From assembly GCF_003610995.1 (NCBI RefSeq), contig NZ_CP032543.1, positions 6,200,001 through 6,264,000 of the forward strand: DNA of 64,000 nucleotides, written 5' to 3'. Under the pieces are notes generated by a model. That model saw only the letters and a list, made by a program, of their open reading frames with translations. It searched no databases and was not told the origin of the DNA. The DNA comes from Streptomyces griseus subsp. griseus. Its GTDB lineage: Bacteria > Actinomycetota > Actinomycetes > Streptomycetales > Streptomycetaceae. This document shows positions 1 through 64,000 of the stretch, in pieces; within the stretch, counting starts at the first letter, position 1; every line of letters begins with the position of its first letter. Both the position numbers and the translations under genes were made by a program.

Positions 1-116
1 TACGGGGCACGGCGAAGTACCGCAGGCACGCGGTCGGCATCATGGCCCGCCGCACGCTCGGCTGGACCTGGGAGCAGTACCGCGGCGCGGGCCGCACGCT
101 GGAAGGAGCTGCGTAA
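1..116 (+). CDS. Xanthine dehydrogenase FAD-binding subunit, C-terminal fragment
   Basis: The window opens inside a reading frame that ends with TAA at 114-116. The readable tail (about 37 residues, frame starting at base 3) contains KYRRHAVGIMARRTLGWTW, which matches the usual C-terminal helix of the FAD subunit of molybdopterin hydroxylases (CO dehydrogenase flavoprotein C-terminal type). The gene lies 2 bp before the [2Fe-2S] subunit, the standard order FAD, Fe-S, Mo. Its product would carry electrons from the Fe-S clusters to NAD+ or another acceptor. The start and catalytic parts lie outside the window, so only the family assignment is supported. Confidence 0.75.
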   Translation, partial: RGTAKYRRHAVGIMARRTLGWTWEQYRGAGRTLEGAA

Positions 117-118
117 CC

Positions 119-718
119 ATGCGAGTCAATTTCACGGTCAACGGCCGTCCGCAGGAAGCCGACGACGTGTGGGAGGGCGAGTCCCTTCTCTACGTGCTGC
201 GTGAGCGTATGGGGCTGCCCGGTTCCAAGAACGCCTGCGAACAGGGCGAGTGCGGGTCCTGCACGGTCCGCCTGGACGGCGTCCCGGTCTGTTCCTGTCT
301 GGTCGCCGCCGGCCAGGTCGAGGGCCGCGAGGTCGTCACCGTCGAGGGCCTGGCCGACTACGCCAAGCACCGCGAGGACGCCCACCCCGGCGGTGGCTGC
401 GCCTCCGGCGCCTGCGGCACCACCCTGGACGCCGCCAAGCGCTGGCAGTCCAAGCCCACCGACGGCCAGACCGGCGAGGCCGTCGAACTCTCCCCGATCC
501 AGCAGGCGTTCATCGACGCCGGAGCCGTCCAGTGCGGCTTCTGCACCCCCGGCCTGCTGGTCGCCGCCGACGAACTGCTGGAGAACACCCCCTCCCCGTC
601 CGACCAGGACATCCGCGAGGCGCTCTCCGGCAACCTGTGCCGCTGCACGGGGTACGAGAAGATCCTCGACGCGGTCCGCCTCGCGGCCGCCCGCCAGGGA
701 GAGGCGGTCCAGTCATGA
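119..718 (+). CDS. Xanthine dehydrogenase small subunit, [2Fe-2S] protein
   Basis: This 199-residue protein is the iron-sulfur subunit of a three-subunit xanthine dehydrogenase. It passes electrons from the Mo centre to the FAD subunit. The plant-type ferredoxin cluster ligands are Cys40, Cys45, Cys48 and Cys60 (motif CEQGECGSC). The helical [2Fe-2S] domain has Cys139, Cys142, Cys174 and Cys176 (CGFC and CRC). Between the two domains sits an extra loop of about 38 residues (roughly 84-121) containing Cys94 and Cys99; the family is usually shorter here. A GGAAGGAG ribosome site lies just upstream. The stop overlaps the start of the Mo subunit (ATGA at 715-718), indicating translational coupling. 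Confidence 0.93.
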   Translation: MRVNFTVNGRPQEADDVWEGESLLYVLRERMGLPGSKNACEQGECGSCTVRLDGVPVCSCLVAAGQVEGREVVTVEGLADYAKHREDAHPGGGCASGACGTTLDAAKRWQSKPTDGQTGEAVELSPIQQAFIDAGAVQCGFCTPGLLVAADELLENTPSPSDQDIREALSGNLCRCTGYEKILDAVRLAAARQGEAVQS

Positions 719-3150
719 CGACGCACCCCGAAGCCACGACGCCCGTCACGGCGCAGACCGTACCGGCCGGAACCCCCACCAAGATCACCCAGGGCTCGCC
801 CACCAAGGGCGGCATCGGCGAGTCCACGCTCCGCCCCGACGGCACCCTCAAGGTCACCGGGGAGTTCGCGTACTCCTCCGACATGTGGCACGAGGACATG
901 CTCTGGGGCCAGACGCTGCGCTCCACCGTCGCCCACGCCGAGATCGTCTCCATCGACACCTCCGAGGCGCTGGCCACCTCCGGCGTCTACGCGGTGCTGA
1001 CCTACGACGACCTCCCGGCCGAGATGAAGAACTACGGCCTGGAGATCCAGGACACCCCGGTCCTCGCCCACGGCAAGGTCCGCCACCACGGCGAGCCGGT
1101 CGCCATCGTCGCCGCCGACCACCCGGAGACCGCGCGCCGCGCCGCCGCCAAGATCAAGATCGAGTACCGCGAGCTGCCCCTCATCACCGACGAGGCCTCG
1201 GCGACCGCTCCCGACGCCGTGCTCGTGCACGAGGGCCGCGACGACCACCACATCGGCCATGTCCCGCACCCCAACATCGTGCACCGCCAGCCGATCATCC
1301 GGGGCGACGCCGACGAGGCCGCCAAGCGCGCCGACGTCATCGTCCGGGGCGAGTACGTCTTCGGCATGCAGGACCAGGCCTTCCTCGGCCCGGAGTCCGG
1401 TCTCGCCGTGCCCTCCGAGGACGGCGGGGTGGAGCTGTACGTCGCCACCCAGTGGCTGCACTCGGACCTCGGCCAGATCGCGCCCGTCCTCGGCCTGCCC
1501 GAGGAGAAGGTCCGCATGACGCTCTCCGGCGTCGGCGGGGCCTTCGGCGGCCGCGAGGACATCTCGATGCAGATCCACGCCTGCCTGCTGGCGCTCCGCA
1601 CCGGCAAGCCGGTCAAGATCGTCTACAACCGGTTCGAGTCCTTCTTCGGCCATGTCCACCGCCACCCGGCGAAGCTCCACTACGAGCACGGCGCCACCAA
1701 GGACGGCAAGCTCACGCACATGAAGTGCCGGATCGTCCTGGACGGCGGGGCCTACGCCTCCGCCTCCCCGGCGGTCGTCGGCAACGCCTCCTCGCTCTCG
1801 GTCGGCCCGTACAAGATCGAGGACGTCGACATCGAGGCGGTCGCCCTCTACACCAACAACCCGCCCTGCGGCGCGATGCGCGGCTTCGGCGCGGTCCAGG
1901 CGTGCTTCGCCTACGAGGCGCAGATGGACAAGCTCGCCGCGAAGCTGGACATGGACCCGGTGGAGTTCCGCCAGCTCAACGCCATGGAACAGGGCACCCT
2001 GCTGCCCACCGGACAGTCCTGCGACTCGCCGGCCCCGGTCGCCGAGCTGCTGCGCCGGGTCAAGTCCCGGCCGCTGCCGCCCGAGCAGGAGTGGCTGTCG
2101 GCGGGCAGCGAAGGCACCTCCGTCGACATCCGGGCGCTGCCCGGCGGGCTCTCCAACACCACGCACGGCGAGGGTGTCGTCCGCGGTGTCGGCTACGCGG
2201 TGGGTCTGAAGAACGTCGGCTTCTCCGAGGGCTTCGACGACTACTCCACCGCCCGCGTCCGGATGGAGGTCATCAACGGCGAGCCGGTCGCCACCGTGCA
2301 CACCGCGATGGCCGAGGTCGGCCAGGGCGGCGTCACCGTGCACGCCCAGATCGCCCGTACCGAGCTCGGGGTCAACCAGGTCACCATCCACCCCGCCGAC
2401 ACCCGGGTCGGCTCCGCCGGATCCACCTCGGCCTCCCGCCAGACGTACGTCACCGGCGGCGCGGTCAAGAACTCCTGCGAAGCCGTACGCGAGAAGGTCC
2501 TGGAGCTGGGCCGCACCAAGTTCGGCACCTACCACCCGGCCTGGGCCACCGCCGAACTCCTCCTGGAGGGCGGCAAGGTCGTCACCGACGGCGGCGAGGT
2601 CCTCGCGGACGTGGCCGACGTCCTGGAGGACGAGGCGATCGACATCGAGCTGGAGTGGCGCCACCGGCCCACCGAGGCGTTCGACCTCCGTACCGGGCAG
2701 GGCAACGGCCACGTCCAGTATTCGTTCGCCGCCCACCGTGCGGTCGTCGAGGTCGACACCGAACTGGGCCTGGTCAAGGTCATCGAACTGGCCTGCGCCC
2801 AGGACGTCGGCAAGGCGCTCAACCCGCTCTCCGTCCTCGGCCAGATCCAGGGCGGCACCCTCCAGGGCATGGGCGTCGCGGTGATGGAGGAGATCATCGT
2901 CGACCCGAAGACCGCGAAGGTGCGCAACCCCTCCTTCACGGACTACCTGCTCCCCACCATCCTCGACACGCCGACCATCCCCGTCGACGTGCTCGAACTC
3001 GCCGACGAGCACGCCCCGTACGGGCTGCGCGGCATCGGCGAGGCCCCGACCCTGTCGTCCACCCCGGCCGTCCTCGCGGCGATCCGGAACGCGACGGGAC
3101 TGGAGCTCAACAGGACCCCGGTACGCCCCGAGCACCTCACCGGTACCTGA
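715..3150 (+). CDS. Xanthine dehydrogenase molybdenum-binding subunit
   Basis: This 811-residue protein is the catalytic subunit. It hydroxylates hypoxanthine and xanthine to urate at a molybdopterin centre. Family marks include GGAFGGRED (Mo-pterin contact), AMRGFGAVQACFAYE, GQGGVTVHAQIARTELG, and near the C-terminus RGIGEAPTLS, whose Glu is the usual general base. The first ~50 residues before the aldehyde oxidase a/b-hammerhead domain are low-complexity Thr/Pro. The ATG at 715 overlaps the Fe-S subunit stop. The purine permease and XdhC maturation factor that follow, and the uricase operon later in the window, support xanthine rather than another aldehyde-oxidase substrate, but specificity is inferred from context. 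Confidence 0.92.
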   Translation: MTTHPEATTPVTAQTVPAGTPTKITQGSPTKGGIGESTLRPDGTLKVTGEFAYSSDMWHEDMLWGQTLRSTVAHAEIVSIDTSEALATSGVYAVLTYDDLPAEMKNYGLEIQDTPVLAHGKVRHHGEPVAIVAADHPETARRAAAKIKIEYRELPLITDEASATAPDAVLVHEGRDDHHIGHVPHPNIVHRQPIIRGDADEAAKRADVIVRGEYVFGMQDQAFLGPESGLAVPSEDGGVELYVATQWLHSDLGQIAPVLGLPEEKVRMTLSGVGGAFGGREDISMQIHACLLALRTGKPVKIVYNRFESFFGHVHRHPAKLHYEHGATKDGKLTHMKCRIVLDGGAYASASPAVVGNASSLSVGPYKIEDVDIEAVALYTNNPPCGAMRGFGAVQACFAYEAQMDKLAAKLDMDPVEFRQLNAMEQGTLLPTGQSCDSPAPVAELLRRVKSRPLPPEQEWLSAGSEGTSVDIRALPGGLSNTTHGEGVVRGVGYAVGLKNVGFSEGFDDYSTARVRMEVINGEPVATVHTAMAEVGQGGVTVHAQIARTELGVNQVTIHPADTRVGSAGSTSASRQTYVTGGAVKNSCEAVREKVLELGRTKFGTYHPAWATAELLLEGGKVVTDGGEVLADVADVLEDEAIDIELEWRHRPTEAFDLRTGQGNGHVQYSFAAHRAVVEVDTELGLVKVIELACAQDVGKALNPLSVLGQIQGGTLQGMGVAVMEEIIVDPKTAKVRNPSFTDYLLPTILDTPTIPVDVLELADEHAPYGLRGIGEAPTLSSTPAVLAAIRNATGLELNRTPVRPEHLTGT

Positions 3151-3153
3151 GAG

Positions 3154-3209
3154 CGGGCACCGGAGGACCGGTGCCCGAGAGACCGGGGCCGGGTCATCCC
3201 CGGCCCCGG
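3154..3209. terminator. Tandem hairpin terminator after xanthine dehydrogenase operon
   Basis: Two perfect GC-rich hairpins follow the stop codon directly: 3154-3163 pairs with 3168-3177 (10 bp, 4-nt loop) and 3183-3193 with 3199-3209 (11 bp, 5-nt loop). Neither has a U-tract, as is normal in Streptomyces. They should end transcription of the dehydrogenase genes before the permease. Confidence 0.75.
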
Positions 3210-3503
3210 CGCCCCGAGCGGCCCCCCCCGGACTCTCCGGGCGGTGTGCTGAGCCGAGAACGTCACACTTCTCCGCATCCCGCACCGCCCGGAGGCACCA
3301 AGTACCGCACCGCTCGCGGTTCTTCGCCGTGCCCGACCAGCACGGCAGCGCCTCACGGATCATCCGTGCCGCCGGCACATCCGTATCTGCTTCAACAGTT
3401 CGTCCCGGCCGTCCCCGGGTCGTGCAGCCGACGCAGTCATCCCAAATCCCGCATTCAGGAATCTCCAAGCGGGTGCCCCTGTGAACCTTGGGAGTCAGGC
3501 ATC
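3210..3503. other. Intergenic leader of purine permease
   Basis: About 290 bp separate the terminator from the permease ATG. I see no gene, no convincing promoter hexamers and no copy of the TTCCG-N5-CGGAA or TCAACA-N3-TGTTGA elements found at the other purine genes in this window. The permease has only a weak ribosome site (TTGGGAG, about 12 nt upstream). Confidence 0.4.
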
Positions 3504-4961
3504 ATGACCCAGCAGTCAGTGGAACCGAAGACCAGTCCGGAAGCCGCGGGCCCCGGCTCGCGCGTCCCCGCCGGAAGATCATGGCTCGACCGGTACTTCC
3601 ACATATCCGAACGAGGCTCCACGGTCGCGCGTGAGGTGCGCGGCGGCGTCACGACCTTCATGGCCATGGCGTACATCCTCCTGCTCAATCCGCTGATCCT
3701 CGGCGGGGAGGACGTCAACGGCAACCTCCTCAGCCAGCCGGGCCTGATCACCGCGACCGCCTTCGCGGCGGCCGCGACCACCCTGCTCATGGGCTTCGTC
3801 GGCAAGGTGCCCCTGGCGCTCGCCGCCGGACTCAGCGTCTCCGGTGTGCTCGCCTCGCAGGTCGCGCCGAACATGACCTGGCCGCAGGCCATGGGCATGT
3901 GTGTGATCTACGGTGTGGTGATCTGCCTCCTGGTGGTCACCGGCCTCCGCGAGATGATCATGAACGCGATCCCGCTCGCGCTCAAGCACGGCATCACCAT
4001 GGGCATCGGGCTCTTCATCGCCCTCATCGGCCTCTACAAGGCCGGCTTCGTCCACCAGGGCACGGCCACCCCCGTCTCCCTCGGCCCGGCCGGTGAACTC
4101 GCCGGCTGGCCCGTACTGATCTTCTGCGTGACCCTGCTCCTCATCTTCATGCTCCAGGCGCGCAACATCCCCGGCGCGATCCTGATCGGCATCATCGTCG
4201 GCACGCTGGTCGCCATCGTCATCAACGCGATCGTCGACATCGACGCGAAGTCCTGGAGCAGCGGCCCGCCCGCCCTGGAGGGCAGCGCGGTCGCCACCCC
4301 CGACTTCTCGCTCTTCGGCAACGTCGAGTTCGGCGGCTGGGGCGACGTCGGCGTGATGACCGTCGGCATGATCGTCTTCACCCTGGTGCTGGCCGGCTTC
4401 TTCGACGCGATGGCCACCATCATCGGCGTCGGCACCGAGGCCAAGCTCGCCGACGAGAAGGGCCGTATGCCGGGCCTGTCCAAGGCGCTGTTCATCGACG
4501 GCGCCGGCGGCGTCATCGGCGGTGTCGCCTCGGGCTCCGGCCAGACGGTCTTCGTCGAGTCGGCCACCGGCGTCGGGGAGGGGGCCCGGACCGGGCTCGC
4601 CTCCGCCGTCACCGGCCTCTTCTTCGCCGCCTGCCTCTTCTTCACCCCGCTCACCGCGATCGTGCCGACCGAGGTGGCCTCCGCCGCCCTCGTCGTCATC
4701 GGCGCGATGATGATGCAGAACGCCCGGCACGTGGACTGGAGCGACCGTTCCGTCGCCATCCCGGTCTTCCTGACCGTGGTCCTGATGCCCTTCACCTACA
4801 CCATCACCACCGGTGTCGCCGCGGGTGTCATCGCCTACTCCGCGATCAAGCTCGCCCAGGGCCGGGCCCGCGAGGTCGGGGCCTTCATGTGGGGGCTGAC
4901 GGTGATCTTCCTCGTCTTCTTCGCCCTCAACCCGATCGAGAGCTGGCTCGGCGTCCACTGA
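3504..4961 (+). CDS. AzgA-type purine (hypoxanthine/adenine/guanine) permease
   Basis: A 485-residue integral membrane protein of the NCS2/AzgA branch that imports purine bases by proton symport. The N-terminus carries the AzgA-like stretch DRYFHISERGSTVAREVRGGVTTFMAMAYILLLNP, given here only to locate the domain at residues about 28-63. GAGGVIGGVASGSGQTVFVESATG sits near residues 330-355 and corresponds to the conserved family signature (the NCS2 GSTxxTTYxEN-like substrate loop). About 12-13 hydrophobic helices are visible. The ATG at 3504 fits the conserved N-terminus. Its place between xanthine dehydrogenase and the XdhC factor suggests it feeds hypoxanthine or xanthine to that enzyme. The exact substrate cannot be read from sequence. 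Confidence 0.88.
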   Translation: MTQQSVEPKTSPEAAGPGSRVPAGRSWLDRYFHISERGSTVAREVRGGVTTFMAMAYILLLNPLILGGEDVNGNLLSQPGLITATAFAAAATTLLMGFVGKVPLALAAGLSVSGVLASQVAPNMTWPQAMGMCVIYGVVICLLVVTGLREMIMNAIPLALKHGITMGIGLFIALIGLYKAGFVHQGTATPVSLGPAGELAGWPVLIFCVTLLLIFMLQARNIPGAILIGIIVGTLVAIVINAIVDIDAKSWSSGPPALEGSAVATPDFSLFGNVEFGGWGDVGVMTVGMIVFTLVLAGFFDAMATIIGVGTEAKLADEKGRMPGLSKALFIDGAGGVIGGVASGSGQTVFVESATGVGEGARTGLASAVTGLFFAACLFFTPLTAIVPTEVASAALVVIGAMMMQNARHVDWSDRSVAIPVFLTVVLMPFTYTITTGVAAGVIAYSAIKLAQGRAREVGAFMWGLTVIFLVFFALNPIESWLGVH

Positions 4962-5002
4962 GGCCGGCCGACCTTCCCCTCCCTCACTCAAGGAGACACG
5001 CC

Positions 5003-6145
5003 ATGCTGGACATCGCCGAAGAGCTTCACCGGTGGGTCTCGCAGGGACGCGAGTTCGCCGTCGCCACGGTGGTGGCGGTCGGCGGCAGCGCGCCCCGGCA
5101 GCCGGGTGCCGCCCTCGCGGTCGACGCCGACGGAACGGCCATCGGCTCCGTCTCCGGCGGATGTGTGGAGGGGGCGGTCTACGAGCTGTGCCGACAGGCC
5201 CTGGAGGACGGCCACTCCGTCCGCGAGCGCTTCGGCTACAGCGACGAGGACGCCTTCGCGGTCGGACTGACCTGCGGCGGCGTCATCGACATCCTGGTCA
5301 CACCGGTACGGGCGGACGACCCAGCCCGCCCGGTGTTCGCCGCGGCGCTCGCGGCCGCCGCGGAGGGGGCGGCGGCCGCCCTGGCCCGCGTCACGGAGGG
5401 CCCCGGCGAACTGCTCGGCCTCCCGCTCCTGGTCCGGCCCGACGGGAGTTACGAGGGCGGGCTCGGCGGCCACCCGGCGCTGGACCGGACCGCCGCGGCC
5501 GAGACCCGGGCCCTGCTGGACGCGGGCCGCACCGGACCGCTCGCCATCGGCGCGGAGGGCTCCCGCTGCGGCCGCCCGGTCCAGCTCCTGGTCGAGTCCA
5601 GCGTGCCGCCGCCCCGCATGATCGTGTTCGGTGCGATCGACTTCGCCTCCGCCCTCGTCCGGGCCGGGAAGTTCCTCGGCTACCGGGTCACCGTCTGCGA
5701 CGCCCGCCCCGTCTTCGCCACCGCCGCCCGCTTCCCCGAGGCCGACGAGATCGTCGTCGACTGGCCCCACCGCTACCTCGCGGACACCGGGACCGATGCC
5801 CGTACGGTGCTCTGCGTCCTCACCCACGACGCCAAGTTCGACGTGCCCCTGCTGGAGGCCGCCCTGCGCCTCCCGGTCGCCTACGTCGGCGCGATGGGCT
5901 CGCGCCGCACCCACCTGGAGCGCGACGAGCGCCTCCGCGAGGTCGGCCTCACCGACCGCGAACTCTCCCGGCTCCACTCGCCGATCGGCCTCGACCTCGG
6001 AGCCCGTACGCCGGAGGAGACGGCCCTGTCCATCGCCGCCGAGATCGTCGCGGTCCGGCGCGGCGGCAGCGGCGTACCGCTCACCGGGGCCCACACCCCC
6101 ATCCACCACGACAGCAGCGGCCAGCCGCTGGCATCGGTGGCCTGA
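5003..6145 (+). CDS. XdhC/CoxI-family molybdenum cofactor maturation protein
   Basis: A 380-residue XdhC-family protein. Family members bind molybdenum cofactor, help insert or sulfurate it, and hand it to xanthine dehydrogenase. The N-terminal XdhC/CoxI domain has the typical GGSAPRQPGAALAV and GSVSGGCVEGAVY (residues about 26-60) and GLTCGGVIDILV. The C-terminal Rossmann-like domain contains MIVFGAIDFASALVRAGKFLGYRVTVCDARP in the region of residues 210-240 and AYVGAMGSRRTH. In the usual GAG/GxxxxA dinucleotide motif the second position here reads GAIDFA, a normal variant. The ATG at 5003 follows a strong AAGGAG site 41 bp after the permease stop, so it is probably in the same transcript. 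Confidence 0.9.
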   Translation: MLDIAEELHRWVSQGREFAVATVVAVGGSAPRQPGAALAVDADGTAIGSVSGGCVEGAVYELCRQALEDGHSVRERFGYSDEDAFAVGLTCGGVIDILVTPVRADDPARPVFAAALAAAAEGAAAALARVTEGPGELLGLPLLVRPDGSYEGGLGGHPALDRTAAAETRALLDAGRTGPLAIGAEGSRCGRPVQLLVESSVPPPRMIVFGAIDFASALVRAGKFLGYRVTVCDARPVFATAARFPEADEIVVDWPHRYLADTGTDARTVLCVLTHDAKFDVPLLEAALRLPVAYVGAMGSRRTHLERDERLREVGLTDRELSRLHSPIGLDLGARTPEETALSIAAEIVAVRRGGSGVPLTGAHTPIHHDSSGQPLASVA

Positions 6146-6291
6146 CACCTCCGAGGGCTCCCCGCCCCGCCCGGGGGAGCACATGAATACCGGTGTGTGC
6201 GGATGCGGTTGGATGAGCGTATGAGCGTTCACGACGTTGCCCGCAGGCTGCCGGGCATATCCCCCTCAGCGACCTCTGCCGCTCCCTGGCG

Positions 6292-6894
6292 ATGCTGGAT
6301 GCCGTGCTGTGCCCCGAATGGGACCACCGCTGGCACAGCTTCGACGCGCACTGGTCACCCACGGAGGCCATGGCCTCGATGCGCGACGGTTCGGGCGGGG
6401 AATATTCCCTGGTCTTCTCCGCCGCCGGGGTCTACGCCCGTGGCTTCGACCACGAGTCGCCGATGAGCCCCTACGTGGACGACGCGCCCTGGCCCGGCGT
6501 CCTCGACGAGGTCCCGGACGCCTTCCGGCCGTACGTGGACGAGCCCGCTTTCACCGACGAGTCCGGCCTGCCGGTGGTCACCGCCTGCCTCTGGCGCGAG
6601 AGCACCGACGAGCGCTGGCGGGCGGGGACCATCGAGTTCCCGGAGGACGGTGAGGACTCCGACGGTGCCGACTGGCTCTTCCAGCTGCTCGTCACGGGCA
6701 CGCCCGAGTCGTACCAGGAGTGGGCGGAGGACTACTTCGAGGTCCCGGTCGACCTCGAAGCCGTACGCCACGTCTACGCGCTCCGGCCGCTGACCGACGA
6801 GGTCGTCGCCGCGCTCCACCCCGAGCGGGTGGCGGCCGAGCTGGCCGAGGACATCAAGGAGATCGGATACCCGGTCGGCGGCGGCACCGAGTGA
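6292..6894 (+). CDS. Conserved Streptomyces protein of unknown function, probably frameshifted near its 5' end
   Basis: The clear coding part is 200 residues, acidic and soluble, with no recognisable catalytic motif. The first ATG in this frame is at 6292, but coding sense continues upstream without a start (HIPLSDLCRSLA precedes the Met). A proper start with the sequence MSVHDVARRLPGI lies at 6221 in another frame. Joining the two near 6254-6262 needs one missing base. Proteins of this type, as I remember them, begin M-V/H-D...R-LP-I...DLCRSLAMLDAVL, so the gene probably starts at 6221 and carries a one-base deletion or a sequence error. No function can be assigned. Confidence 0.6.
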   Translation: MLDAVLCPEWDHRWHSFDAHWSPTEAMASMRDGSGGEYSLVFSAAGVYARGFDHESPMSPYVDDAPWPGVLDEVPDAFRPYVDEPAFTDESGLPVVTACLWRESTDERWRAGTIEFPEDGEDSDGADWLFQLLVTGTPESYQEWAEDYFEVPVDLEAVRHVYALRPLTDEVVAALHPERVAAELAEDIKEIGYPVGGGTE

Positions 6895-6898
6895 TCCG

Positions 6899-6937
6899 GT
6901 GCCGGTGCGCGGGGCCGCCCCCGAGCCGCACCGGCAC
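6899..6937. terminator. Bidirectional terminator between convergent genes
   Basis: A perfect 11-bp inverted repeat (6899-6909 with 6927-6937) encloses a smaller GGGG/CCCC hairpin. It lies between the unknown gene (+) and the amidase gene (-) and should stop transcription from both sides. Confidence 0.7.
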
Positions 6938-6956
6938 GCGGTCACCTCCTGCCCGC

Positions 6957-8510
6957 TCAGCGCCCGGCCTGCAACGCCCCCCACGTGGCCGGGCCCACCT
7001 TGCCGTCGACGCTCAGGCCGCGGCCGGTCTGGTAGTCGCGCACGGCCGTCTCCGTCGTCGGGCCGAAGCTGCCGTCGACGCCCACCGTGGTGCCGAGCGC
7101 CGCCGTCAGGGAGCGCTGGAGGCGCTTCACCGCGTCGCCGGAGCTGCCGCGCGCGAGGGCGGGGGTGGTGCCGGCGGAGAGCAGGGCCGTCCAGGTCTTC
7201 GGGCCGACCGCGCCGTCGGCGGTCAGGGAGCGGGCCCGCTGGAACGCCTGGGTGGCGCTCCTGGTGGTCGGGCCGAAGATGCCGTCCGCCGTGCCGGCCG
7301 TGTACCCCTGGGCGTTGAGCAGCTGCTGGATCGCCTTCACCTGCGGGCCGGACGAGCCCGACTGCTGGACGGCGTACGAGGGGAAGGTCAGGCTGTCACC
7401 GCCGGTGCCGGGGCTGCCCCCGACCAGCTGCATGTAGTAGTTCCAGTCCCAGTTGGGCCCGGGGTCGGTGTGCGTGGCCCCCGGCGCCTCGCTGTGGCCG
7501 ATGATGTGCGAACGGTCCTTCGGGATGCTGTACCGCGCGGCGAGGTGCTTGGTGAGCGCGGCGGAGGAGCGGTACATCGCCTCCGTGTACCAGGCCGGGT
7601 TGTCGACGTATCCCTCGTGCTCGATCCCCACGGACGAGGAGTTGACGCTGCCGGCGTGCCAGGCGGTGTCCTTCTCCCGGACCGACTGGGTGACCTCGCC
7701 GTCCGAGGAGCGGATCGTGTAGTGCGCGCTGACCTCGGAGGCCGGGTTCTGGTACCAGCTGATGGAGCCGGCGTACGAACCCTGCGTCGTGTGGATGATC
7801 ACCTTGTCGACGGTCGCCTTGCGGCCGACGACGAAGTTCCCGGAGTACGCGGGGACCCAGAGGCCCGAGGGGTAGTCGGGGCTCTGCGCGTAGACCCCGG
7901 TGGCGGAGACCCCCTCCTTCTCCGGGGCGACCGGGCGGGAGGGGACGCGGACCTTCTCGCCGCCGGGCGCCGTCGCGTCCAGCCCCTGGGCGAGGAACGT
8001 GAACACCGTGTCCGCGTAGAGCGCCGCCGCCGGGCCCTCGGCCTCGCTGTACCGGGCGACCGCCGGGTACCAGGCGTTCACATCGCGCCGCTCCGCGCGG
8101 TCCAGGCCGAGGCGGTCGGCGTGGTCGCGCAGGACGGCGGCGCCGCCGAGGATGTTCGCCGCGGTGTCCCGGCGCAGCCGGTCGGCCGGTTCGCCGGTCA
8201 GCGCGGCGGCCTTCTCCAGGGAGCGGTTCTCCGGGTTGCTCGCCAGGTGCATCACGCCGTAGCCGTTCGCCTGGCTGGGCCGCCCCGCGTGGCCGTCGAG
8301 GCGGCTCTCGCCGTAACCGACGGCGGCGAGCAGATCGCGCGGTACGCCGTACTCCTGCGCCGCCCGGTCGAAGGCCCGGTTCAGCGGTTCGGCTGCGGGC
8401 GGGGCGGGGGCTGCGGACGCGGGCTGGCCGGCGGCGACCAGGGCCGTGACCGTGAGGGCTGCCAGGACGGACGCGCGCGCCCGGGTACGGGGGACGGGGC
8501 TTCTGGGCAT
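6957..8510 (-). CDS. Secreted N-acetylmuramoyl-L-alanine amidase with two peptidoglycan-binding domains
   Basis: A 517-residue exported cell-wall hydrolase. An N-terminal signal peptide of about 33 residues (basic start, hydrophobic core, ending PASA-AP) is followed by a transglycosylase-like segment containing GYGESR. An Amidase_2 domain has the zinc ligand pattern: VIIHTT, GIEHEGY, IIGHSEAPGATHTDPGPNW (His, His, Asp). Two PG_binding_1 repeats close the protein (QVKAIQQLLNAQGY...DGIFGPTT and AVKRLQRSL...DGSFGPTT). It cleaves the amide between muramic acid and the stem peptide. The ATG at 8510 is preceded by AGGAGCA. It is transcribed alone, with terminators on both sides. Confidence 0.92.
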   Translation of the reverse strand: MPRSPVPRTRARASVLAALTVTALVAAGQPASAAPAPPAAEPLNRAFDRAAQEYGVPRDLLAAVGYGESRLDGHAGRPSQANGYGVMHLASNPENRSLEKAAALTGEPADRLRRDTAANILGGAAVLRDHADRLGLDRAERRDVNAWYPAVARYSEAEGPAAALYADTVFTFLAQGLDATAPGGEKVRVPSRPVAPEKEGVSATGVYAQSPDYPSGLWVPAYSGNFVVGRKATVDKVIIHTTQGSYAGSISWYQNPASEVSAHYTIRSSDGEVTQSVREKDTAWHAGSVNSSSVGIEHEGYVDNPAWYTEAMYRSSAALTKHLAARYSIPKDRSHIIGHSEAPGATHTDPGPNWDWNYYMQLVGGSPGTGGDSLTFPSYAVQQSGSSGPQVKAIQQLLNAQGYTAGTADGIFGPTTRSATQAFQRARSLTADGAVGPKTWTALLSAGTTPALARGSSGDAVKRLQRSLTAALGTTVGVDGSFGPTTETAVRDYQTGRGLSVDGKVGPATWGALQAGR

Positions 8511-8707
8511 GGGTGCTCCTGCTCTGTGGGGAATCTGTGGGGAAATCCGCGGGAGGAGAAGAGAGAAGCCTTCGGCCCTGGGTGTGGGACCGAGGGGCTG
8601 CGAGCGCACCCAGGCTAGCGAGGTGAGAAGGGCATGACAATGACGGCCGGGTCGCGGCGCGCCGAACAACTGCCTTGCGAAGTAAGGAAGTTGATGGGCA
8701 ATTAGGG

Positions 8708-8740
8708 CCTGTCGGGTGACGGGGTGAATCACCCGACAGG
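8708..8740 (-). terminator. Terminator after nitroreductase gene
   Basis: A perfect 12-bp stem (8708-8719 with 8729-8740) and 9-nt loop sit 31 bp beyond the minus-strand nitroreductase stop. The sequence upstream of the amidase start (8511-8700) holds nothing else I can name. Confidence 0.7.
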
Positions 8741-8771
8741 GGGTGTGATGGGCCGATCGGCCCCGCCTTCG

Positions 8772-9503
8772 CTACCAGCGGTCGCGGTGGATGACGTCCG
8801 CCACCGGGCGGCGCCGCACCGGACCGAAGTTGCCCTGCGGCCACCCCACCGGAACAGCGGCGAACGTCGCCATGTCCTCCGGGATGCCCAGCTCCGACTT
8901 CCACTCCTGCTCCAGGAACAGGTGCCAGATGGTGATGTTCGCCGCAAGCCCGAGCCCCCGGGCGGCGAGCAGCAGGTTCTGGACGCCCGGATAGACGCAG
9001 GAGCCCTCCGCCAGCGCCTGGAACCGGGTCTGAGAGGCCATCATCCGCTCACTCGCCTCCGGGCCCAGCGCCCGCGCGGAGAGAGCCAGCCCCTCCTCGT
9101 CGAGGCGCGGCTCCGGGAAGCGGTAGCACGGCACGACCAGCACCGGCGTATCGGCGAAGTGGTCGCGCTGGTACTCGATCGCCGCCACCATCCGCCCGTA
9201 CGCCGCCTCGTCCATGCCCTGGGGCGCGTGCTTCCCGGTCGTCGCGAGGTAGGAGTCCACGCACCGCTTCCACAGCGGTGCGAGCCGGGCCATCACCTGG
9301 CGGTCCGTCACCACGACGTACTCGTAACACTGCATGTTGCCGCCGCTGGGCCCCCAGACGGCGGCCTGTATGAGCTGATGGATCGTCTCGTCCGGGACCG
9401 CGTCCGGCTTGAGGCGGCGCATGGCGCGCATGGTGGACATGGTGTCGAAGAGAGCGGGGCCGCCGAGGGCGGACGGGTCGGCCTGAACCGTTTCGATGGT
9501 CAT
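8772..9503 (-). CDS. Nitroreductase-family flavoprotein
   Basis: A 243-residue FMN-dependent oxidoreductase. The N-terminal FDTMSTMRAMRRLKPDAVPDETI (first helix, Arg-Arg-x-x) and AAVWGPSGGNMQCYEYVVV are the classic nitroreductase start and FMN phosphate region; NLLLAARGLGLAANIT near residue 170 and a C-terminal VPVGWPQGNFGPVRRRPVADV complete the fold. Such enzymes reduce nitro, quinone or enone substrates, or act as dehydrogenases; no substrate is implied. The ATG at 9503 is the first Met fitting the family start. Confidence 0.85.
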   Translation of the reverse strand: MTIETVQADPSALGGPALFDTMSTMRAMRRLKPDAVPDETIHQLIQAAVWGPSGGNMQCYEYVVVTDRQVMARLAPLWKRCVDSYLATTGKHAPQGMDEAAYGRMVAAIEYQRDHFADTPVLVVPCYRFPEPRLDEEGLALSARALGPEASERMMASQTRFQALAEGSCVYPGVQNLLLAARGLGLAANITIWHLFLEQEWKSELGIPEDMATFAAVPVGWPQGNFGPVRRRPVADVIHRDRW

Positions 9504-9613
9504 GATCGCGGAGTCTAGGCAGAACTCCCCGCTCGGGGCAGGGGGGGTGCTCGCCTCCGGTCCGGGCGGGGCCGTGGTCCTCCCTCGGCCTCGGAGGCCG
9601 CGTGTTCCCCGGC

Positions 9614-10261
9614 TCAGGGGCCGCGCCACAGGTTGGCGAAGGCCGAGTTCTCGATGGTCCGCCGCTGGCGGACCGCCTCCAGCTCCATCACCGCGTCGTG
9701 GACGGCGGTCACCACGGCCGTCACCGCGTCGTCGAAGCCGGGTTCGTCGAAGCCGGGTTCGCCGGTGCCGGTTCCGTCGGTCCCGGTCTCCTCCTCGGGC
9801 CGTCCGCCTTCGACGCCCACCGCCGAGGCGAGGGCGGCCAGGACGGGCTCCCGCGCCTCCCAGCGCTCGGCCGCCCCGCGACGGGCGGGGGTGTCGGCCG
9901 GCGCCACGCGCTTCGAGCCGAAGGAGAGCAGGCCGCTCCGCTCCCGGGTCAGCTCACCGGCTTCCTCCAATGCGGCCTGGTACGCGGCCGAGAGGTCCCG
10001 GCCCCGGCGCCACAGCCAGTCCTCGATGCGCTCGTACGGCTGCTGCCGGGTGAGCAGCGCCGCCGCCTCGCCCAGGAGCCCGTCCCGCGGCGTCGACGGC
10101 CCGCCCGGCACGATGCGGTCCTCGTCCACGGTGAGGGCGCCCGCGTCGATCAGATCGATCAGCTCGGCCCCCGCGAGTGCGAGCGACAGGTCGCCCTGCC
10201 CCACGGAACGCTCCGGCCTCGGATCCATGGCGATGATGAACAGGTCTTTCGCCGTCGTCAT
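9614..10261 (-). CDS. GPP34 (GOLPH3/Vps74-like) family protein
   Basis: A 215-residue protein with the actinobacterial GPP34 N-terminus MTTAKDLFIIAMDP followed by LSLALAGAELIDLIDAGAL. Bacterial members share the fold of the Golgi phosphoprotein that binds phosphoinositides in eukaryotes; their role in Streptomyces, where they occur in many copies often near signalling genes, is not settled. A short acidic low-complexity stretch near residue 165 (EPGFDEPGFDD) comes from a 15-bp direct repeat in the DNA near 9735-9765. The ATG at 10261 has GAGGAGC upstream. Confidence 0.85.
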   Translation of the reverse strand: MTTAKDLFIIAMDPRPERSVGQGDLSLALAGAELIDLIDAGALTVDEDRIVPGGPSTPRDGLLGEAAALLTRQQPYERIEDWLWRRGRDLSAAYQAALEEAGELTRERSGLLSFGSKRVAPADTPARRGAAERWEAREPVLAALASAVGVEGGRPEEETGTDGTGTGEPGFDEPGFDDAVTAVVTAVHDAVMELEAVRQRRTIENSAFANLWRGP

Positions 10262-10346
10262 GAACGGCTCCTCTCGGACACATCGACAGAGCGTCGACAA
10301 GGGTCGGTCGATCAGTATCACGCCGCCCGGGGCGGCCGGGCCCCGG

Positions 10347-10793
10347 TCAGGTCCTGGTCAGCCGGACCACCGGGATGTCGCGCTCGGTGCCCGCCTGGTA
10401 CTGCGCGTAGCGCGGGAACAGCGCCACCAGACCCGGCCAGACCCGGGCCTTCTCCTCGGCCGGGAGGGTCGACGCGACGGCCGGGAAGCGCTCGGTCCCC
10501 ACGCGGAGCCCGACCTCGGGGTCGGCCCGGAGGTTCAGGTACCAGAGCGGCGGGCGGTCCGAGCCGCCGTTGGAGGCCACGATCAGATAGTCCTCACCGT
10601 CCCGCCCGTACATCAGCACCGTCCGCCGCACGACCCCGCTGCGCCGCCCCACGTAGTCCATCAGCAGACAGGGGACCCCGAGCTGCGTCGTGCCCTTCGT
10701 GCCGCCGGACGACTCGTACAGCTCCGCCTGCCGGGCCACCCAGCCGGTGGGGCTGACCTCGGCCTCCGCCGCTCCGTCCGCTTCCGCCGCCAT
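10347..10793 (-). CDS. F420H2-dependent nitroreductase/quinone reductase-like (DDN/DUF385) protein
   Basis: A 148-residue split-barrel protein of the deazaflavin-dependent nitroreductase family. It shows the family features GVPCLLMDYVGRRSGVVRRTVLMY and DYLIVASNGGSDRPPLWYLNLRADPEV. Relatives use reduced F420 to reduce quinones or nitro compounds. The ATG at 10793 follows GGTGAGGAGAGG. The gene is divergent from the ACP gene (11031), with a 237-bp shared promoter region in which I could not identify firm hexamers. Confidence 0.82.
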   Translation of the reverse strand: MAAEADGAAEAEVSPTGWVARQAELYESSGGTKGTTQLGVPCLLMDYVGRRSGVVRRTVLMYGRDGEDYLIVASNGGSDRPPLWYLNLRADPEVGLRVGTERFPAVASTLPAEEKARVWPGLVALFPRYAQYQAGTERDIPVVRLTRT

Positions 10794-11030
10794 GGGCCTC
10801 TCCTCACCTCGTACGGTCCGTCCCTCCATCCTGCACCCCCGCCCGGCCGCACCGGGGATTCGTACACCTGGACAGAGCTCCCACCGCACGGGGGAACGCG
10901 GACCGGGAACCCCTCGGTGAAGGCGTATAAAGGGTCCTTCCGGAGCAGCCGGCGTCCTCCGATGGACCCTCCCCACCTCACCCCCGACCGCGCGGCCGGC
11001 GTCACCGCGTCACTGAGCCCAGGAGCGCCA

Positions 11031-11264
11031 ATGACCACCTCGGAAGAGATCAGCGCCCTGCTGGTAGCGAAGTTCGGAACCGACCCCGAGGCGCTGCGCC
11101 CCGACGTTCCGCTGCACCGGCTGCGGCTGGACTCCCTCGCCCTGGAGGAGCTGCGGCTGCTCATCGAGGACCGGCTGGACGTCGACCTGGAGGACGTCGC
11201 GCTCACCTCGCGCGACACCCTCGGCCGGCTGATCGAGGTCGTCCACGTCAAGGCGACCGCATGA
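11031..11264 (+). CDS. Acyl carrier protein
   Basis: A 77-residue stand-alone carrier protein. The phosphopantetheine attachment site is Ser35 in RLDSLALEEL, with acidic helices before and after. The ATG at 11031 follows CCAGGAG. The ACP stop overlaps the ketosynthase start (ATGA, 11261-11264), so the two are made together. It is not the housekeeping fatty acid ACP by context, since no FabD or FabH is nearby. Confidence 0.9.
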   Translation: MTTSEEISALLVAKFGTDPEALRPDVPLHRLRLDSLALEELRLLIEDRLDVDLEDVALTSRDTLGRLIEVVHVKATA

Positions 11265-12529
11265 GCGCGCCGGCGGCCCCCGCGCCCTACCGCCGCACGC
11301 CGCTCGCCCCGTTCGCCGCCGCCGTCACCGGGGTCGGTCTGGTCACCGCGGCCGGTACGGGCGCCCGGGCGGCCTGGCGCGGCGTCACCGAGGGCCTCAC
11401 CCCCTCCGTCGGCCCCCGGCCCGAACTCGACGGCCTGCCCTGCGACTTCTTCTACTCCGTCACCGACTGCGACCCGCGCGAGGTGCTCGGGGTGGCCGCC
11501 CAGCGGCTGATGGACCGCTTCGCCCAGCTCGCCGTCATCGCCGCCCGTGAGGCGGTCGCGGACGCCGGTCTGGACCCGGCCGTCTGGGACGGCGGCCGCG
11601 TCGGCATCGTCATCGGCTCCGCCCACGGCGGGCTGCCCTTCTACGACGAGCAGCACGCGGTCCTCGCCGGGCGCGGCGCCCGCCGGGTCTCCCCGAAGCT
11701 CGCGCCCCTCAGCGTGGTCAACGGCGCGGCCAGCAGCGTCAGTCTGGACCTCGGCGTCCAGGGCCCCAGCCAGGCCGTCTCCACCGCCTGCTCCTCCGGC
11801 ACCGTCGCCATCGGCACCGCCCACCAGATGCTCCGCTCCGGGGCCTGCGACATCGTCATCGCGGGCGGCGCCGAATCCACCTGCACCCGCCTCCTGATCG
11901 CCAGCGCGTGCAGCCTCAAGGCCGTCTCCACCCGCCGCGAGGACCCCACGGCCGCCTGCCGCCCCTTCGACACCCACCGGGACGGCTTCGTCGTCGGCGA
12001 GGGCGCGGGCCTCCTCGTCCTGGAACACCCCGAGCACGCCCGCGCCCGCGGTGCCACCGTCCGCGCGCAGGTGAACGGTTACGGGGCCTCCAGCGACGCC
12101 CACTCCGCCGTCGCCCCGGACCCCGAAGGCCTCGGCATCGAACGGGCCCTGCGCACCGCCCTCCTGGACGCCGGGCTCTCCCCGGCCGACGTCGGACACG
12201 TCAACGCCCACGGCACCTCGACGCTCTCCAACGACCTCATCGAGGCGACCATGCTCCGCCGCGTCCTCGGCGAGAGCCCCCTGGTCACCTCCACCAAGGC
12301 GATGACCGGCCACACCCTCGGCGCGGCCGGCGGCATCGAGGCCGCGCTGACCGTGCTCGCCCTCCAGCACCAACTGGTCCCGCCCACGGTCAACTTGGAC
12401 GCCCCCGACCCGCAGATCGCGATGGACGTCGTCGCCAAGGAGGCCCGTAGCGCCTCCTTCGACTGCGCGGTGAAGACCTCGCTCGGCTTCGGCGGCCACA
12501 ACGCGGCACTCGTCCTCACCAGGGCCTGA
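11261..12529 (+). CDS. Beta-ketoacyl-ACP synthase (FabF-like)
   Basis: A 422-residue decarboxylating condensing enzyme with a complete active site: Cys177 (STACSSG), His317 (NAHGTST), Lys346 and His351 (TGHTLGAAGG). It should extend an acyl chain with malonyl-ACP. It is coupled to the dedicated ACP upstream and a hydrolase downstream, and no reductase or dehydratase is present, so it either borrows those from primary metabolism or makes a beta-keto intermediate. The N-terminus MSAPAAPAPYRRTPLAPF before the first strand is longer than in housekeeping FabF. Confidence 0.9.
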   Translation: MSAPAAPAPYRRTPLAPFAAAVTGVGLVTAAGTGARAAWRGVTEGLTPSVGPRPELDGLPCDFFYSVTDCDPREVLGVAAQRLMDRFAQLAVIAAREAVADAGLDPAVWDGGRVGIVIGSAHGGLPFYDEQHAVLAGRGARRVSPKLAPLSVVNGAASSVSLDLGVQGPSQAVSTACSSGTVAIGTAHQMLRSGACDIVIAGGAESTCTRLLIASACSLKAVSTRREDPTAACRPFDTHRDGFVVGEGAGLLVLEHPEHARARGATVRAQVNGYGASSDAHSAVAPDPEGLGIERALRTALLDAGLSPADVGHVNAHGTSTLSNDLIEATMLRRVLGESPLVTSTKAMTGHTLGAAGGIEAALTVLALQHQLVPPTVNLDAPDPQIAMDVVAKEARSASFDCAVKTSLGFGGHNAALVLTRA

Positions 12530-12553
12530 CCGGAAGGGAGTGGGTGAACAGCC

Positions 12554-13480
12554 ATGCCCGAGGAGATCATCCGGACGCTGTCCGTGGACGGAGTCCGTTA
12601 CGGCTACCGCGTCCTGCCGTACGACCGCAGCGGTGGCGCGGCCCCCGTCACCGAACCCGCGCTCGTCCTCGGCGGTGCCCTCCAGGGCATGTACGGCTGG
12701 CCCCAGATGGACGACCACCTGGGCCCGGCCACCGACGTGGTCACCGCCGACCTGCCCGGCATGGGCTCCGCCGACCCGTTGCCGCCCGGCCCCAGCGCCG
12801 ACATCCTGCGCCGGGCCGTCCTGGGAATCGCCGACGACCTGGGCGCCCCCCGGCTGAACCTCTTCGGCTTCTCGTACGGCACCGCCATCGCCTTCGGCTT
12901 CGCCCAGCGCCACCCCGAGCGGGTGGCGCGGCTCGTCCTCGGCGGCGTACCGGTCCATATCGACGCCGCCCAGGTGGCGCGCTGGGAGCGGGCGCGGGAG
13001 GTGCTGGCGGGCGGGGACCGTGAGGGGTTCGCGGCGCTGGCCGCCGATGCGCTGATGTGCCTGGACCCCGAACGGGTCGTGCACAGGCGGGAGTTGGCCC
13101 GCCGCTATGTGCGCCGCTCGTTCCTGCACGCGCTCACCCACTCGCCGCACGCGACCAATTCGCTCTACCGGGCGCTGGCCGACCGGCCGGACTTCTCCGG
13201 CGGGCTCAGCGGTGTACCGGCGCTGGTCTTCGCCGGGGAGCACGACACGGTCACCTCGCCGCAGCGGCAGCGGGAGTTCGCTGCGACGATCGAGGGCAGC
13301 CGGTTCCTGACGATCGACGAGTCCGACCACTGGGTGGTCCTGGAGCGGGCGATCGAGGTGGCGGAGCTGGTGTCAGCCTTCTTCACGGAAGCGCGGACGG
13401 GGACGGAGACGCATGGGCGGCCCGGAGCCGCTCCCGTCAGTCTGCCGCGCCAGGCGGGTGCCCCGGTGGGCCGGACCTGA
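12554..13480 (+). CDS. Alpha/beta-hydrolase
   Basis: A 308-residue alpha/beta-hydrolase. The nucleophile elbow is GFSYGT. An acid (GEHDTVT) and a His (ESDHWVVLE) complete the triad late in the sequence. The oxyanion loop region reads LGGALQGMYGWPQMDDHL. It lies 24 bp after the ketosynthase gene in the same direction. It could release the product from the ACP as a thioesterase or hydrolyse a small ester; the substrate is unknown. The last 30 residues are Pro/Arg-rich and probably disordered. Confidence 0.82.
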   Translation: MPEEIIRTLSVDGVRYGYRVLPYDRSGGAAPVTEPALVLGGALQGMYGWPQMDDHLGPATDVVTADLPGMGSADPLPPGPSADILRRAVLGIADDLGAPRLNLFGFSYGTAIAFGFAQRHPERVARLVLGGVPVHIDAAQVARWERAREVLAGGDREGFAALAADALMCLDPERVVHRRELARRYVRRSFLHALTHSPHATNSLYRALADRPDFSGGLSGVPALVFAGEHDTVTSPQRQREFAATIEGSRFLTIDESDHWVVLERAIEVAELVSAFFTEARTGTETHGRPGAAPVSLPRQAGAPVGRT

Positions 13481-13497
13481 CGATCCGGCCCACCGGG
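13462..13497. terminator. Bidirectional terminator overlapping hydrolase stop codon
   Basis: A perfect 14-bp stem (13462-13475 with 13484-13497) and an 8-nt loop that contains the hydrolase TGA. It lies between convergent genes and should serve both. Confidence 0.75.
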
Positions 13498-13504
13498 CCC
13501 GGCC

Positions 13505-15912
13505 TCAGAACCAGAAGCCGCCGGTCCTCACCCGCACCACCTGCGGGTCGTGGTCGCTCGCCTGGTCGGCGAACTCCGCGTTGATGTGCACCACGTCGTA
13601 GTCGAAGCGCCGGATCGCCGGGCTCGTCAGGATGTGGTCCAGGGTCTGCGCGTTACCGTCGAAGACGTAGCTGTACCGCTCCGAGGCGGGCAGCGTCGTG
13701 ATCAGCGGCTTCAGCACCCTGCCCTTGGTCAGCGCCGTGAACGTCGGGGAGAACTCGAAGTCGTTGAAGTCTCCGAGAGCCACCACCTGCGCCGACTTGT
13801 CCGCCTTCAGCAGCGAGGTGACGAAGGCGTTCACCTCGGTGGCCTGCTGGATCCGCTTGGCCTCCGAGGAGCGGTTCGGCTCCTGGAAGCGGCCGTGCAG
13901 CGGCTGGTCGCCGCCCTTGGAGCCGAAGTGGTTGCCGATGACGAAGACCGGCTTGCCCCGGAAGGTGAACTCGCCCACCAGCGGCTTGCGGCTGGAATCC
14001 CACGCCGGGCTCGCCGGGTTGATCCGCCCGGGCGAGACGGAGAGCCTGGCGCCCTTCCAGGTCTTCACCGCCTCGACCGGCGTGGTGGCGTCGCCGCCCG
14101 GCCGGTCGGCGAAGGAGACCCGCTGGGCGTTGTAGAGGAAGACGTTGCGGATGTTGCCGCCTGGCTCGCCGCCGTCCTTGTTGTTCTCGGGGGCGATGTA
14201 GCGCCAGGCGTAGCGCGGGCCGCCCTGGGCGACGATCGCGTCCGTGAACCGCTTCAGCGTCGCCTCGGAGCCCACCGTGCCGTCGTTGACCGGCCCGTTG
14301 TCGTCCTGGATCTCCTCCAGCGAGACGATGTCGGGGGAGGAGAGGTTCTTCGCGATGCCCTCGGCCAGCGTGTCGAACTTGTCCTGCGGGTCGAGTGCGT
14401 CCAGGTTCTCCACGTTGTACGTGGCGATGGCCAGCTCGTCCTTCTTCTGCTTGCGGGTCACCTCGCGCCGCAGCTTCTTGTCGACGTGCGTGCCCAGTTC
14501 GGTGGCCTGGAGGTTGTAGCCGCCGTAGGAGGCGTAGTCGAGCACACCGGTGGTGCGGCCCTTGATCACGTCACCCACGTCGGCGGTGGGGACCGGCTGC
14601 GCCGGGTCCAGCGACATCACCTTCAGGCGGCCGGTGTTCTGGTCCTCGTACGAGGCGTAGAGCGTGCCGCCGCGCCGGGTGGGGTTCTCCTTCGGCTTGA
14701 CCGTCACCCAGATCTCGTCGTACGCCGTCGTCGCCCCGGTCACGCGGGTGTCGGCGATCTGGACGCGGACGCCCTCCAGCGACTCGTACAGGTCCAGGGC
14801 GTAGCGCTTCGGCTCCAGGGGCAGCGCGTCGATGGAGCCGCCGCCCGCCGAGGGCACGTAGCGGCCGGGCACCGAGCGCGCGTCGAGGACGACCGGCGCG
14901 GGCAGCGCGTTGCCGGAGGAGAGCACGGTGGTGCGGGGCGCGGTGATCTGGGTGACCGACTGGGTGCCGGTGCCCGGGTAGTACTCGCCCACCTTGCCGC
15001 TGACCAGCACGGAGTCCCCGGCCTTCACGGTGGGTGCGGCGGAGCCGGTGTAGACGAACAGGCCCTCGCTGGTGCGCGGGTCGTCGTCGGGCGCGGTGTC
15101 CTGGATCCAGAAGCCGCGCGAACCCGTGGTCCGTACGCCGGTGACGACACCCGGCACTCCGGTGACCGCCGTGCCGTCCAGCGGGGAGACGCGGGTGGTG
15201 CCCTGGATGTCGTGGATGCGGACGGTGCCGGGCTCGGTCGGGCCGGGCTCCTCCGGCCCCTGACCGCCGCCCGACGTCTCACCCGCCGTGTTGACGGGGG
15301 TCGGTGCAGCGGTGGAGAAGTCGGCCGCGTTGTCGTCGGTGTCGGCGAGCGAGGCGGACCGGTGGACGGACGCGGTGGCCGAGGGGGTGGGGGCCGGGCC
15401 GCTACCCTCCCGTACGACGGCGGAGCCGTAGCCGACCAGGTCAACGTCCGGGGCTCGGCGGCGCACTCCGCGGCCGTCCTGCAGGTGAGCGGCGTGGTGC
15501 CGGAGACCAGTGCCACGGTGCCGCTCCCGGCGGCCATGGCGATGGATCCGGTGGCGTCCGGGGTGGGCAGGGCGACGGTGCCGCCGGTGCCCGCGGCCTG
15601 GGCGATCAGATAGCGGCCGCCGGGGGCGATCGCACCGGTGAGCGCGGATACCTGCCACTGCGAACCGGCCGACGGAGCGCCCGGCAGGTACTGCACGCTG
15701 AAGCCGCCGACCTCGAACGGGGTGGAGCCGGCGTTGGCCAGCTCCACGAAGTCCCGGGTCAGCGTGGCGCCGGAGTTGCCCCCGCCGCCGTACACCTCGG
15801 ATATCACCGCGGTGGTGGACGGGGCCGCCTGGGCGGCGGGCAGGGCCGTCACCGCGAGCGTGACGGCGACGGCGCCCGTCAGCAGGACGGAACCGGATCT
15901 GGATATCTGCAC
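13505..15912 (-). pseudogene. Secreted lamin-tail/endonuclease-exonuclease-phosphatase nuclease, frameshifted
   Basis: Read through the shift, this is an extracellular nuclease of the ExeM/NucH kind: signal peptide (MQISRSGSVLLTGAVAVTLA start at 15912), a lamin-tail domain (ISEVYGGGGNSGATLTRDFVELAN), a central OB-like region, and an endonuclease/exonuclease/phosphatase domain with TYNVENL, VSLEEIQDDN, VIGNHFGSKGG, ALGDFNDFE and a terminal SDHDPQVV. The N-terminal frame is lost near 15448-15456, after ECAAEP; the next frame resumes with DVDLVGYGSAVVREGS. One missing base explains it. Each half is intact otherwise, so this is either a recent mutation or a sequencing error. If real, the catalytic half lacks an export signal. 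Confidence 0.8.
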
Positions 15913-15944
15913 GGAGGTGCCCCCAACGTAGGTCTGAGGGCCAA

Positions 15945-15973
15945 AAGCTATGCGCGTAGATGGGACATGACAA
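15945..15973 (-). promoter_or_regulatory. Promoter of the nuclease gene
   Basis: On the minus strand TTGTCA (15973-15968) is followed after 17 bp by TAGCTT (15950-15945). This is a good housekeeping-sigma promoter about 33 bp ahead of the nuclease ATG. Confidence 0.55.
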
Positions 15974-16061
15974 GGCGTTGGAGGTTAATTCCCCGCATCG
16001 TGTGCATGAGCGCCCGGTGCGGCGCGGTGGGGGAGTGCACCGCACCGGACGCGGTACGGAA

Positions 16062-16100
16062 GGGCCGCCCCGCCCTATCGGCGGCGGACGGGGCGGGCCC
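16062..16100 (-). terminator. Terminator after GH5 gene
   Basis: GC-rich hairpin with 16062-16071 pairing to 16090-16100 (10 bp with a single bulged G). It sits directly after the minus-strand GH5 stop. Confidence 0.55.
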
Positions 16101-16103
16101 GGC

Positions 16104-17192
16104 TCACTGGCGGATGCGCTCGCGGATCCAGACCCCGGCCTCCTTGAGCACCCCGGTCCCGGTCCAGTTGGAGCCGTTGCAGGTGCCGGTCTTGAAGACG
16201 GCACCGGAGCGGTGGTCGTCGGAGTAGTTCCAGTTGGTCCAGGAGATCTTCTTGCGCTTCATCAGGTCGAGGTAGCGCTGCGACATCGTGAAGTCGTTGG
16301 CGCCCTCGCCCGCGTAGTTCTGTGTGCCGAACTCCGTGACGAAGACGGGGAGTTTGTCCGAGGCCCGGTCCAGGGTGTTGAGGTACTCCTCGCGGTGCGA
16401 CGCCGCGTAGAAGTGGAAGGTGTACATGATGTTCGAGGCGCGGACCGGGTTGTTCACCACCTCGGACTCGTTGGAGCCCTCCGAGACCCCGAACGAGGAC
16501 CAGGCGCGCGTCCCGACCAGGACCACCGCGTCGGGGTCCTGCGCCCGGATGACCGGGATGATCTGCTCGGAGTAGGACTTGATGGCCGACCAGCTCACCC
16601 CCGAGGGCTCGTTGGCGATCTCGTAGAGCACGCCCGGGTGGTCCTTGTACTTCTTCGCCATCGCGGTGAAGAAGGTCTTGGCCCGCGCGAGGTTCGCGTT
16701 CGGGTCGCCCGGGGTGAGCATGTGCCAGTCGATGACCGCGTACATGCCGCGCGCGTGCGCCGCGTCGATGAACTTCTGCGCCCGGGCGGTGAACCCGGCC
16801 GGGTCGGTCTCGTACCCGCCCTCCTGTACGTAGGTGGAGACGCGCAGCACGTCGGCGCGCCAGTCGTTGGCCAGGGCGTTGAGCGACCCGTCGGTGACGC
16901 ACTGGGCGTACCACTGGGTGCCGTGGGTGCTCATGCCGTTGAGGGCGACGGCCTGGCCCGAGGCGTTGCAGAGCTGCCGGCCGCAGACCTTGAGCTGGCC
17001 GTTGGCGGCGAGCGGTGTCGCTGCCGTGGGGGCGGCGGCGGGGGCCGGGGCGGGGGCGGCCCCGGCGCGGACGGGGGCCAGGAGTGCGGTGACCACGCCG
17101 AGCGCCGAGGCGGCGAGCAGGGCCTTCCGGGTGAATCTGCGCCGGCCGGCCGTGGGGGCGGGCTCGGTGGGGGGAGTGGGGCGCTGGTACAT
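16104..17192 (-). CDS. Secreted GH5 glycoside hydrolase (endoglucanase-like)
   Basis: A 362-residue exported glycosidase. The N-terminus has a twin-arginine-type signal (GRRRFTRKALLAASALGVV, ending near ARAGAA), followed by an Ala/Pro linker. The GH5 barrel shows the acid/base in YEIANEP and the nucleophile in VFVTEFGT, with DWHML and TFHFYAASH between them. GH5 enzymes of this type cut beta-1,4-glucans with retention of configuration; cellulose-type activity is likely but mannan or other glucans are possible. No binding module is attached. The ATG at 17192 follows GGGAGC. Confidence 0.9.
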   Translation of the reverse strand: MYQRPTPPTEPAPTAGRRRFTRKALLAASALGVVTALLAPVRAGAAPAPAPAAAPTAATPLAANGQLKVCGRQLCNASGQAVALNGMSTHGTQWYAQCVTDGSLNALANDWRADVLRVSTYVQEGGYETDPAGFTARAQKFIDAAHARGMYAVIDWHMLTPGDPNANLARAKTFFTAMAKKYKDHPGVLYEIANEPSGVSWSAIKSYSEQIIPVIRAQDPDAVVLVGTRAWSSFGVSEGSNESEVVNNPVRASNIMYTFHFYAASHREEYLNTLDRASDKLPVFVTEFGTQNYAGEGANDFTMSQRYLDLMKRKKISWTNWNYSDDHRSGAVFKTGTCNGSNWTGTGVLKEAGVWIRERIRQ

Positions 17193-17241
17193 GGTGGTGC
17201 TCCCTTCGGATGGGGGGGGAGACGCCATGGCGGCAGGACTG

Positions 17242-17290
17242 AAAGTAAAGCTTCCTTCCAATTCGCGTCAACAGTGTTGGGAAACTTTCC
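17242..17290 (-). promoter_or_regulatory. Promoter and candidate operator of GH5 gene
   Basis: Minus strand TTGACG (17271-17266) and TACTTT (17247-17242), spaced 18 bp, form a plausible promoter. Just upstream is the perfect palindrome GGAAACTTTCC (17280-17290). A related sequence, GGAAGCTTTACTTTC, covers the -10. Elements of the GAAAnTTTC kind are known upstream of Streptomyces polysaccharide-hydrolase genes, where LacI-type repressors bind; that link is inferred. Confidence 0.45.
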
Positions 17291-17369
17291 TGTCTATTGG
17301 GCGCAGGAGTGAAGGGGCCCCGAAGAGCCCCTTGCTCCCTGCCTGTTGCCGCCGGCCCCCGGCCGCCCC

Positions 17370-17765
17370 TCAGTCCTGCGGCAGTGGGTACACCGCGAGC
17401 GAGAACGAGTGGCCCGCCGGATCCCCGTACACGCGGACATCGCGCGGACCGCTGTTGCTGTCACCGGTGTCGACGGGCCGGGCCCCGAGGGAGACCGCTT
17501 CGCGTTCGGCCTCGTCGATGTCGTCGCGGCTCACCAGAATCCGCAGGTGGGCCTGTTGGGAGTCCTCCGGCCGGGGCCAGCTCGGAGGTGCGTAGCCGTG
17601 GTCCCGGCGGATCGCCAGCCGGACGCCGTCGTTGCCGACGATCTCCACGAAGTCGGGGTCGGAGCCGATCCGTATCTCCGCATCCAGCAGACCGGCGTAG
17701 AACTCGGCCAGCTCCATCGGTTCGGCACAGTCGAGGACGAGAACGCTCGTTTTCTCCACAGTCAT
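17370..17765 (-). CDS. VOC-superfamily (glyoxalase/bleomycin-resistance fold) protein
   Basis: A 131-residue protein with the paired beta-alpha-beta-beta-beta layout of the VOC fold: LVLDCAEPMELAEFYAGLLDAEI at the start of the first unit and LRILVSRDDIDEAEREAVSLGARPV for the second, ending VYGDPAGHSFSLAVY. The final His-x-Phe is a common metal-binding position, but the equivalent first ligand is not obvious. Function could be resistance, lyase or binding; none is supported. The start at 17765 is the family-like MTVEKTSVLVLD. The ribosome site is weak. Confidence 0.75.
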   Translation of the reverse strand: MTVEKTSVLVLDCAEPMELAEFYAGLLDAEIRIGSDPDFVEIVGNDGVRLAIRRDHGYAPPSWPRPEDSQQAHLRILVSRDDIDEAEREAVSLGARPVDTGDSNSGPRDVRVYGDPAGHSFSLAVYPLPQD

Positions 17766-17854
17766 GGGGGAACTGGTACCCCCGGCCGTCCCGGACACGC
17801 CGCACCCCGGACGTCCGGATGAGGAAATCCCCGGCCCGGCCTAAGGTGCGAACC

Positions 17855-19357
17855 ATGGCAGAGAGCGCGGCGCGAAGCGGCCCGGCCGGACGCGGCGCCG
17901 CCCCCGGCGGCGAACCGGACCCCCGACGCTGGAAGGCACTGGCGGTCTGCCTGGTGGCGGGGTTCATGACCCTGCTGGACGTCTCCATCGTCAACGTGGC
18001 CCTCCCCTCCATCAAGGAGGGACTGAACACCCCGGAGTCCGACCTCCAATGGGTGCTCTCCGGCTACGCCCTCGCCTTCGGCCTCTTCCTGATCCCCGCC
18101 GGGCGCCTGGGCGACGCGCGCGGCAGGCGGGCCGTCTTCATGGCGGGCCTCGCCCTGTTCACCCTGGCCTCCGCCGCCTGCGGAGCCGCCCAGTCCAGCA
18201 TGTGGCTGGTCATCGCCCGACTGGTCCAGGGCATCGCGGGTGGTCTGATCTCGCCGCAGATCTCCGCGCTGATCCAGCAGATGTTCTCCGGGCGCGAGCG
18301 CGGACGCGCCTTCGGTATGTTCGGCACGGTCGTCGGGATCTCCACCGCCGTGGGCCCGCTGCTCGGTGGTCTGCTCATCCAGGCGGCGGGCCCCGACCAC
18401 GGCTGGCGCTGGGTCTTCTACGTCAACCTCCCGCTCGGTGTCGTCTGCCTCCTGCTGGCCCGCCGCCTCCTCCCCGACACCCCCTCCGCCGGCCGGGTCC
18501 GCCCCCGCGACCTGGACCCGGTCGGCGTCCTGCTCCTGGGCGCCGGTGTCCTGGCCCTGCTGCTGCCGTTCGTCCAGGCCCAGCAGTGGCCCGGCAACGG
18601 CAAGTGGCTCCTGGTCGTGCTCGCCGCCGCGCTGCTCGGCGCCTTCGTCGCCTGGGAAGCGCGGTGCACGGGCGGGCCCACCCACCCGGTGCTGGACCTC
18701 GCACTGTTCCGGCTGCGCTCCTACTGGCTGGGGTGCCTGCTGATCCTGCTCTACTTCGCCGGGTTCACCTCGATCTTCTTCATCACGACCCTCTACCTCC
18801 AGTCCGGCCTCCACTACTCCGCCCTCCAGGCCGGACTCGCCATCACCCCCTTCGCCCTCGGTTCGGGGGCCGCCGCGTCGATCGGCGGCCGGCTCGTCGG
18901 GCGCTTCGGCCGCCCGCTGGTGGCGGCCGGACTCACGATGGTCGCCCTCGGCCTCGCGGGCACCGCGCTCGCCGTCCACCTGGTCCCCGGCAGCGGCGCG
19001 GGCTGGGCGATGGCCGCGCCGCTGCTCCTCGCCGGGCTCGGCAGCGGTCTGGTGATCGCCCCGAACCAGACGCTGACCCTCGCCGAGGTCCCCGTACCCC
19101 GGGCCGGGAGCGCCGGGGGCACCCTCCAGACCGGTCAGCGGGTCGGCTCGGCGATCGGGATCGCCGCCGTGGGCGCGGTGTTCTTCGCCCAGGTCGGCCC
19201 CGAGGGCTGGGCGGACGCCTACGACCACGGGCTGATCGTCTCGGTCGCCTTCGTGCTGGCCGCACTGATCGTGGCGCTGGCCGACGTCGGAGCCGACCGG
19301 CGGGGCAGACGACGTGCAGAGAGCAAGTCCACCGACCCACCGAGGAGCGCGGCATGA
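17855..19357 (+). CDS. MFS transporter, DHA2/EmrB-QacA family
   Basis: A 500-residue drug:proton antiporter with about 14 hydrophobic helices. Marks of the family are FMTLLDVSIVNVALPSI in helix 1 (the DHA2 acidic signature), AGRLGDARGRRAVF after helix 2, and ARLVQGIAGGLISPQ in helix 4. It exports lipophilic compounds; the substrate is unknown. The stop overlaps the start of the next gene (ATGA at 19354-19357). This pairs efflux with a thiol-dependent detoxifying reductase. Confidence 0.9.
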   Translation: MAESAARSGPAGRGAAPGGEPDPRRWKALAVCLVAGFMTLLDVSIVNVALPSIKEGLNTPESDLQWVLSGYALAFGLFLIPAGRLGDARGRRAVFMAGLALFTLASAACGAAQSSMWLVIARLVQGIAGGLISPQISALIQQMFSGRERGRAFGMFGTVVGISTAVGPLLGGLLIQAAGPDHGWRWVFYVNLPLGVVCLLLARRLLPDTPSAGRVRPRDLDPVGVLLLGAGVLALLLPFVQAQQWPGNGKWLLVVLAAALLGAFVAWEARCTGGPTHPVLDLALFRLRSYWLGCLLILLYFAGFTSIFFITTLYLQSGLHYSALQAGLAITPFALGSGAAASIGGRLVGRFGRPLVAAGLTMVALGLAGTALAVHLVPGSGAGWAMAAPLLLAGLGSGLVIAPNQTLTLAEVPVPRAGSAGGTLQTGQRVGSAIGIAAVGAVFFAQVGPEGWADAYDHGLIVSVAFVLAALIVALADVGADRRGRRRAESKSTDPPRSAA

Positions 19358-20391
19358 GCGACACATCAGCGGACAGCGCCGGGAGCGACGGCAACACCTC
19401 CTACGGCCACAAGCCGTTCAAGCGGTCCCGCAGCCACTTCGCCGACCGCATCACCGCCGACGGCCGGGACGGCTGGCCCGTCGAGGCGGGCCGCTACCGG
19501 CTCGTCGTCAGCCGCGCCTGCCCCTGGGCCAGCCGCGCCCTGGTCTCCCGGCGCCTCCTCGGCCTGGAGGACGCCCTGCCCCTCGCCGTCACCGACCCCA
19601 TCCAGGACGACCGCAGCTGGCGCTTCACCCTGGACCCCGGCGGCAAGGACCCGGTGCTCGGCATCCGCTATCTGAGCGAGGCGTACGACGCCCGGGAGCG
19701 CGACTACCCCGGCGGCGTCAGTGTGCCCGCGATCGTCGACGTACCGAGCGGGCGGCTGGTCACCAACGACTACCAGCAGATCACCCTGGACCTCGCCACC
19801 GAGTGGACCGCCCTGCACCGCCCCGGCGCCCCCGACCTCTACCCGGAACCGCTGCGCGCGGAGATCGACGAGGTCATGGAGGGCATCTACCGGGACATCA
19901 ACAACGGTGTCTACAAAGCCGGTTTCGCCAGCACCCAGGAGGACTACGCGAAGGCCTACGAGGCCCTCTTCGCCCGCCTCGACCAGGTCTCCGCCCGGCT
20001 GACGGACCGCCGCTACCTGGTCGGCGACACCATCACCGAGGCCGACATCCGCCTCTTCACCACCCTGGTCCGCTTCGACGCGGTCTACCACGGCCACTTC
20101 AAGTGCAACCGTACGAAGATCACCGAGGACCCCGTCCTGTGGGCGTACGTCCGCGACCTCTACCAGACGCCCGGCTTCGGGGACACGGTCGACTTCGACC
20201 ACATCAAGCGCCACTACTACCAGGTGCACACGGGCATCAACCCGACCGGCATCGTCCCCCTCGGCCCCGACCTCTCCGGCTGGACCACCCCGCACCACCG
20301 CGAACAGCTCGGCGGCCGCCCGTTCGGCGACGGCACCCCGCCGGGACCCGTACGGGAGGACGAGCGGGTCACCCCGGCCGGCCAGGTGTGA
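19354..20391 (+). CDS. Glutathionyl/mycothiol-hydroquinone reductase-like (ECM4/YqjG) protein
   Basis: A 345-residue member of the ECM4/YqjG branch of the glutathione S-transferase superfamily. The catalytic cysteine is in ACPWASRALV. The thioredoxin-like half is followed by an all-helical domain with RYLVGDTITEADIRLFTTLVRFD. In actinobacteria, which lack glutathione, mycothiol is the probable co-thiol. It would reductively remove thiol adducts from quinones or similar xenobiotics. Translational coupling to the upstream exporter suggests a shared detoxification role. Confidence 0.88.
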   Translation: MSDTSADSAGSDGNTSYGHKPFKRSRSHFADRITADGRDGWPVEAGRYRLVVSRACPWASRALVSRRLLGLEDALPLAVTDPIQDDRSWRFTLDPGGKDPVLGIRYLSEAYDARERDYPGGVSVPAIVDVPSGRLVTNDYQQITLDLATEWTALHRPGAPDLYPEPLRAEIDEVMEGIYRDINNGVYKAGFASTQEDYAKAYEALFARLDQVSARLTDRRYLVGDTITEADIRLFTTLVRFDAVYHGHFKCNRTKITEDPVLWAYVRDLYQTPGFGDTVDFDHIKRHYYQVHTGINPTGIVPLGPDLSGWTTPHHREQLGGRPFGDGTPPGPVREDERVTPAGQV

Positions 20392-20403
20392 CCTGCGGCC
20401 CGC

Positions 20404-21285
20404 TCACCGCACCCGGGGCGGGGACGGTCGCGGGCCGAGCGTGTCGGTGGCCAGGGACGAGCGGGCCAGCACCACACAGCCGGCACCGATCAGCCCCAGC
20501 CCGGCCAGCTCGGGCAGCAGCCACCACCCGGTGCGCAGCTGCTCCCCGAAGAGCGTCACGCCGTACAGGATGCTGATCAGCGCGTCACCGATCGTCAGCA
20601 TCGGCTGGACCGCCACCAGGCTGCCCGCCTGGAGGGCGTTCTGGAGCAGGAAGAGGGCACCGACCCCGGCCGCCGCCGTCGCGTAGAGCTGCCAGGACGT
20701 CAGCAGCGCGACGGCCCCGCCGCCCGGGCCCAGGTGCGCCATCGCGTCCTTCATCAGCGCCGCCGTCAGCGCGTACCCGCAGGCGGCGGCCAGCCCCAGC
20801 AGGGCGGCCCGGGCGTTGCCGCGCAGTCGCAGCGCGGCGACGATCAGCCCCGCCTCGAACGCTCCGGTCAGCAGCAGCGTCGGGACCCAGTCCGCACCCC
20901 GCACGGCGTCACTGCCGCCGGTCGGCGCGGCCGACGCGAGCCCGACGGCGAGGCCGACGGTCACCGCGGCGATGCCGTACCGGACCGAGCGCGGCGCCCG
21001 GACCCGCATCATCCAGCCGGCCAGCAGCAGCGTCGCGGGCAGTTCGATGACGAAGATCGGCTGGACCACCGAGATCGGCCCGGTTGCCAGCGCCACCGCC
21101 TGGCAGACGGCGGCCACGATCACCAGGAGGATTCCGGCCAGCCACCCCTTCTGACGCACCAGATGGCCCAGGAGGGAGAGGCGCATGGCCTTGCCGTCGG
21201 GCACCTTCATCGCCGCCCGGCGCTGGAGCACCGAGGCGGAGCCGTTGCTCAGGGCGGTCAGGACGGCGAAGAGGACACTGATCAC
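20404..21285 (-). CDS. DMT-superfamily membrane transporter
   Basis: A 293-residue membrane protein with about 9-10 hydrophobic helices, arranged as two repeats typical of the drug/metabolite transporter superfamily. The chosen start is GTG at 21285 (MISVLFAVLTALSNGSASVLQRRAA), which places the first helix at the N-terminus. Transport direction and substrate are not evident. It converges on the ECM4-like gene with a gap of only 12 bp. Confidence 0.75.
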   Translation of the reverse strand: MISVLFAVLTALSNGSASVLQRRAAMKVPDGKAMRLSLLGHLVRQKGWLAGILLVIVAAVCQAVALATGPISVVQPIFVIELPATLLLAGWMMRVRAPRSVRYGIAAVTVGLAVGLASAAPTGGSDAVRGADWVPTLLLTGAFEAGLIVAALRLRGNARAALLGLAAACGYALTAALMKDAMAHLGPGGGAVALLTSWQLYATAAAGVGALFLLQNALQAGSLVAVQPMLTIGDALISILYGVTLFGEQLRTGWWLLPELAGLGLIGAGCVVLARSSLATDTLGPRPSPPRVR

Positions 21286-21406
21286 CGGTTCATCATGGGG
21301 TGGGGCGGGGGAGGGGCGCGCGGGGCGTGGGGCCGGTGGGCGTAACCGCCGTACGGCCCGGCTCCGCGGACCGTACCTGTCCGCGAGCGCCGCTACCGTA
21401 CGGACC

Positions 21407-22528
21407 ATGGCCGCGACGACGCACCCCGCCGTCCTCTCCACCCGGGCGCTCAACCGGGCGACCCTGGACCGCCAGCTCCTGCTGCGCCGCTCCACGATGT
21501 CCGCCAAGGACGCGGTCGCCCATCTCGTCGGGCTCCAGGCGCAGAACACCAGACCGCCGTACTTCCAGCTCCACGCACGGCTGGCCGGGTTCGACCCGGG
21601 CGAGCTGTCCGCGCTCATGGAGTCGCGTGACGTGGTCCGGATCGTCACCCTCCGCTCCACCCTCCACACCCATACGGCGGACGACGCCCTGACCCTGCGT
21701 CCGCTGGTGCAGGCTGCGCGCGACCGGGAGCTGAAGGCGTTCCGGCGCGGGCTGGCCGGGGTGGATCTCGACCGGCTCGCCGCTGTCAGCAGGGAGCTGG
21801 TGGAGGAGCGCCCCCGCCCGGTCAAGGAGCTGCGCGAGGAGCTGCTCGGCCACTGGCCCGAGGCCGACCCGCTCGCGCTCACCGTGGCCGCCCGCTGTCT
21901 GCTGCCGCTGGTCCAGGTCACTCCGCGCGGGCTGTGGGAGCGGAGCGGGCAGGTCGCGCTGACCACGGCGGAGCACTGGCTCGGCCGGCCCTCCGCGCCG
22001 GTCCCGGCGCCGGACGCCACCGTCCTGCGCTACCTCGCCGCCTTCGGCCCCGCCTCGGTCAAGGACATGCAGCGCTGGGCGGGGCTGACCCGGCTGCGCG
22101 AGGTCTTCGACCGGCTGCGGCCCCAGCTCCGCACCTTCCGCGACGAGAACGGTACCGAGCTCTTCGACCTCCCCGACGCCCCGCGCCCCGACCCGGACAC
22201 CCCCGCCCCGCCGCGCTTCCTGCCCGAGTTCGACAATGTGCTCCTCGGCCACGACGACCGCTCGCGCGTGATCGCGGAGGTGGACAAGGGCCGCAACGGG
22301 GTGGGCAACCAGTCGTACGGGACCGTCCTGGTCGACGGGTTCTTCGAGGCGATCTGGCGGGTCGGGAGGGACGGGGACGCGGCGCTCCTGACCGTGCAGC
22401 CGCTGCGGACCCTGCGGCGGGGCGAGCGGGAGGGGATCACCGAGGAGGCGCTGGGGATGCTGTCGGTGCTGACGGACGCGACCTCGTACGACGTACGGTT
22501 CGGCACGTTCCTGGACTTCGGGAAGTGA
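21407..22528 (+). CDS. Winged-helix DNA-binding (HTH_42/YcaQ-like) protein
   Basis: A 373-residue protein of the HTH_42 family. It begins LSTRALNRATLDRQLLLRRSTM..DAVAHLVGLQAQNTRPPYFQLHARL, and has the conserved LPEFDNVLLGHDDRSRV near residue 280 and GTVLVDGFFEAIWRV. Some relatives (AlkX/YcaQ) unhook DNA interstrand crosslinks as glycosylases; the short single-copy Streptomyces type is largely uncharacterised. The ATG at 21407 is used because homology begins directly after it. Confidence 0.8.
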   Translation: MAATTHPAVLSTRALNRATLDRQLLLRRSTMSAKDAVAHLVGLQAQNTRPPYFQLHARLAGFDPGELSALMESRDVVRIVTLRSTLHTHTADDALTLRPLVQAARDRELKAFRRGLAGVDLDRLAAVSRELVEERPRPVKELREELLGHWPEADPLALTVAARCLLPLVQVTPRGLWERSGQVALTTAEHWLGRPSAPVPAPDATVLRYLAAFGPASVKDMQRWAGLTRLREVFDRLRPQLRTFRDENGTELFDLPDAPRPDPDTPAPPRFLPEFDNVLLGHDDRSRVIAEVDKGRNGVGNQSYGTVLVDGFFEAIWRVGRDGDAALLTVQPLRTLRRGEREGITEEALGMLSVLTDATSYDVRFGTFLDFGK

Positions 22529-22540
22529 CGGCCCGCGGTT

Positions 22541-23473
22541 CTAGGGCAGCAGCCCCGCCCGCCGCGCCGCCACCACCGCCTCCAGCCTGGTGTGCGCCCC
22601 CAGCTTGCGCATGGCCGAACGCAGATACCCCTTCACCGTTTCGGGGCGCAGCCCCAGCTGACGGGCGGCCGCCGCGTTCGTCGCGCCCGCCGCCACACAC
22701 GCCATGACGTCCACCTCGCGCGGGGCGAGCCGCACCTCCATGGCCGGTGCCGGGGCCCGCGCCCCGGACGCCGAGGCGAGGCGCCCGCACACGGCCAGCA
22801 ACTCCTCCCGGAGCGCCGGGTCCACCACCCTCGGCACCAGCGCGCGCAGCTCCCGATGGGCCTCGCGTACGTCCTCCCACGCACCCGGGGCCGCACCCGG
22901 ACCGGCCGCCACCTGCTCCCGGGTCACGGCCAGCAGCTCCCGGACCTCGTCGCGGACCGCGAGCGCCTGCTCCACGTCACGGGCAGCCGCCACCGCCGCG
23001 TCGAACGTCCGGTCCCCGAGGCTCACCGGCGTACGCAGCGCCCCGTACAGCACGCCCCGCACCGTCCGCCGCACGACGACGGGCACCGCGACCACCGAGC
23101 GCAGCCCCTCCGCCGCCACCGCCGGGTCGTACTCATGGCTGATGTGGCGCGAGGCGGGGTAGTCCGTCACCGCGCAGGGCCGGGCGAGCGCGATGGCCTT
23201 GCCGCCGAGGCCGCTCCCGGCCGAGATGACGAGCCCCCGCAGCGCGCTGGTCTGCGCCCCGCTCAGCTCGGCGATCCGCGCGTGGCGGGCGTCCGACAAC
23301 AGGCCGCCGAACGCCACCGGCAGCCCGCTCGTGCGGCGCAGCCCCGCCAGCGCCGTCCGCATCTCGACCGCATCGACCGGTTCGGGCACTCCGACGCCTT
23401 CCCACCCGGTCGCGCCGGCCCCCGTCCGGGGGAGCGGACCACCCCCATCCGGGGGTGGTGAGACCTGGGTCAC
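22541..23473 (-). CDS. GAF-LuxR family transcriptional regulator
   Basis: A 310-residue regulator. Residues about 55-170 look like a GAF sensor (GLVISAGSGLGGKAIALARPCAVTDY...LRSVVAVPVVVRRTVRGVLYGA). The C-terminal LuxR-type HTH is LAPREVDVMACVAAGATNAAAARQLGLRPETVKGYL. It faces the two acyl-CoA synthetase genes across only 50 bp, so it probably controls them. Regulators of this type beside fatty/aromatic acyl-CoA ligases often respond to the substrate or its thioester; that is inference. Confidence 0.85.
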   Translation of the reverse strand: MTQVSPPPDGGGPLPRTGAGATGWEGVGVPEPVDAVEMRTALAGLRRTSGLPVAFGGLLSDARHARIAELSGAQTSALRGLVISAGSGLGGKAIALARPCAVTDYPASRHISHEYDPAVAAEGLRSVVAVPVVVRRTVRGVLYGALRTPVSLGDRTFDAAVAAARDVEQALAVRDEVRELLAVTREQVAAGPGAAPGAWEDVREAHRELRALVPRVVDPALREELLAVCGRLASASGARAPAPAMEVRLAPREVDVMACVAAGATNAAAARQLGLRPETVKGYLRSAMRKLGAHTRLEAVVAARRAGLLP

Positions 23474-23522
23474 TGTTTACATCATGTTAAGCGACCTGTC
23501 CGGTCCGCGACGAGGAGGGCAC

Positions 23523-25205
23523 ATGCCGGCATCGAGTGCGACGGAGACGTTCCGGGCCGCCCGGGACTTCCTGCTGGAGCACCGCGAGGAGTACGAGCGT
23601 GCCTACGCCGGATTCCGCTGGCCCCGGGCCGCCCACTTCAACTGGGCGCTGGACTGGTTCGACGTCATCGCCGAGGACAACGACCGCACCGCCCTGCACA
23701 TCGTGGAGGAGGACGGCCGGCGTACCGAGGTCTCCTTCGCCGCCATGTCCGAGCGCTCCGACCGGGCCGCCAACTGGCTGAAGAAGCAGGGCGTACGGGA
23801 GGGCGACCGCATCCTCGTCATGCTCGGCAACCAGGTGGAGCTCTGGGAGACCGCGCTCGCCGCGATGAAGCTGCGCGCCGTCATCATCCCGGCCACCCCG
23901 CTGCTCGGCCCCGCCGACCTGCGCGACCGGGTGGAGCGCGGGCGGGTGCGCCATGTGCTGGTACGGGACGCGGACACCGGGAAGTTCGACGAGGTGCCGG
24001 GCTCGTACACCAGGATCGCGGTGGGCGAGGAGGTGGCGGGCTGGCGGCCGTACGCCGAAGTGGCCGACGCCCCGGCCGGCTTCACGCCCGACCGGGAGAC
24101 GGACGCCGACGAGCCGCTGATGCTCTACTTCACCTCCGGCACCACCGCCCGGCCGAAGCTGGTCGAGCACACCCATGTGTCCTACCCCGTCGGCCACCTG
24201 TCGACGATGTACTGGATCGGGCTGCGCCCCGGCGACGTCCACCTCAACATCTCCTCGCCCGGCTGGGCCAAGCACGCCTGGTCCAATCTCTTCGCCCCGT
24301 GGACCGCCGAGGCCACCGTCTTCATCTTCAACTACACCCGCTTCGACGCCTCCCGGCTGATGGCCGAGATGGACCGCTCGGGCATCACCAGCTTCTGCGC
24401 CCCGCCCACGGTCTGGCGGATGCTCATCCAGGCCGACCTGTCGCAGCTGAAGGTCCCGCCGCGCGAGGTCGTCGCGGCGGGGGAGCCGCTGAACCCGGAG
24501 GTCATCGAGACGGTCCGGCGGGAGTGGGGCGTCACCATCCGGGACGGCTTCGGCCAGACGGAGACCGCCGTCCAGGTCGCCAACACCCCCGGCCAGCTCC
24601 TCAAGTCCGGCTCCATGGGACGCCCGAGCCCCGGCTTCACCGTCGTCCTGCTGGACCCGGTCACGGGCCGGCCGGGGGCGAGCGAGGGCGAGATCTCCCT
24701 CGACCTCGCCGACCACCCCGTGGGCCTGATGACCGGCTACCACGGCGACCCCGAGCGCACGGCCGAGGCGATGGCGGGCGGCTACTACCGCACGGGCGAC
24801 ATCGGGGCGCGCGACGAGGACGGCTACATCACCTACGTGGGGCGCAGTGACGACGTCTTCAAGTCGTCGGACTACAAGATCTCGCCCTTCGAGCTGGAGA
24901 GCGCCCTCCTGGAACACGAAGCGGTCGCCGAGGCCGCCGTCGTGCCCGCGCCCGACCCGCTGCGGCTCTCCGTCCCGAAGGCGTATGTCGTGCTGGCGGA
25001 GGGCTGGGAGCCGGGACCGGAGACCGCGAAGGCCCTCTTCGAGCACTCGCGGGCGGTCCTCGCCCCCTACAAACGCCTGCGCAGGCTGGAGTTCGCCGAA
25101 CTGCCCAAGACCGTCTCCGGCAAGATCCGCCGCATCGAACTGCGCGAACGCACCGCCCAAGGCACCGGAGGCGCAACCGAGTTCGACGAGGGAGACCTGA
25201 AATGA
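23523..25205 (+). CDS. Acyl-CoA synthetase, ACSM/medium-chain-like
   Basis: A 560-residue adenylate-forming ligase. It has the ATP motif [15 protein letters not shown], the family-specific [32 protein letters not shown], the hinge [21 protein letters not shown], and the catalytic Lys in KTVSGKIRR. This pattern resembles medium-chain and benzoate-type acyl-CoA synthetases. The ATG at 23523 is preceded by AGGAGG. The stop overlaps the next ligase start (ATGA at 25202), so the two act together. Confidence 0.9.
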
Positions 25206-26845
25206 GCGAGCGGACCTACCGGAACGGCCCGGCGGAGAGGACCGGCCTCTCCTACGCGCACGGCACCGGCACCACCGCACTGCTCGGCGACACCATCGGC
25301 CGCAACCTGGACCGGGCGGTCGCCGCCCACGGGGACCGGGAGGCCCTGGTCGATGTGGTCTCCGGCCGCCGCTGGACGTACACGGAGCTCGGCGCCGACA
25401 TCGACGAACTGGCCCGCGCCCTGATGGCGGCGGGGGTGGAGAAGGGCGACCGGGTCGGCATCTGGGCGGTCAACTGCCCCGAGTGGGTGCTGCTCCAGTA
25501 CGCCACCGCCCGCATCGGGGCCGTCATGGTCACCATCAACCCCGCCTACCGGGCGCACGAGCTGGAGTTCGTCCTGAACCAGGCCGGCATCCGCCTGCTG
25601 GTCGCCTCCCTCGCCCACCGCACCAGCGACTACCGCGCCCTCGTCGACCAGGTCCGCGCCAACTGCCCCTCCCTGCAAGCCGTCCACTACATCGGCGACC
25701 CGTCCTGGAGCGAGCTGACCGCCACCGCGCCGGCCGTCACCCCCGCACAACTGGCGGCGCGTGAGGCCGAGCTCTCCTGCGACGACCCCATCAACATCCA
25801 GTACACCTCGGGCACCACCGGCTTCCCCAAGGGCGCCACCCTCTCCCACCACAACATCCTCAACAACGGTTACTTCGTGGGGGAGATGATCGCCTACACG
25901 GAGGCCGACCGGGTCTGTCTGCCGGTCCCCTTCTACCACTGCTTCGGCATGGTGATGGGCAACCTCGCCATCACCTCGCACGGCGCCTGCATCGTGATCC
26001 CGGGGCCGTCCTTCGAGCCCGCCGCCGTGCTGGCCGCCGTCCAGCAGGAGCGCTGCACCTCGCTCTACGGCGTCCCCACCATGTTCATCGCCGAGCTGAA
26101 CCTGCCGGACTTCCCCCGTTACGACCTCTCCTCGCTGCGCACCGGGATCATGGCCGGATCACCCTGCCCGGCCGAGGTGATGAAGCGGGTGGTCGCCGAG
26201 ATGCACATGGAGGAGGTGTCCATCTGCTACGGCATGACGGAGACCTCGCCCGTCTCCACCCAGACCCGCCGCGACGACGACCTGGAGCGCCGCACCGGCA
26301 CGGTGGGCCGGGTGCTGCCGCACATCGAGGTCAAGGTCGTCGACCCGGCTACCGGCACCACGCTGCCGCGCGGCGGCGCGGGCGAACTCTGCACCCGGGG
26401 CTACAGCGTGATGCTCGGCTACTGGGACCAGCCCGAACGCACCGCCGAAGTCATCGACGCGGGCCGCTGGATGCACACCGGGGACCTCGCGGTGATGCGC
26501 GAGGACGGCTACGTGCAGGTCGTCGGCCGGATCAAGGACATGATCATCCGGGGCGGCGAGAACGTGTACCCGAGGGAGATCGAGGAGTTCCTGCACGGCC
26601 ACCCGAAGATCGCCGACGTCCAGGTGGTCGGCGTGCCGGACGCGCGGTACGGGGAGGAGATCCTGGCCTGTGTCATCCCCCGGGACCCGGCCGACCCGCC
26701 GAGCCTGGAGGAGATCACCGCGTACTGCCGGGAGCGGCTCGCCCACTACAAGATCCCGCGCGGGCTGCGGGTCCTGGACGCCTTCCCGATGACGGTCAGC
26801 GGGAAGGTCCGCAAGATCGAGTTGCGCGAGACGTACGCCGGATGA
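25202..26845 (+). CDS. Long-chain acyl-CoA synthetase, FadD-like
   Basis: A 547-residue acyl-CoA ligase. Visible motifs are [79 protein letters not shown], and [13 protein letters not shown] with the catalytic Lys. It most resembles actinobacterial FadD35/FadD3-type enzymes, which activate fatty acids or sterol-derived acids for beta-oxidation. It is translationally coupled to the upstream ligase. No other beta-oxidation genes are adjacent. Confidence 0.9.
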
Positions 26846-26863
26846 GCGGGACCGGTGACCCGG

Positions 26864-27061
26864 TCAGGCGGCCTCGATGATGTCCGAGCCGTCCGACCGG
26901 GTCGCCGCCGCCCACTCGATGAGCAGCACCTCGTACGTCGCGGACTCCATGGCGGACCAGTCCTGGCCCGCCCGGGAGTCGACGAGCGCACGGATGGCCT
27001 CGTTCGCCTGGGCGGCGGACGCGGCGGTGGGCTGAGCGGTATGACGTGGAGTTAAATCCAT
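26864..27061 (-). CDS. Small conserved protein of unknown function
   Basis: A 65-residue soluble protein, MDLTPRHTAQ... to ...GSDIIEAA, Ala-rich and mildly acidic. It has normal codon bias and sits 9 bp from the GNAT gene on the same strand, downstream of it. Proteins of this size and type are common in Streptomyces. No motif or function is recognised. Confidence 0.55.
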   Translation of the reverse strand: MDLTPRHTAQPTAASAAQANEAIRALVDSRAGQDWSAMESATYEVLLIEWAAATRSDGSDIIEAA

Positions 27062-27070
27062 GCCCTTAGC

Positions 27071-27652
27071 TTACGGGGCGCCACTGACAGCGACCGACGT
27101 CGACGCCGGTGCCGCCCCCGACGGCAGCGCGGGCGGGAGGTCGCGCCGCATGCAGACCCGGGGCCAGCGGTCCAGACCGTGCTGCGCCTCCTCCCCGCGA
27201 ATCCTGCGCAGCCCCTCGGTGAGCTCGCCCTCGCGCAGCACCCGGAAGCCGATGCGCGTGTAGTACGGGGCGTTCCACGGCACATCGGTGAACGTGGTCA
27301 GGGTGAGCGCGGTGAGCCCCTGTCCGGCGGCGAGTCCGGCGAGGTGGGCGATCAGGGTGCGGCCGATGCCCCGGCGGGCCGCCACCGGGTCCACCGAGAT
27401 CTGTTCGATGTGCAGGGCCCCGTCGACGGGGTCGGCGATCACATAGCCGAGCGGCCGGTCACCGGTGGCGGAGAGGGGGTCGGTGGCCACCCAGCACCGT
27501 CCGGCCCGCCGGTAGCTCTCCAGCAGGTCGAGAGGGGGCGGATCGTCGTCGGCCACGGAGGTCATGCCGAGGGTGCGGAAGGGTTCCCCTGCGGCGCGCT
27601 CGATGTCCTGGAGAAGGCGGAGATCGGAGCGTCTGGCGGAGCGGATACGCAT
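27071..27652 (-). CDS. GNAT-family N-acetyltransferase
   Basis: A 193-residue acetyltransferase. The acetyl-CoA pyrophosphate loop is SVDPVAARRGIGRTLIAHL (R-R-x-x-G-R variant) after the beta-4 strand IEQISVD. NAPYYTRIGFRVL is the conserved motif B region. The substrate is unknown. MRIRSARRSD at 27652 is preferred as start because the fold begins there; an alternative Met lies 10 codons upstream (27682). The small gene downstream may be cotranscribed. Confidence 0.82.
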   Translation of the reverse strand: MRIRSARRSDLRLLQDIERAAGEPFRTLGMTSVADDDPPPLDLLESYRRAGRCWVATDPLSATGDRPLGYVIADPVDGALHIEQISVDPVAARRGIGRTLIAHLAGLAAGQGLTALTLTTFTDVPWNAPYYTRIGFRVLREGELTEGLRRIRGEEAQHGLDRWPRVCMRRDLPPALPSGAAPASTSVAVSGAP

Positions 27653-27743
27653 GCACTCAGTGTGCCGCGCCGGGCGGGGCACCGGTATGGGGTGGCCCGA
27701 AAACGCCCCCTCCGGGGAGGGTCTGCCGTCCGGTCACCGGTGC

Positions 27744-28454
27744 TCAGGCGCCGGTGCTGACCAACTCGTCGGCCGGGCTGTTCACCGGCTGCGGAGCCCC
27801 GGAGAGGTCCATGACGAAGAGCGGAAGACCGATACCGTCCGCCCGGGCCCGCGCCTCGGCCTCGTACCCCGTGAGCGAGAAGAACACCCCGGCCGCCGAG
27901 GCACCCAGGGCGTTCAGCCAGAGGCACTCCACCGCGCGCAGCTCCACCGGCCGGGTCGTGGCGTCGACCTGGGCGACGAGCCCGGTGGCCCGCAGATCGA
28001 TCCCGCCGGCGGTGCGCACCCGGGGCCGGGCCACCTCCCGGTAGCCGAGCCAGGTGAGGTAGAGGGCGGCCGCGCTCACCGCGTCATGGCCGGTACGGAT
28101 CGTCCGCGGCCGGAACGAGGGGCGGGGGTGGGCCGCGGTGCGCGGCAGCGGGATGTGTGCCGGGGCGACCGGGCCGGGCGGCGGCGCGGGCTCGTCCACC
28201 GGCCGCACCGGTATCCGCAGCAGGGCCCCGCACGGGCAGCAGAGCTCCGGCTGGGGCCACTGGTCGCGCCGGTCGCAGTCGGTGCACCGGACGGTGACCC
28301 AGTCCTCGTCCCAGCTGCGCCGGGTGACCTGGACGGCCGGGGCGCCGGGCACCAGCGGCGGGACGGTCGGCGCTCCGCACGGGCATGGGTAGGCCGGTGC
28401 GACATAGGCGTGGTCCCGGTTGCAGAGCGGGCACCGGACCGGCACGGATTCCAC
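27744..28454 (-). CDS. Zinc-ribbon protein with degenerate Mrr-like (PD-(D/E)xK) domain
   Basis: A 236-residue protein starting at GTG 28454 behind GGAGGGAG. The N-terminal half has two zinc-ribbon-like Cys sets (CPLC...CPC and CTDC...CPC). A Pro-rich linker precedes a C-terminal domain resembling the Mrr restriction-endonuclease fold: TGHDAVSAAALYLTWLGYREV, GIDLRATG, VAQVDATTRPV and GVFFSLTGYEAEARARADGIGLPLFVMD. In active Mrr enzymes the second motif is Q-x-K; here it is Q-V-D, so nuclease activity is doubtful. Upstream in-frame ATGs exist but lie in the gcl promoter. Function unknown. Confidence 0.6.
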   Translation of the reverse strand: MESVPVRCPLCNRDHAYVAPAYPCPCGAPTVPPLVPGAPAVQVTRRSWDEDWVTVRCTDCDRRDQWPQPELCCPCGALLRIPVRPVDEPAPPPGPVAPAHIPLPRTAAHPRPSFRPRTIRTGHDAVSAAALYLTWLGYREVARPRVRTAGGIDLRATGLVAQVDATTRPVELRAVECLWLNALGASAAGVFFSLTGYEAEARARADGIGLPLFVMDLSGAPQPVNSPADELVSTGA

Positions 28455-28602
28455 GATCGTCTCCCTCCGGCACCTCACGCGTGGAACGGCTGCGCTCCGT
28501 GCCTCCCTCGTCACCCCATCGTCCACCAGGAGCGAGGTTCCGAGGAGGGAATCGGCGCACTTCCTGTCGGACGGTGCCGGGAGGCGGTGCGGGCGTGCGC
28601 TC

Positions 28603-28669
28603 TTGACGGCGACAGCGCCGCGTTTTAGATTGCTTCCGTATAGCAGAACTGAATTTCCGCGATACGGAA
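28603..28669 (+). promoter_or_regulatory. gcl promoter with two tandem operator-like 15-mers
   Basis: TTGACG (28603-28608) and TAGATT (28626-28631) are spaced 17 bp, a near-ideal vegetative promoter. Just downstream of the -10 lie TTCCGTATAGCAGAA (28634-28648) and the palindrome TTCCGCGATACGGAA (28655-28669), starting 21 bp apart, two helix turns. The same pair with the same spacing occurs ahead of hyi at 51832-51867. A repressor bound here would block initiation. From memory the layout fits the 15-bp AllR (IclR-family) site of S. coelicolor allantoin genes. Confidence 0.75.
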
Positions 28670-28729
28670 TTGGTGCTCTCAGGTGGCGCGACAGAGCCCG
28701 ACTCCACCAATCCCGAGCAGGAGCACTCA

Positions 28730-30502
<1,773 letters not shown>

Positions 30503-30536
30503 CGGTGTCCTGACCCTCCGTCAACTCCTCTGGTTC

Positions 30537-30574
30537 AGGCCCCCGTCCCGGATTCCTCTCCGGGGCGGGGGCCT
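30537..30574 (+). terminator. Terminator of gcl
   Basis: A 16-bp stem (30537-30552 with 30559-30574, one G-U pair) and 6-nt loop follow the gcl stop by 34 bp. Confidence 0.8.
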
Positions 30575-30638
30575 CCCCCTGTCCGGAGGTACGCTCACCC
30601 CGGGGCCTCACCGGTGGCCGAAGGGCGGGGAGCGGACC

Positions 30639-31556
30639 ATGGCCGACTACCACCGCGGCGAACTCGCCGTGCAGCACCGGGCCGGACTGCGCGACCCGGC
30701 GGCCGGCTCGCTCCGCGCCATCCGCGACGCGGTGCCCGACGCGGCCGCGGTCTTCCTCGCCCGCCAGCCGATGATCGTCGTCGGTGCCGCCGACGCCTCC
30801 GGGCGGCTCTGGTCCACCCTGCTCACCGGTGAGCCCGGCCTCCTGGGCGTACCGGATCCGCGGACCCTGACCGTCGCCGCCCTGCCCGCCGACGACGACC
30901 CGCTCGGCGCGGTGCTCCGGGAGCCCGGCACCCGGGTCGGCATGATCGCCATCGAACCGGCCACCCGGCGCCGTATCCGCCTCAACGGCACCTCGGTACC
31001 CGAGGGTGAGGGCGTACGGGTCGTTCTCGACCAGGTGATCGGCAACTGCCCCAAGTACCTCCAGAAACGGCAGTACGCCCTGCTGCCGCCGGACCGGACC
31101 GGCCGGCGCGCGGCGGTCCGCCGGGGGGACGCGCTGACCACCGTCCAGCAGCTCACCCTCGCCACCTCCGACAGCTTCTTCATCGCCACCGCCTCCCCGG
31201 ACGGCGACGCGGACGCCTCGCACCGGGGCGGCAACCCCGGCTTCCTCCAGGTGCTCTCGCCCACCCGGCTGCGCTGGCCCGACTACCCGGGCAACGCCAT
31301 GTTCCTCACCCTGGGAAACCTCGAACTCCATCCGCAGGCAGGTCTCTTGGTGCCTGATTGGGAGACCGGCGACCTCCTCCAGCTCTCCGGCACCGCCCAC
31401 ACCGACTGGGACGGGGGGCGGGCGGCGGCCGTACCGGGGGCGCAGCGCATCGTGGAGTTCCGGATCGAGGCCGTCCAGGAGACCCGGGACGCGGTACGGC
31501 TGCGCTGGAGCGATCCGGACTTCTCCCGGTTCAACCCGCCGGTGGCGCCCGGGTAG
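30639..31556 (+). CDS. Pyridoxamine 5'-phosphate oxidase-like flavin-binding protein
   Basis: A 305-residue protein with two split-barrel units typical of the PNPOx-like superfamily. Recognisable parts are MIVVGAADASGRLWSTLLTGEPGLL, VGMIAIEPATRRRIRLNGT, a KYLQKRQY segment, and the second unit SDSFFIATASPDG...DASHRGGNPGFLQVLS...YPGNAMFLTLGNL. Relatives bind FMN or F420 and reduce small substrates. It ends directly against the TetR stop (no gap), a convergent arrangement. Whether it belongs to the adjacent natural-product cluster is unclear. Confidence 0.8.
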   Translation: MADYHRGELAVQHRAGLRDPAAGSLRAIRDAVPDAAAVFLARQPMIVVGAADASGRLWSTLLTGEPGLLGVPDPRTLTVAALPADDDPLGAVLREPGTRVGMIAIEPATRRRIRLNGTSVPEGEGVRVVLDQVIGNCPKYLQKRQYALLPPDRTGRRAAVRRGDALTTVQQLTLATSDSFFIATASPDGDADASHRGGNPGFLQVLSPTRLRWPDYPGNAMFLTLGNLELHPQAGLLVPDWETGDLLQLSGTAHTDWDGGRAAAVPGAQRIVEFRIEAVQETRDAVRLRWSDPDFSRFNPPVAPG

Positions 31557-32273
31557 TCAGCAGCACGGGCAGGCCCGCACGGCATCGGTCATCACGTCCA
31601 CGACCTCGGCCTCCTGCTCCAGCAGCCCGGCGACCACGGCTTCCAGGCCCCTGCGGTGGTCGTCCCGGGAGGTGAGCCGCGCCCACCGTCTGCCGACCGC
31701 GTTGAGGCGGGGGAAGTCCACCGAGTCCAGGAATTCCAGGGCGTGTTCACGGTACTCCGGGCGCTCCGGCCGGGCCCGCACGCGCTCCCGGCTGACCCGG
31801 ATGGCGAGTTCACCCGTGGTGTAGTGCCAGATCACGCGGTACGCGTACACGGCGTCCTCCAGCGTCATCCCGCACCCGACCGCCGCGTCGACGATGCTCT
31901 CCACGACCCAGAGCGAGGACTCGCTGACGAAGTCGTCGAAGGAGAGCACCTCCACGATCCACGGGCAGTCCGCGAGGAGGTCGTGCAGCACCTGGGCGGC
32001 GGCGAGGAGGCGGGTACGGGGCTCGCTCGGCAGCACCGGGCGCGGATAGCGCCGGGCATGCGCGTCGAGGAGCAGCAGAAGCAGCTCGTCCTTGTCCTGC
32101 ACGTGGTGGTAGAGGGCCATGGCCGTACTGGACATCTCCCGGGCCAGCCGGCGCATGGAGAGGCGCTCGGGACCTTCCGTGTCGAGAATGTGCTGCGCGG
32201 CCACGAGTATCGCCTCCTGCGAGAGGCGGGGCGGGCGGCCGGTTCGGCCGGAGCGGTGTCCGCGGGACTCCAT
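31557..32273 (-). CDS. TetR-family transcriptional regulator
   Basis: A 238-residue regulator. The N-terminal HTH covers about residues 18-65 (AILVAAQHILDTEGPERLSMRRLAREMSSTAMALYHHVQDKDEL); the rest is a helical ligand-binding domain. The C-terminus ends CPCC, which is unusual. It stands at the edge of the NRPS cluster, with an 812-bp gap to the SARP gene that contains a perfect 18-bp palindrome at 32370-32387, a likely binding site. It may sense the product or an intermediate and control the SARP gene. Confidence 0.88.
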   Translation of the reverse strand: MESRGHRSGRTGRPPRLSQEAILVAAQHILDTEGPERLSMRRLAREMSSTAMALYHHVQDKDELLLLLLDAHARRYPRPVLPSEPRTRLLAAAQVLHDLLADCPWIVEVLSFDDFVSESSLWVVESIVDAAVGCGMTLEDAVYAYRVIWHYTTGELAIRVSRERVRARPERPEYREHALEFLDSVDFPRLNAVGRRWARLTSRDDHRRGLEAVVAGLLEQEAEVVDVMTDAVRACPCC

Positions 32274-33085
32274 ACATCCCTCTTTCTTCGCGAGGCAACC
32301 TGCGAACCGGCCTTGTCGTGCCTATTGTTCCGGCCACTCGGGCGAATCCGCGTCCTGGGCAGGGGAACGCGGCGGCATATGCCGCCGGGTGAATTCTTGG
32401 AGAGGGAAAGCTTGACAGACGAGTGCTGCACATAAACTGGACGGCCGGGGAATGCGCGGTCCACCGCAGTGAGGTGCGCGGACGCGTCGGGATCACCTCG
32501 CGTACCGCCACGGGCCCGCCGTCCAGGCCGAGTTGGGCTGTTGCGGCAGTATGAAATGGGGCCAGTGACAACCCACTATCGTCCCGCTACTGTTATCTTA
32601 CGCGTACGTCTCATGGATACAGGAATGGCCGGAAGAGAGGCGCCTGAGGTGGTCATCGACGGCGAGGCCGTGTTGATCGTTGAGGCAGGTACGGACTCCG
32701 AAAGGAAACGCGGAGCCTGCAATCCTGTCGGGTGTCTGAATTCCACCCGATGTCATTCACCCCGGCAGGGAATCGCCGGGGCGGCGACCACGCGGAGCGC
32801 GATCCCCCGGGGATGTCCGGGCCACTGGCCCTGAGCCGCGCGCGCCCGCGTCCCGGGCGCGACCACCTGAGCCGTCCGGCCCCACCACCCGGCCCGCCCC
32901 TCCCGGAGGGCGCACGGGCCGGACCGGCCGGTCCCGGAGCCACCCCGTGGCTCCGGCGCACCTTCGCGGCGCCTTCCGGGGCGCCCCACCGGGACCTGGC
33001 GCGAGCCGTGCCCGGACACCATCAGCAGGGCCGCCGTACCGGAGCGGTGCGGTGCGCACGCATCACGATCACAGGAGGCGACCGA
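32274..33085. promoter_or_regulatory. Long regulatory gap between TetR and SARP genes
   Basis: This 812-bp region has lower GC in its first 400 bp. The perfect palindrome CGGCGGCATATGCCGCCG (32370-32387) is the best TetR operator candidate. TTGACA (32412-32417) with TAAACT (32433-32438) is a promoter candidate toward SARP, though its 15-bp spacer is short. A 73-codon reading frame (32613-32834) with a Cys-containing C-terminal half has no ribosome site and is not called. Nothing else recognisable is present up to the SARP ribosome site. Confidence 0.5.
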
Positions 33086-34780
33086 GTGTTGGCCATGTCG
33101 GGGGAACCGTTGCGCATACAGCTCTTAGGGCCGGTACGGGTATGGCGGCAGGGGCAGGAGGTGCCTCTGGGGCCGCCCAAGCAGCGCGCGGTGCTCGCCC
33201 TGCTCGCCAGCCGGGCGGGCGAGGTGGTCGGGGTCGACAACATCGTCGACGGGCTCTGGGCGGGTGACATCCCGCAGACCGCGACGAACGGGGTCCACAC
33301 CTATGTCGCCGGGCTGCGGCGCGCGCTGGAGCCCGGGCGCAGCCGACGCGAGGCCGGGGCGATCCTCACCTCGGTCTCCGGCGGCTACTGCCTGCGGATG
33401 GACCCGGAGCAGGTGGACGCCACGCTCTTCACCCGCCGCCACGCGCGGGCCCGCAGGGAGCGGACCGGGGGGAGCCCGGACGAGGCCGTGCGGTGGTACG
33501 AGGAGGCCCTCGCGCTCTGGCGCGGCGACGCGTACTCCGGGGTGCCGGGCCCGTTCGCCGCCGTGGAGCGGACCCGGCTGCGGGATCTGCGCCTGACCGC
33601 CGTCGAGGAGTGGGCGGCCGACATGCTGGAGGCGGGGCGCCACGCGGAGGCGGTCGCCGAACTCTCCACCGCCGTGGGCGAGGAGCCGCTGCGCGAGAAG
33701 CTGCGCTGGCTGCTGATGCTCACCCTCTACCGCAGCGGACGCCAGGCGCACGCGCTGGCCGTCTACACCGAGACGAGGCAGCTCCTCGACCGGGAGCTGG
33801 GCATCGAACCGGGCGCCGAACTGCGCAGCCTGCACCAGCGGATCCTGGCCGGTCACCCCACGCTGCGCCCCGAGGCTGAGGGGGCGGCGCCCCGTCCGTT
33901 ACGGAGACCGGCGAGCAGCGCCCCCGACCTCTCAAGACCCGTGCAACTTCCCCCATTGGCACGGGGATTCGTCGGCCGGACCGAGGAACTGGAACGGCTG
34001 GAGGAGCTGTTGGACGACGAGCGCGGCGGGTACGGGGCGAGCACACCCATCGCCGTCGTCGACGGCCCCCCGGGCGTCGGAAAGACGGCGTTCGTGCTGG
34101 AGCTGGCCCACCGGCTGCTGGGCCGCTTCCCCGACGGCCAGCTCTACGTCGACCTGTGCGGCACCGGCCGTCAGGGCCGGCCGCTGAACGCCTCGGACGC
34201 CCTGGAACAACTCCTGTCCAGCCTCGGGGTCGAGAGCTCCCGGATGCCCGCCGATGTGGCCGGCCGCACCACCCTCTACCGCAGTCTGCTGCACGGCCGC
34301 CGCATGCTCGTGGTCCTCGACGAGGCCCTCGGCGCCGACCAGTTGAGGCCGCTCATACCGCGCGGATCCTCCTGTGTCCTGGCCACCGGCCGGCAGCGGT
34401 TCAGCGGGCTGGCCGCCCGCGACGGTGCCCATGTGCTCACGATGGGCCCCCTCGCCGACCATGACGCGGCGACCCTGCTCACCAGCCTCTGCGGGGGCCG
34501 GCTCCGGGGGCAGGAGGCGGCCGCGGTGCGGCTGGTGCGGCTGTGCGGCGGTCTCCCGCTGGCCCTGCGGATCGCGGCCGAGGAGCTGTCGGCCAACCCC
34601 ACCGTCCCGCTCGCTTCCATCATCGAGAGGTTCGCCGCCGCGTGTGCGGAGCGCGAGTCGCCCAGGAACCGGGAGGCGGCCCTGATCCGCCTGGTCGAGT
34701 GGGAGTCCGGGACCGGCGGGGAGGCCCCCGCGCACGTGCAGGTGGACATGGGCGACGTCCGCACCGTCGTCCTGCGCTAG
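33086..34780 (+). CDS. SARP-family pathway activator with NB-ARC-type ATPase domain
   Basis: A 564-residue activator of the AfsR/DnrI/RedD family. Residues about 1-95 form an OmpR-like winged helix (LRIQLLGPVRVW...VPLGPPKQRAVLALLASRAGEVV...TNGVHTYVAGLRRALEP). About 100-255 form the bacterial transcriptional activation domain. After a linker, GFVGRTEELERL and the Walker A VVDGPPGVGKTAF begin an NB-ARC ATPase with LVVLDEAL as Walker B. AfsR continues with TPR repeats; this protein stops after the ATPase. GTG 33086 is chosen because AGGAGG lies 7 nt upstream; ATG 33095 is an alternative. It probably activates the opposing NRPS operon. Confidence 0.92.
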   Translation: MLAMSGEPLRIQLLGPVRVWRQGQEVPLGPPKQRAVLALLASRAGEVVGVDNIVDGLWAGDIPQTATNGVHTYVAGLRRALEPGRSRREAGAILTSVSGGYCLRMDPEQVDATLFTRRHARARRERTGGSPDEAVRWYEEALALWRGDAYSGVPGPFAAVERTRLRDLRLTAVEEWAADMLEAGRHAEAVAELSTAVGEEPLREKLRWLLMLTLYRSGRQAHALAVYTETRQLLDRELGIEPGAELRSLHQRILAGHPTLRPEAEGAAPRPLRRPASSAPDLSRPVQLPPLARGFVGRTEELERLEELLDDERGGYGASTPIAVVDGPPGVGKTAFVLELAHRLLGRFPDGQLYVDLCGTGRQGRPLNASDALEQLLSSLGVESSRMPADVAGRTTLYRSLLHGRRMLVVLDEALGADQLRPLIPRGSSCVLATGRQRFSGLAARDGAHVLTMGPLADHDAATLLTSLCGGRLRGQEAAAVRLVRLCGGLPLALRIAAEELSANPTVPLASIIERFAAACAERESPRNREAALIRLVEWESGTGGEAPAHVQVDMGDVRTVVLR

Positions 34781-34792
34781 CCGGCGGCCGAG

Positions 34793-34822
34793 GGGGCGGA
34801 CACGGTCCACCGCATCCGCCCC
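34793..34822. terminator. Bidirectional terminator between SARP and exporter genes
   Basis: An interrupted hairpin: 34793-34800 pairs with 34815-34822 (8 bp), then a 2-nt internal loop on each side and a short inner CGG/CCG stem. It lies between convergent stops. Confidence 0.6.
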
Positions 34823-34834
34823 ACCACAGCGAGG

Positions 34835-36154
34835 TCAGGCCGGAAGCTCCTCCGGCCCCGTCGGCATCGTGCGCAGCTTCCCGACCGGCGACAGGAAGAT
34901 CGGCACGAGCATCGCCGCCGACAGCACCCCCGCCACCCACAGCGCCGCGTGCAGCCCCAGCACCCCGGCCAGCAGCCCGCCGACCGGCCCGCCGAGCGCC
35001 CCGCCGCCGTACAGCAGCATGCGCATCGCGGCCGTCATCCGGCCCATCAGCGGCTGCGGGGTGATGCTCTGCCGCAGGCTCACGATGATCACGTTGGAGA
35101 TGCTGGAGCCGAAGTATTCGAGGAAGAACGAGGCGACGAACAGCCCCACCAGCAGCCACGAGGGGCCGCCCGCCGCCGGGATCAGCAGCGGGCCCAGGAA
35201 GATGATGGAGACCGACACCCGGTAGGCCGTGCCCACCGAGAGGCGGCGCACCACCATCCCGGCGATCAGCGCCCCGAGCAGGCCGCCCACCGCCGCCGCG
35301 CCCATCACGAAGCCGACGGTCGCCGCCGACAGCTCCTTGTCCCGCACCGCGTACAGCAGGAACAGCGACTGCACCATGGTCAGGAAGAAGTTGCAGGAGC
35401 AGCCGACGAGCCCGATCGCGCGCAGCCACCGGTTGCCGAACACCCAGCGCAGCCCCTCGGCCAGCTCGGCGCGCAGCCGCCGCTTCTCGGTGCGGGCGGG
35501 CGGATCCGGCTCCGGCGCCCGGACCAGCAGCAGCGAGATCACCGACAGGGCGTACGAGAAGGCGTTGGCGGCCATCGCGGCGGGCGCCGAGAAGGCGGTG
35601 ACCAGCGTGCCCGCGATCCCGGGACCCGCCACATCGGCCGACGACAGGGTCGCGTTGAGCTTGGTGTTGGCCTCGAGGAGGCTGCGCCTGTCCTTCACCA
35701 GCACCGGTACGTAGCTCATCCAGCTGACGTCGAAGAGCACCGCGGCCGTGCCGACCCCGAACGCCAGCACGTACAGCAGGGGCAGGGTCAGCAGCCCGAA
35801 GTGGTACAGCAGCGGCACCAGGCCGATGAGGACCATCCGTACGATGTTGGCGCCCAGCATCACCGGGCGTTTGCGCACCCGGTCCACCCAGACGCCGAAG
35901 ACGAGGGCGAGCGCCAGGAACGGCACCAGCTGGGCGAAGCGGAGCATGCCGAGCTGCTCGGGCCCGACCTGGAAGACCAGGACCGCGGTGAGCGGCAGGG
36001 CGAGGTTGGCTATCTGGGTGCCGTACAGGGAGAGGCCCTCGCCCACCCAGAACACCATGAAGTCCCGGTTGTGCCACAGGCTCCGGGGTGGCGGGGGCTC
36101 GGCCACCTTCGCGGTGGCGGTGCCCGCGTCCCTGCGGCTGCTGTCCTCGCTCAC
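34835..36154 (-). CDS. MFS exporter of the NRPS cluster (EntS-like)
   Basis: A 439-residue major facilitator with about 12 hydrophobic helices, of the type that includes the enterobactin exporter EntS. It starts with WHNRDFMVFWVGEGLSLYGTQIANLALPLTAV, has FGVWVDRVRKRPVML after helix 2, and GPGIAGTLVTAF in helix 5. It is the last gene of the nine-gene operon. Its ATG overlaps the thioesterase stop (ATGA, 36151-36154). It most likely exports the peptide product and provides self-protection. Confidence 0.88.
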   Translation of the reverse strand: MSEDSSRRDAGTATAKVAEPPPPRSLWHNRDFMVFWVGEGLSLYGTQIANLALPLTAVLVFQVGPEQLGMLRFAQLVPFLALALVFGVWVDRVRKRPVMLGANIVRMVLIGLVPLLYHFGLLTLPLLYVLAFGVGTAAVLFDVSWMSYVPVLVKDRRSLLEANTKLNATLSSADVAGPGIAGTLVTAFSAPAAMAANAFSYALSVISLLLVRAPEPDPPARTEKRRLRAELAEGLRWVFGNRWLRAIGLVGCSCNFFLTMVQSLFLLYAVRDKELSAATVGFVMGAAAVGGLLGALIAGMVVRRLSVGTAYRVSVSIIFLGPLLIPAAGGPSWLLVGLFVASFFLEYFGSSISNVIIVSLRQSITPQPLMGRMTAAMRMLLYGGGALGGPVGGLLAGVLGLHAALWVAGVLSAAMLVPIFLSPVGKLRTMPTGPEELPA

Positions 36155-36966
36155 ACCGAAGCTCCCCTGCGCAGTGCCTGGTTGACGATCTCCGCGATGG
36201 CCACGAGCCCCGGCTCCCGCCAGATCGAGTGGTGGTCGCCCGGCACGGTGTGCTGGTCCAGGCGGCTCGCGTACGGCTCCCAGAGCAGCAGGTGCGGCTC
36301 CGACTCCGCGGCCCTGACCAGGGTGGTCGGGCCGTCGTGGACCCCGTCGATGACATGGCCGACCATCGCGTGGGCGTGCGCCCGGAACAGGGTGAACCGT
36401 TCGAGCAGGAACTCCGCGTCGAACTCCTCCGGTACGGTCCCCGAGTCCGCGATGGCCTCCAGCCGCTCCTGCGGCCCCGCCTCCGGGCCCAGCTTCGCCA
36501 GCGCCCTGTCCAGCTCCGGCGCCCCGCCGCTGACCAGCCCCAGGAAGTCATGGAGGAAGTACCGCACCAGCGCGGGCCCCGGCGGGAAGGGCTGGGTGCC
36601 GGGCAGCGCCGCGTCGATGACGACCAGCAGCGGTACCTCCTCACCCTCCGCGGCCAGCAGCCGGGCCATCTCGAAGGCCACGACCCCGCCGAGCGACCAG
36701 CCGAGCAGCTGGTAGGGCCCGTGCGGGCGGGCCGCCCGGAGCGTGGCCGTATGCACCTCGGCCAACTCCCTTATCGAATCCGCCGGTTCATCGACCCCGT
36801 CGAACCCGGGGGCCTCGAAGCCGAACACCGGGGAGCCGGGATCGAGGCGCGCCGCCAGATCCGTGTAGCAGTAGGGCGAGCCGGAGACCGGGTGGACGCA
36901 GTACACGGGCGGCAGGTCGCCGCCCGTGCGGAGCGGGACGAGGCTGTCGGTAGGGATGTCGCTCAC
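36151..36966 (-). CDS. Free-standing NRPS thioesterase
   Basis: A 271-residue alpha/beta-hydrolase like the terminal TE domains of NRPSs. Ser91 lies in LLGWSLGG, Asp118 in LLVVIDAALPG, and the His is in GDHHSIW (about 245-246). The GWSLGG elbow is typical of chain-releasing TE domains rather than of editing type II enzymes (usually GHSMG). Neither NRPS protein here has a built-in TE, so this enzyme may release the product in trans by hydrolysis or cyclisation. It overlaps both neighbours by 4 bp (ATGA). Confidence 0.88.
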   Translation of the reverse strand: MSDIPTDSLVPLRTGGDLPPVYCVHPVSGSPYCYTDLAARLDPGSPVFGFEAPGFDGVDEPADSIRELAEVHTATLRAARPHGPYQLLGWSLGGVVAFEMARLLAAEGEEVPLLVVIDAALPGTQPFPPGPALVRYFLHDFLGLVSGGAPELDRALAKLGPEAGPQERLEAIADSGTVPEEFDAEFLLERFTLFRAHAHAMVGHVIDGVHDGPTTLVRAAESEPHLLLWEPYASRLDQHTVPGDHHSIWREPGLVAIAEIVNQALRRGASV

Positions 36967-39374
36967 CGGTCGCGGCCTCCGTCGTTCAGCTTGTGGCCTC
37001 CGTCGTCGGGGGAGGCGGAAGCGAGCAGCTGGTCGATGGCGGCGGCGACACCGCCGACGGTGCCACCGCTGTGGAGCAGACGTACGTTCACCTTGATCCC
37101 GAAGTGTTTGCTGAGGCGGCTGACCGCCCGCATGGCCTGGAGGGAATCCCCGCCGGCGGCGATGAAGGAGCTGTTCGCCCCGATCTTCGGGGCCGACAGC
37201 ACGGTGGCGAAGATATCGGCAACCGCCTTCTCCGTGGGGGAGTTCGGCGCGATGTAGGAGGTCTCCCCGTCCTCCGGGGGAGGCGGTGCGGGGAGCGCCG
37301 TGCGGTCGGTCTTGCCGTTGGCGGAGAGCGGCAGCCGGTCCAGGACGAGCACCGCGCCCGGCACCATGAACTGCGGCAGCGCGCCCGCCAGATGGGCGCC
37401 GATCACCCGGGGGCGGACCGTCCGGCCCGGTCGCGGTACGACGTACCCGACCAGCCGGAGATCACCGGCCGCGTCCCTGCGGGTGGCGACGACGGCCTCC
37501 TTGACCGCCTCGTGCGACCGCAACACCGCCTCGATCTCACCGAGTTCGATGCGGTGGCCGTTCACCTTGACCTGGAAGTCGGAGCGGCCGAGCAGTTCGA
37601 TCAGCCCGTCCGGGCCGTACCGGGCCACGTCGCCCGTCCGGTAGAGCCGCTCCCCGCTCACTTCGCCGTGGGACCAGTCGAAGAACCGCTCCCCGGTCAG
37701 CTCGGGCCGGTCGAGGTAGCCGGTCGCCAGCCCGGTCCCCGCCAGGTGCAGTTCCCCCGCGACGCCGGGCGGAACCGGCTGGAGGCGGGTGTCCAGGATG
37801 TACGTCCGCTGGTTGGCCATCGGACGCCCGTACGGGATGCTCGTCCACCCGGGATCGACCTCCCCCACCTCGTAGAGCGTGGAGTGGATCGAGGACTCGG
37901 TGGCCCCGCCGAGCGCCACGAACCGGAGCCCGGGAGCGGCCCCGCGCGTCCGGTCCGGCAGCGAGAGCGGCACCCAGTCCCCGCCCAGCAGGGCCAGCCG
38001 CAGGGCGTGGAGAGGCGGGGCGCCGCTCTGCTCCAGCTGTTCCACGACCAGTTCGAGGAGGGCGGGTGCCGAGTTCCAGACCGTGATCCGGTGCGTGGAC
38101 AGCAGATCGGCCCAGTGCTGCGGGTCCTTGGCGAGCGCGGGCTCCGGCAGCACGACCGTGCCCCCGGCCGCCGTCAGCCCCAGGAACTCGTAGACGGACA
38201 TGTCGAAGCTGGGCGACGACAGCGCGAGGACGCGGTCCCCGGGACCCACGGAGTAGCGGGAGTTGAGGTCCGCGATGTTGTTCATCACCCCGCGGTGGCG
38301 CAGCGCGATCGGCTTGGGCGCGCCGGTCGACCCCGAGGTGTGGATGACGTACGCGAGATCGCCGGGCGCCACCCCGCTGCTCACGTTCCCGGCCGGGGCG
38401 CCGGCCCACTGCTCCGCGTCCCGGTCCAGCTCCACGATCCGTGGCCCGGCCCCGGTCAGCCGGGAGGCGAGCCCGCTCCGGGAGACGATCGCCGCACACG
38501 AGGTGCCGGTGACCATCGCCGCGATCCGCTGCTCCGGATAGTCCGGGTCCAACGGCACATAGGCGGAGCCCGACTTGAGGACACCCAGCACCGCCACGAG
38601 CAGGTCGGGCGACCGGTCCAGGCAGATCCCCACCCGGCCCCCGACGCCCGCACCGAGCCCGCGCAGATGGCGGGCCAGCCGGTTGGCCGCCGCGTTGACC
38701 TCGCCGTACGTCCACTCCTCGGAGCCACGGATCAGCGCCACGGCTCCGGGGTCGGCGGCCGCCTGCTCCTCGAACGCCTCGTGCAGGCAACGCTCGTAGG
38801 GGAGTTCGGCAGCCGTGTCGTTCCACTCCACCAGCGTGCGGTGCAGCTCGCCGTCGGTGAGGAGCCGCAGCCGCGAGACGGCGGTGTCCGGGCGGCCGAG
38901 GGCGTCCTCCACCAGCGTGCGGAAGTGGGTGAGCAGCCGCAGAACGGTCGCCTGGTCGAACAGGCTCGCGTCATAACGGAGTTGGACGATGCGATGGGCG
39001 TAGGCCCCGCCGCTGCGCTCCTGGAGCACCAGCTCGAAGTCGGTCGCCGGCCCCTCGCCGTCCGCCACCGGCTCGCGCCGCTCCAGGACGGACCGGGCGA
39101 GCTCCGCCGGTGTCGTCCCCTCGCCGATGGCGCAGCTCAGCCGGAAGGAGCCCGCACCGGGGGTGCGGACGCGGAAGCCGAACTCCTCCTGGCCGGTGTA
39201 CCGGTGGAGCAGCGCGGCGAATCCGGCGAGCAGCAGCTCCTCCGGCGCCGCCCCGGCCGCCTTGTCCAGCACCACCCGCTGCCGGGCGGTGCACCCGGCG
39301 GGCTCGCTCTGCCGCGGCCGGTCGGTGGGCAGCAGAGCCGGGGGCGCCGAGCCGCCCTGGTCATCGAGCGTCAC
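36963..39374 (-). CDS. NRPS with condensation-domain remnant, adenylation and carrier domains (cC-A-T)
   Basis: An 803-residue NRPS starting at GTG 39374, overlapping the SHMT-like stop (GTGA). Residues about 25-215 resemble only the C-terminal lobe of a condensation domain (PEELLLAGFAALLHRYTGQEEF... to ...RLRLLTDGELHRTLVEW); no HHxxxDG is present, so it cannot condense by the normal mechanism. The A domain follows: YVIHTSGSTGAPKPIALRH, FVALGGATESSIHS, LYRTGDVARY, SANGKTDR. Specificity residues read by eye are D-M-Y-N-L-G-L-I-H-K, nearest in memory to the Cys code (D-L-Y-N-L-S-L-I-W-K). The carrier Ser is 744 (GGDSLQAMRAVSRL), strikingly like the carrier of the other NRPS. It probably loads the first amino acid. 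Confidence 0.9.
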   Translation of the reverse strand: MTLDDQGGSAPPALLPTDRPRQSEPAGCTARQRVVLDKAAGAAPEELLLAGFAALLHRYTGQEEFGFRVRTPGAGSFRLSCAIGEGTTPAELARSVLERREPVADGEGPATDFELVLQERSGGAYAHRIVQLRYDASLFDQATVLRLLTHFRTLVEDALGRPDTAVSRLRLLTDGELHRTLVEWNDTAAELPYERCLHEAFEEQAAADPGAVALIRGSEEWTYGEVNAAANRLARHLRGLGAGVGGRVGICLDRSPDLLVAVLGVLKSGSAYVPLDPDYPEQRIAAMVTGTSCAAIVSRSGLASRLTGAGPRIVELDRDAEQWAGAPAGNVSSGVAPGDLAYVIHTSGSTGAPKPIALRHRGVMNNIADLNSRYSVGPGDRVLALSSPSFDMSVYEFLGLTAAGGTVVLPEPALAKDPQHWADLLSTHRITVWNSAPALLELVVEQLEQSGAPPLHALRLALLGGDWVPLSLPDRTRGAAPGLRFVALGGATESSIHSTLYEVGEVDPGWTSIPYGRPMANQRTYILDTRLQPVPPGVAGELHLAGTGLATGYLDRPELTGERFFDWSHGEVSGERLYRTGDVARYGPDGLIELLGRSDFQVKVNGHRIELGEIEAVLRSHEAVKEAVVATRRDAAGDLRLVGYVVPRPGRTVRPRVIGAHLAGALPQFMVPGAVLVLDRLPLSANGKTDRTALPAPPPPEDGETSYIAPNSPTEKAVADIFATVLSAPKIGANSSFIAAGGDSLQAMRAVSRLSKHFGIKVNVRLLHSGGTVGGVAAAIDQLLASASPDDGGHKLNDGGRDR

Positions 39375-40783
39375 GCCACTCCTCCCGCCCGCACGCCGGA
39401 GGCCGCCGGAGCCGGAGCCCCTGCGCCCGGCACCACGGACACCGTCCCCAGCGGCAGCGGATGGCGCTCGCACAGCTCCGCCACCCCCGCCCGGACCGCG
39501 TCCCGTTCCCCGGCGTCGAGGACGTACTCCCGCTCGCCGCGGACCGTCGTCGCCTCCAGCACCCGGTGCAGGAGCGCGGCACAGCTGCGCATCCCGGCCG
39601 GGCCCATGCCGCGCTGGGCCAGGATGTTGGTGCCCAGGCGCAGCCCGCTGGTGACGAGCGGCGGCCGGGTGTCGTCCGGGACCCGGTTCCGGTTGGCGAG
39701 GATGCCGCACTCCTCCAGGGCCCGTTCCGCGACCACGCCGGTCATGGGGCGGCCCGTGAGGTCGATCAGCACCATGTGGTTGTCGGTGCCGCCGGTCAGG
39801 ACGCGGTGGCCCAGCGCCGACAGCGCGTCCGCGAGGGCCGCCGCGTCGTCGACGACCAGCCGCATCGTCTCCTTGAACGCGGGCTCCGCGACCAGCGCGA
39901 GCGCCCGGGCCTTGGCCGCGATGGCCGCCGGGCTCGGCGTGCCCTGCGACAGCGGGAAGACGGCCCGCTGCATCAGCCGCGACAGCGGGGTGCGGCCGTC
40001 GGGGCCGGGCGTGGCGTGCTCCCGCCCGATCAGGATCAGTCCGCCGCGCGGCCCGCCGAGCTGCTTGTACGTACTGGTCGTCGTCGCGTGCGCCAGGTCC
40101 ACCGGCGTGGGGTGCTCCCCGGCCGCCACCAGCCCCGCGATGTGCGAGATGTCCGCGACCAGGTAGGCCCCCACCGAGTCCGCGATCGCCCGGAAGCGCG
40201 CGAAGTCCAGCGTACGGGGGTGGGCACTGGCCCCCGCGATGAGCACGCTCGGCCGGTGCAGCTCGGCCAGCGCCGCCACCTGCTCGTAGTCGATCCGCCC
40301 CGCACCGTCCAGCCCGTAGTGCACGGCCTGGTAGTGCATCCCGGTCACCGAGGCCGGGGAGCCGTGGGTGAGGTGCCCGCCGGAGTCCAGGTCCAGGGCG
40401 AGGATGGTCCCGCCCGGGCGGACCAGCGCGGCCAGCACCGCCTGGTTGGCCGAGGAGCAGGAGTGCGGCTGGACATTGGCGTACACCGCGCCGAAGGCCT
40501 GCTTGGCCCGCTCCACCGCGAGCCGTTCCACCAGGTCGAACTGCGCGGCGCCGGGGTGGTAGCGGGCCCCGGGATACCCCTCGGCCGTGACGTTGGAGAG
40601 CGCCGATCCGGCGGCCGCCAGCACCGAGGGGTCCGCGATGCTGGTGGACGCCACCATGGCGAGCGTCGCGTGCTGCTGCACCACCTCGGCGTCCAGGAGC
40701 CGTGCCAGCTCCGGGTCGGCCGCGCTCAGCGCGGCCGCTCCCTGCTGGGCCAACTCCGCCTGTGAGAAGACGGGTTCAGGCAC
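39371..40783 (-). CDS. Serine hydroxymethyltransferase-family PLP enzyme, altered active site
   Basis: A 470-residue fold-type I PLP enzyme close to GlyA: AEGYPGARYHPG, YANVQPHSCSSANQ, GGHLTHG, DISHIAGLVAAGEHP, TYKQLGGPRGG, GTDNHMVLIDL. The Schiff-base Lys is 240 and the pyridine-contact Asp is 211. The catalytic Glu of the SHMT motif ASEN is missing; the sequence is A-S-T-S (Thr47), and the His before the Lys is Tyr239. This argues against normal folate-dependent serine/glycine exchange. Alternatives are an alpha-methylserine-type transferase, a threonine-aldolase or transaldolase making a beta-hydroxy amino acid, or another PLP reaction. GTG 40783 overlaps the NRPS stop by 8 bp. Confidence 0.88.
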   Translation of the reverse strand: MPEPVFSQAELAQQGAAALSAADPELARLLDAEVVQQHATLAMVASTSIADPSVLAAAGSALSNVTAEGYPGARYHPGAAQFDLVERLAVERAKQAFGAVYANVQPHSCSSANQAVLAALVRPGGTILALDLDSGGHLTHGSPASVTGMHYQAVHYGLDGAGRIDYEQVAALAELHRPSVLIAGASAHPRTLDFARFRAIADSVGAYLVADISHIAGLVAAGEHPTPVDLAHATTTSTYKQLGGPRGGLILIGREHATPGPDGRTPLSRLMQRAVFPLSQGTPSPAAIAAKARALALVAEPAFKETMRLVVDDAAALADALSALGHRVLTGGTDNHMVLIDLTGRPMTGVVAERALEECGILANRNRVPDDTRPPLVTSGLRLGTNILAQRGMGPAGMRSCAALLHRVLEATTVRGEREYVLDAGERDAVRAGVAELCERHPLPLGTVSVVPGAGAPAPAASGVRAGGVA

Positions 40784-43700
40784 GGGTGGCCGCCTTTCCG
40801 GCTTTCGCCACCAGCTCGTCGATGGCCGTGGCGAGCGCGCCGACCGTGGCACCGCCGTACAGCAGCCGGACGTTGACCTTCACCTTGAAGTGCTTGTTGA
40901 GCCGGCTGACCGCCCGCATCGCCTGGAGCGAGTTGCCGCCCAGCTCGAAGAAGCTGGCACCGGTCCCGACGCGCTCCCGCGCCAGCACGGTCCCGAAGAC
41001 CTCGACGACCTTCTCCTCGGTCGGGGTGACCGGGGCGATGTACGAGTCCACCGCACCGCCCGCGCCGACCGGTGCGGGGAGCGCCGCCCGGTTGATCTTG
41101 CGGGCCGGGGTCAGCGGGAACTCCTCCAGCTCCACCCACGCGGTCGGCACCATGTACTCCGGCATGGTCCGGCCCAGGTGGTCCCGCAGCTCCGCCACCG
41201 TCGGCGAGGTGTCGCCGAGGACCGTGTAGTACCCGACGAGCTGCTTCTCCCCGTCGTCCTCGCGCAGCAGCACCAGCGCCATCCGGACCTTGGGGTGGGT
41301 CAGCAGCCCCGACTCGATCTCCCCGAGTTCGATGCGCAGCCCGCGCAGCTTGACCTGGTTGTCCAGGCGTCCGATGAAGTCGATCTGGAGGTCGGGCGTC
41401 CACCGCACCAGGTCGCCCGTGCGGTAGACGCGCCCCTCGCCGAGGAACGGGTCGGGCACGAACTTCTCGTCGGTCAGCTCCGGCAGGTTGAGGTAGCCGC
41501 GCGACAGCCCCTCGTCCCCGCCGATCAGCAGCTCACCCGGGACACCGACCGGCACCAGGTTGAACTCCTTGTCGACCACGTAGTGCAGCCGGCTGAACTC
41601 CGGGCGCCCGATCGGCGGCGAGGACTTCCACTCGCGGTGCTCACACAGGTACTCGGTGGTCGCCACGGACGCCTCGGTCGGCCCGTACAGGTTCACGAAC
41701 TGGCGGCCCGGCAGGTTCCACTTGTTGACCAGCTCGGCCGGGAGCGCCTCCGCCCCGCCCATGATGTATTTCAGGTCCGGGTACGGCTCGGCCTCCACCA
41801 GCGACAGGATCGCCGGGGACAGTCCCGCGTACGTCACCCGCTGGTCGCGCATCAGCGCCCCCAGCGACTCCGGCGACGAGGCGTCCTCCGGCGCCACCAG
41901 CACCATCGCCGACCCGCTGATCAGCCCGGCGAAGATCTCGCCCTGCGACATGTCGAAGGTGAGCGCGGGCAGCTGGAGCAGCCGGTCCGTGTGGCCCCAC
42001 TCGCCGAAGGTACGCCGGTAGGCCTCGATGAACATGCGCAGCCCGCGCTGTTCGATCATCACGCCCTTGGGCTTGCCGGTCGAACCGGAGGTGTAGAGGA
42101 CATAGACGAGCGAGGTCGGCTCCGCCCACTCCTCCAGCGGTACGTCGTCGTCCTCGGCCTCCACCGTCTCCCACTCGGTGTCGATCCGCAGCACCTCCCA
42201 CCCGCTGGAGGGCGGCAGATCACCGACGTTCGCGTCCCGGGTGATGACGAGGGGTGCGGCGGTGTCCCGCAGCATGTGGTCCAGGCGCGCGTTCGGGTGC
42301 GACGGGTCGATGATCGTGTAGGCGGCCCCGGAGATCATCACGCCGACGATCGCGACCAGTGCGTCCAGGTCCCGGTCCATCGCGATGGCGACAACCTGCT
42401 CCTGCTTCACACCCCGCGAGCGGATGTGCCGGGCCAGCTTGCCGGACCGCCCGATCAGCTCCGCGTACGTCATCTCCTTGCCCCGGCACACGGCGGCGAC
42501 CAGCTCCGGGTGTTCCCGCGCGATCCGGGCGATGGTGGCGTGCACCGGCTCGGCCGGGTAGTCGAAGTCGGCCCCGCGCCCGGCCTCCAGCAGCTCGCGC
42601 CGCTCCTCATCGGAGAGCAGCGGCAGTTTGGAGACGGGGGTGTCCGGGTCGGCGGCGGCCGCGCCCAGCACGGTCCGGAAGTGCTGGACCATCGCCTCCA
42701 CCCGGCGGCGGTCGTACAGGTCGGTGGCGTACTCCACGATGAGCCGCAGCCGGTCCGGGCCCTCGATGAAGCTGAAGGAGAGGTCGAAGCGGGAGCGCCC
42801 GCCGGAGACCAGGATCGACTCGGTCTCCAGCCCCTCCAGCTGGAGCGCGTCCCCGGTCGTCGTCTCGCCGAGCAGCTGCACGGCGATCTGGAACAGCGGG
42901 TTGCGGCCCGCGTCCCGTACCGGCTGCACCCGGTCGACGACATGGTCGAAGGGCACGTCCTGGTTGTCGTACACATCGAGGTTGTTGTCGGCGATCCGCT
43001 CGATCAGCTCGGCGAAGGTGAGCTGGCCGGAGAGGTCCGAGCGCAGCACCGTCATATTGATGAACAGGCCGACCACGTCTTCGAGTTCGGGATCGGTGCG
43101 GCCGAGCATCGGCACCCCGATCGCGATGTCGTCCTGCCCGCTGTACCGGGCCAGCACCACCTTGAGCGCGGCGGCCACCACCATGTAGAGCGAGGCCCCC
43201 TGCTCCTGCGCCAGCGAGCGGGCCTGGCCGAGCAGGTCGGCCGGGAAGCTGACGGTGAAGGTCTCGCCGTTACGGGTGGGCTCCGCCGGGCGGACCCGGT
43301 CGGCGGGCAGCTCCAGCGCCTCCAGACCGGCCAGCCGCTCCTGCCAGAAGTCCAGCTCGCTCTCCCACTGCCCCGAGGCACGCTGCTCCCGCTGGCGCTC
43401 CACATGGTCGGCGTAGGTGGCGGCCGGGGCCGGCAGCTCGGGGGTGAGCCCCGCCCGCAGCTGCCGGTACGCCTCGGTGATGTCCCGGCTGATCACCCCG
43501 CCGGACCAGCCGTCGGTGACGATGTGGTGGTAGTTGAGGGAGAGGACGTGCTCCTCGTCGGCCAGCTGGAACAGCCGGAACCGGCGCACCGGCCCGGCCG
43601 CCAGGTCGAACGGGGTGTCGGCCTCGGCCTTCAGCGCCTTGTCGAGCGCCTGCTCCCGCTCCTCGGGCGTGAGCCCGGACAGGTCGGTGACCGGCAGCGG

Positions 43701-43961
43701 GGTGTCCTCGGCCGGGGCGACGACCTGGTGCGGGACGCCGTCCACCGCGTGCAGGGTCACCCGCAGCTGGTCGTGGCGGGCGACGAGCAGGTTGAGCGCC
43801 CCTTCCAGCGCGGGCAGGTCCAGCGGGCCGCGCAGCCGGTAGGCGGTGGGGACGTTGTAGGTGGTCTCCCCGGGGTTCATCTGGTCCAGGAACCACAACT
43901 GCTCCTGCCCGAAGGACAGGTGCATACGGGACTCGTCAGCGTCCGACGCGCTCATGGTCAC
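40776..43961 (-). CDS. NRPS module: condensation-adenylation-carrier (C-A-T)
   Basis: A 1061-residue single module. The condensation domain (about 12-445) is complete: LSFGQEQLWFLDQM, RHDQLRVTL, catalytic HHIVTDG at 145-151, and VGLFINMTVLRSDLSG. The A domain (about 465-960) shows YVLYTSGSTGKPKGVMIEQ, NLYGPTEASVATTEY, YRTGDLVRW, GRLDNQVKLRGLRIELGE and LTPARKINR. Specificity residues read by eye are D-M-G-G-I-G-L-V-A-K, which I do not match to a known amino acid. The carrier Ser is 1011 (ELGGNSLQAMRAV). There is no epimerase or TE. It probably condenses the residue loaded on the other NRPS with its own, giving a dipeptide. ATG 43961 overlaps the aminotransferase stop (ATGA). Confidence 0.93.
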   Translation of the reverse strand: MTMSASDADESRMHLSFGQEQLWFLDQMNPGETTYNVPTAYRLRGPLDLPALEGALNLLVARHDQLRVTLHAVDGVPHQVVAPAEDTPLPVTDLSGLTPEEREQALDKALKAEADTPFDLAAGPVRRFRLFQLADEEHVLSLNYHHIVTDGWSGGVISRDITEAYRQLRAGLTPELPAPAATYADHVERQREQRASGQWESELDFWQERLAGLEALELPADRVRPAEPTRNGETFTVSFPADLLGQARSLAQEQGASLYMVVAAALKVVLARYSGQDDIAIGVPMLGRTDPELEDVVGLFINMTVLRSDLSGQLTFAELIERIADNNLDVYDNQDVPFDHVVDRVQPVRDAGRNPLFQIAVQLLGETTTGDALQLEGLETESILVSGGRSRFDLSFSFIEGPDRLRLIVEYATDLYDRRRVEAMVQHFRTVLGAAAADPDTPVSKLPLLSDEERRELLEAGRGADFDYPAEPVHATIARIAREHPELVAAVCRGKEMTYAELIGRSGKLARHIRSRGVKQEQVVAIAMDRDLDALVAIVGVMISGAAYTIIDPSHPNARLDHMLRDTAAPLVITRDANVGDLPPSSGWEVLRIDTEWETVEAEDDDVPLEEWAEPTSLVYVLYTSGSTGKPKGVMIEQRGLRMFIEAYRRTFGEWGHTDRLLQLPALTFDMSQGEIFAGLISGSAMVLVAPEDASSPESLGALMRDQRVTYAGLSPAILSLVEAEPYPDLKYIMGGAEALPAELVNKWNLPGRQFVNLYGPTEASVATTEYLCEHREWKSSPPIGRPEFSRLHYVVDKEFNLVPVGVPGELLIGGDEGLSRGYLNLPELTDEKFVPDPFLGEGRVYRTGDLVRWTPDLQIDFIGRLDNQVKLRGLRIELGEIESGLLTHPKVRMALVLLREDDGEKQLVGYYTVLGDTSPTVAELRDHLGRTMPEYMVPTAWVELEEFPLTPARKINRAALPAPVGAGGAVDSYIAPVTPTEEKVVEVFGTVLARERVGTGASFFELGGNSLQAMRAVSRLNKHFKVKVNVRLLYGGATVGALATAIDELVAKAGKAATRA

Positions 43962-45088
43962 AGGACTCCGTTCGGCAGATTGCTGTTCTCTCCGCTGGAG
44001 TGGGCAGCGGACGGGGGAACGTGGGGAGCGGGGCGGAGCAGCGGTTCGATCCGTCTCAGCCCCTCGGTCACGGCCTCGGGATCGCGGGCGAAGCAGATCC
44101 GGAAGCCGTCGGTGGCCCCGAGGGTCTCGCCGGGCATCAGCAGCACCCCGGCGTCCAGCACCCGGCGGCAGAGCGTCAGCGGCTGCTCCCCGGTGGTCAG
44201 CCGGAGCCAGGCGAAGGGGGTGTTCTCCGGCTCCACGAGCTGCACGGCGTCCGCGTTGCGCTCAGCGAACTCCCGGACCAGCTTGAGCCCTTGACCGGTG
44301 ATGTCCGCGTACCGGCGCAGGTAGTGGTCCCGGTGGTCCAGCACATCGCAGGCCAGCGTCTCGCAGAGCACCGAGTTGGCTATGGTGGAGAGGAACTTGC
44401 GCCGGGCGCACCCCTCGACGACCTCCGGCGGCCCGTACAGCCAGCCGACCCGCAGGCCGGGGAACCCGTACACCTTGGAGAGGCTGGAGACCGAGATCGC
44501 CCGGTCGCCGGAGCGCGCGGGGGAGTCCCGCAGGTCGAGTGCGTACTCCTCGTCCAGCAGCAGATAGGCGTCCCGCCGCTCCGCCAGCTCCAGCAGCCCG
44601 CGCAGATCGGCGTCGGCGATCCGCCGACCGGTCGGGTTGCAGGGGGAGTTGGCGACGATCAGCCGCAGCCCGGGACCGGCCAGCGCGGCGGCGGCCTCCA
44701 CGTCGAAGGTCAGGTCCTCGCGGTAGGGCGCGCAGTCGACCCGGCAGCCCAGATCGGCGGTGATGTCCCAGGACTGCTGCCACCCCGGGCGGTAGACGAT
44801 CACCTGCGCGCCGGGGGAGAGCAGTGAGGCGTAGACGAGGTAGAGGGCCTGCTGCGCCCCCTGCGTGATCAATACGTTGGCGGGGTCACCGGCGTAGAGG
44901 CCCGCGACCCGGTCGCGCAGCGGGCCGATGCCCCGGTCGTGCCCGTAGTCCAGCTCCAGGTCCGGCGGTACGGAGAGCTGGTCGAGGCGGCCGGGGAGCA
45001 TGTTGCTGTCCCCGAGGTCGATGTCGAAGCGTCCGGCGGCGTCCTGGAAGACCCACCGCTGCATGGGGTACTCATCCGCGGGGCTCAC
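43958..45088 (-). CDS. Fold-type I PLP enzyme (class I/II aminotransferase / capreomycidine synthase-like)
   Basis: A 376-residue PLP enzyme. NSPCNPTG (147-154), the pyridine Asp in LLLDEEY (179), Lys205 in SSLSKVYGFPGLRVGW and an Arg in FRICFARD near the C-terminus are the usual aminotransferase set. The middle part (VIVYRPGWQQSWDITADLGCRVD) recalls capreomycidine-synthase-like enzymes as much as true transaminases. It could make or remodel the unusual amino acid of the peptide: transamination, beta/gamma-elimination or cyclisation. GTG 45088 overlaps the DapF-like stop (GTGA), so the two are strictly coupled and may act in sequence. Confidence 0.87.
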   Translation of the reverse strand: MSPADEYPMQRWVFQDAAGRFDIDLGDSNMLPGRLDQLSVPPDLELDYGHDRGIGPLRDRVAGLYAGDPANVLITQGAQQALYLVYASLLSPGAQVIVYRPGWQQSWDITADLGCRVDCAPYREDLTFDVEAAAALAGPGLRLIVANSPCNPTGRRIADADLRGLLELAERRDAYLLLDEEYALDLRDSPARSGDRAISVSSLSKVYGFPGLRVGWLYGPPEVVEGCARRKFLSTIANSVLCETLACDVLDHRDHYLRRYADITGQGLKLVREFAERNADAVQLVEPENTPFAWLRLTTGEQPLTLCRRVLDAGVLLMPGETLGATDGFRICFARDPEAVTEGLRRIEPLLRPAPHVPPSAAHSSGENSNLPNGVL

Positions 45089-45987
45089 CGGCCGGTCTCC
45101 CCGACGTGGTCCAGCAGGGCGCGCAGCGGCGGGGCGAACACACCGCTCGCCACCTGGTGGGCGTCCCCGGTCAGGGTCACGGACCCGTCCGGGGCGAGAG
45201 CGACGGTCACACTGCCGCCGGGCATACGAACCTCCATCTGGTCGTCGCAGAGCCCCAGTTCGCGGGCTGCGGAGGCGGCGGCGCAGGCGCTGCTCCCCGA
45301 GGCCAGCGCATAACCGGCGCCGCGCTCGTACACCTCGATCTCCAGCACGCCCCGGCTCACCACCCGCAGGAACTGCACATTGGTGCGGAGCGGGAAGCGC
45401 GCGTGTCCGGCGATCTCCGGACCCAGGGTGCGGGCCAGTTGGGCGGTCGGCTCGGCCACGGGCACCACCGTGTGCGGGTTGCCGTTGTGGAGCGCGGTCA
45501 CCGTCAGCTTCCGCTCCCCGACCGTCAGCGGCACGGAGAGCGTCGGCCCCTCGGCAGGGCTGCCGTCCTCGTTGAGTAGCGGCAGGGCGGCGGCGTCGAA
45601 CGTGGGCTTCCCCAGGCCGACTCGGACGACGCCCGCCGCCCGGTCCAGAATCTGTACGGGGCTGTCGCCCGCGGCCGTGCGGAGTGTGAACGGCGCACCG
45701 CCCGCCCACCTCTCCGGCTCCCGCTCGGCCAGGTGCAGGGCGAACATCCGCAGCCCGTTGCCGCTGCGCTCGCAGACGGAGCCGTCCGAGTTGAAGAGGG
45801 CCAGCGGGACCGGCACCCCGGGGCGGGGCTCCTCCAGCGGGCCGTGCAGGACCCCGTCCGCGCCGATGCCGAAGTGCCGGTCGCAGACGAGCCGTACGGA
45901 CTCCGGCGAGACGGGGACGTCGGTGCAGCGGGGGTCGATCACCACGTAGTCGTTGCCCAGTGCCTGATACTTGAAGAAGTCGGTCAT
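45085..45987 (-). CDS. Diaminopimelate epimerase-family protein with both catalytic Cys replaced by Ser
   Basis: A 300-residue DapF-fold protein. The family frame is well kept: KYQALGNDYVVID, RHFGIGADGVL, FNSDGSVCERSGNGLR, HNGNPHTV, FPLRTNVQF, YERGAGYALASGSSACA. In DapF the two acid/base residues are Cys in C-G-N-G and A-C-G-T-G; here they are Ser75 (AGC) and Ser230 (TCG), and the nearby Glu-Thr is Tyr-Ala. Cys-based proton exchange is therefore not possible. Options are Ser-assisted epimerisation, dehydration or other chemistry (as with hydroxyproline dehydratases that lost one Cys), or a binding role. It is not the housekeeping dapF, given its place in the NRPS operon. Confidence 0.9.
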   Translation of the reverse strand: MTDFFKYQALGNDYVVIDPRCTDVPVSPESVRLVCDRHFGIGADGVLHGPLEEPRPGVPVPLALFNSDGSVCERSGNGLRMFALHLAEREPERWAGGAPFTLRTAAGDSPVQILDRAAGVVRVGLGKPTFDAAALPLLNEDGSPAEGPTLSVPLTVGERKLTVTALHNGNPHTVVPVAEPTAQLARTLGPEIAGHARFPLRTNVQFLRVVSRGVLEIEVYERGAGYALASGSSACAAASAARELGLCDDQMEVRMPGGSVTVALAPDGSVTLTGDAHQVASGVFAPPLRALLDHVGETGR

Positions 45988-46053
45988 GACTCGTCTCAGG
46001 TAGGTGGCGGGGGACAGGGCCGCTCCCGGTCGGGCCGGGAGCGGCCCCGCACA

Positions 46054-46746
46054 TCAGGCGTCCTGCTCCTCCAGCGCCGCCGCGTCGTGCTCCTCGCCGT
46101 ACCACTTCTCCGCCCAGCGGGAGAAGGCGATGATCACGATGTCGCGGTGGCCGGGGCCGCCGTCGGCCGAGAGGACGTCGGTGACGTCATGGGCGAGCCC
46201 CCGGTCGTCCAGCAGCACCGCCTGGCCGGCGTCGAGGGTCCCCGACCAGAACGGCGCGTCCGCCTCCGGCTTCCAGAGCCGGGTGGTGCCGCCCGCCACG
46301 TTCACCTTGTTCAGGATGGCGATCATGACGAACTCGTGCCCGTCGTGGTGCACGCCTTCCGGGGTGAGTGGGCCGGGCCTGCCACCCTCGGCGCGGGTCC
46401 GGTTCTGGTGGACGTTGATCTGCCACGGCTCGGACCGGTCCAGGCCCAGTTCGCGGATGCCCTCGGAGATCAGCGGGGTGAAGTCCACCTCGATCGGCTC
46501 GTAGACGCGGCGGATCCCGCCCCCGACCGGGTTGAACTTCTTGTACGTGGTGTAGTCCCGGTGCGGCAGCCGCTTGAACGACCAGTTCTCGTCCTCGGCG
46601 GGCGTGAGTTTGTACTGCGAGAACCGCTTGAACCGGGTCCCGTTGCCCATGTAGTCGTCGACCGGGCACCGGTCGTAGCTGGGCAGGATGTCGGGCGCGA
46701 CCTCGGGCAGGTCGATGACGGTGAATCCTTCGGCGCCGAGCGGCAT
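46054..46746 (-). CDS. Fe(II)/2-oxoglutarate dioxygenase, PF10014 (L-isoleucine dioxygenase-like) family
   Basis: A 230-residue oxygenase. The iron motif H-x-D is in GVHHDGHEFVMIAIL, the distal His in LDDRGLAHDVTDV, and the 2-oxoglutarate Arg in GHRDIVIIAF. This spacing is that of the PF10014 family, whose known members hydroxylate free amino acids such as isoleucine and related aliphatic substrates. The start MPLGAEGFTVIDLPE is typical. It lies between the diiron oxidase (34 bp) and the DapF-like gene (66 bp) in one operon, so it probably modifies a building block before the NRPS. Confidence 0.87.
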   Translation of the reverse strand: MPLGAEGFTVIDLPEVAPDILPSYDRCPVDDYMGNGTRFKRFSQYKLTPAEDENWSFKRLPHRDYTTYKKFNPVGGGIRRVYEPIEVDFTPLISEGIRELGLDRSEPWQINVHQNRTRAEGGRPGPLTPEGVHHDGHEFVMIAILNKVNVAGGTTRLWKPEADAPFWSGTLDAGQAVLLDDRGLAHDVTDVLSADGGPGHRDIVIIAFSRWAEKWYGEEHDAAALEEQDA

Positions 46747-46780
46747 GTGCTCTCCCCTCCTGGTGGGTGGTGGCGGAATG

Positions 46781-47827
46781 TCAGGCGGTGACCGACGGCA
46801 TGCGCTCGTCCAGGTACGTCGCCGAGGAGTTGAGGCGCCACAGGATGCCGCGGGCGATGGCCCGGCGCATCCGGGGGGACTCGGCGGCGGGCAGCACCAC
46901 GTTGTGGAACCAGCCCTGGGCGTGCTGGGAGTCGATGGTGATGTGCAGCCGGTGGTAGACGATGCCGACGTCGGGCAGGCCGAGCCGCTCCCAGGCGTGC
47001 ACGACCTGGACGAACCGGTCCGGCGCCATCCACTCGGTCATCCCGAGGTAGCCGACGGCCTCCGGGTACAGGGCGCGGTAACGGCACAGCAGGACGGCCA
47101 GGTTGCCGTTGAGGAGCGAGTTGGCGGTGAGCGAGCGCTCCAGCTCCTCCTCCGGGATCTCGAAGACCTCGAAGATCTTGTTGAAGAGGGTGGTGTGGAC
47201 CTGGGCGTGGTCCCCGTTGCCCATCTCGTCCCAGAAGTTGGAGGCGATCTCCATCTTCGCCGCACCGGCCGTGCCGACCTGCATCATCGCCAGCAGATCG
47301 TCGAAGCGGCCGTCGACCACCGACTCCTGCATCACGTAGTTGCGCAGGTCGGACTCGTCGGCCTGGTTGCGGATGAACTCGTGGTAGTAGGGGTGCTTGT
47401 ACACCCGGTGCTCACGCGCGGTCTTCTTGAGCCAGGAGAGGTAGGCCCGCGGCTCGGTGGGCGCCTCCTCCAGCAGCCCCGGCTCGATCAGCCGGTCCTG
47501 CGCCTCGGCGGTCGCGGCCTCCAGCTGCCGGCCGATCTCGTGGACGACGACCGAGCCCTCGGCGGTCTCCTGGTCGGTCAGCTTGGTGTGCAGCCGGTAG
47601 ACCCGGTCGAGAAGGAACTGCTGTGCGTACAGAGCCTGTTGGTCGTCGGCGGCCGCGGCCTTGTTGATCTCGGCCACCCGGCCGAGCAGGGCGGTGCGCG
47701 CTTCGCCCGCGAACTGCGAGTCGACCTTGTCGGCCGCGGTCGCGAGGATCGCGGTGACCTCGTCGACGGTGGCCAGATAGCCGGTGGCGGGCTCGGTCCC
47801 GGCCCGGGAGGTGCCAACTTCGAGCAT
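46781..47827 (-). CDS. Heme-oxygenase-like diiron oxidase (HDO/CADD-BesC type)
   Basis: A 348-residue protein, first gene of the NRPS operon. After a helical N-terminal region of about 130 residues comes the HDO core: HPYYHEFIRN, LRNYVMQESVVDGRFDDLL, KMEIASNFWDEMGNGDHAQVHTTLF, HITIDSQHAQGWFHNVVLP. Likely metal ligands are Glu168, Glu193, Asp200 or Glu201, His207/His211 and His302. Known members cleave or oxidise amino acids and amines: BesC (lysine to allylglycine type), PolF (isoleucine), BelK/HrmI (lysine to nitronorleucine), SznF. The start ATG 47827 has AAGGGG upstream. It is expected to make an unusual side chain for the peptide. Confidence 0.87.
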   Translation of the reverse strand: MLEVGTSRAGTEPATGYLATVDEVTAILATAADKVDSQFAGEARTALLGRVAEINKAAAADDQQALYAQQFLLDRVYRLHTKLTDQETAEGSVVVHEIGRQLEAATAEAQDRLIEPGLLEEAPTEPRAYLSWLKKTAREHRVYKHPYYHEFIRNQADESDLRNYVMQESVVDGRFDDLLAMMQVGTAGAAKMEIASNFWDEMGNGDHAQVHTTLFNKIFEVFEIPEEELERSLTANSLLNGNLAVLLCRYRALYPEAVGYLGMTEWMAPDRFVQVVHAWERLGLPDVGIVYHRLHITIDSQHAQGWFHNVVLPAAESPRMRRAIARGILWRLNSSATYLDERMPSVTA

Positions 47828-48301
47828 CTGCTTCCCCTTGTATTCACCTGATGACTGTGACGTGCCGTACGTGCCGTGCGGGTAGCCGTCTGTCGCGCTG
47901 AGGGGGGAGGGAGGAGGAAGGGGGTCGCACCGCACACGGCTTTCGAGGTGCCGGGCAGGGTGTGTGCCAGAACGGCAGACGCGGTCAATGCGCCGCCCAT
48001 ACTGCACGCAGGTCTCTGGGCAGACTCTGTACGCGGTCTATACGGATTCGAGCCATCGGGCGGGGCGCGGGGGGAGGCGTCCGGCACCCCGGTCAAGGCA
48101 CGGCAAAGAGGGCGCGCAGTACGGGACCGTATCCGTACTCCGCGCCCTCGTTCAGGGGTGATGCAGTTGTGGTGCTCGCTCTGACAGGGACCGCGGCGGC
48201 GGCGATCGGAGCCGGGTGAGGGCGTCTCCTTCAGGTCAGAAGACGGTCCCCGGATCCTTCACCACCGCACTGGCATCGCACAGCCGCCGCGGCCTCGTCG
48301 T
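47828..48301. promoter_or_regulatory. Upstream region of NRPS operon
   Basis: About 470 bp between the first operon gene and the katA terminator hold no credible gene. A long interrupted inverted repeat occupies 48108-48149: 8 bp, one C-C mismatch, then AGTACGG/CCGTACT around an 8-nt loop. On the minus strand GACCGCGT occurs twice (48038-48031 and 47986-47979, 52 bp apart), and the second copy follows TT to give TTGACC, a possible -35. I cannot place a firm SARP heptamer repeat or -10. The operon promoter is presumably here. Confidence 0.45.
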
Positions 48302-48351
48302 CCTGCCCGCGCCGCGCGGCACCCCTCATCCGGGTGCGCGGTGCGGGCAGG
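48302..48351 (-). terminator. Terminator of katA
   Basis: A 16-bp stem (48302-48317 with 48336-48351, one G-T pair) and 18-nt loop lie 15 bp past the minus-strand katA stop. It shields the NRPS operon from catalase transcription. Confidence 0.75.
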
Positions 48352-48366
48352 GTCTGTGGGGGAGGC

Positions 48367-49824
48367 TCAGTCCTCGCGCAGGGCGCGGACGGCCTCCTCG
48401 ACGCGCTTGCCGTAGTCGGCGTCGGCGGCGTGGAAGTGGGCGAGGTTCTTCTCGATCACATCGTCGCGGGTGACCTGCGAGAGGCCTCCGGCGATGTTGG
48501 CGACCAGACGGCCCTTCTCCTCCTCCGACATCAGCCGGAAGAGCTCGCCCGCCTGGAAGAAGTCGTCGTCCTTGGCGTGGGCGGCGGTCTCGTAGGTGCC
48601 CGTCCAGCCGTGGATCGCCAGCGGGGAGCTGAGGGCCGCACCGGTCTGCGCCGGGCCGGCGTACGAGTTGGGCTCGTAGTTCTTGTCGTGGCGCGAGCCG
48701 TAGCGGGTGGCGTGCAGCCCGTCGCGGCCGTAGTTGTCGGCCTCGGCCGCCTTGGGGGCGTTGACCGGCAGCTGGGTGTGGTTGACGCCCAGGCGGTAGC
48801 GGTGCGCGTCGGCGTAGGCGAACAGCCGGCCCTGGAGCATCTTGTCCGGGGACGGGCCGATGCCGGGCACGAAGTTGTTCGGCGAGAACGCGGCCTGCTC
48901 CACCTCGGCGAAGACGTTGTCCGGGTTCCGGTCCAGGACCAGGCGGCCGACCCGCTGGAGCGGGTAGTCGCTGTGCGGCCACACCTTGGTGAGGTCGAAC
49001 GGGTTGAACCGGTAGTCGGCGGCGTCGGCGGCCGGCATCACCTGGACATGCAGCGTCCAGGACGGGTTGATGCCCCGCTCGATGGCCTGGAGGAGGTCGG
49101 TCTGGTGCGAGTTGGCGTCCTTGCCGACCTGCTCGGCGGCCTGCTCGGCGGAGAGGGAGCGCACCCCCTGGTTGGTCTTGAAGTGGTACTTGACGAAGAA
49201 GGCCTCGCCTTCGGCGTTCGTCCACTGGTAGGTGTGCGAGCCGTAGCCGTTCATATGGCGGTACGAGGCGGGGATGCCACGGTCGCCCATCAGCCAGGTG
49301 ACCTGGTGTGTCGCCTCGGGGGCGTGCGCCCAGAAGTCCCAGACGTTGTCCGGCTCCTGCTTGCCGGTGAACGGGTCGCGCTTCTGCGAGTGGATGAAGT
49401 CGGGGAACTTGATCGGGTCCTTGATGAAGAACACCGGGGTGTTGTTGCCGACCAGGTCGTAATTGCCCTCGTTCGTGTAGAACTTCAGGGCGAAGCCGCG
49501 CGGGTCGCGGACCGCGTCCGCGCCGCCGAGCGAGTCGGCGACGGTGGAGAAGCGGATGAACGTCTCCGTGCGCTTGCCCACCTGGGAGAGGAAGTCGGCG
49601 CGGGTGAAGCCGGTGACGTCGTCGGTCACCTCGAAGTAGCCGTACGCGCCGGAGCCGCGGGCGTGGACCACGCGCTCCGGGATGCGCTCACGGTTGAAGC
49701 GGGCGAGCTTCTCCAGGAGGTGCTGGTCCTGGAGGAGGATCGGTCCACCGACACCGGCGGTGGCGGAGTTCTGGTTGTCGGCGACCGGGGCGCCTGACTC
49801 GGTCGTGAGCACACGCTTAGCCAT
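48367..49824 (-). CDS. katA: Monofunctional heme catalase
   Basis: A 485-residue small-subunit catalase. The distal His is in [15 protein letters not shown], the proximal heme-ligating Tyr in [15 protein letters not shown], and [25 protein letters not shown] and NGYGSHTY(Q)W are typical. No C-terminal flavodoxin-like domain is present. It removes hydrogen peroxide. In this setting (next to TSR/Hyi, and sharing an operator with the uricase operon) it probably handles peroxide made by uricase. ATG 49824 lacks a strong ribosome site. It has its own promoter and terminator. In S. coelicolor a catalase has, as I recall, the same neighbours. Confidence 0.95.
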
Positions 49825-49866
49825 GTGGCGGGATGACCTTTCGTACGAGCTGCTGACGGCTTGAGG

Positions 49867-49907
49867 AGCGTAGGTTCGCCGCAGATAAAACGTCAACAGT
49901 TTGTTGA
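49867..49907 (-). promoter_or_regulatory. katA promoter with TCAACA-N3-TGTTGA operator
   Basis: Minus strand TTGACG (49896-49891) and TACGCT (49872-49867), spaced 18 bp. The perfect palindrome TCAACAAACTGTTGA (49907-49893) overlaps the -35. A near-identical element (one base different, in the centre) is at 61527-61541 over the -35 of the OHCU/uricase operon. Confidence 0.65.
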
Positions 49908-49923
49908 AAACGAAGTGTGTGGT

Positions 49924-49983
49924 TCCGGGCCGCGGCGGCGCCTGGGCGCGACAGGACAGGTGTCAGCGCCGCCGCGGCCCGGA
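49924..49983 (-). terminator. Terminator after tartronate semialdehyde reductase gene
   Basis: A perfect 18-bp stem (49924-49941 with 49966-49983) and 24-nt loop separate the hyi-TSR transcript from katA, which therefore needs its own promoter. Confidence 0.8.
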
Positions 49984-50013
49984 GATCAGGGGCCCCTCGC
50001 GGGGCGGGGGAGG

Positions 50014-50907
50014 TCAGACCTGGGAACCGGAGAGCCGCTCCACCGAGCGCAGCAGCGCCGAGTGGTCCAGCCCGCCGTCGCCCTGGGCGCGCAGCGAGGC
50101 GACCAGCTGGGCGACCACGCCGCCGACGGGCAGGGCCGCGCCGACGTTGCGGGCGGCGTCGGTCACGATGCCCATGTCCTTGTGGTGCAGGTCGATCCGG
50201 AAGCCGGGGGCGAAGTCCCGCTTGAGGAAGTTGTCCTTCTTGCGGGTCAGCACGGTCGACCCGGCGAGACCGCCGTTGAGGACGTCCAGCGCGGCGGCCA
50301 GGTCCACCCCGGACTTCTCCAGGAAGACCACGGCCTCGGCGCAGGCCTGGATGTTGACCGCGACGATCAGCTGGTTGGCCGCCTTCACCGTCTGGCCGGA
50401 GCCGTGCGGCCCGCAGAGCACGATGGTCTTGCCCAGCGCCTCCAGGAGCGGCTTCGCGGTGTCGAAGTCCGCCTGCTCACCGCCGACCATGATGGACAGC
50501 ACCGCCTCGATGGCCCCGGCCTCGCCGCCGGAGACCGGCGCGTCCAGGACCCGGATGCCCTTCTCGGCCGCCTTCTCGGCGAGGTCCACGGAGGTCTGCG
50601 GGGTGATGGAGGACATGTCCACCAGCAGCGCGCCGCGCTTCGCGTTCTCCAGGATGCCCTCGGGGCCGTAGGCGATGGCCTCGACCTGCGGGGATGCGGG
50701 CACCATCGTGATGACGACATCCGCGTCCTTGACCGCGTCCGCGATGGAGGACGCGCCGCTGCCGCCTGCCGCGACCAGCCGATCGATCTTGTCCTGCTCC
50801 AGGGTGTAACCGGTGACGGCGTAACCGGCCTTGACCAGGTTCTCCGACATGGGGGAGCCCATGATGCCGAGACCGATCCAGGCGACCTTGGGGAGGTTGT
50901 TGCTCAT
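50014..50907 (-). CDS. Tartronate semialdehyde reductase (2-hydroxy-3-oxopropionate reductase)
   Basis: A 297-residue beta-hydroxyacid dehydrogenase. NAD(P) is bound by VAWIGLGIMGSPMSENLVKAGY; the substrate motif is DAPVSGGEAGA (residues about 120-132); the catalytic Lys is in GSGQTVKAANQ; a C-terminal KDMGIVTDAARN follows. It reduces tartronate semialdehyde from Gcl to D-glycerate. It is 67 bp downstream of hyi in the same transcript. The family also includes hydroxyisobutyrate dehydrogenases, but the context makes the glyoxylate role very likely. Confidence 0.93.
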   Translation of the reverse strand: MSNNLPKVAWIGLGIMGSPMSENLVKAGYAVTGYTLEQDKIDRLVAAGGSGASSIADAVKDADVVITMVPASPQVEAIAYGPEGILENAKRGALLVDMSSITPQTSVDLAEKAAEKGIRVLDAPVSGGEAGAIEAVLSIMVGGEQADFDTAKPLLEALGKTIVLCGPHGSGQTVKAANQLIVAVNIQACAEAVVFLEKSGVDLAAALDVLNGGLAGSTVLTRKKDNFLKRDFAPGFRIDLHHKDMGIVTDAARNVGAALPVGGVVAQLVASLRAQGDGGLDHSALLRSVERLSGSQV

Positions 50908-50974
50908 GAGGGTGCCTTCCTGAAAAACGTGTGTACGTAAGGGGGCGGGCTCACCCCGTGGTGGACCCGGCCGG

Positions 50975-51814
50975 TCAGCCGGCCGCTCGGGCCGACGCCG
51001 GGAGCCAGTCGAAGGACTCCGCGCTCGGCCGGTCGCCCGGCTTGTACTCCAGGCCGACCCAGCCGGCGTAGCCGGCGTCCTTCAGCTCGTCGAGGAGCCG
51101 CTCCAGCGGGAGGGTGCCGGTGCCCGGCGCGCCGCGCCCCGGGTTGTCGGCGATCTGGACGTGGCCGGTCTTCGCGGCGTACGCCTTGATCACCTGGCTC
51201 AGGTTCTCGCCGTTCATCGACAGGTGGTACAGGTCCAGCAGGAACCTGGCGTTCCCGAGGCCCGTCGCCGCGTTGACCTTGTCGACGACCTCGATCGCGG
51301 CCGGTGCGCTGACCAGCGGGTAGAGCGGCGACTCCGGCTTGTTGAGGGTCTCGACGAGGAGGATCGCCCCGACGCGGTCCGCCGCACGGGCGGCCAGCAC
51401 CAGGTTCTCCAGGGCGAGCGCGTCCTGCGCCTGCGGGTCGGCGCCCTCGACGCGGTTGCCGTACAGCGCGTTGAGCGCCGTGCAGCCGACCGAGGCGGCG
51501 AAGTCGGCCGCCACCTCGATGTTGGCCCGGAAGCGGTCCGACTCCGTGCCGGGCACGGAGAGCGCGCCGCGGTCGGGGCCGGGCAGCTGTCCGGCGTAGA
51601 AGTTCAGCCCCACCAGCTGGGTGCCGGCGTCGTCGAGCGCCTTCTTGAGGGCGTCGAGTTCCGCCTGCGGCGGGGTGGGGGTCTCGATCCAGGGCCACCA
51701 CAGCTCGACCGCCGTGAAGCCCGCCGCGGCGGCTGCCGCGGGACGCTCCAGGAGCGGGAGTTCCGTGAAGAGGATCGAAAGGTTCACATCGAAGCGCTGG
51801 TCCGGGTATCCCAT
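50975..51814 (-). CDS. hyi: Hydroxypyruvate isomerase
   Basis: A 279-residue TIM-barrel isomerase of the xylose isomerase-like family. NLSILFTELPLLERPAAAAAAGFTAVELWWPW is the characteristic Hyi start; catalytic/metal acidic residues sit in LLVETLNKPESPLYPL, LLDLYHLSMNGEN, HVQIADNPGRGAPGTG and GLEYKP. It interconverts hydroxypyruvate and tartronate semialdehyde, giving the Gcl product a second exit. It is first in the operon; AAGGAG lies 14 nt before ATG 51814, rather far. Confidence 0.93.
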   Translation of the reverse strand: MGYPDQRFDVNLSILFTELPLLERPAAAAAAGFTAVELWWPWIETPTPPQAELDALKKALDDAGTQLVGLNFYAGQLPGPDRGALSVPGTESDRFRANIEVAADFAASVGCTALNALYGNRVEGADPQAQDALALENLVLAARAADRVGAILLVETLNKPESPLYPLVSAPAAIEVVDKVNAATGLGNARFLLDLYHLSMNGENLSQVIKAYAAKTGHVQIADNPGRGAPGTGTLPLERLLDELKDAGYAGWVGLEYKPGDRPSAESFDWLPASARAAG

Positions 51815-51831
51815 GAGGATGTCGGCGCTCC

Positions 51832-51896
51832 TTCCGTATTGCGGAAGTTAGTTTCTGCTTAACGGAAGATTGCCTGGAGGGTGGCGGGGCTGTCAA
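51832..51896 (-). promoter_or_regulatory. hyi-TSR promoter with two tandem operator-like 15-mers
   Basis: Minus strand TTGACA (51896-51891) is followed by a weak -10 around 51872-51867 (CAATCT, 18-bp spacer). Overlapping and downstream are TTCCGTTAAGCAGAA (51867-51853) and the palindrome TTCCGCAATACGGAA (51846-51832), with the same 21-bp phase as at gcl. Confidence 0.7.
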
Positions 51897-51969
51897 GGGG
51901 GTGCCGCGAAATTCGCCCCGGCCGGCGGCGTACGGAATCGGTGGCAGGAGATCGTCCCGGCATACGAAA

Positions 51970-52003
51970 GCGGGGCGGGGGCCGCCTTCGACCCTCGCCC
52001 CGC
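51970..52003 (-). terminator. Terminator after GH16 gene
   Basis: A 12-bp stem with one G-T pair (51970-51981 with 51992-52003) and a 10-nt loop, 27 bp after the minus-strand GH16 stop. Confidence 0.65.
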
Positions 52004-52030
52004 CCGGCTCTCACGCCGTAACTGCCGCCC

Positions 52031-53479
52031 CTAGCTGCCCGGCACCGTGTCCTCGAAGGTCTTCCCCGCACTGCGGTACGACCCGACCATCGCGTTCACC
52101 TGCGCCGGGGTGAGTACCTGGTCCTTCACATGCAGGACGTAGTCCACCTGCTGGTCGTAGGCGCGCGGCGTGGTGCTCGGCTGCCCCTCCAGGTCGATCA
52201 GCCACTGGTTGAAGTTGATCGACATCGGCCGCTCGGGCAGGAAGGCCGCCCCGTGCGTCCCGAAGTGCTGACCGTCGACGTAGTACGTGATCTGGTTGTT
52301 GTCGATGGTCACCACCAGGTCGTGCCAGCCCGCGTACGAGCGCCGGGACTCGGTGTGCGCGTTGACCGCCTCCCACGGGTCGGGCCGGTAGGTGTCCCAC
52401 GAGGTGGTGTAGAGGATGTTGGCGGGCTCGCCCCAGCCGCCGTTGGGCAGGTACTCGAAGTCGTACTCCGCGTAGTCCTTCGCCATCGGCGCCTTGAGGT
52501 CGTTGATCGTGAAGAACGTCTGCACGATCCGGTCGCCGTCCGGTCCCGAGCGCGGCGCGTCGCTGAACTTCACCCGGGACGCGTACGTCCCGTTCTTGAA
52601 CTTCATCGACTTCGTCAGGATCTCGGTGTGCTTGGTCGAGGCCCCCGTCCCGGCCGTGGAGGTCTCCAGGTTCATCACCGAATTCCCGCTCTGCGAGGCG
52701 AAGGTGACGTTCTCCGGCGCCCAGGTCGCCCCCGGCACGCCCGGACCGCCGGAGTTGGACCGCACGGACCAGCCGTTGGCGCTGATCTTCGGGTCGGTGT
52801 GCGAGCTGTAGTTGAAGTCGTCGAAGAGCCGGGCCCCGTCTCCCGGCGGGTCGGTGGGCGGGTTCGTGGGCGGGTCGGTGGGCTTGTTGCCTCCGGGCGC
52901 CTGGCCCCAGACGAGCGAGCCGTTCACCTGCGCCGTCACCTTGGACCAGTCGCCGTACGTCGTCCGCTCCGGGCCGAAGGAGTAGTCGTCGGACTGGATC
53001 AGCGAGGCCCAGGACGCCTGGTGGAAGCGGAGCTGCATGTCCCCGGTGTCCGCGCCCGGCGCCAGCGAACCCGCGCCCGGGGTGAAGCCGATCTCCAGGT
53101 AGCGGTCGGCGGTGGCCGTCGGGTTGGCGAGCGTCCCGAACGTGCCGGTGATGTTCGCGCACCCCTTCACCGCCCAGGAACAGGCGAACCGGTAGGCGGC
53201 GGAGGCCGAGTCGGCCTTGAAGTAGTACCGCACCTTGACACTGCTCAGCGGTACGGAGGTGGAGCCGGCGTTGCGCACCTTCAGCCACGGCTCGCTCTGG
53301 TCGGCGCTCGCGCCCGACGCGCTCGTGCGGTACTGGACGACGATCCCGTCCGCCGCGGCGCTGGCCGAGGACGGCAGGGCGGCCAGCCCGGTGGCGGCCA
53401 GGGCCACGGCGGCGGCCGAGGCGGCGGCGGTGCGGAGCCTGGAGCTGCTCCTGCGCGGATTGCTGCGTGATGTGTTCAC
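52031..53479 (-). CDS. Secreted CBM3-GH16 beta-glucanase-like enzyme
   Basis: A 482-residue exported enzyme. The signal peptide (about 1-42) ends PSSASAA. Residues about 45-200 are a family 3 carbohydrate-binding module (VQYRTSASGASADQSEPWLKVRN, SSVKVRYYFKAD, FTPGAGSLAPGADTGDMQLRFHQ). A PTDPP/TNPPTDPP linker leads to the GH16 domain with catalytic E-Y-D-F-E in KDYAEYDFEYLPNG (E-x-D-x-E pattern). GH16 enzymes cut beta-1,3/1,4-glucans or related polymers; CBM3 binds cellulose or chitin. The start is GTG 53479 with GAGAGGAA upstream. The exact polymer is not determined. Confidence 0.88.
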   Translation of the reverse strand: MNTSRSNPRRSSSRLRTAAASAAAVALAATGLAALPSSASAAADGIVVQYRTSASGASADQSEPWLKVRNAGSTSVPLSSVKVRYYFKADSASAAYRFACSWAVKGCANITGTFGTLANPTATADRYLEIGFTPGAGSLAPGADTGDMQLRFHQASWASLIQSDDYSFGPERTTYGDWSKVTAQVNGSLVWGQAPGGNKPTDPPTNPPTDPPGDGARLFDDFNYSSHTDPKISANGWSVRSNSGGPGVPGATWAPENVTFASQSGNSVMNLETSTAGTGASTKHTEILTKSMKFKNGTYASRVKFSDAPRSGPDGDRIVQTFFTINDLKAPMAKDYAEYDFEYLPNGGWGEPANILYTTSWDTYRPDPWEAVNAHTESRRSYAGWHDLVVTIDNNQITYYVDGQHFGTHGAAFLPERPMSINFNQWLIDLEGQPSTTPRAYDQQVDYVLHVKDQVLTPAQVNAMVGSYRSAGKTFEDTVPGS

Positions 53480-53541
53480 GGGGTGGGTTCCTCTCCGGAA
53501 CGGTGGTGGGGGAGTGGTGACGAGCGGGGTCGCGCTGTTCC

Positions 53542-55128
53542 TCAGGAGGGGGACGCGTACGCGGCCGTCGCGAGCGACCGTGCGTCCAGCGGGCGGTAGG
53601 GGACGCCCAGGGCGTCCAGTCGGGCGGTGTGGTGGCGCAGCCGCCCGACGAACCCCGGCCAGTCGCCGCGCCCGCCGGACCAGGAGCGGTCGGCCAGCGC
53701 GCAGAGCCGCGGGTAGCTGAGGTACTCGATCTCCTCGGGCGTGCGGACGTACTCCGTCCACAGCTGGGCCTGCGTCCCGAGGATCCGGTCCCGCTCCTCC
53801 GGCGACCACTCCGCGGGGGCGGGTTCGTAGTCGTGGACCGTGCGGAGAGTGACGGGATCGCCCGGCTGGGCCACGGGCTCGAAGGAGGCTTCGGACTGGA
53901 CGTAGTCGAGGTAGGTCGTCCGGTGGTAGGCGGCGACCACCCGGTGCCCGCGCCGTGCGGCGGCCCGGGCGTGGGAGGCATCGCGCCAGGCCATCACCGT
54001 GAAGTCCAGCGGGAGTTCGGTTCCGGACACCGCCCAGCCGACCGGTGTCCGCCCGTGCTCCACGAGGAACGCGCCGATCCGGCCCATGAACCAGCCGTGC
54101 AGCGCCGCCGGGTCCGCCAGCCCCTCGGCCGCCGCCCGCTCCCGGGCGGCCGGGCTGCTCTCCCATTCGGAGGTCGGGCACTCCTCACCGCCGATGTGGA
54201 TGTACGGGGACGGGAAGACGTCCATGACCTCCTCCAGCACCGCCCGGCAGAAGGCGAAGACCTCCTCGTGCACTCCGAGGATCGTCTCGCAGACGCCCCA
54301 GCGGTCCCACACCTCCAGCCGGCGCTCCGGATGGTTGCCCAGCTCCGGATAGGCCGCGAGGGCCGCCCGCACATGGCCGGGCATCTCGATCTCCGGCACG
54401 ACGGTGATGCCGCGCTCCGCCGCGTACCGCACGAGCCCGCGCAACTCGGCCTTGGTGTAGGCCCCTTCGTGAGGTGTCGAGTCGAACCGCGTTCGGCCCG
54501 GGCCCTCGGGGCCCCGCTGCGACCGGGCCCGCCGGGCTCCGACCGTGGTCAGCCTGGGGTAGGCGTCGACCGGCATCCGCCAGCCCTGGTCGTCGGTCAG
54601 GTGGAGGTGCAGGACGTTCAGCTTGTGCAGCGCCAACAGGTCCACGTACCGGAGCAGATAGTCCATCGGCCGGAAGTGCCGTGCCACGTCCAGCAGCGAA
54701 CCGCGCCAGGGCAGCTCCGGTATGTCGGTGATCTCCACGCACGGCAGCTCCCAGGAGCCGGAACCCCGCGCCCCGCCCGACAGCGCCTCGGCGGGCAGGA
54801 GTTGGCGGACGGTCTGGACGCCCCGGAGCAGCCCCGTCGGGTGGGCGGCGCGCAGCAGGAGCGCCTGCGGGCCGACCGTCAGGCCGTACCCCTCCTCGCC
54901 GAGGCCGCCGAGCTGCTCGTCCAGCGCGAGCACGATCCGGCCCTCCGGCGACGGGGCCAGCGGCAGCCCGGCGGCCGGGCCGACCAGGGAGCGCAGCAGG
55001 TCGGCCGCCGGTTCGGCGCCCGGGAGAGCGCGGACGGCGGTGTCGCGGTCGAGGGTGAGCCGGCCGCCCAGGGAGGACATCCTGCTGGGCCGGGGAAGGA
55101 GGGCGAGGTCGGGGCGCGATGCGGGCAC
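53542..55128 (-). CDS. GH20 beta-N-acetylhexosaminidase (DasD-like)
   Basis: A 528-residue glycosidase with no signal peptide, so probably cytoplasmic. GH20 marks are GLLDVARHFRPMDYLLRYVDLLALHKLNVLHLHLTDDQGWR around residues 140-185, VVPEIEMPGHVRAALAAYPEL, and the catalytic pair in YIHIGGEECPTSEW. Most GH20 enzymes read GGDE; here it is GGEE, keeping the general acid Glu but changing the stabilising Asp to Glu. It would split imported chitobiose-like disaccharides. It lies directly after the ABC permease genes, as DasD follows DasABC in other streptomycetes. Confidence 0.88.
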   Translation of the reverse strand: MPASRPDLALLPRPSRMSSLGGRLTLDRDTAVRALPGAEPAADLLRSLVGPAAGLPLAPSPEGRIVLALDEQLGGLGEEGYGLTVGPQALLLRAAHPTGLLRGVQTVRQLLPAEALSGGARGSGSWELPCVEITDIPELPWRGSLLDVARHFRPMDYLLRYVDLLALHKLNVLHLHLTDDQGWRMPVDAYPRLTTVGARRARSQRGPEGPGRTRFDSTPHEGAYTKAELRGLVRYAAERGITVVPEIEMPGHVRAALAAYPELGNHPERRLEVWDRWGVCETILGVHEEVFAFCRAVLEEVMDVFPSPYIHIGGEECPTSEWESSPAARERAAAEGLADPAALHGWFMGRIGAFLVEHGRTPVGWAVSGTELPLDFTVMAWRDASHARAAARRGHRVVAAYHRTTYLDYVQSEASFEPVAQPGDPVTLRTVHDYEPAPAEWSPEERDRILGTQAQLWTEYVRTPEEIEYLSYPRLCALADRSWSGGRGDWPGFVGRLRHHTARLDALGVPYRPLDARSLATAAYASPS

Positions 55129-55179
55129 GGGGTCTCCGGGTTCGGTTCGCGGGCTTACGGGGGTGGGCGGTCCGGCCTC

Positions 55180-56025
55180 TCAGCCCTTGACGGCACCGGC
55201 GGCGAAGCCGGAGGTCACATGGCGCTGGAGCAGCAGGAAGATCACCAGGGCGGGCAGCGCGAAGAGCGTGGATGCGGCCATCGTGGCGCCCCAGTCGGTG
55301 CCGAAGGTGTTCTGGAAGGACGACAGCCAGACCGGCAGGGTCCGGTTGTCCTGCTGCTTGATGATCAGGAAGTTGGCGTAGGCGAACTCGTTCCACGCCG
55401 TGATGAAGCCGAACAGCGAGGTCGCCATCAGCCCCGGCGCCAGCAGCGGCATCGCCACCCGCCAGAACGCCCCGGTCCGGGTGCAGCCGTCGACCTGGGC
55501 GGCCTCCTCCAGCTCCGGCGGGATCGTCCCGATGAAGCCCCGCAGCACCACGATGGTGAACGGCAGTGTGATCATGAAGTAGATCAGCGTCAGCGTCGGC
55601 AGCCGGTCCAGCATGCCGGTGTCCCGGGAGATGATGTAGACCGGGATGATCAGCGACTCCCAGGGCGCCATCTGCGCGATGAAGACCATCAGCATGAACT
55701 GCCGCCGGCCCTTCCACCGCATCCGGGCCACGGCGAACGCCGCGCCCAGCGCCACCAGCAGCGCGAGCAGGACCGCGCCCAGCGTGACGAGGATGCTGTT
55801 GCGCCAGAACAGCGCGAACCCGTCGGCGTCCACGGCCCGTTGGAAGTGGGTGAGGGTCCAGGTGTGCGGGAGGAGCTGCGGGTCGGCCGACTGGATGTCC
55901 TTGGACGGCTTGAACGCCGTGGAGATCATCCAGTACACCGGGAAGAGGCAGATGACGACGGTCACGGCGGCGGCGATGTTCAGCGGCAGGCGGCGCAGTC
56001 GGGGGCGTGCGGTACGGGCGTTCAC
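55180..56025 (-). CDS. ABC sugar transporter permease (DasC/MalG-like)
   Basis: A 281-residue permease with six hydrophobic helices. The EAA loop that contacts the ATPase is LEEAAQVDGCTRTGAFWRVAMPLLAPGL. GTG 56025 overlaps the stop of the first permease (GTGA). No ATPase gene is present here; in Streptomyces such systems share the MsiK ATPase encoded elsewhere. Downstream is the GH20 gene, separated by 51 bp. Confidence 0.9.
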   Translation of the reverse strand: MNARTARPRLRRLPLNIAAAVTVVICLFPVYWMISTAFKPSKDIQSADPQLLPHTWTLTHFQRAVDADGFALFWRNSILVTLGAVLLALLVALGAAFAVARMRWKGRRQFMLMVFIAQMAPWESLIIPVYIISRDTGMLDRLPTLTLIYFMITLPFTIVVLRGFIGTIPPELEEAAQVDGCTRTGAFWRVAMPLLAPGLMATSLFGFITAWNEFAYANFLIIKQQDNRTLPVWLSSFQNTFGTDWGATMAASTLFALPALVIFLLLQRHVTSGFAAGAVKG

Positions 56026-57002
56026 CGGGTCTCGTCCTCCTGGCGGAACATCTGGCGGAAGTAGAGGACGAGCACCCCGGACATCAGGACCACGGTGATC
56101 ATCGAGGCGGCCGAACCCAGGTCGTACCGCTGGCTGGAGAGGGCCGTCTGCACCGCGTAGACCGGCAGGATCGTGGTGGCGTCGCCCGGCCCGCCCCGGG
56201 TCATCACCCAGATCTGGACGAACGCCTTGAACGTCCAGATCACCTCCAGCGAGAAGACCAGCAGGAAGATCGGCCGGAGCATCGGGAAGGTCACCGAGCG
56301 GAAGATCCGCCCCGCCCCCGCCCCGTCCAGCCGCGCCGACTCGTACAGCTCCAGCGGCACGGTGGTCAGCGCGGAGTACAGGGTGATCGCGGCGAACGGC
56401 ACCGACTGCCAGACGATCAGCGTCACCAGGATGGCGAAGGCGGCGCTCCCGTTGGCGAACCACGGGTAGCGGTCGAAGGAGTCGAGGCCGATCGAGGTCA
56501 GCGCCCAGTTGACGATGCCGAACTCCGAGTGGAACAGCCACTGGAACACCGTGGTCGCCGCCACCACCGGCATCGCCCAGGCCAGCACCAGCGAGCAGAG
56601 CACCACCGTCCGGCCCACCCGCCGCAGCCGCTCCACCATCAGGGCGACCAGCGTGGCGATCACCATGATCAGGACGACGTTGACGGCCATGAACAGGAAG
56701 GTGCGGCGGACCACCTCCCAGAACCGCGGGTCCGACAGCAGTGTCCGGTAGTTCCGCAACCCGACGAACTCCGCGTCACCGCTGATCAGCTGGCGCAGCC
56801 GGAAGTCCTGGAAGGAGATCAGGACGGCCCGCGCCAGCGGATAGACCAGCAGATAGAGCATGCCGCCGACGGCGGGGGCGATCAGCGCGTACGGCCAGAG
56901 GCCGTGCGCCCGGCCCGCCGGCCCGGTGCGTGGGGCGGGGCGCGGGACCGGCCGCCGCCGGGGGGTGCGGGGTACGGGGGTCCGTTCGGCGACGACCGGC
57001 AC
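56022..57002 (-). CDS. ABC sugar transporter permease (DasB/MalF-like)
   Basis: A 326-residue permease with a basic, Pro-rich N-terminal tail and six hydrophobic helices. The EAA motif is LYESARLDGAGAGRIFRSVTFPMLRP. It starts at GTG 57002, 43 bp after the binding-protein gene, and overlaps the second permease by 4 bp. Together they form the membrane channel for an oligosaccharide. Confidence 0.9.
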   Translation of the reverse strand: MPVVAERTPVPRTPRRRPVPRPAPRTGPAGRAHGLWPYALIAPAVGGMLYLLVYPLARAVLISFQDFRLRQLISGDAEFVGLRNYRTLLSDPRFWEVVRRTFLFMAVNVVLIMVIATLVALMVERLRRVGRTVVLCSLVLAWAMPVVAATTVFQWLFHSEFGIVNWALTSIGLDSFDRYPWFANGSAAFAILVTLIVWQSVPFAAITLYSALTTVPLELYESARLDGAGAGRIFRSVTFPMLRPIFLLVFSLEVIWTFKAFVQIWVMTRGGPGDATTILPVYAVQTALSSQRYDLGSAASMITVVLMSGVLVLYFRQMFRQEDETR

Positions 57003-57045
57003 GGTACGCCTCCTTCCTGTGGCTGGTGATCGGGTGCGGGCCGGG

Positions 57046-58308
57046 TCAGGAACCGGCGTTCATGGCCCGGCTGATGTCCTGCGAGGCCTTCGCCGCCTCC
57101 TTGACCGGGTCGCGCCCGGTGAGCACGGCGGTCATGTAGTCCTTGATCGGGTTCTCCGCCTCGACCGCCGCCCATCCCGGGGTGTTGGGCGTGGCATGGC
57201 CGTTGGCGGCGCCGACCGCCATCGCCGCCGCCCCCGGGTCACCGGCCACGGCGGAGGCGAGCGAGGTGCGGTTCGGCACGTAGCTCATGGCGACGGCGAG
57301 CTTCTTCTGCCAGGCGTTGCCGGTCAGCTCCTTGATGAAGGTGACCGCCTCCTCGGGGTGGGCGGCGGCGGCCGGTACGACGAGGTCCGAGCCGCCGGTG
57401 AAGACCGCGCCGGGGGTGTCGGCCGTCTTGCCCGGGATGGGGAAGAAGGCGAGCTTGCCCTTGAGTCCGGGGTTCTTCTCCACGATGACGTTGGCCCCGC
57501 CGGGGGTGGAGATGACCTGGGCCACCTGCCCCTGCGCCATCACCTCGGCCTGCGGCGGATCGTCCTCGTCGGAGTCCTTGGGCCCCTTGCCGAGCGCCTG
57601 GAGCTCCTCGTAGAACGCCATACCGCGCAGGGCCTCGGGGGTGTCCAGCGCGCCGGACCACTTCCCCCCGGACTCGGTGGCGAGGTCGCCGCCCTCGTCC
57701 CAGATGAAGCCGGCCAGCGCGTACCACATCTGGCCGGGCAGGTAGATGCCCTGTGTACCGCCCGTGTTGAGCTTGGTCGTGGCGTCGATCCACTGCTCGC
57801 GGGTCTTGATCGCCTTCGCGTCGACGCCCGCCTTCTCGAAGAGGTCGGTGCGGTGGATGACCACCCGGTTGGCCGCGTAGTACGGGATGCCGTACTGCTT
57901 CCCCTCGTACGCCCCGGGCTCCGCCAGGCCGCTCAGCCAGTCCGCGCCGTTCAGCTCGTCCTTGCGGTCGCTGAGGTCGAGAAGCCCGCCGCTCTCGGCG
58001 TACTGCGCCACCTGGGTGTTGCCCGCCTCGATGACGTCCGGGGCGTCGTTGCTGGCCAGGGCGGCGGTGATCTTCTGGCCGATGCCGTCCCACTCCTGGA
58101 TCTGGATCTTCACATCGATCTCCGGGTGGCGCTTCGCGAAGTCGGCCGTGAACTCCTTCTGAAAGGTGTCCGAGACGCTGTCGCGCATCAGCCAGACGTC
58201 CACCCTCGTCCGCCCGTCCCCGCTCGCGGAGCCGGACGGCGAACTACAGGAACTGAGCGCGGCGGCCAGAACGAGCACGGACCCACCGGCAAGCAAGCGG
58301 TACTTCAC
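57046..58308 (-). CDS. ABC sugar-binding lipoprotein (DasA-like)
   Basis: A 420-residue extracytoplasmic solute-binding protein. The lipobox is LAAALSSC with Cys21 as the lipid anchor. The mature part follows the family 1 pattern (VDVWLMRDSVSDTFQKEFTADFAKRHPEIDVKIQIQEWDGIGQKITAALASNDAPDVIEAGN, located at about 36-97). It captures an oligosaccharide, probably N-acetylglucosamine-containing by its link to GH20 and a DasR-like regulator; glucan oligosaccharides are possible because of the GH16 gene. It is the first gene of the operon and divergent from the GntR gene. Confidence 0.92.
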   Translation of the reverse strand: MKYRLLAGGSVLVLAAALSSCSSPSGSASGDGRTRVDVWLMRDSVSDTFQKEFTADFAKRHPEIDVKIQIQEWDGIGQKITAALASNDAPDVIEAGNTQVAQYAESGGLLDLSDRKDELNGADWLSGLAEPGAYEGKQYGIPYYAANRVVIHRTDLFEKAGVDAKAIKTREQWIDATTKLNTGGTQGIYLPGQMWYALAGFIWDEGGDLATESGGKWSGALDTPEALRGMAFYEELQALGKGPKDSDEDDPPQAEVMAQGQVAQVISTPGGANVIVEKNPGLKGKLAFFPIPGKTADTPGAVFTGGSDLVVPAAAAHPEEAVTFIKELTGNAWQKKLAVAMSYVPNRTSLASAVAGDPGAAAMAVGAANGHATPNTPGWAAVEAENPIKDYMTAVLTGRDPVKEAAKASQDISRAMNAGS

Positions 58309-58363
58309 GGTTCACCTCGGAAAGCAGAACTGAGCCCGACCTGAGTCCGACCTGACCACCTGA

Positions 58364-58421
58364 CCAGTGATGTCCACTGGACAGCTCACCTCTCGATGGG
58401 GGTTGAAGGTGGCATAGACCA
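58364..58421 (-). promoter_or_regulatory. Candidate GntR/DasR-type operators at the ABC operon promoter
   Basis: TGGCATAGACCA (58410-58421; minus strand TGGTCTATGCCA) matches the DasR-responsive consensus TGGTCTAGACCA at 10 of 12 positions. Nearer the gene, CCAGTG-N5-CACTGG (58364-58380) and TGTCCACTGGACA (58371-58383) are overlapping palindromes. A TTGACG on the minus strand (58433-58428) may be the -35. Confidence 0.55.
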
Positions 58422-58510
58422 ATGAGGTCGTCAACCCCCTGCGTACAAAGGTGATTTGGTGATCCGTACGTAACATGCTCGCTCTGGCCGACCGCGGTAG
58501 GCGCTACACT

Positions 58511-58555
58511 TGGCCTGACCAGCAGGCCAGTTGGTCCGGCAGTCCGGTCAACTGG
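58511..58555 (+). promoter_or_regulatory. Palindromes ahead of the GntR gene
   Basis: TGGCCTG-N5-CAGGCCA (58511-58529) and CCAGTTG-N15-CAACTGG (58527-58555) lie 33-77 bp before the GntR start. Their TGG/CCA half-sites resemble those on the ABC side, so autoregulation by the GntR protein is likely. Confidence 0.5.
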
Positions 58556-58587
58556 TAAGGAAGGTGAATCCGTCGGGAGGGGAGCGC

Positions 58588-59427
58588 ATGGACACGGATG
58601 TGCCGGGGACGGTGCTCAAACGGGAGCGGACGCGCGATGCGGTCCTGGAGCTGATCGAGTCGCGCAGCCCCGGCGACGCGATCCCCTCGGAGCGGGCCCT
58701 GTGCTCCCTGCTGGGTGTGTCGCGGCCCACCGTGCGCGCGGCGGTCGACGAGCTGGTCGCCGCCGGGCTCCTGGTGCGCGAGCACGGCCGGGGGATGTTC
58801 GTCGCGCCCGCCAAGATCACCCAGGAGCTGGTGGCGGGGGACCGGTCGCTGGCCGTGCCGCAGGCGGCGGGCGCCTGGTCGAGTCGGCTGCTGGAGTTCA
58901 CCACCCTCCAGGCGGGGGCCCGGGTCGGCCGCAAGCTGCGGATGTCACCCGCCGCCGAGATCGTCTACGTGGCCCGGCTGCGGCTGGTCGACGGGGCGCC
59001 GATGGCCATCGAGCACCTGCACATCCGGGCCGGGCTGGTGCCCGGCCTCAGCGCGCAGGAGCTGGAGAGCGGGGATCTCTACGAGCACCTGCGCACCACC
59101 CATGACGTACACGTCCACGAGGCGGTCCAGGCGATCGAACCCACGGTCGTCACCCGCGCCGAGGCGAAGCTCCTCGACGTCCCCGAGCTCTCCCCGGCCC
59201 TGCTCTTCGAACGGCTGACCTCCGACACGGCCGGGCGGCCGGTGGAGTACGTCCACTCGCTCTACCGGGGCGACCGCTACCGGATCGTCTCCCGCCTCGC
59301 CCTCGGCCGGGCCGCCGAGGTCTTCCCGGACCGGGAGGGTCACCACCCGGGCATCCCGCCGGGCGACTTCGCGCACGGCGACGCGATCACCTCCTCGACC
59401 AGGGGAGACATCCAGACGGGGGCCTGA
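58588..59427 (+). CDS. GntR-family regulator, HutC/DasR-like
   Basis: A 279-residue regulator. The winged HTH (about 10-75) reads AVLELIESRSPGDAIPSERALCSLLGVSRPTVRAAVDELVAAGLLVREHGRGMFV at positions near 18-72. The UTRA effector domain follows (RKLRMSPAAEIVYVARLRLVDGAPMAIEHLHI ... SPALLFERLTSDTAGRPVEYVHSLYRGDRYRI). DasR, its best known relative, senses GlcN-6-P/GlcNAc-6-P. ATG 58588 has GGGAGGGGAG upstream. It is divergent from the das-like ABC operon with shared palindromes, so it probably represses it. It is probably a paralogue of the global DasR, not DasR itself; that is inferred. Confidence 0.88.
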   Translation: MDTDVPGTVLKRERTRDAVLELIESRSPGDAIPSERALCSLLGVSRPTVRAAVDELVAAGLLVREHGRGMFVAPAKITQELVAGDRSLAVPQAAGAWSSRLLEFTTLQAGARVGRKLRMSPAAEIVYVARLRLVDGAPMAIEHLHIRAGLVPGLSAQELESGDLYEHLRTTHDVHVHEAVQAIEPTVVTRAEAKLLDVPELSPALLFERLTSDTAGRPVEYVHSLYRGDRYRIVSRLALGRAAEVFPDREGHHPGIPPGDFAHGDAITSSTRGDIQTGA

Positions 59428-59549
59428 GCCGCACCCCCGGACAGCGTTGCGCAGAGTGCAACTCTGGTTGCACCTCTTGCCGTTGGCGGCTCGGCGGGCC
59501 AAGGTGGCGGCACATCCGAAGCGACCGATCCCCCCACGAGGTGCCTCGC

Positions 59550-60728
59550 ATGAACGCCGTACCCAACCCTGCCTCCGGGCGCCCGAGCGTCGGCCGCCGA
59601 AGCCTCCTCGGCGGCCTGCTCGCGGGAGCCGCCGCCCTGGTGGCCGCCCCCGCCCTCTCCGCGTCGGCCCACGCCGCCGCCCGGCCGGCCCCCGCCGCCA
59701 CCCGCCGCCTCCTCCTCGGCACCTACACCTCCGCCGAGGGCGGCGGCACCGGCATCGGCACCGCCACGTACGACACCGCCACCGGAGCGATGACCCCGGG
59801 GGCCGTGATCACCGGCGTCGAGAACCCCTCCTACCTGGCCCTCCACCCCTCCGGCTCCACCGTCTACGCCGTCGCCGAGCAGGACGCCGGCGCGGTCACC
59901 GCCGTGGCGCTCGCGCCGGACGGGACGTACGACGTGCTCGGCACCCGCCCCACCGGCGGCTCCGGCCCCACCCACCTCTCCGTCCACCCGTCCGGGGACT
60001 GGCTCCTCAGCGCGAACTACACCTCCGGCAGCGTCGCCGTGCACCCCATCGCGGCGGACGGCTCGCTCGGCGAGCGCACCGACCTGGTCACGCACAGCTC
60101 CCCGCCGCCCGGTCCCGGCCAGAGCGGGCCGCACGCCCACCAGATCGTCACCTCGCCCGACGGCGGCCACGTCCTCGCCGTCGACCTCGGCACCGACACG
60201 GTGTACACGTACCGACTCGACACCTCCGCCGGAACGCTCACCGAGGTCTCCCGCGCCGCCCTGGCCCCCGGCTCCGGCCCGCGCCACCTCACCTTCCACC
60301 CCGGCGGGCGCTCCGCCTATCTGGCCTGCGAGCTGGACAACACCACGGTCGTCTGCGCGTACGACCCCGGGAACGGAACCCTCACGCCCGGCCCCGGCCA
60401 GTCCACCGGGGCGGAGACCGGCTACCCGGCCCAGCTGGTCGTCACCGGCGACGGCTCGTACGCGTACCTCGCCAACCGGGGCCCCAACAGCCTCACCCGT
60501 TACGCGGTGGAGGACGGCGGAGCGGCCCTGCGACTGCTGGACACCGTGCCCGTCGGCGGGGACTGGCCGCGCCAGCTCGCCCTGTCCCCGGACAGCTCCC
60601 TGCTCTTCGCCGCCAACCAGCGCTCCGCCACCGTCACCGCCTTCCGGGTGGGCGACGACGGCTCCCTGGCCTCGGCGGGCGACGCGCTCCCGGCGCCGGT
60701 CGCGGTCTGCGTCCTGCCGCTGCCGTGA
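59550..60728 (+). CDS. Tat-exported lactonase-family (YbhE-like) beta-propeller protein
   Basis: A 392-residue seven-bladed propeller of the lactonase (6-phosphogluconolactonase YbhE-like) family. A twin-arginine signal (VGRRSLLGGLLAGAAALVAAP) is followed by LLLGTYTS, ENPSYLALHPSG, GPTHLSVHPSGDWLLSANYTSGSV, GPHAHQIVTSPDG, GPRHLTFHPGGRSAY and WPRQLALSPDSSLLFAANQ. These His-Pro and His-Gln repeats are family hallmarks. Export argues for an extracellular sugar lactone or similar substrate. ATG 59550 is chosen since GAGG lies 9 nt upstream; GTG 59541 would be too close. Confidence 0.85.
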   Translation: MNAVPNPASGRPSVGRRSLLGGLLAGAAALVAAPALSASAHAAARPAPAATRRLLLGTYTSAEGGGTGIGTATYDTATGAMTPGAVITGVENPSYLALHPSGSTVYAVAEQDAGAVTAVALAPDGTYDVLGTRPTGGSGPTHLSVHPSGDWLLSANYTSGSVAVHPIAADGSLGERTDLVTHSSPPPGPGQSGPHAHQIVTSPDGGHVLAVDLGTDTVYTYRLDTSAGTLTEVSRAALAPGSGPRHLTFHPGGRSAYLACELDNTTVVCAYDPGNGTLTPGPGQSTGAETGYPAQLVVTGDGSYAYLANRGPNSLTRYAVEDGGAALRLLDTVPVGGDWPRQLALSPDSSLLFAANQRSATVTAFRVGDDGSLASAGDALPAPVAVCVLPLP

Positions 60729-60812
60729 CGCCCGGGGCGGGTCCGTTCCAGCGGTTACAGTCGTGCCCCGGCCGCGCGCCCGCACCCGCGGCGAGGACAT
60801 CAGGGAGGCACA

Positions 60813-61064
60813 GTGCGCTTGAGGGTGGAATTCACCACCGAGCCCTTCGATCTCGACGAGGCGCCCGCCCACGCGGTGGTGGCCCGTGAGGTGATCCAGA
60901 GCGCCGAACTCGACGCCGTGGACGTCGGGCCGTTCGGCAACACGGCGGAAGGGGGCGCGGGCGAGGTGCTCACCGCCGTGGACTCCCTGCTGCGCCGGGC
61001 CCTGGCCTCGGGTGCCACCCGGGTCTCGCTCCAGGTCAATGTGATCGGGGAGGAGGTACGGTGA
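60813..61064 (+). CDS. Small MTH1187/thiamine-binding-fold-like protein
   Basis: An 83-residue protein. The pattern VEFTTEPF...VGPFGNTAEGGAGEVLTAVDSLLRRALASGATRVSLQVNVI resembles the MTH1187/YkoF-like small beta-alpha-beta proteins, some of which bind thiamine. The ligand here is unknown. Its stop overlaps the start of the HTH regulator (GTGA at 61061-61064), so the two are coupled; the small protein could be a ligand sensor for the regulator. Thiamine diphosphate is the cofactor of Gcl in this pathway, but that link is only suggestive. Confidence 0.65.
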   Translation: MRLRVEFTTEPFDLDEAPAHAVVAREVIQSAELDAVDVGPFGNTAEGGAGEVLTAVDSLLRRALASGATRVSLQVNVIGEEVR

Positions 61065-61459
61065 CCGAATCCGCCGATCACTCTCCGGTCACCGTCGACC
61101 ACCCCTTCGTATCGGCCGTCAAACCGCTCGTCGACGCGATGGGCGCCGAGCTGCTCGGCCCCGACCAGGCCCAGCCGGACGATGTGGTGCTCGCGTGGGA
61201 GGGCCGGGACGTCATAGCCGTACGGCTGCCCCAGCTCTCCGACTCGTTGGACCACATCCTCGCCGCGCTGGAGCGGCGGCACGGGATGCCGCTCGCCGAC
61301 CTGGACCGGAAGGCCAAGCAGTCCGTCGTCCGGACCCTGGAGGCACGCGGTGCCTTCTCCGTACGACACGGGGTGGAGACCGTGGCCGGCGCCCTGGGCG
61401 TCTCCCGGTTCACCGTGTACAACTACCTGAACCGGGAACATTCGGCCAAGGGTGAGTAG
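61061..61459 (+). CDS. HTH protein (YheO/HTH_22-like) at head of urate operon
   Basis: A 132-residue protein. The C-terminal part LEARGAFSVRHGVETVAGALGVSRFTVYNYLN is a helix-turn-helix of the YheO/DauR type, preceded by a PAS-like region with VSAVKPLVDAMGAELLGPDQ. GTG 61061 overlaps the small protein upstream. It lies 155 bp ahead of the OHCU decarboxylase gene in the same direction and is a good candidate for the factor that binds the TCAACA-N3-TGTTGA element there and at katA. Streptomyces urate operons usually carry this gene, as far as I recall. Confidence 0.8.
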   Translation: MTESADHSPVTVDHPFVSAVKPLVDAMGAELLGPDQAQPDDVVLAWEGRDVIAVRLPQLSDSLDHILAALERRHGMPLADLDRKAKQSVVRTLEARGAFSVRHGVETVAGALGVSRFTVYNYLNREHSAKGE

Positions 61460-61526
61460 TTGGCCGAACGCACAGGAAAGCCGCTGTCCGGATGCCGGGA
61501 CGGCGGCTTTCTCCGTTCGCGAGATT

Positions 61527-61567
61527 TCAACAAAGTGTTGACGTCGTGTTGCGGAGGGCGTTAGCTA
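61527..61567 (+). promoter_or_regulatory. Urate operon promoter with TCAACA-N3-TGTTGA operator
   Basis: The palindrome TCAACAAAGTGTTGA (61527-61541) overlaps the -35 TTGACG (61538-61543). The -10 is TTAGCT (61561-61566, 17 bp) or TAGCTA (61562-61567, 18 bp). The same arrangement is found at katA. Confidence 0.65.
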
Positions 61568-61614
61568 TCCGCAGCCCGAACAACGCACAGCGAAAAACAG
61601 CCACGGAGGCTCCC

Positions 61615-62151
61615 GTGACTTCGAGCTCCACACCGGGCCTCACCCGGTTCAACACCCTGGCGGACGGTGATTCCACCCCCGCACTGCACGAGGTCTGTGC
61701 CAGTGCGGCCTGGGGAGAGACCGTCCTCGCCGGTCGTCCGTACGCCACCGAGGAAGCCCTGCTCTCCGCCAGCGACGCCGCCATGGCCGAGCTGACCGCG
61801 GAGGACCTGGCCGAGGCGATGGCGGGCCACCCGCCGATCGGCCGCCCGAAGCCGGGCGACCCGACCTCCTCCCGCGAGCAGCGGGGGATGGCCGGCGCCT
61901 CCGAGGAGCTCAAGACCGAGATGCTCGAACTGAACCTGGCCTACCAGGAGCGGTTCGGACATGTCTTCCTGATCTGTGCCACCGGTGCCACCGGTGAGCA
62001 GATGCGCGACGCGGTGAGGTCCCGGATCGGGAACTCGCCCGAGCAGGAGCAGGAGATCGTGCGCACCGAACTGGGCAAGATCAACCGCATCCGGCTGACC
62101 CGTCTCGTACGGGAGACCCTCGCAGAGGAAGCTCCCGCACAGGAGTCCTGA
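61615..62151 (+). CDS. 2-oxo-4-hydroxy-4-carboxy-5-ureidoimidazoline (OHCU) decarboxylase
   Basis: A 178-residue enzyme for the last step of urate to S-allantoin. Family motifs are AGHPPIGRPK (catalytic His), SSREQRGMAGA, and LNLAYQERFGHVFLICATGATGEQM. GTG 61615 is the start because GGAGG lies 5 nt upstream and the family N-terminus TPGLTRFNTL follows; longer frames extend into the promoter. It is first in an operon with HIU hydrolase and uricase. Confidence 0.92.
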   Translation: MTSSSTPGLTRFNTLADGDSTPALHEVCASAAWGETVLAGRPYATEEALLSASDAAMAELTAEDLAEAMAGHPPIGRPKPGDPTSSREQRGMAGASEELKTEMLELNLAYQERFGHVFLICATGATGEQMRDAVRSRIGNSPEQEQEIVRTELGKINRIRLTRLVRETLAEEAPAQES

Positions 62152-62171
62152 GATCAAGGAGAGTGACGGTC

Positions 62172-62561
62172 TTGAGTACCGACACGACCGCGTCGGTGTC
62201 CACGCACATCCTGGACACCTCCATCGGCCGCCCCGCCGCGTCCGTCGCCGTCTCGCTCGCCGCCCGCAGCGGCAGCGACGCGCCGTACGTGACGCTCGGA
62301 GCCTCCGCGACCGATGCGGACGGGCGCTGCAAGGACCTGCCGGCGCTGCCGGAGGGAACCACCCATGTACGCCTCGCCTTCGACACCGAGACGTACTTTT
62401 CCAAGAAGCAAGCCGAGGCGCAGCAGGACGCCCCCCGCGTAAGGGACAGCGGCGCGTTCTTCCCGGAAGTGACGATCGCCTTCGCGGTCGTGCCGGGCGA
62501 GCACTATCACGTACCGCTGCTGCTCAACCCGTTCGGCTACTCCGTTTACCGAGGGAGCTAG
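62172..62561 (+). CDS. 5-hydroxyisourate hydrolase (transthyretin-like)
   Basis: A 129-residue HIU hydrolase. The N-terminal STHILDTSIGRPA, the central TDADGRCKDLP and the terminal tetrapeptide YRGS are the standard signature. It opens 5-hydroxyisourate, the uricase product, to OHCU. I prefer TTG 62172, 10 nt after AAGGAG and matching the family start LSTDTTASVSTHI; GTG 62163 sits only 1 nt from that ribosome site. It is 20 bp after the OHCU decarboxylase stop. Confidence 0.93.
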   Translation: MSTDTTASVSTHILDTSIGRPAASVAVSLAARSGSDAPYVTLGASATDADGRCKDLPALPEGTTHVRLAFDTETYFSKKQAEAQQDAPRVRDSGAFFPEVTIAFAVVPGEHYHVPLLLNPFGYSVYRGS

Positions 62562-62568
62562 CACCGAC

Positions 62569-63492
62569 ATGCCCACGATTCTCGGCCAGAACCAGTACGG
62601 CAAAGCAGAGAACCGCGTCGTTAAGATCACGCGGGACGGCGACACCCACCACATCAAGGACCTGAACGTCTCGGTCGCCCTCTCCGGCGACATGGACGAC
62701 GTGCACTACTCCGGCTCCAACGCCAACGTCCTGCCGACCGACACCACCAAGAACACGGTGTTCGCGTTCGCCAAGGAGCACGGGATCGAGTCCGCCGAGC
62801 AGTTCGGCATCCACCTCGCCCGGCACTTCGTCTCCTCGCAGGAGCCGATCCACCGCGCCCGCATCCGGATCGAGGAGTACGCCTGGGAGCGCATCGCGAC
62901 CTCCGACGGCAACTCCAAGTTCATCGGCGCCGACGAGGTCAAGCACTCCTTCGCCCGCAAGGGCATGGAGACCCGCGTCTCCCAGATCACCTACGACGGG
63001 GAGAGCTGGGAGGTCATCTCGGGCCTCAAGGACCTCACCGTGATGAACTCGACCAACTCCGAGTTCTGGGGCTACGTCAAGGACAAGTACACGACGCTGA
63101 AGGAGGCGTACGACCGCATCCTGGCGACCGACGTCTCCGCGCGCTGGCGCTACAACTGGACCAGCGACGAGCAGCCCATGCCGAACTGGGAGAAGTCCTA
63201 CGAGCAGGCGCGCAAGCACATGCTCCAGGCCTTCGCCGAGACGTACTCCCTCTCGCTCCAGCAGACCCTTTACCAGATGGGTTCGCGCATCATCAACAGC
63301 CGCAGCGAGATCGACGAGATCCGCTTCTCGCTGCCGAACAACCACCACTTCCTGGTGGACCTCGAACCGTTCGGACTCAAGAACGACAACGAGGTCTACT
63401 TCGCGGCGGACCGTCCCTACGGTCTGATCGAGGCCACCGTGCTCCGCGACGGCGTCGAGCCGAAGATCCCGGTCGACATGACCAACCTCTGA
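62569..63492 (+). CDS. Uricase (factor-independent urate oxidase)
   Basis: A 307-residue cofactor-free uricase that oxidises urate with O2 to 5-hydroxyisourate and hydrogen peroxide. NQYGKAENRVVKITRDGD contains the conserved Lys; LPTDTTKNTVFAFAKEHG carries the catalytic Thr; SLQQTLYQMGSRIINSRSEIDEIRFSLPNNHHFLVDL is the C-terminal tunnelling-fold repeat at about 225-262. Both T-fold repeats are intact. It is 7 bp from the HIU hydrolase gene. Confidence 0.96.
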   Translation: MPTILGQNQYGKAENRVVKITRDGDTHHIKDLNVSVALSGDMDDVHYSGSNANVLPTDTTKNTVFAFAKEHGIESAEQFGIHLARHFVSSQEPIHRARIRIEEYAWERIATSDGNSKFIGADEVKHSFARKGMETRVSQITYDGESWEVISGLKDLTVMNSTNSEFWGYVKDKYTTLKEAYDRILATDVSARWRYNWTSDEQPMPNWEKSYEQARKHMLQAFAETYSLSLQQTLYQMGSRIINSRSEIDEIRFSLPNNHHFLVDLEPFGLKNDNEVYFAADRPYGLIEATVLRDGVEPKIPVDMTNL

Positions 63493-63503
63493 CGCGGCAC
63501 TGA

Positions 63504-63541
63504 ACCGGCCCCCGCCCGCCCGCAGTCGGGCGGGGGCCGGT
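63504..63541 (+). terminator. Terminator after uricase
   Basis: A perfect 15-bp GC stem (63504-63518 with 63527-63541) and 8-nt loop. It lies directly before the permease ribosome site, so it may be an attenuating rather than absolute stop. Confidence 0.8.
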
Positions 63542-63560
63542 CATCCCGGAGGAAACACCC

Positions 63561-64000
63561 ATGGCACAGCCTGCAACGGGGCCGGCCGAAGGCCCGAAAC
63601 CTCTTATCGGCAACGCAGTTCACCCGTGCGACGAGAAGCTCCCTCCCGCACGACTCGTCCCCGCGGCCCTCCAGCACATCGCCGCCATGTACGCGGGCGT
63701 CGTCACCCCTCCGCTGATCATCGGCCAGGCAGTCGGCCTGGACACCGCCGGGATGACGCGGCTCATCGCCGCGAGCCTCCTGATCGCCGGGCTCGCCACC
63801 ATCGTGCAGACCATCGGCATCGGCGCCTTCGCCGGCAACCGGCTGCCGTTCGTCAACGCGGCCTCCTCCGCCGGTATCGCCCCGATGCTCGCCATCGCCG
63901 AGACCAGCGCCCCCGGCCACCAACTCCCCGCGATCTACGGTGCGGTGCTCGTCGCCGGGGCCTTCTGCCTGACGGTCGGACCGTTCTTCGGCAGACTGCT
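63561..64000 (+). CDS. NCS2 urate/xanthine permease, N-terminal part
   Basis: The gene runs off the window; 146 residues are visible. GGAGG lies just before ATG 63561. After a soluble head (HPCDEKLPPARLVPAALQHIAAMYAGVVTPPLIIGQAVGL at about 22-60) come the first helices, with NRLPFVNAASSAGIAPMLAI. The D-E-x-x-P...LQHxxAMYxGxVxxPLIIG pattern is that of nucleobase-ascorbate transporters for urate and xanthine (UacT/PucJ type). It most likely feeds the uricase pathway. It differs from the AzgA-type permease at 3504. Confidence 0.9.
   Translation, partial: MAQPATGPAEGPKPLIGNAVHPCDEKLPPARLVPAALQHIAAMYAGVVTPPLIIGQAVGLDTAGMTRLIAASLLIAGLATIVQTIGIGAFAGNRLPFVNAASSAGIAPMLAIAETSAPGHQLPAIYGAVLVAGAFCLTVGPFFGRL

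Follow-up and report, generated by a model that had tools for sequence, protein, structure and literature searches.

Genes at the Locus

The window, i.e., the whole stretch of 64,000 nucleotides from Streptomyces griseus subsp. griseus analyzed here (contig NZ_CP032543.1, positions 6,200,001 to 6,264,000), carries a minus-strand operon that includes a gene for a DapF-fold protein (45085..45987). In transcription order, the operon starts with a heme-oxygenase-like diiron oxygenase (HDO) of the BelK/HrmI type (46781..48007; PF14518; 221 bits to HrmI, PDB 9n1a), by homology a lysine N-oxygenase, the true start of which is probably located at 47827 as judged from codon statistics. It is followed by an Fe/2OG oxygenase of the BelL/HrmJ type (46054..46746; PF10014), by homology a cyclopropanase, the DapF-like gene, and a class I/II PLP enzyme (43958..45088) that is nearest to the GntC and VioD models but falls below their cut-offs. 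Further downstream are an NRPS module with C-A-PCP architecture (40776..43961), an SHMT-family PLP protein (39371..40753), an NRPS protein with A-PCP architecture, in which the condensation domain is a sub-threshold remnant only (36963..39374), a thioesterase (36151..36966) and an MFS transporter (34835..36154). A BTAD (SARP-like) regulator gene on the plus strand (33086..34780) is convergent with the operon. The PLP gene shares four bases (GTGA) with the DapF-like gene, and this overlap as well as the presence of NRPS genes had been pointed out in the first-pass annotation. A promoter/terminator scan of 45900-48400 found no promoter-like site and one terminator-like site, with 0.5 expected.

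Counted from the alignment, 222 of the 230 residues of the 2OG protein are identical to PDB 9dq0, and 8jms is almost equal. Both entries are titled just "BsmA domain containing protein," and we infer that they probably represent ScBelL of S. cavourensis, which according to the accessible part of PMC10764440 has been crystallized and yields (1'R,2'S)-nitrocyclopropylalanine.

The SHMT-family gene between the two NRPS genes recurs with them in related clusters. A TPP enzyme on one side of the cluster (28802-30502) and a catalase, a tartronate-semialdehyde reductase and a xylose-isomerase-like TIM barrel protein on the other (48367-51814) look like genes of glyoxylate metabolism that have been split by the cluster.

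Serine at Both Catalytic Positions of a DapF-Fold Protein

The DapF-like frame runs from ATG to stop, encodes 300 amino acids and has a G+C content of 0.75/0.52/0.92 at the three codon positions, like the real neighboring genes. The protein scores 136.9 bits against PF01678 (cut-off 34.7), 189.7 bits against TIGR00652 (cut-off 114.65) and 165 bits against Anabaena DapF (PDB 9mro), with which it aligns along its whole length, in agreement with its earlier placement in the DapF family. By comparison, a DcsC-type O-ureidoserine racemase (PDB 7vdy), another DapF-fold protein, though with a racemase name, reaches 118.5 bits.

Canonical DapF uses two catalytic cysteines, and the window protein has neither of them. 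Codon 75 is AGC (45763..45765) and lies within the motif R-S-G-N-G, which starts at residue 74, while codon 230 is TCG (45298..45300) and lies within A-S-G-S-S, starting at residue 229 (codon coordinates computed from the frame). Rereading the minus strand returned the same frame and the same two serine codons as had been given in the first-pass annotation, and its placement of the catalytic sites was likewise correct: Ser75 and Ser230 align with Cys75 and Cys224 of Anabaena DapF (residue numbers from the portion of PMC12039745 available). The residues that contact diaminopimelate (DAP) at both its ends in the contact list of the same source are kept in the window protein, with Thr226 of Anabaena DapF corresponding to Ser232.

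Neither a sequence error nor decay accounts for the serine pair, and both were rejected. Among the 120 relatives listed for the window protein by phmmer (the best 120 of 6959), all 119 that cover both sites are Ser/Ser, and an error in the window sequence alone is therefore unlikely; the remaining one, P0092, is truncated and has Ser75. The only other DapF match in the host genome is a dapF gene of the Cys/Cys type at 5743898-5744725. Automatic annotation gives the window gene the name of a cell-wall amino-acid epimerase, and TIGR00652 labels Ser/Ser proteins as DapF regardless of their catalytic residues.

Phylogeny of Ser/Ser Proteins

A scan of genome contigs gave at least 553 loci, of which the best 80 were retained; all 80 encode Ser/Ser proteins. 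One of the two search patterns contained Ser75 and Cys72, such that Ser75 is expected in the loci it retrieved, while the other comprised an N-terminal motif only and must be the source of the 61 loci without Cys72. These 61, referred to as the broad kind in the following, have alanine (60) or phenylalanine (one) at position 72 and stem from cyanobacteria, Bacillota, Verrucomicrobiota, Planctomycetota, Chloroflexota and others. A phmmer search with a Gloeomargaritales protein returned, among the best 120 of 8000 matches, Ser/Ser in 120 and Ala72 in 119 sequences. Tyr7, Ala9 and Tyr14 also look specific for Ser/Ser proteins; one scan pattern required them, but each recurs in 118 of the 120 matches of the Gloeomargaritales search, which was free of that pattern.

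Phylogenetic analysis of 123 sequences separated 94 Ser/Ser from 29 Cys/Cys proteins with a support of 100/100, and the window protein is located on the Ser/Ser side. Mixed Cys/Ser pairs did not occur among these 123 sequences, which were collected by similarity to the window protein and do not constitute a census. The proteins with Cys72 form a group with support 90/87 that includes the proteins of an HrmI-type cluster (L076) and of a belactosin-like cluster (L008, the protein at L067). In a quick tree computed without columns 72, 75 and 230 the split between Ser/Ser and Cys/Cys retains a support of 100, but that of the Cys72 group is just 51.

The cysteine pair was thus not lost in the lineage of the window protein; the serine pair is common to a large, old and widespread Ser/Ser branch. 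The first-pass annotation had read the replacements as a sign of a changed reaction rather than of decay. The second half of this statement stands, as the pocket is kept and the serine pair invariant, while a changed reaction is not implied by a trait of a whole branch (94 of 123 sequences) that includes the sole DapF of many genomes, as detailed below.

The window protein shares its fold family and the DAP contacts with canonical DapF, from which it is set apart by serine at both cysteine sites and by its position across the 100/100 split. With the broad kind (Gloeomargarita, Verrucomicrobiota, Sporomusa and others) it shares the serine pair and the side of the tree, while differing in three respects: the broad kind has Ala72, a constant Lys74 (61 of 61; variable in the Cys72 subclade) and no HDO or 2OG genes found in its neighborhood.

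Linkage to the Nitrocyclopropane Cassette

In 14 of 392 genomes of the genus, a 2OG gene with at least 68% identity across almost its whole length is present. It is exactly these 14 that have a DapF-like gene with an identity of at least 49%, Ser/Ser in every case (hypergeometric probability 5e-26, with shared ancestry ignored). For the DapF-like gene, up to six best candidates per genome were scored and weak matches are listed in part. Some 2OG match at 1e-15 was present in 73 of the 392 genomes; beyond the 14, three of these matches are full-length at 38-41% identity and the remainder are of partial length. One of the three (G061:C20) belongs to an HrmI-type cluster with an HDO scoring 561 bits to HrmI; at a distance of about 41 kb, its contig also carries a DapF-like gene with Ser/Ser and Cys72 (L076). 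For the other two (G118 and G037) no HDO or DapF-like match was found in the stretches examined.

In all, 34 loci with Ser/Ser and Cys72 were examined: besides that of the window, these are L062-L074 and L076 as well as 19 from among the 80 retained in the genome scan, possibly including duplicates from one genome such as L069 and L093. HDO and 2OG homologs flank the DapF-like gene in 32 of these 34 loci vs. none of the 61 loci with Ala72 or Phe72. The two exceptions are L076, where the cassette is far from the DapF-like gene, and L092, in which only a 2OG fragment precedes the DapF-like gene and no HDO was found (9783-10876).

The DapF-like subclade is thus tied to the nitrocyclopropane cassette, in NRPS as well as ATP-grasp clusters, and not to NRPSs as such. 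Whether Ser/Ser homologs form a clade associated with NRPS clusters had been raised as a point to check in the first-pass annotation; a clade tied to biosynthetic clusters was indeed found, but the link is to the cassette. A clade confined to NRPS clusters was rejected, and Ser/Ser relatives also occur without the cassette. Cluster types vary from NRPS in the window to belactosin-like clusters with ATP-grasp and molybdopterin oxidoreductase genes (L067 and others) and to cassette clusters with ATP-grasp and PIG-L genes (L070 and L072). A Thiomonas version of the cassette is accompanied by LuxI/LuxR-type genes, a ThiF-family gene and an ArgC-type protein (L157, 3152-11389). The cassette is often joined by a fourth partner, the GntC/VioD-like PLP enzyme (window, 43958-45088; L070, 10622-11761; L157, 7738-8895), for which the nitrocyclopropyl amino acid is a possible substrate.

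In the accessible part of PMC10764440, BelM (belactosin) and HrmT (hormaomycin) are described as a DapF-like gene common to clusters with the BelK/HrmI oxygenase and the BelL/HrmJ cyclopropanase. The DapF-like genes of the HrmI-type (L076) and belactosin-like (L067) clusters are Ser/Ser and Cys72, as is that of the window; BelM and HrmT themselves were matched via cluster type and description. With an HrmI/BelK-type HDO and a BelL/HrmJ-type 2OG gene as its neighbors, the window gene is most probably the counterpart of BelM and HrmT, the third gene pair of the cassette, and its assignment to the cassette is well supported. What distinguishes its cluster from those of BelM and HrmT is the GntC/VioD-like PLP enzyme, together with a short NRPS line.

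Apart from its neighbors, the subclade is marked by a new cysteine. Cys72 (codon at 45772..45774 in the window, computed from the frame) is present in all 33 distinct subclade sequences vs. none of 61 broad and none of 29 Cys/Cys sequences, and in 120 of 121 sequences of the listed phmmer set including the query. In Anabaena DapF, the residue aligned with position 72 is the proline of a Pro-Glu-Met loop wrapping around the substrate (PMC12039745, in part). Ser75, Ser230, His172, Glu221 and Cys72 are invariant in the 33 subclade sequences, as are the DAP contacts Asn12, Asn66, Asn77, Asn203 and Glu221. On the other hand, 11 of the 33 have lost Asn170, in DapF a contact of the distal carboxylate, while all 61 broad and all 29 Cys/Cys sequences keep it; it is present in the window protein and in 119 of 121 sequences of the closer, listed phmmer set.

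Probable DAP Epimerase Function of the Broad Ser/Ser Proteins

In 33 of 60 genomes, no DapF other than broad Ser/Ser ones was found; many of these genomes are MAGs and possibly incomplete. Twenty genomes, 19 with a broad gene and one Thiomonas, were searched with PF01678: eight of the 19 contained no other DapF and the other 11 an additional DapF of the Cys/Cys type. Among 41 further genomes, a single DapF exceeded the cut-off in 25, three of these with an extra sub-threshold match, and in G414 both DapF proteins are Ser/Ser (L097 and L109). The strongest case is a Gloeomargaritales chromosome (G400) in which the Ser/Ser protein is the only DapF found, along with LysA (470 bits) and a MurE (534 bits) that contains the DNPR motif; no DAP dehydrogenase exceeded the cut-off there and the DapL model stayed below it. 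In the eight genomes without another DapF, MurE was over the cut-off in seven, LysA in five and DapL in two, and the DNPR motif was found in five of the seven MurE-positive genomes, the exceptions being G408 and G411.

Searches with LysA, MurE and DapL (tblastn) placed a lysA homolog near the broad gene in five of the 61 loci. Those at L107 and L110 are about 31% identical to the LysA queries, those at L115 and L126 57 and 44%, and L129 is from the LysA query's own genome, with lysA about 1.2 kb from the broad gene. Other DapF proteins are encoded in three of these five genomes and in neither of the remaining two (L126 and L129). At L126, from a Chloroflexi MAG, one open frame (8582-10945) encodes LysA fused to the Ser/Ser DapF. 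Clustering of 2707 frames from the 61 loci revealed no identified partner group: the largest cluster (61 loci) is DapF itself, the next two (32 and 24 loci) consist of minus-strand frames, with examples overlapping DapF, and each of the others is restricted to at most 15 loci.

The occurrence as sole DapF in 33 of 60 genomes and the proximity to lysA make the serine pair seem compatible with DAP epimerase activity, and suggest that the broad double-Ser proteins are probably working DAP epimerases. In engineered enzymes the outcome differs: Cys-to-Ser mutants of PddB retain less than 0.1% activity, and the same is reported for Mt-DapF (PMC8225329, in part). A natural precedent for serine as catalytic base exists in the proline racemase superfamily (PMC4113996, in part).

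These findings bear on the main rival of the role proposed below, namely that a functional double-Ser DAP epimerase has been co-opted to provide the HDO with more lysine, which we regard as somewhat unlikely. Lysine supply has been suggested for BelM and HrmT (review, PMC10764440, in part), and the broad branch makes it more credible than the loss of the cysteines alone would suggest; the DAP contacts kept in the window protein point in the same direction. It is at odds with the host's own Cys/Cys dapF, with the outcome of scanning window genes (20404-55965) and part of those at L067, L070, L072 and L157, which revealed no further DAP or lysine gene, and with the special traits of the subclade, i.e., Cys72 and the partial loss of an otherwise constant Asn170.

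The near-inactivity of the PddB mutants and the absence of both thiols could also fit a protein without catalytic function that binds, carries or scaffolds a reactive nitro intermediate. The invariance of Ser75, Ser230, His172, Glu221 and Cys72 in the subclade and the catalytic use of serine by some members of the proline racemase superfamily render such a role improbable.

Proposed Role in Nitrocyclopropane Formation

That the gene directly follows those for a lysine N-oxygenase of the HrmI type and a cyclopropanase of the BelL type, and that it descends from a large Ser/Ser DapF branch, is well supported. The reaction we infer: as the third member of the cassette for 3-(2-nitrocyclopropyl)alanine, the window protein may act on 6-nitronorleucine by proton transfer at C6, a reading to which we assign a probability of roughly 0.4. 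L-6-Nitronorleucine is DAP-shaped, with the nitro group standing in for the carboxylate at the reactive end, and would therefore fit the pocket. Its alpha-amino acid end would occupy the distal site for DAP (Asn66, Asn203, Glu221 and Arg222), and the nitro group would lie where the DAP carboxylate is held, above the N-termini of two helices. Ser75 and Ser230 would flank C6, perhaps with help from Cys72, and a proton would be moved at this carbon, converting the nitroalkane into the nitronate needed by the cyclopropanase. The C-H of a nitroalkane is far more acidic than the alpha-C-H of an amino acid, such that a thiolate need not be required.

The cassette neighbors, the linkage in 32 of 34 loci, the specificity of Cys72 and the conserved DAP contacts are consistent with proton transfer at C6. 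Moreover, deprotonation at C6 is described as critical for cyclization, which is favored at pH 9-11 (PMC10764440, in part). According to the same source, however, the product was formed in vitro with just the HDO and 2OG enzymes, and deprotonation at C6 is accelerated by BelL itself. A helper in proton transfer is thus not strictly needed. Further points against the nitro reading are a cassette without a DapF-like gene (L075), the intact DAP pocket of the window protein and the drop in support of the Cys72 group to 51 without the trait columns. The serine pair itself is no evidence for nitro chemistry since it is also present in relatives without the cassette. At L075 (6234-11300), the genes form a belactosin-like run of HDO, 2OG, molybdopterin oxidoreductase and AKR; the same genome has a DapF-like gene in another cassette.

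The arguments from pocket and linkage would apply equally to another compound of the cassette, as the serine pair flanks any reactive-end carbon: the protein might act at the nitroso or oxime stage of lysine N-oxidation, or on the product's stereochemistry, either at C-alpha or at the ring carbon bearing the nitro group. This is unlikely, as the HDO and 2OG enzymes produce defined stereoisomers by themselves (PMC10764440, in part) and no sequence feature favors it over C6 of 6-nitronorleucine.

Nothing was found in favor of the dehydratase considered in the first-pass annotation, and such a function is very improbable. Natural replacement of cysteine by serine is shared with the proline racemase superfamily, a wider fold group in which a Ser/Cys enzyme (4HypE) is still an epimerase and a Ser/Thr enzyme (t3HypD) is a dehydratase (PMC4113996, in part). 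That superfamily is nevertheless a separate sequence family: at an E value of 0.001 the window protein matched PF01678 alone and no Pfam family of the t3HypD group. In addition, the available portion of PMC10764440 describes no hydroxylated DAP-shaped compound from the cassette steps, and the serine pair extends to relatives without the cassette.

Taken further than proton transfer at C6, the data could be read as pointing to a second, thiol-free class of DapF in which double-Ser proteins are the sole DAP epimerase of many bacteria, with BelM, HrmT and the window protein as a biosynthetic offshoot, a dedicated nitroalkane proton-transfer enzyme making the nitronate for closure of the cyclopropane, and perhaps with Cys72 as a moved thiol. 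We consider this wider proposal doubtful. In the open-access literature searched, there is no mention of the double-Ser replacement in BelM and HrmT or of natural Ser/Ser DapF proteins, and novelty is thus unproven. DapF is the textbook two-thiol epimerase, and a natural Ser/Ser branch makes the need for a thiolate directly testable. The same finding puts the lysine-supply role suggested for BelM and HrmT to a clear test, and points to a step of nitrocyclopropane biosynthesis that may still lack an assignment.
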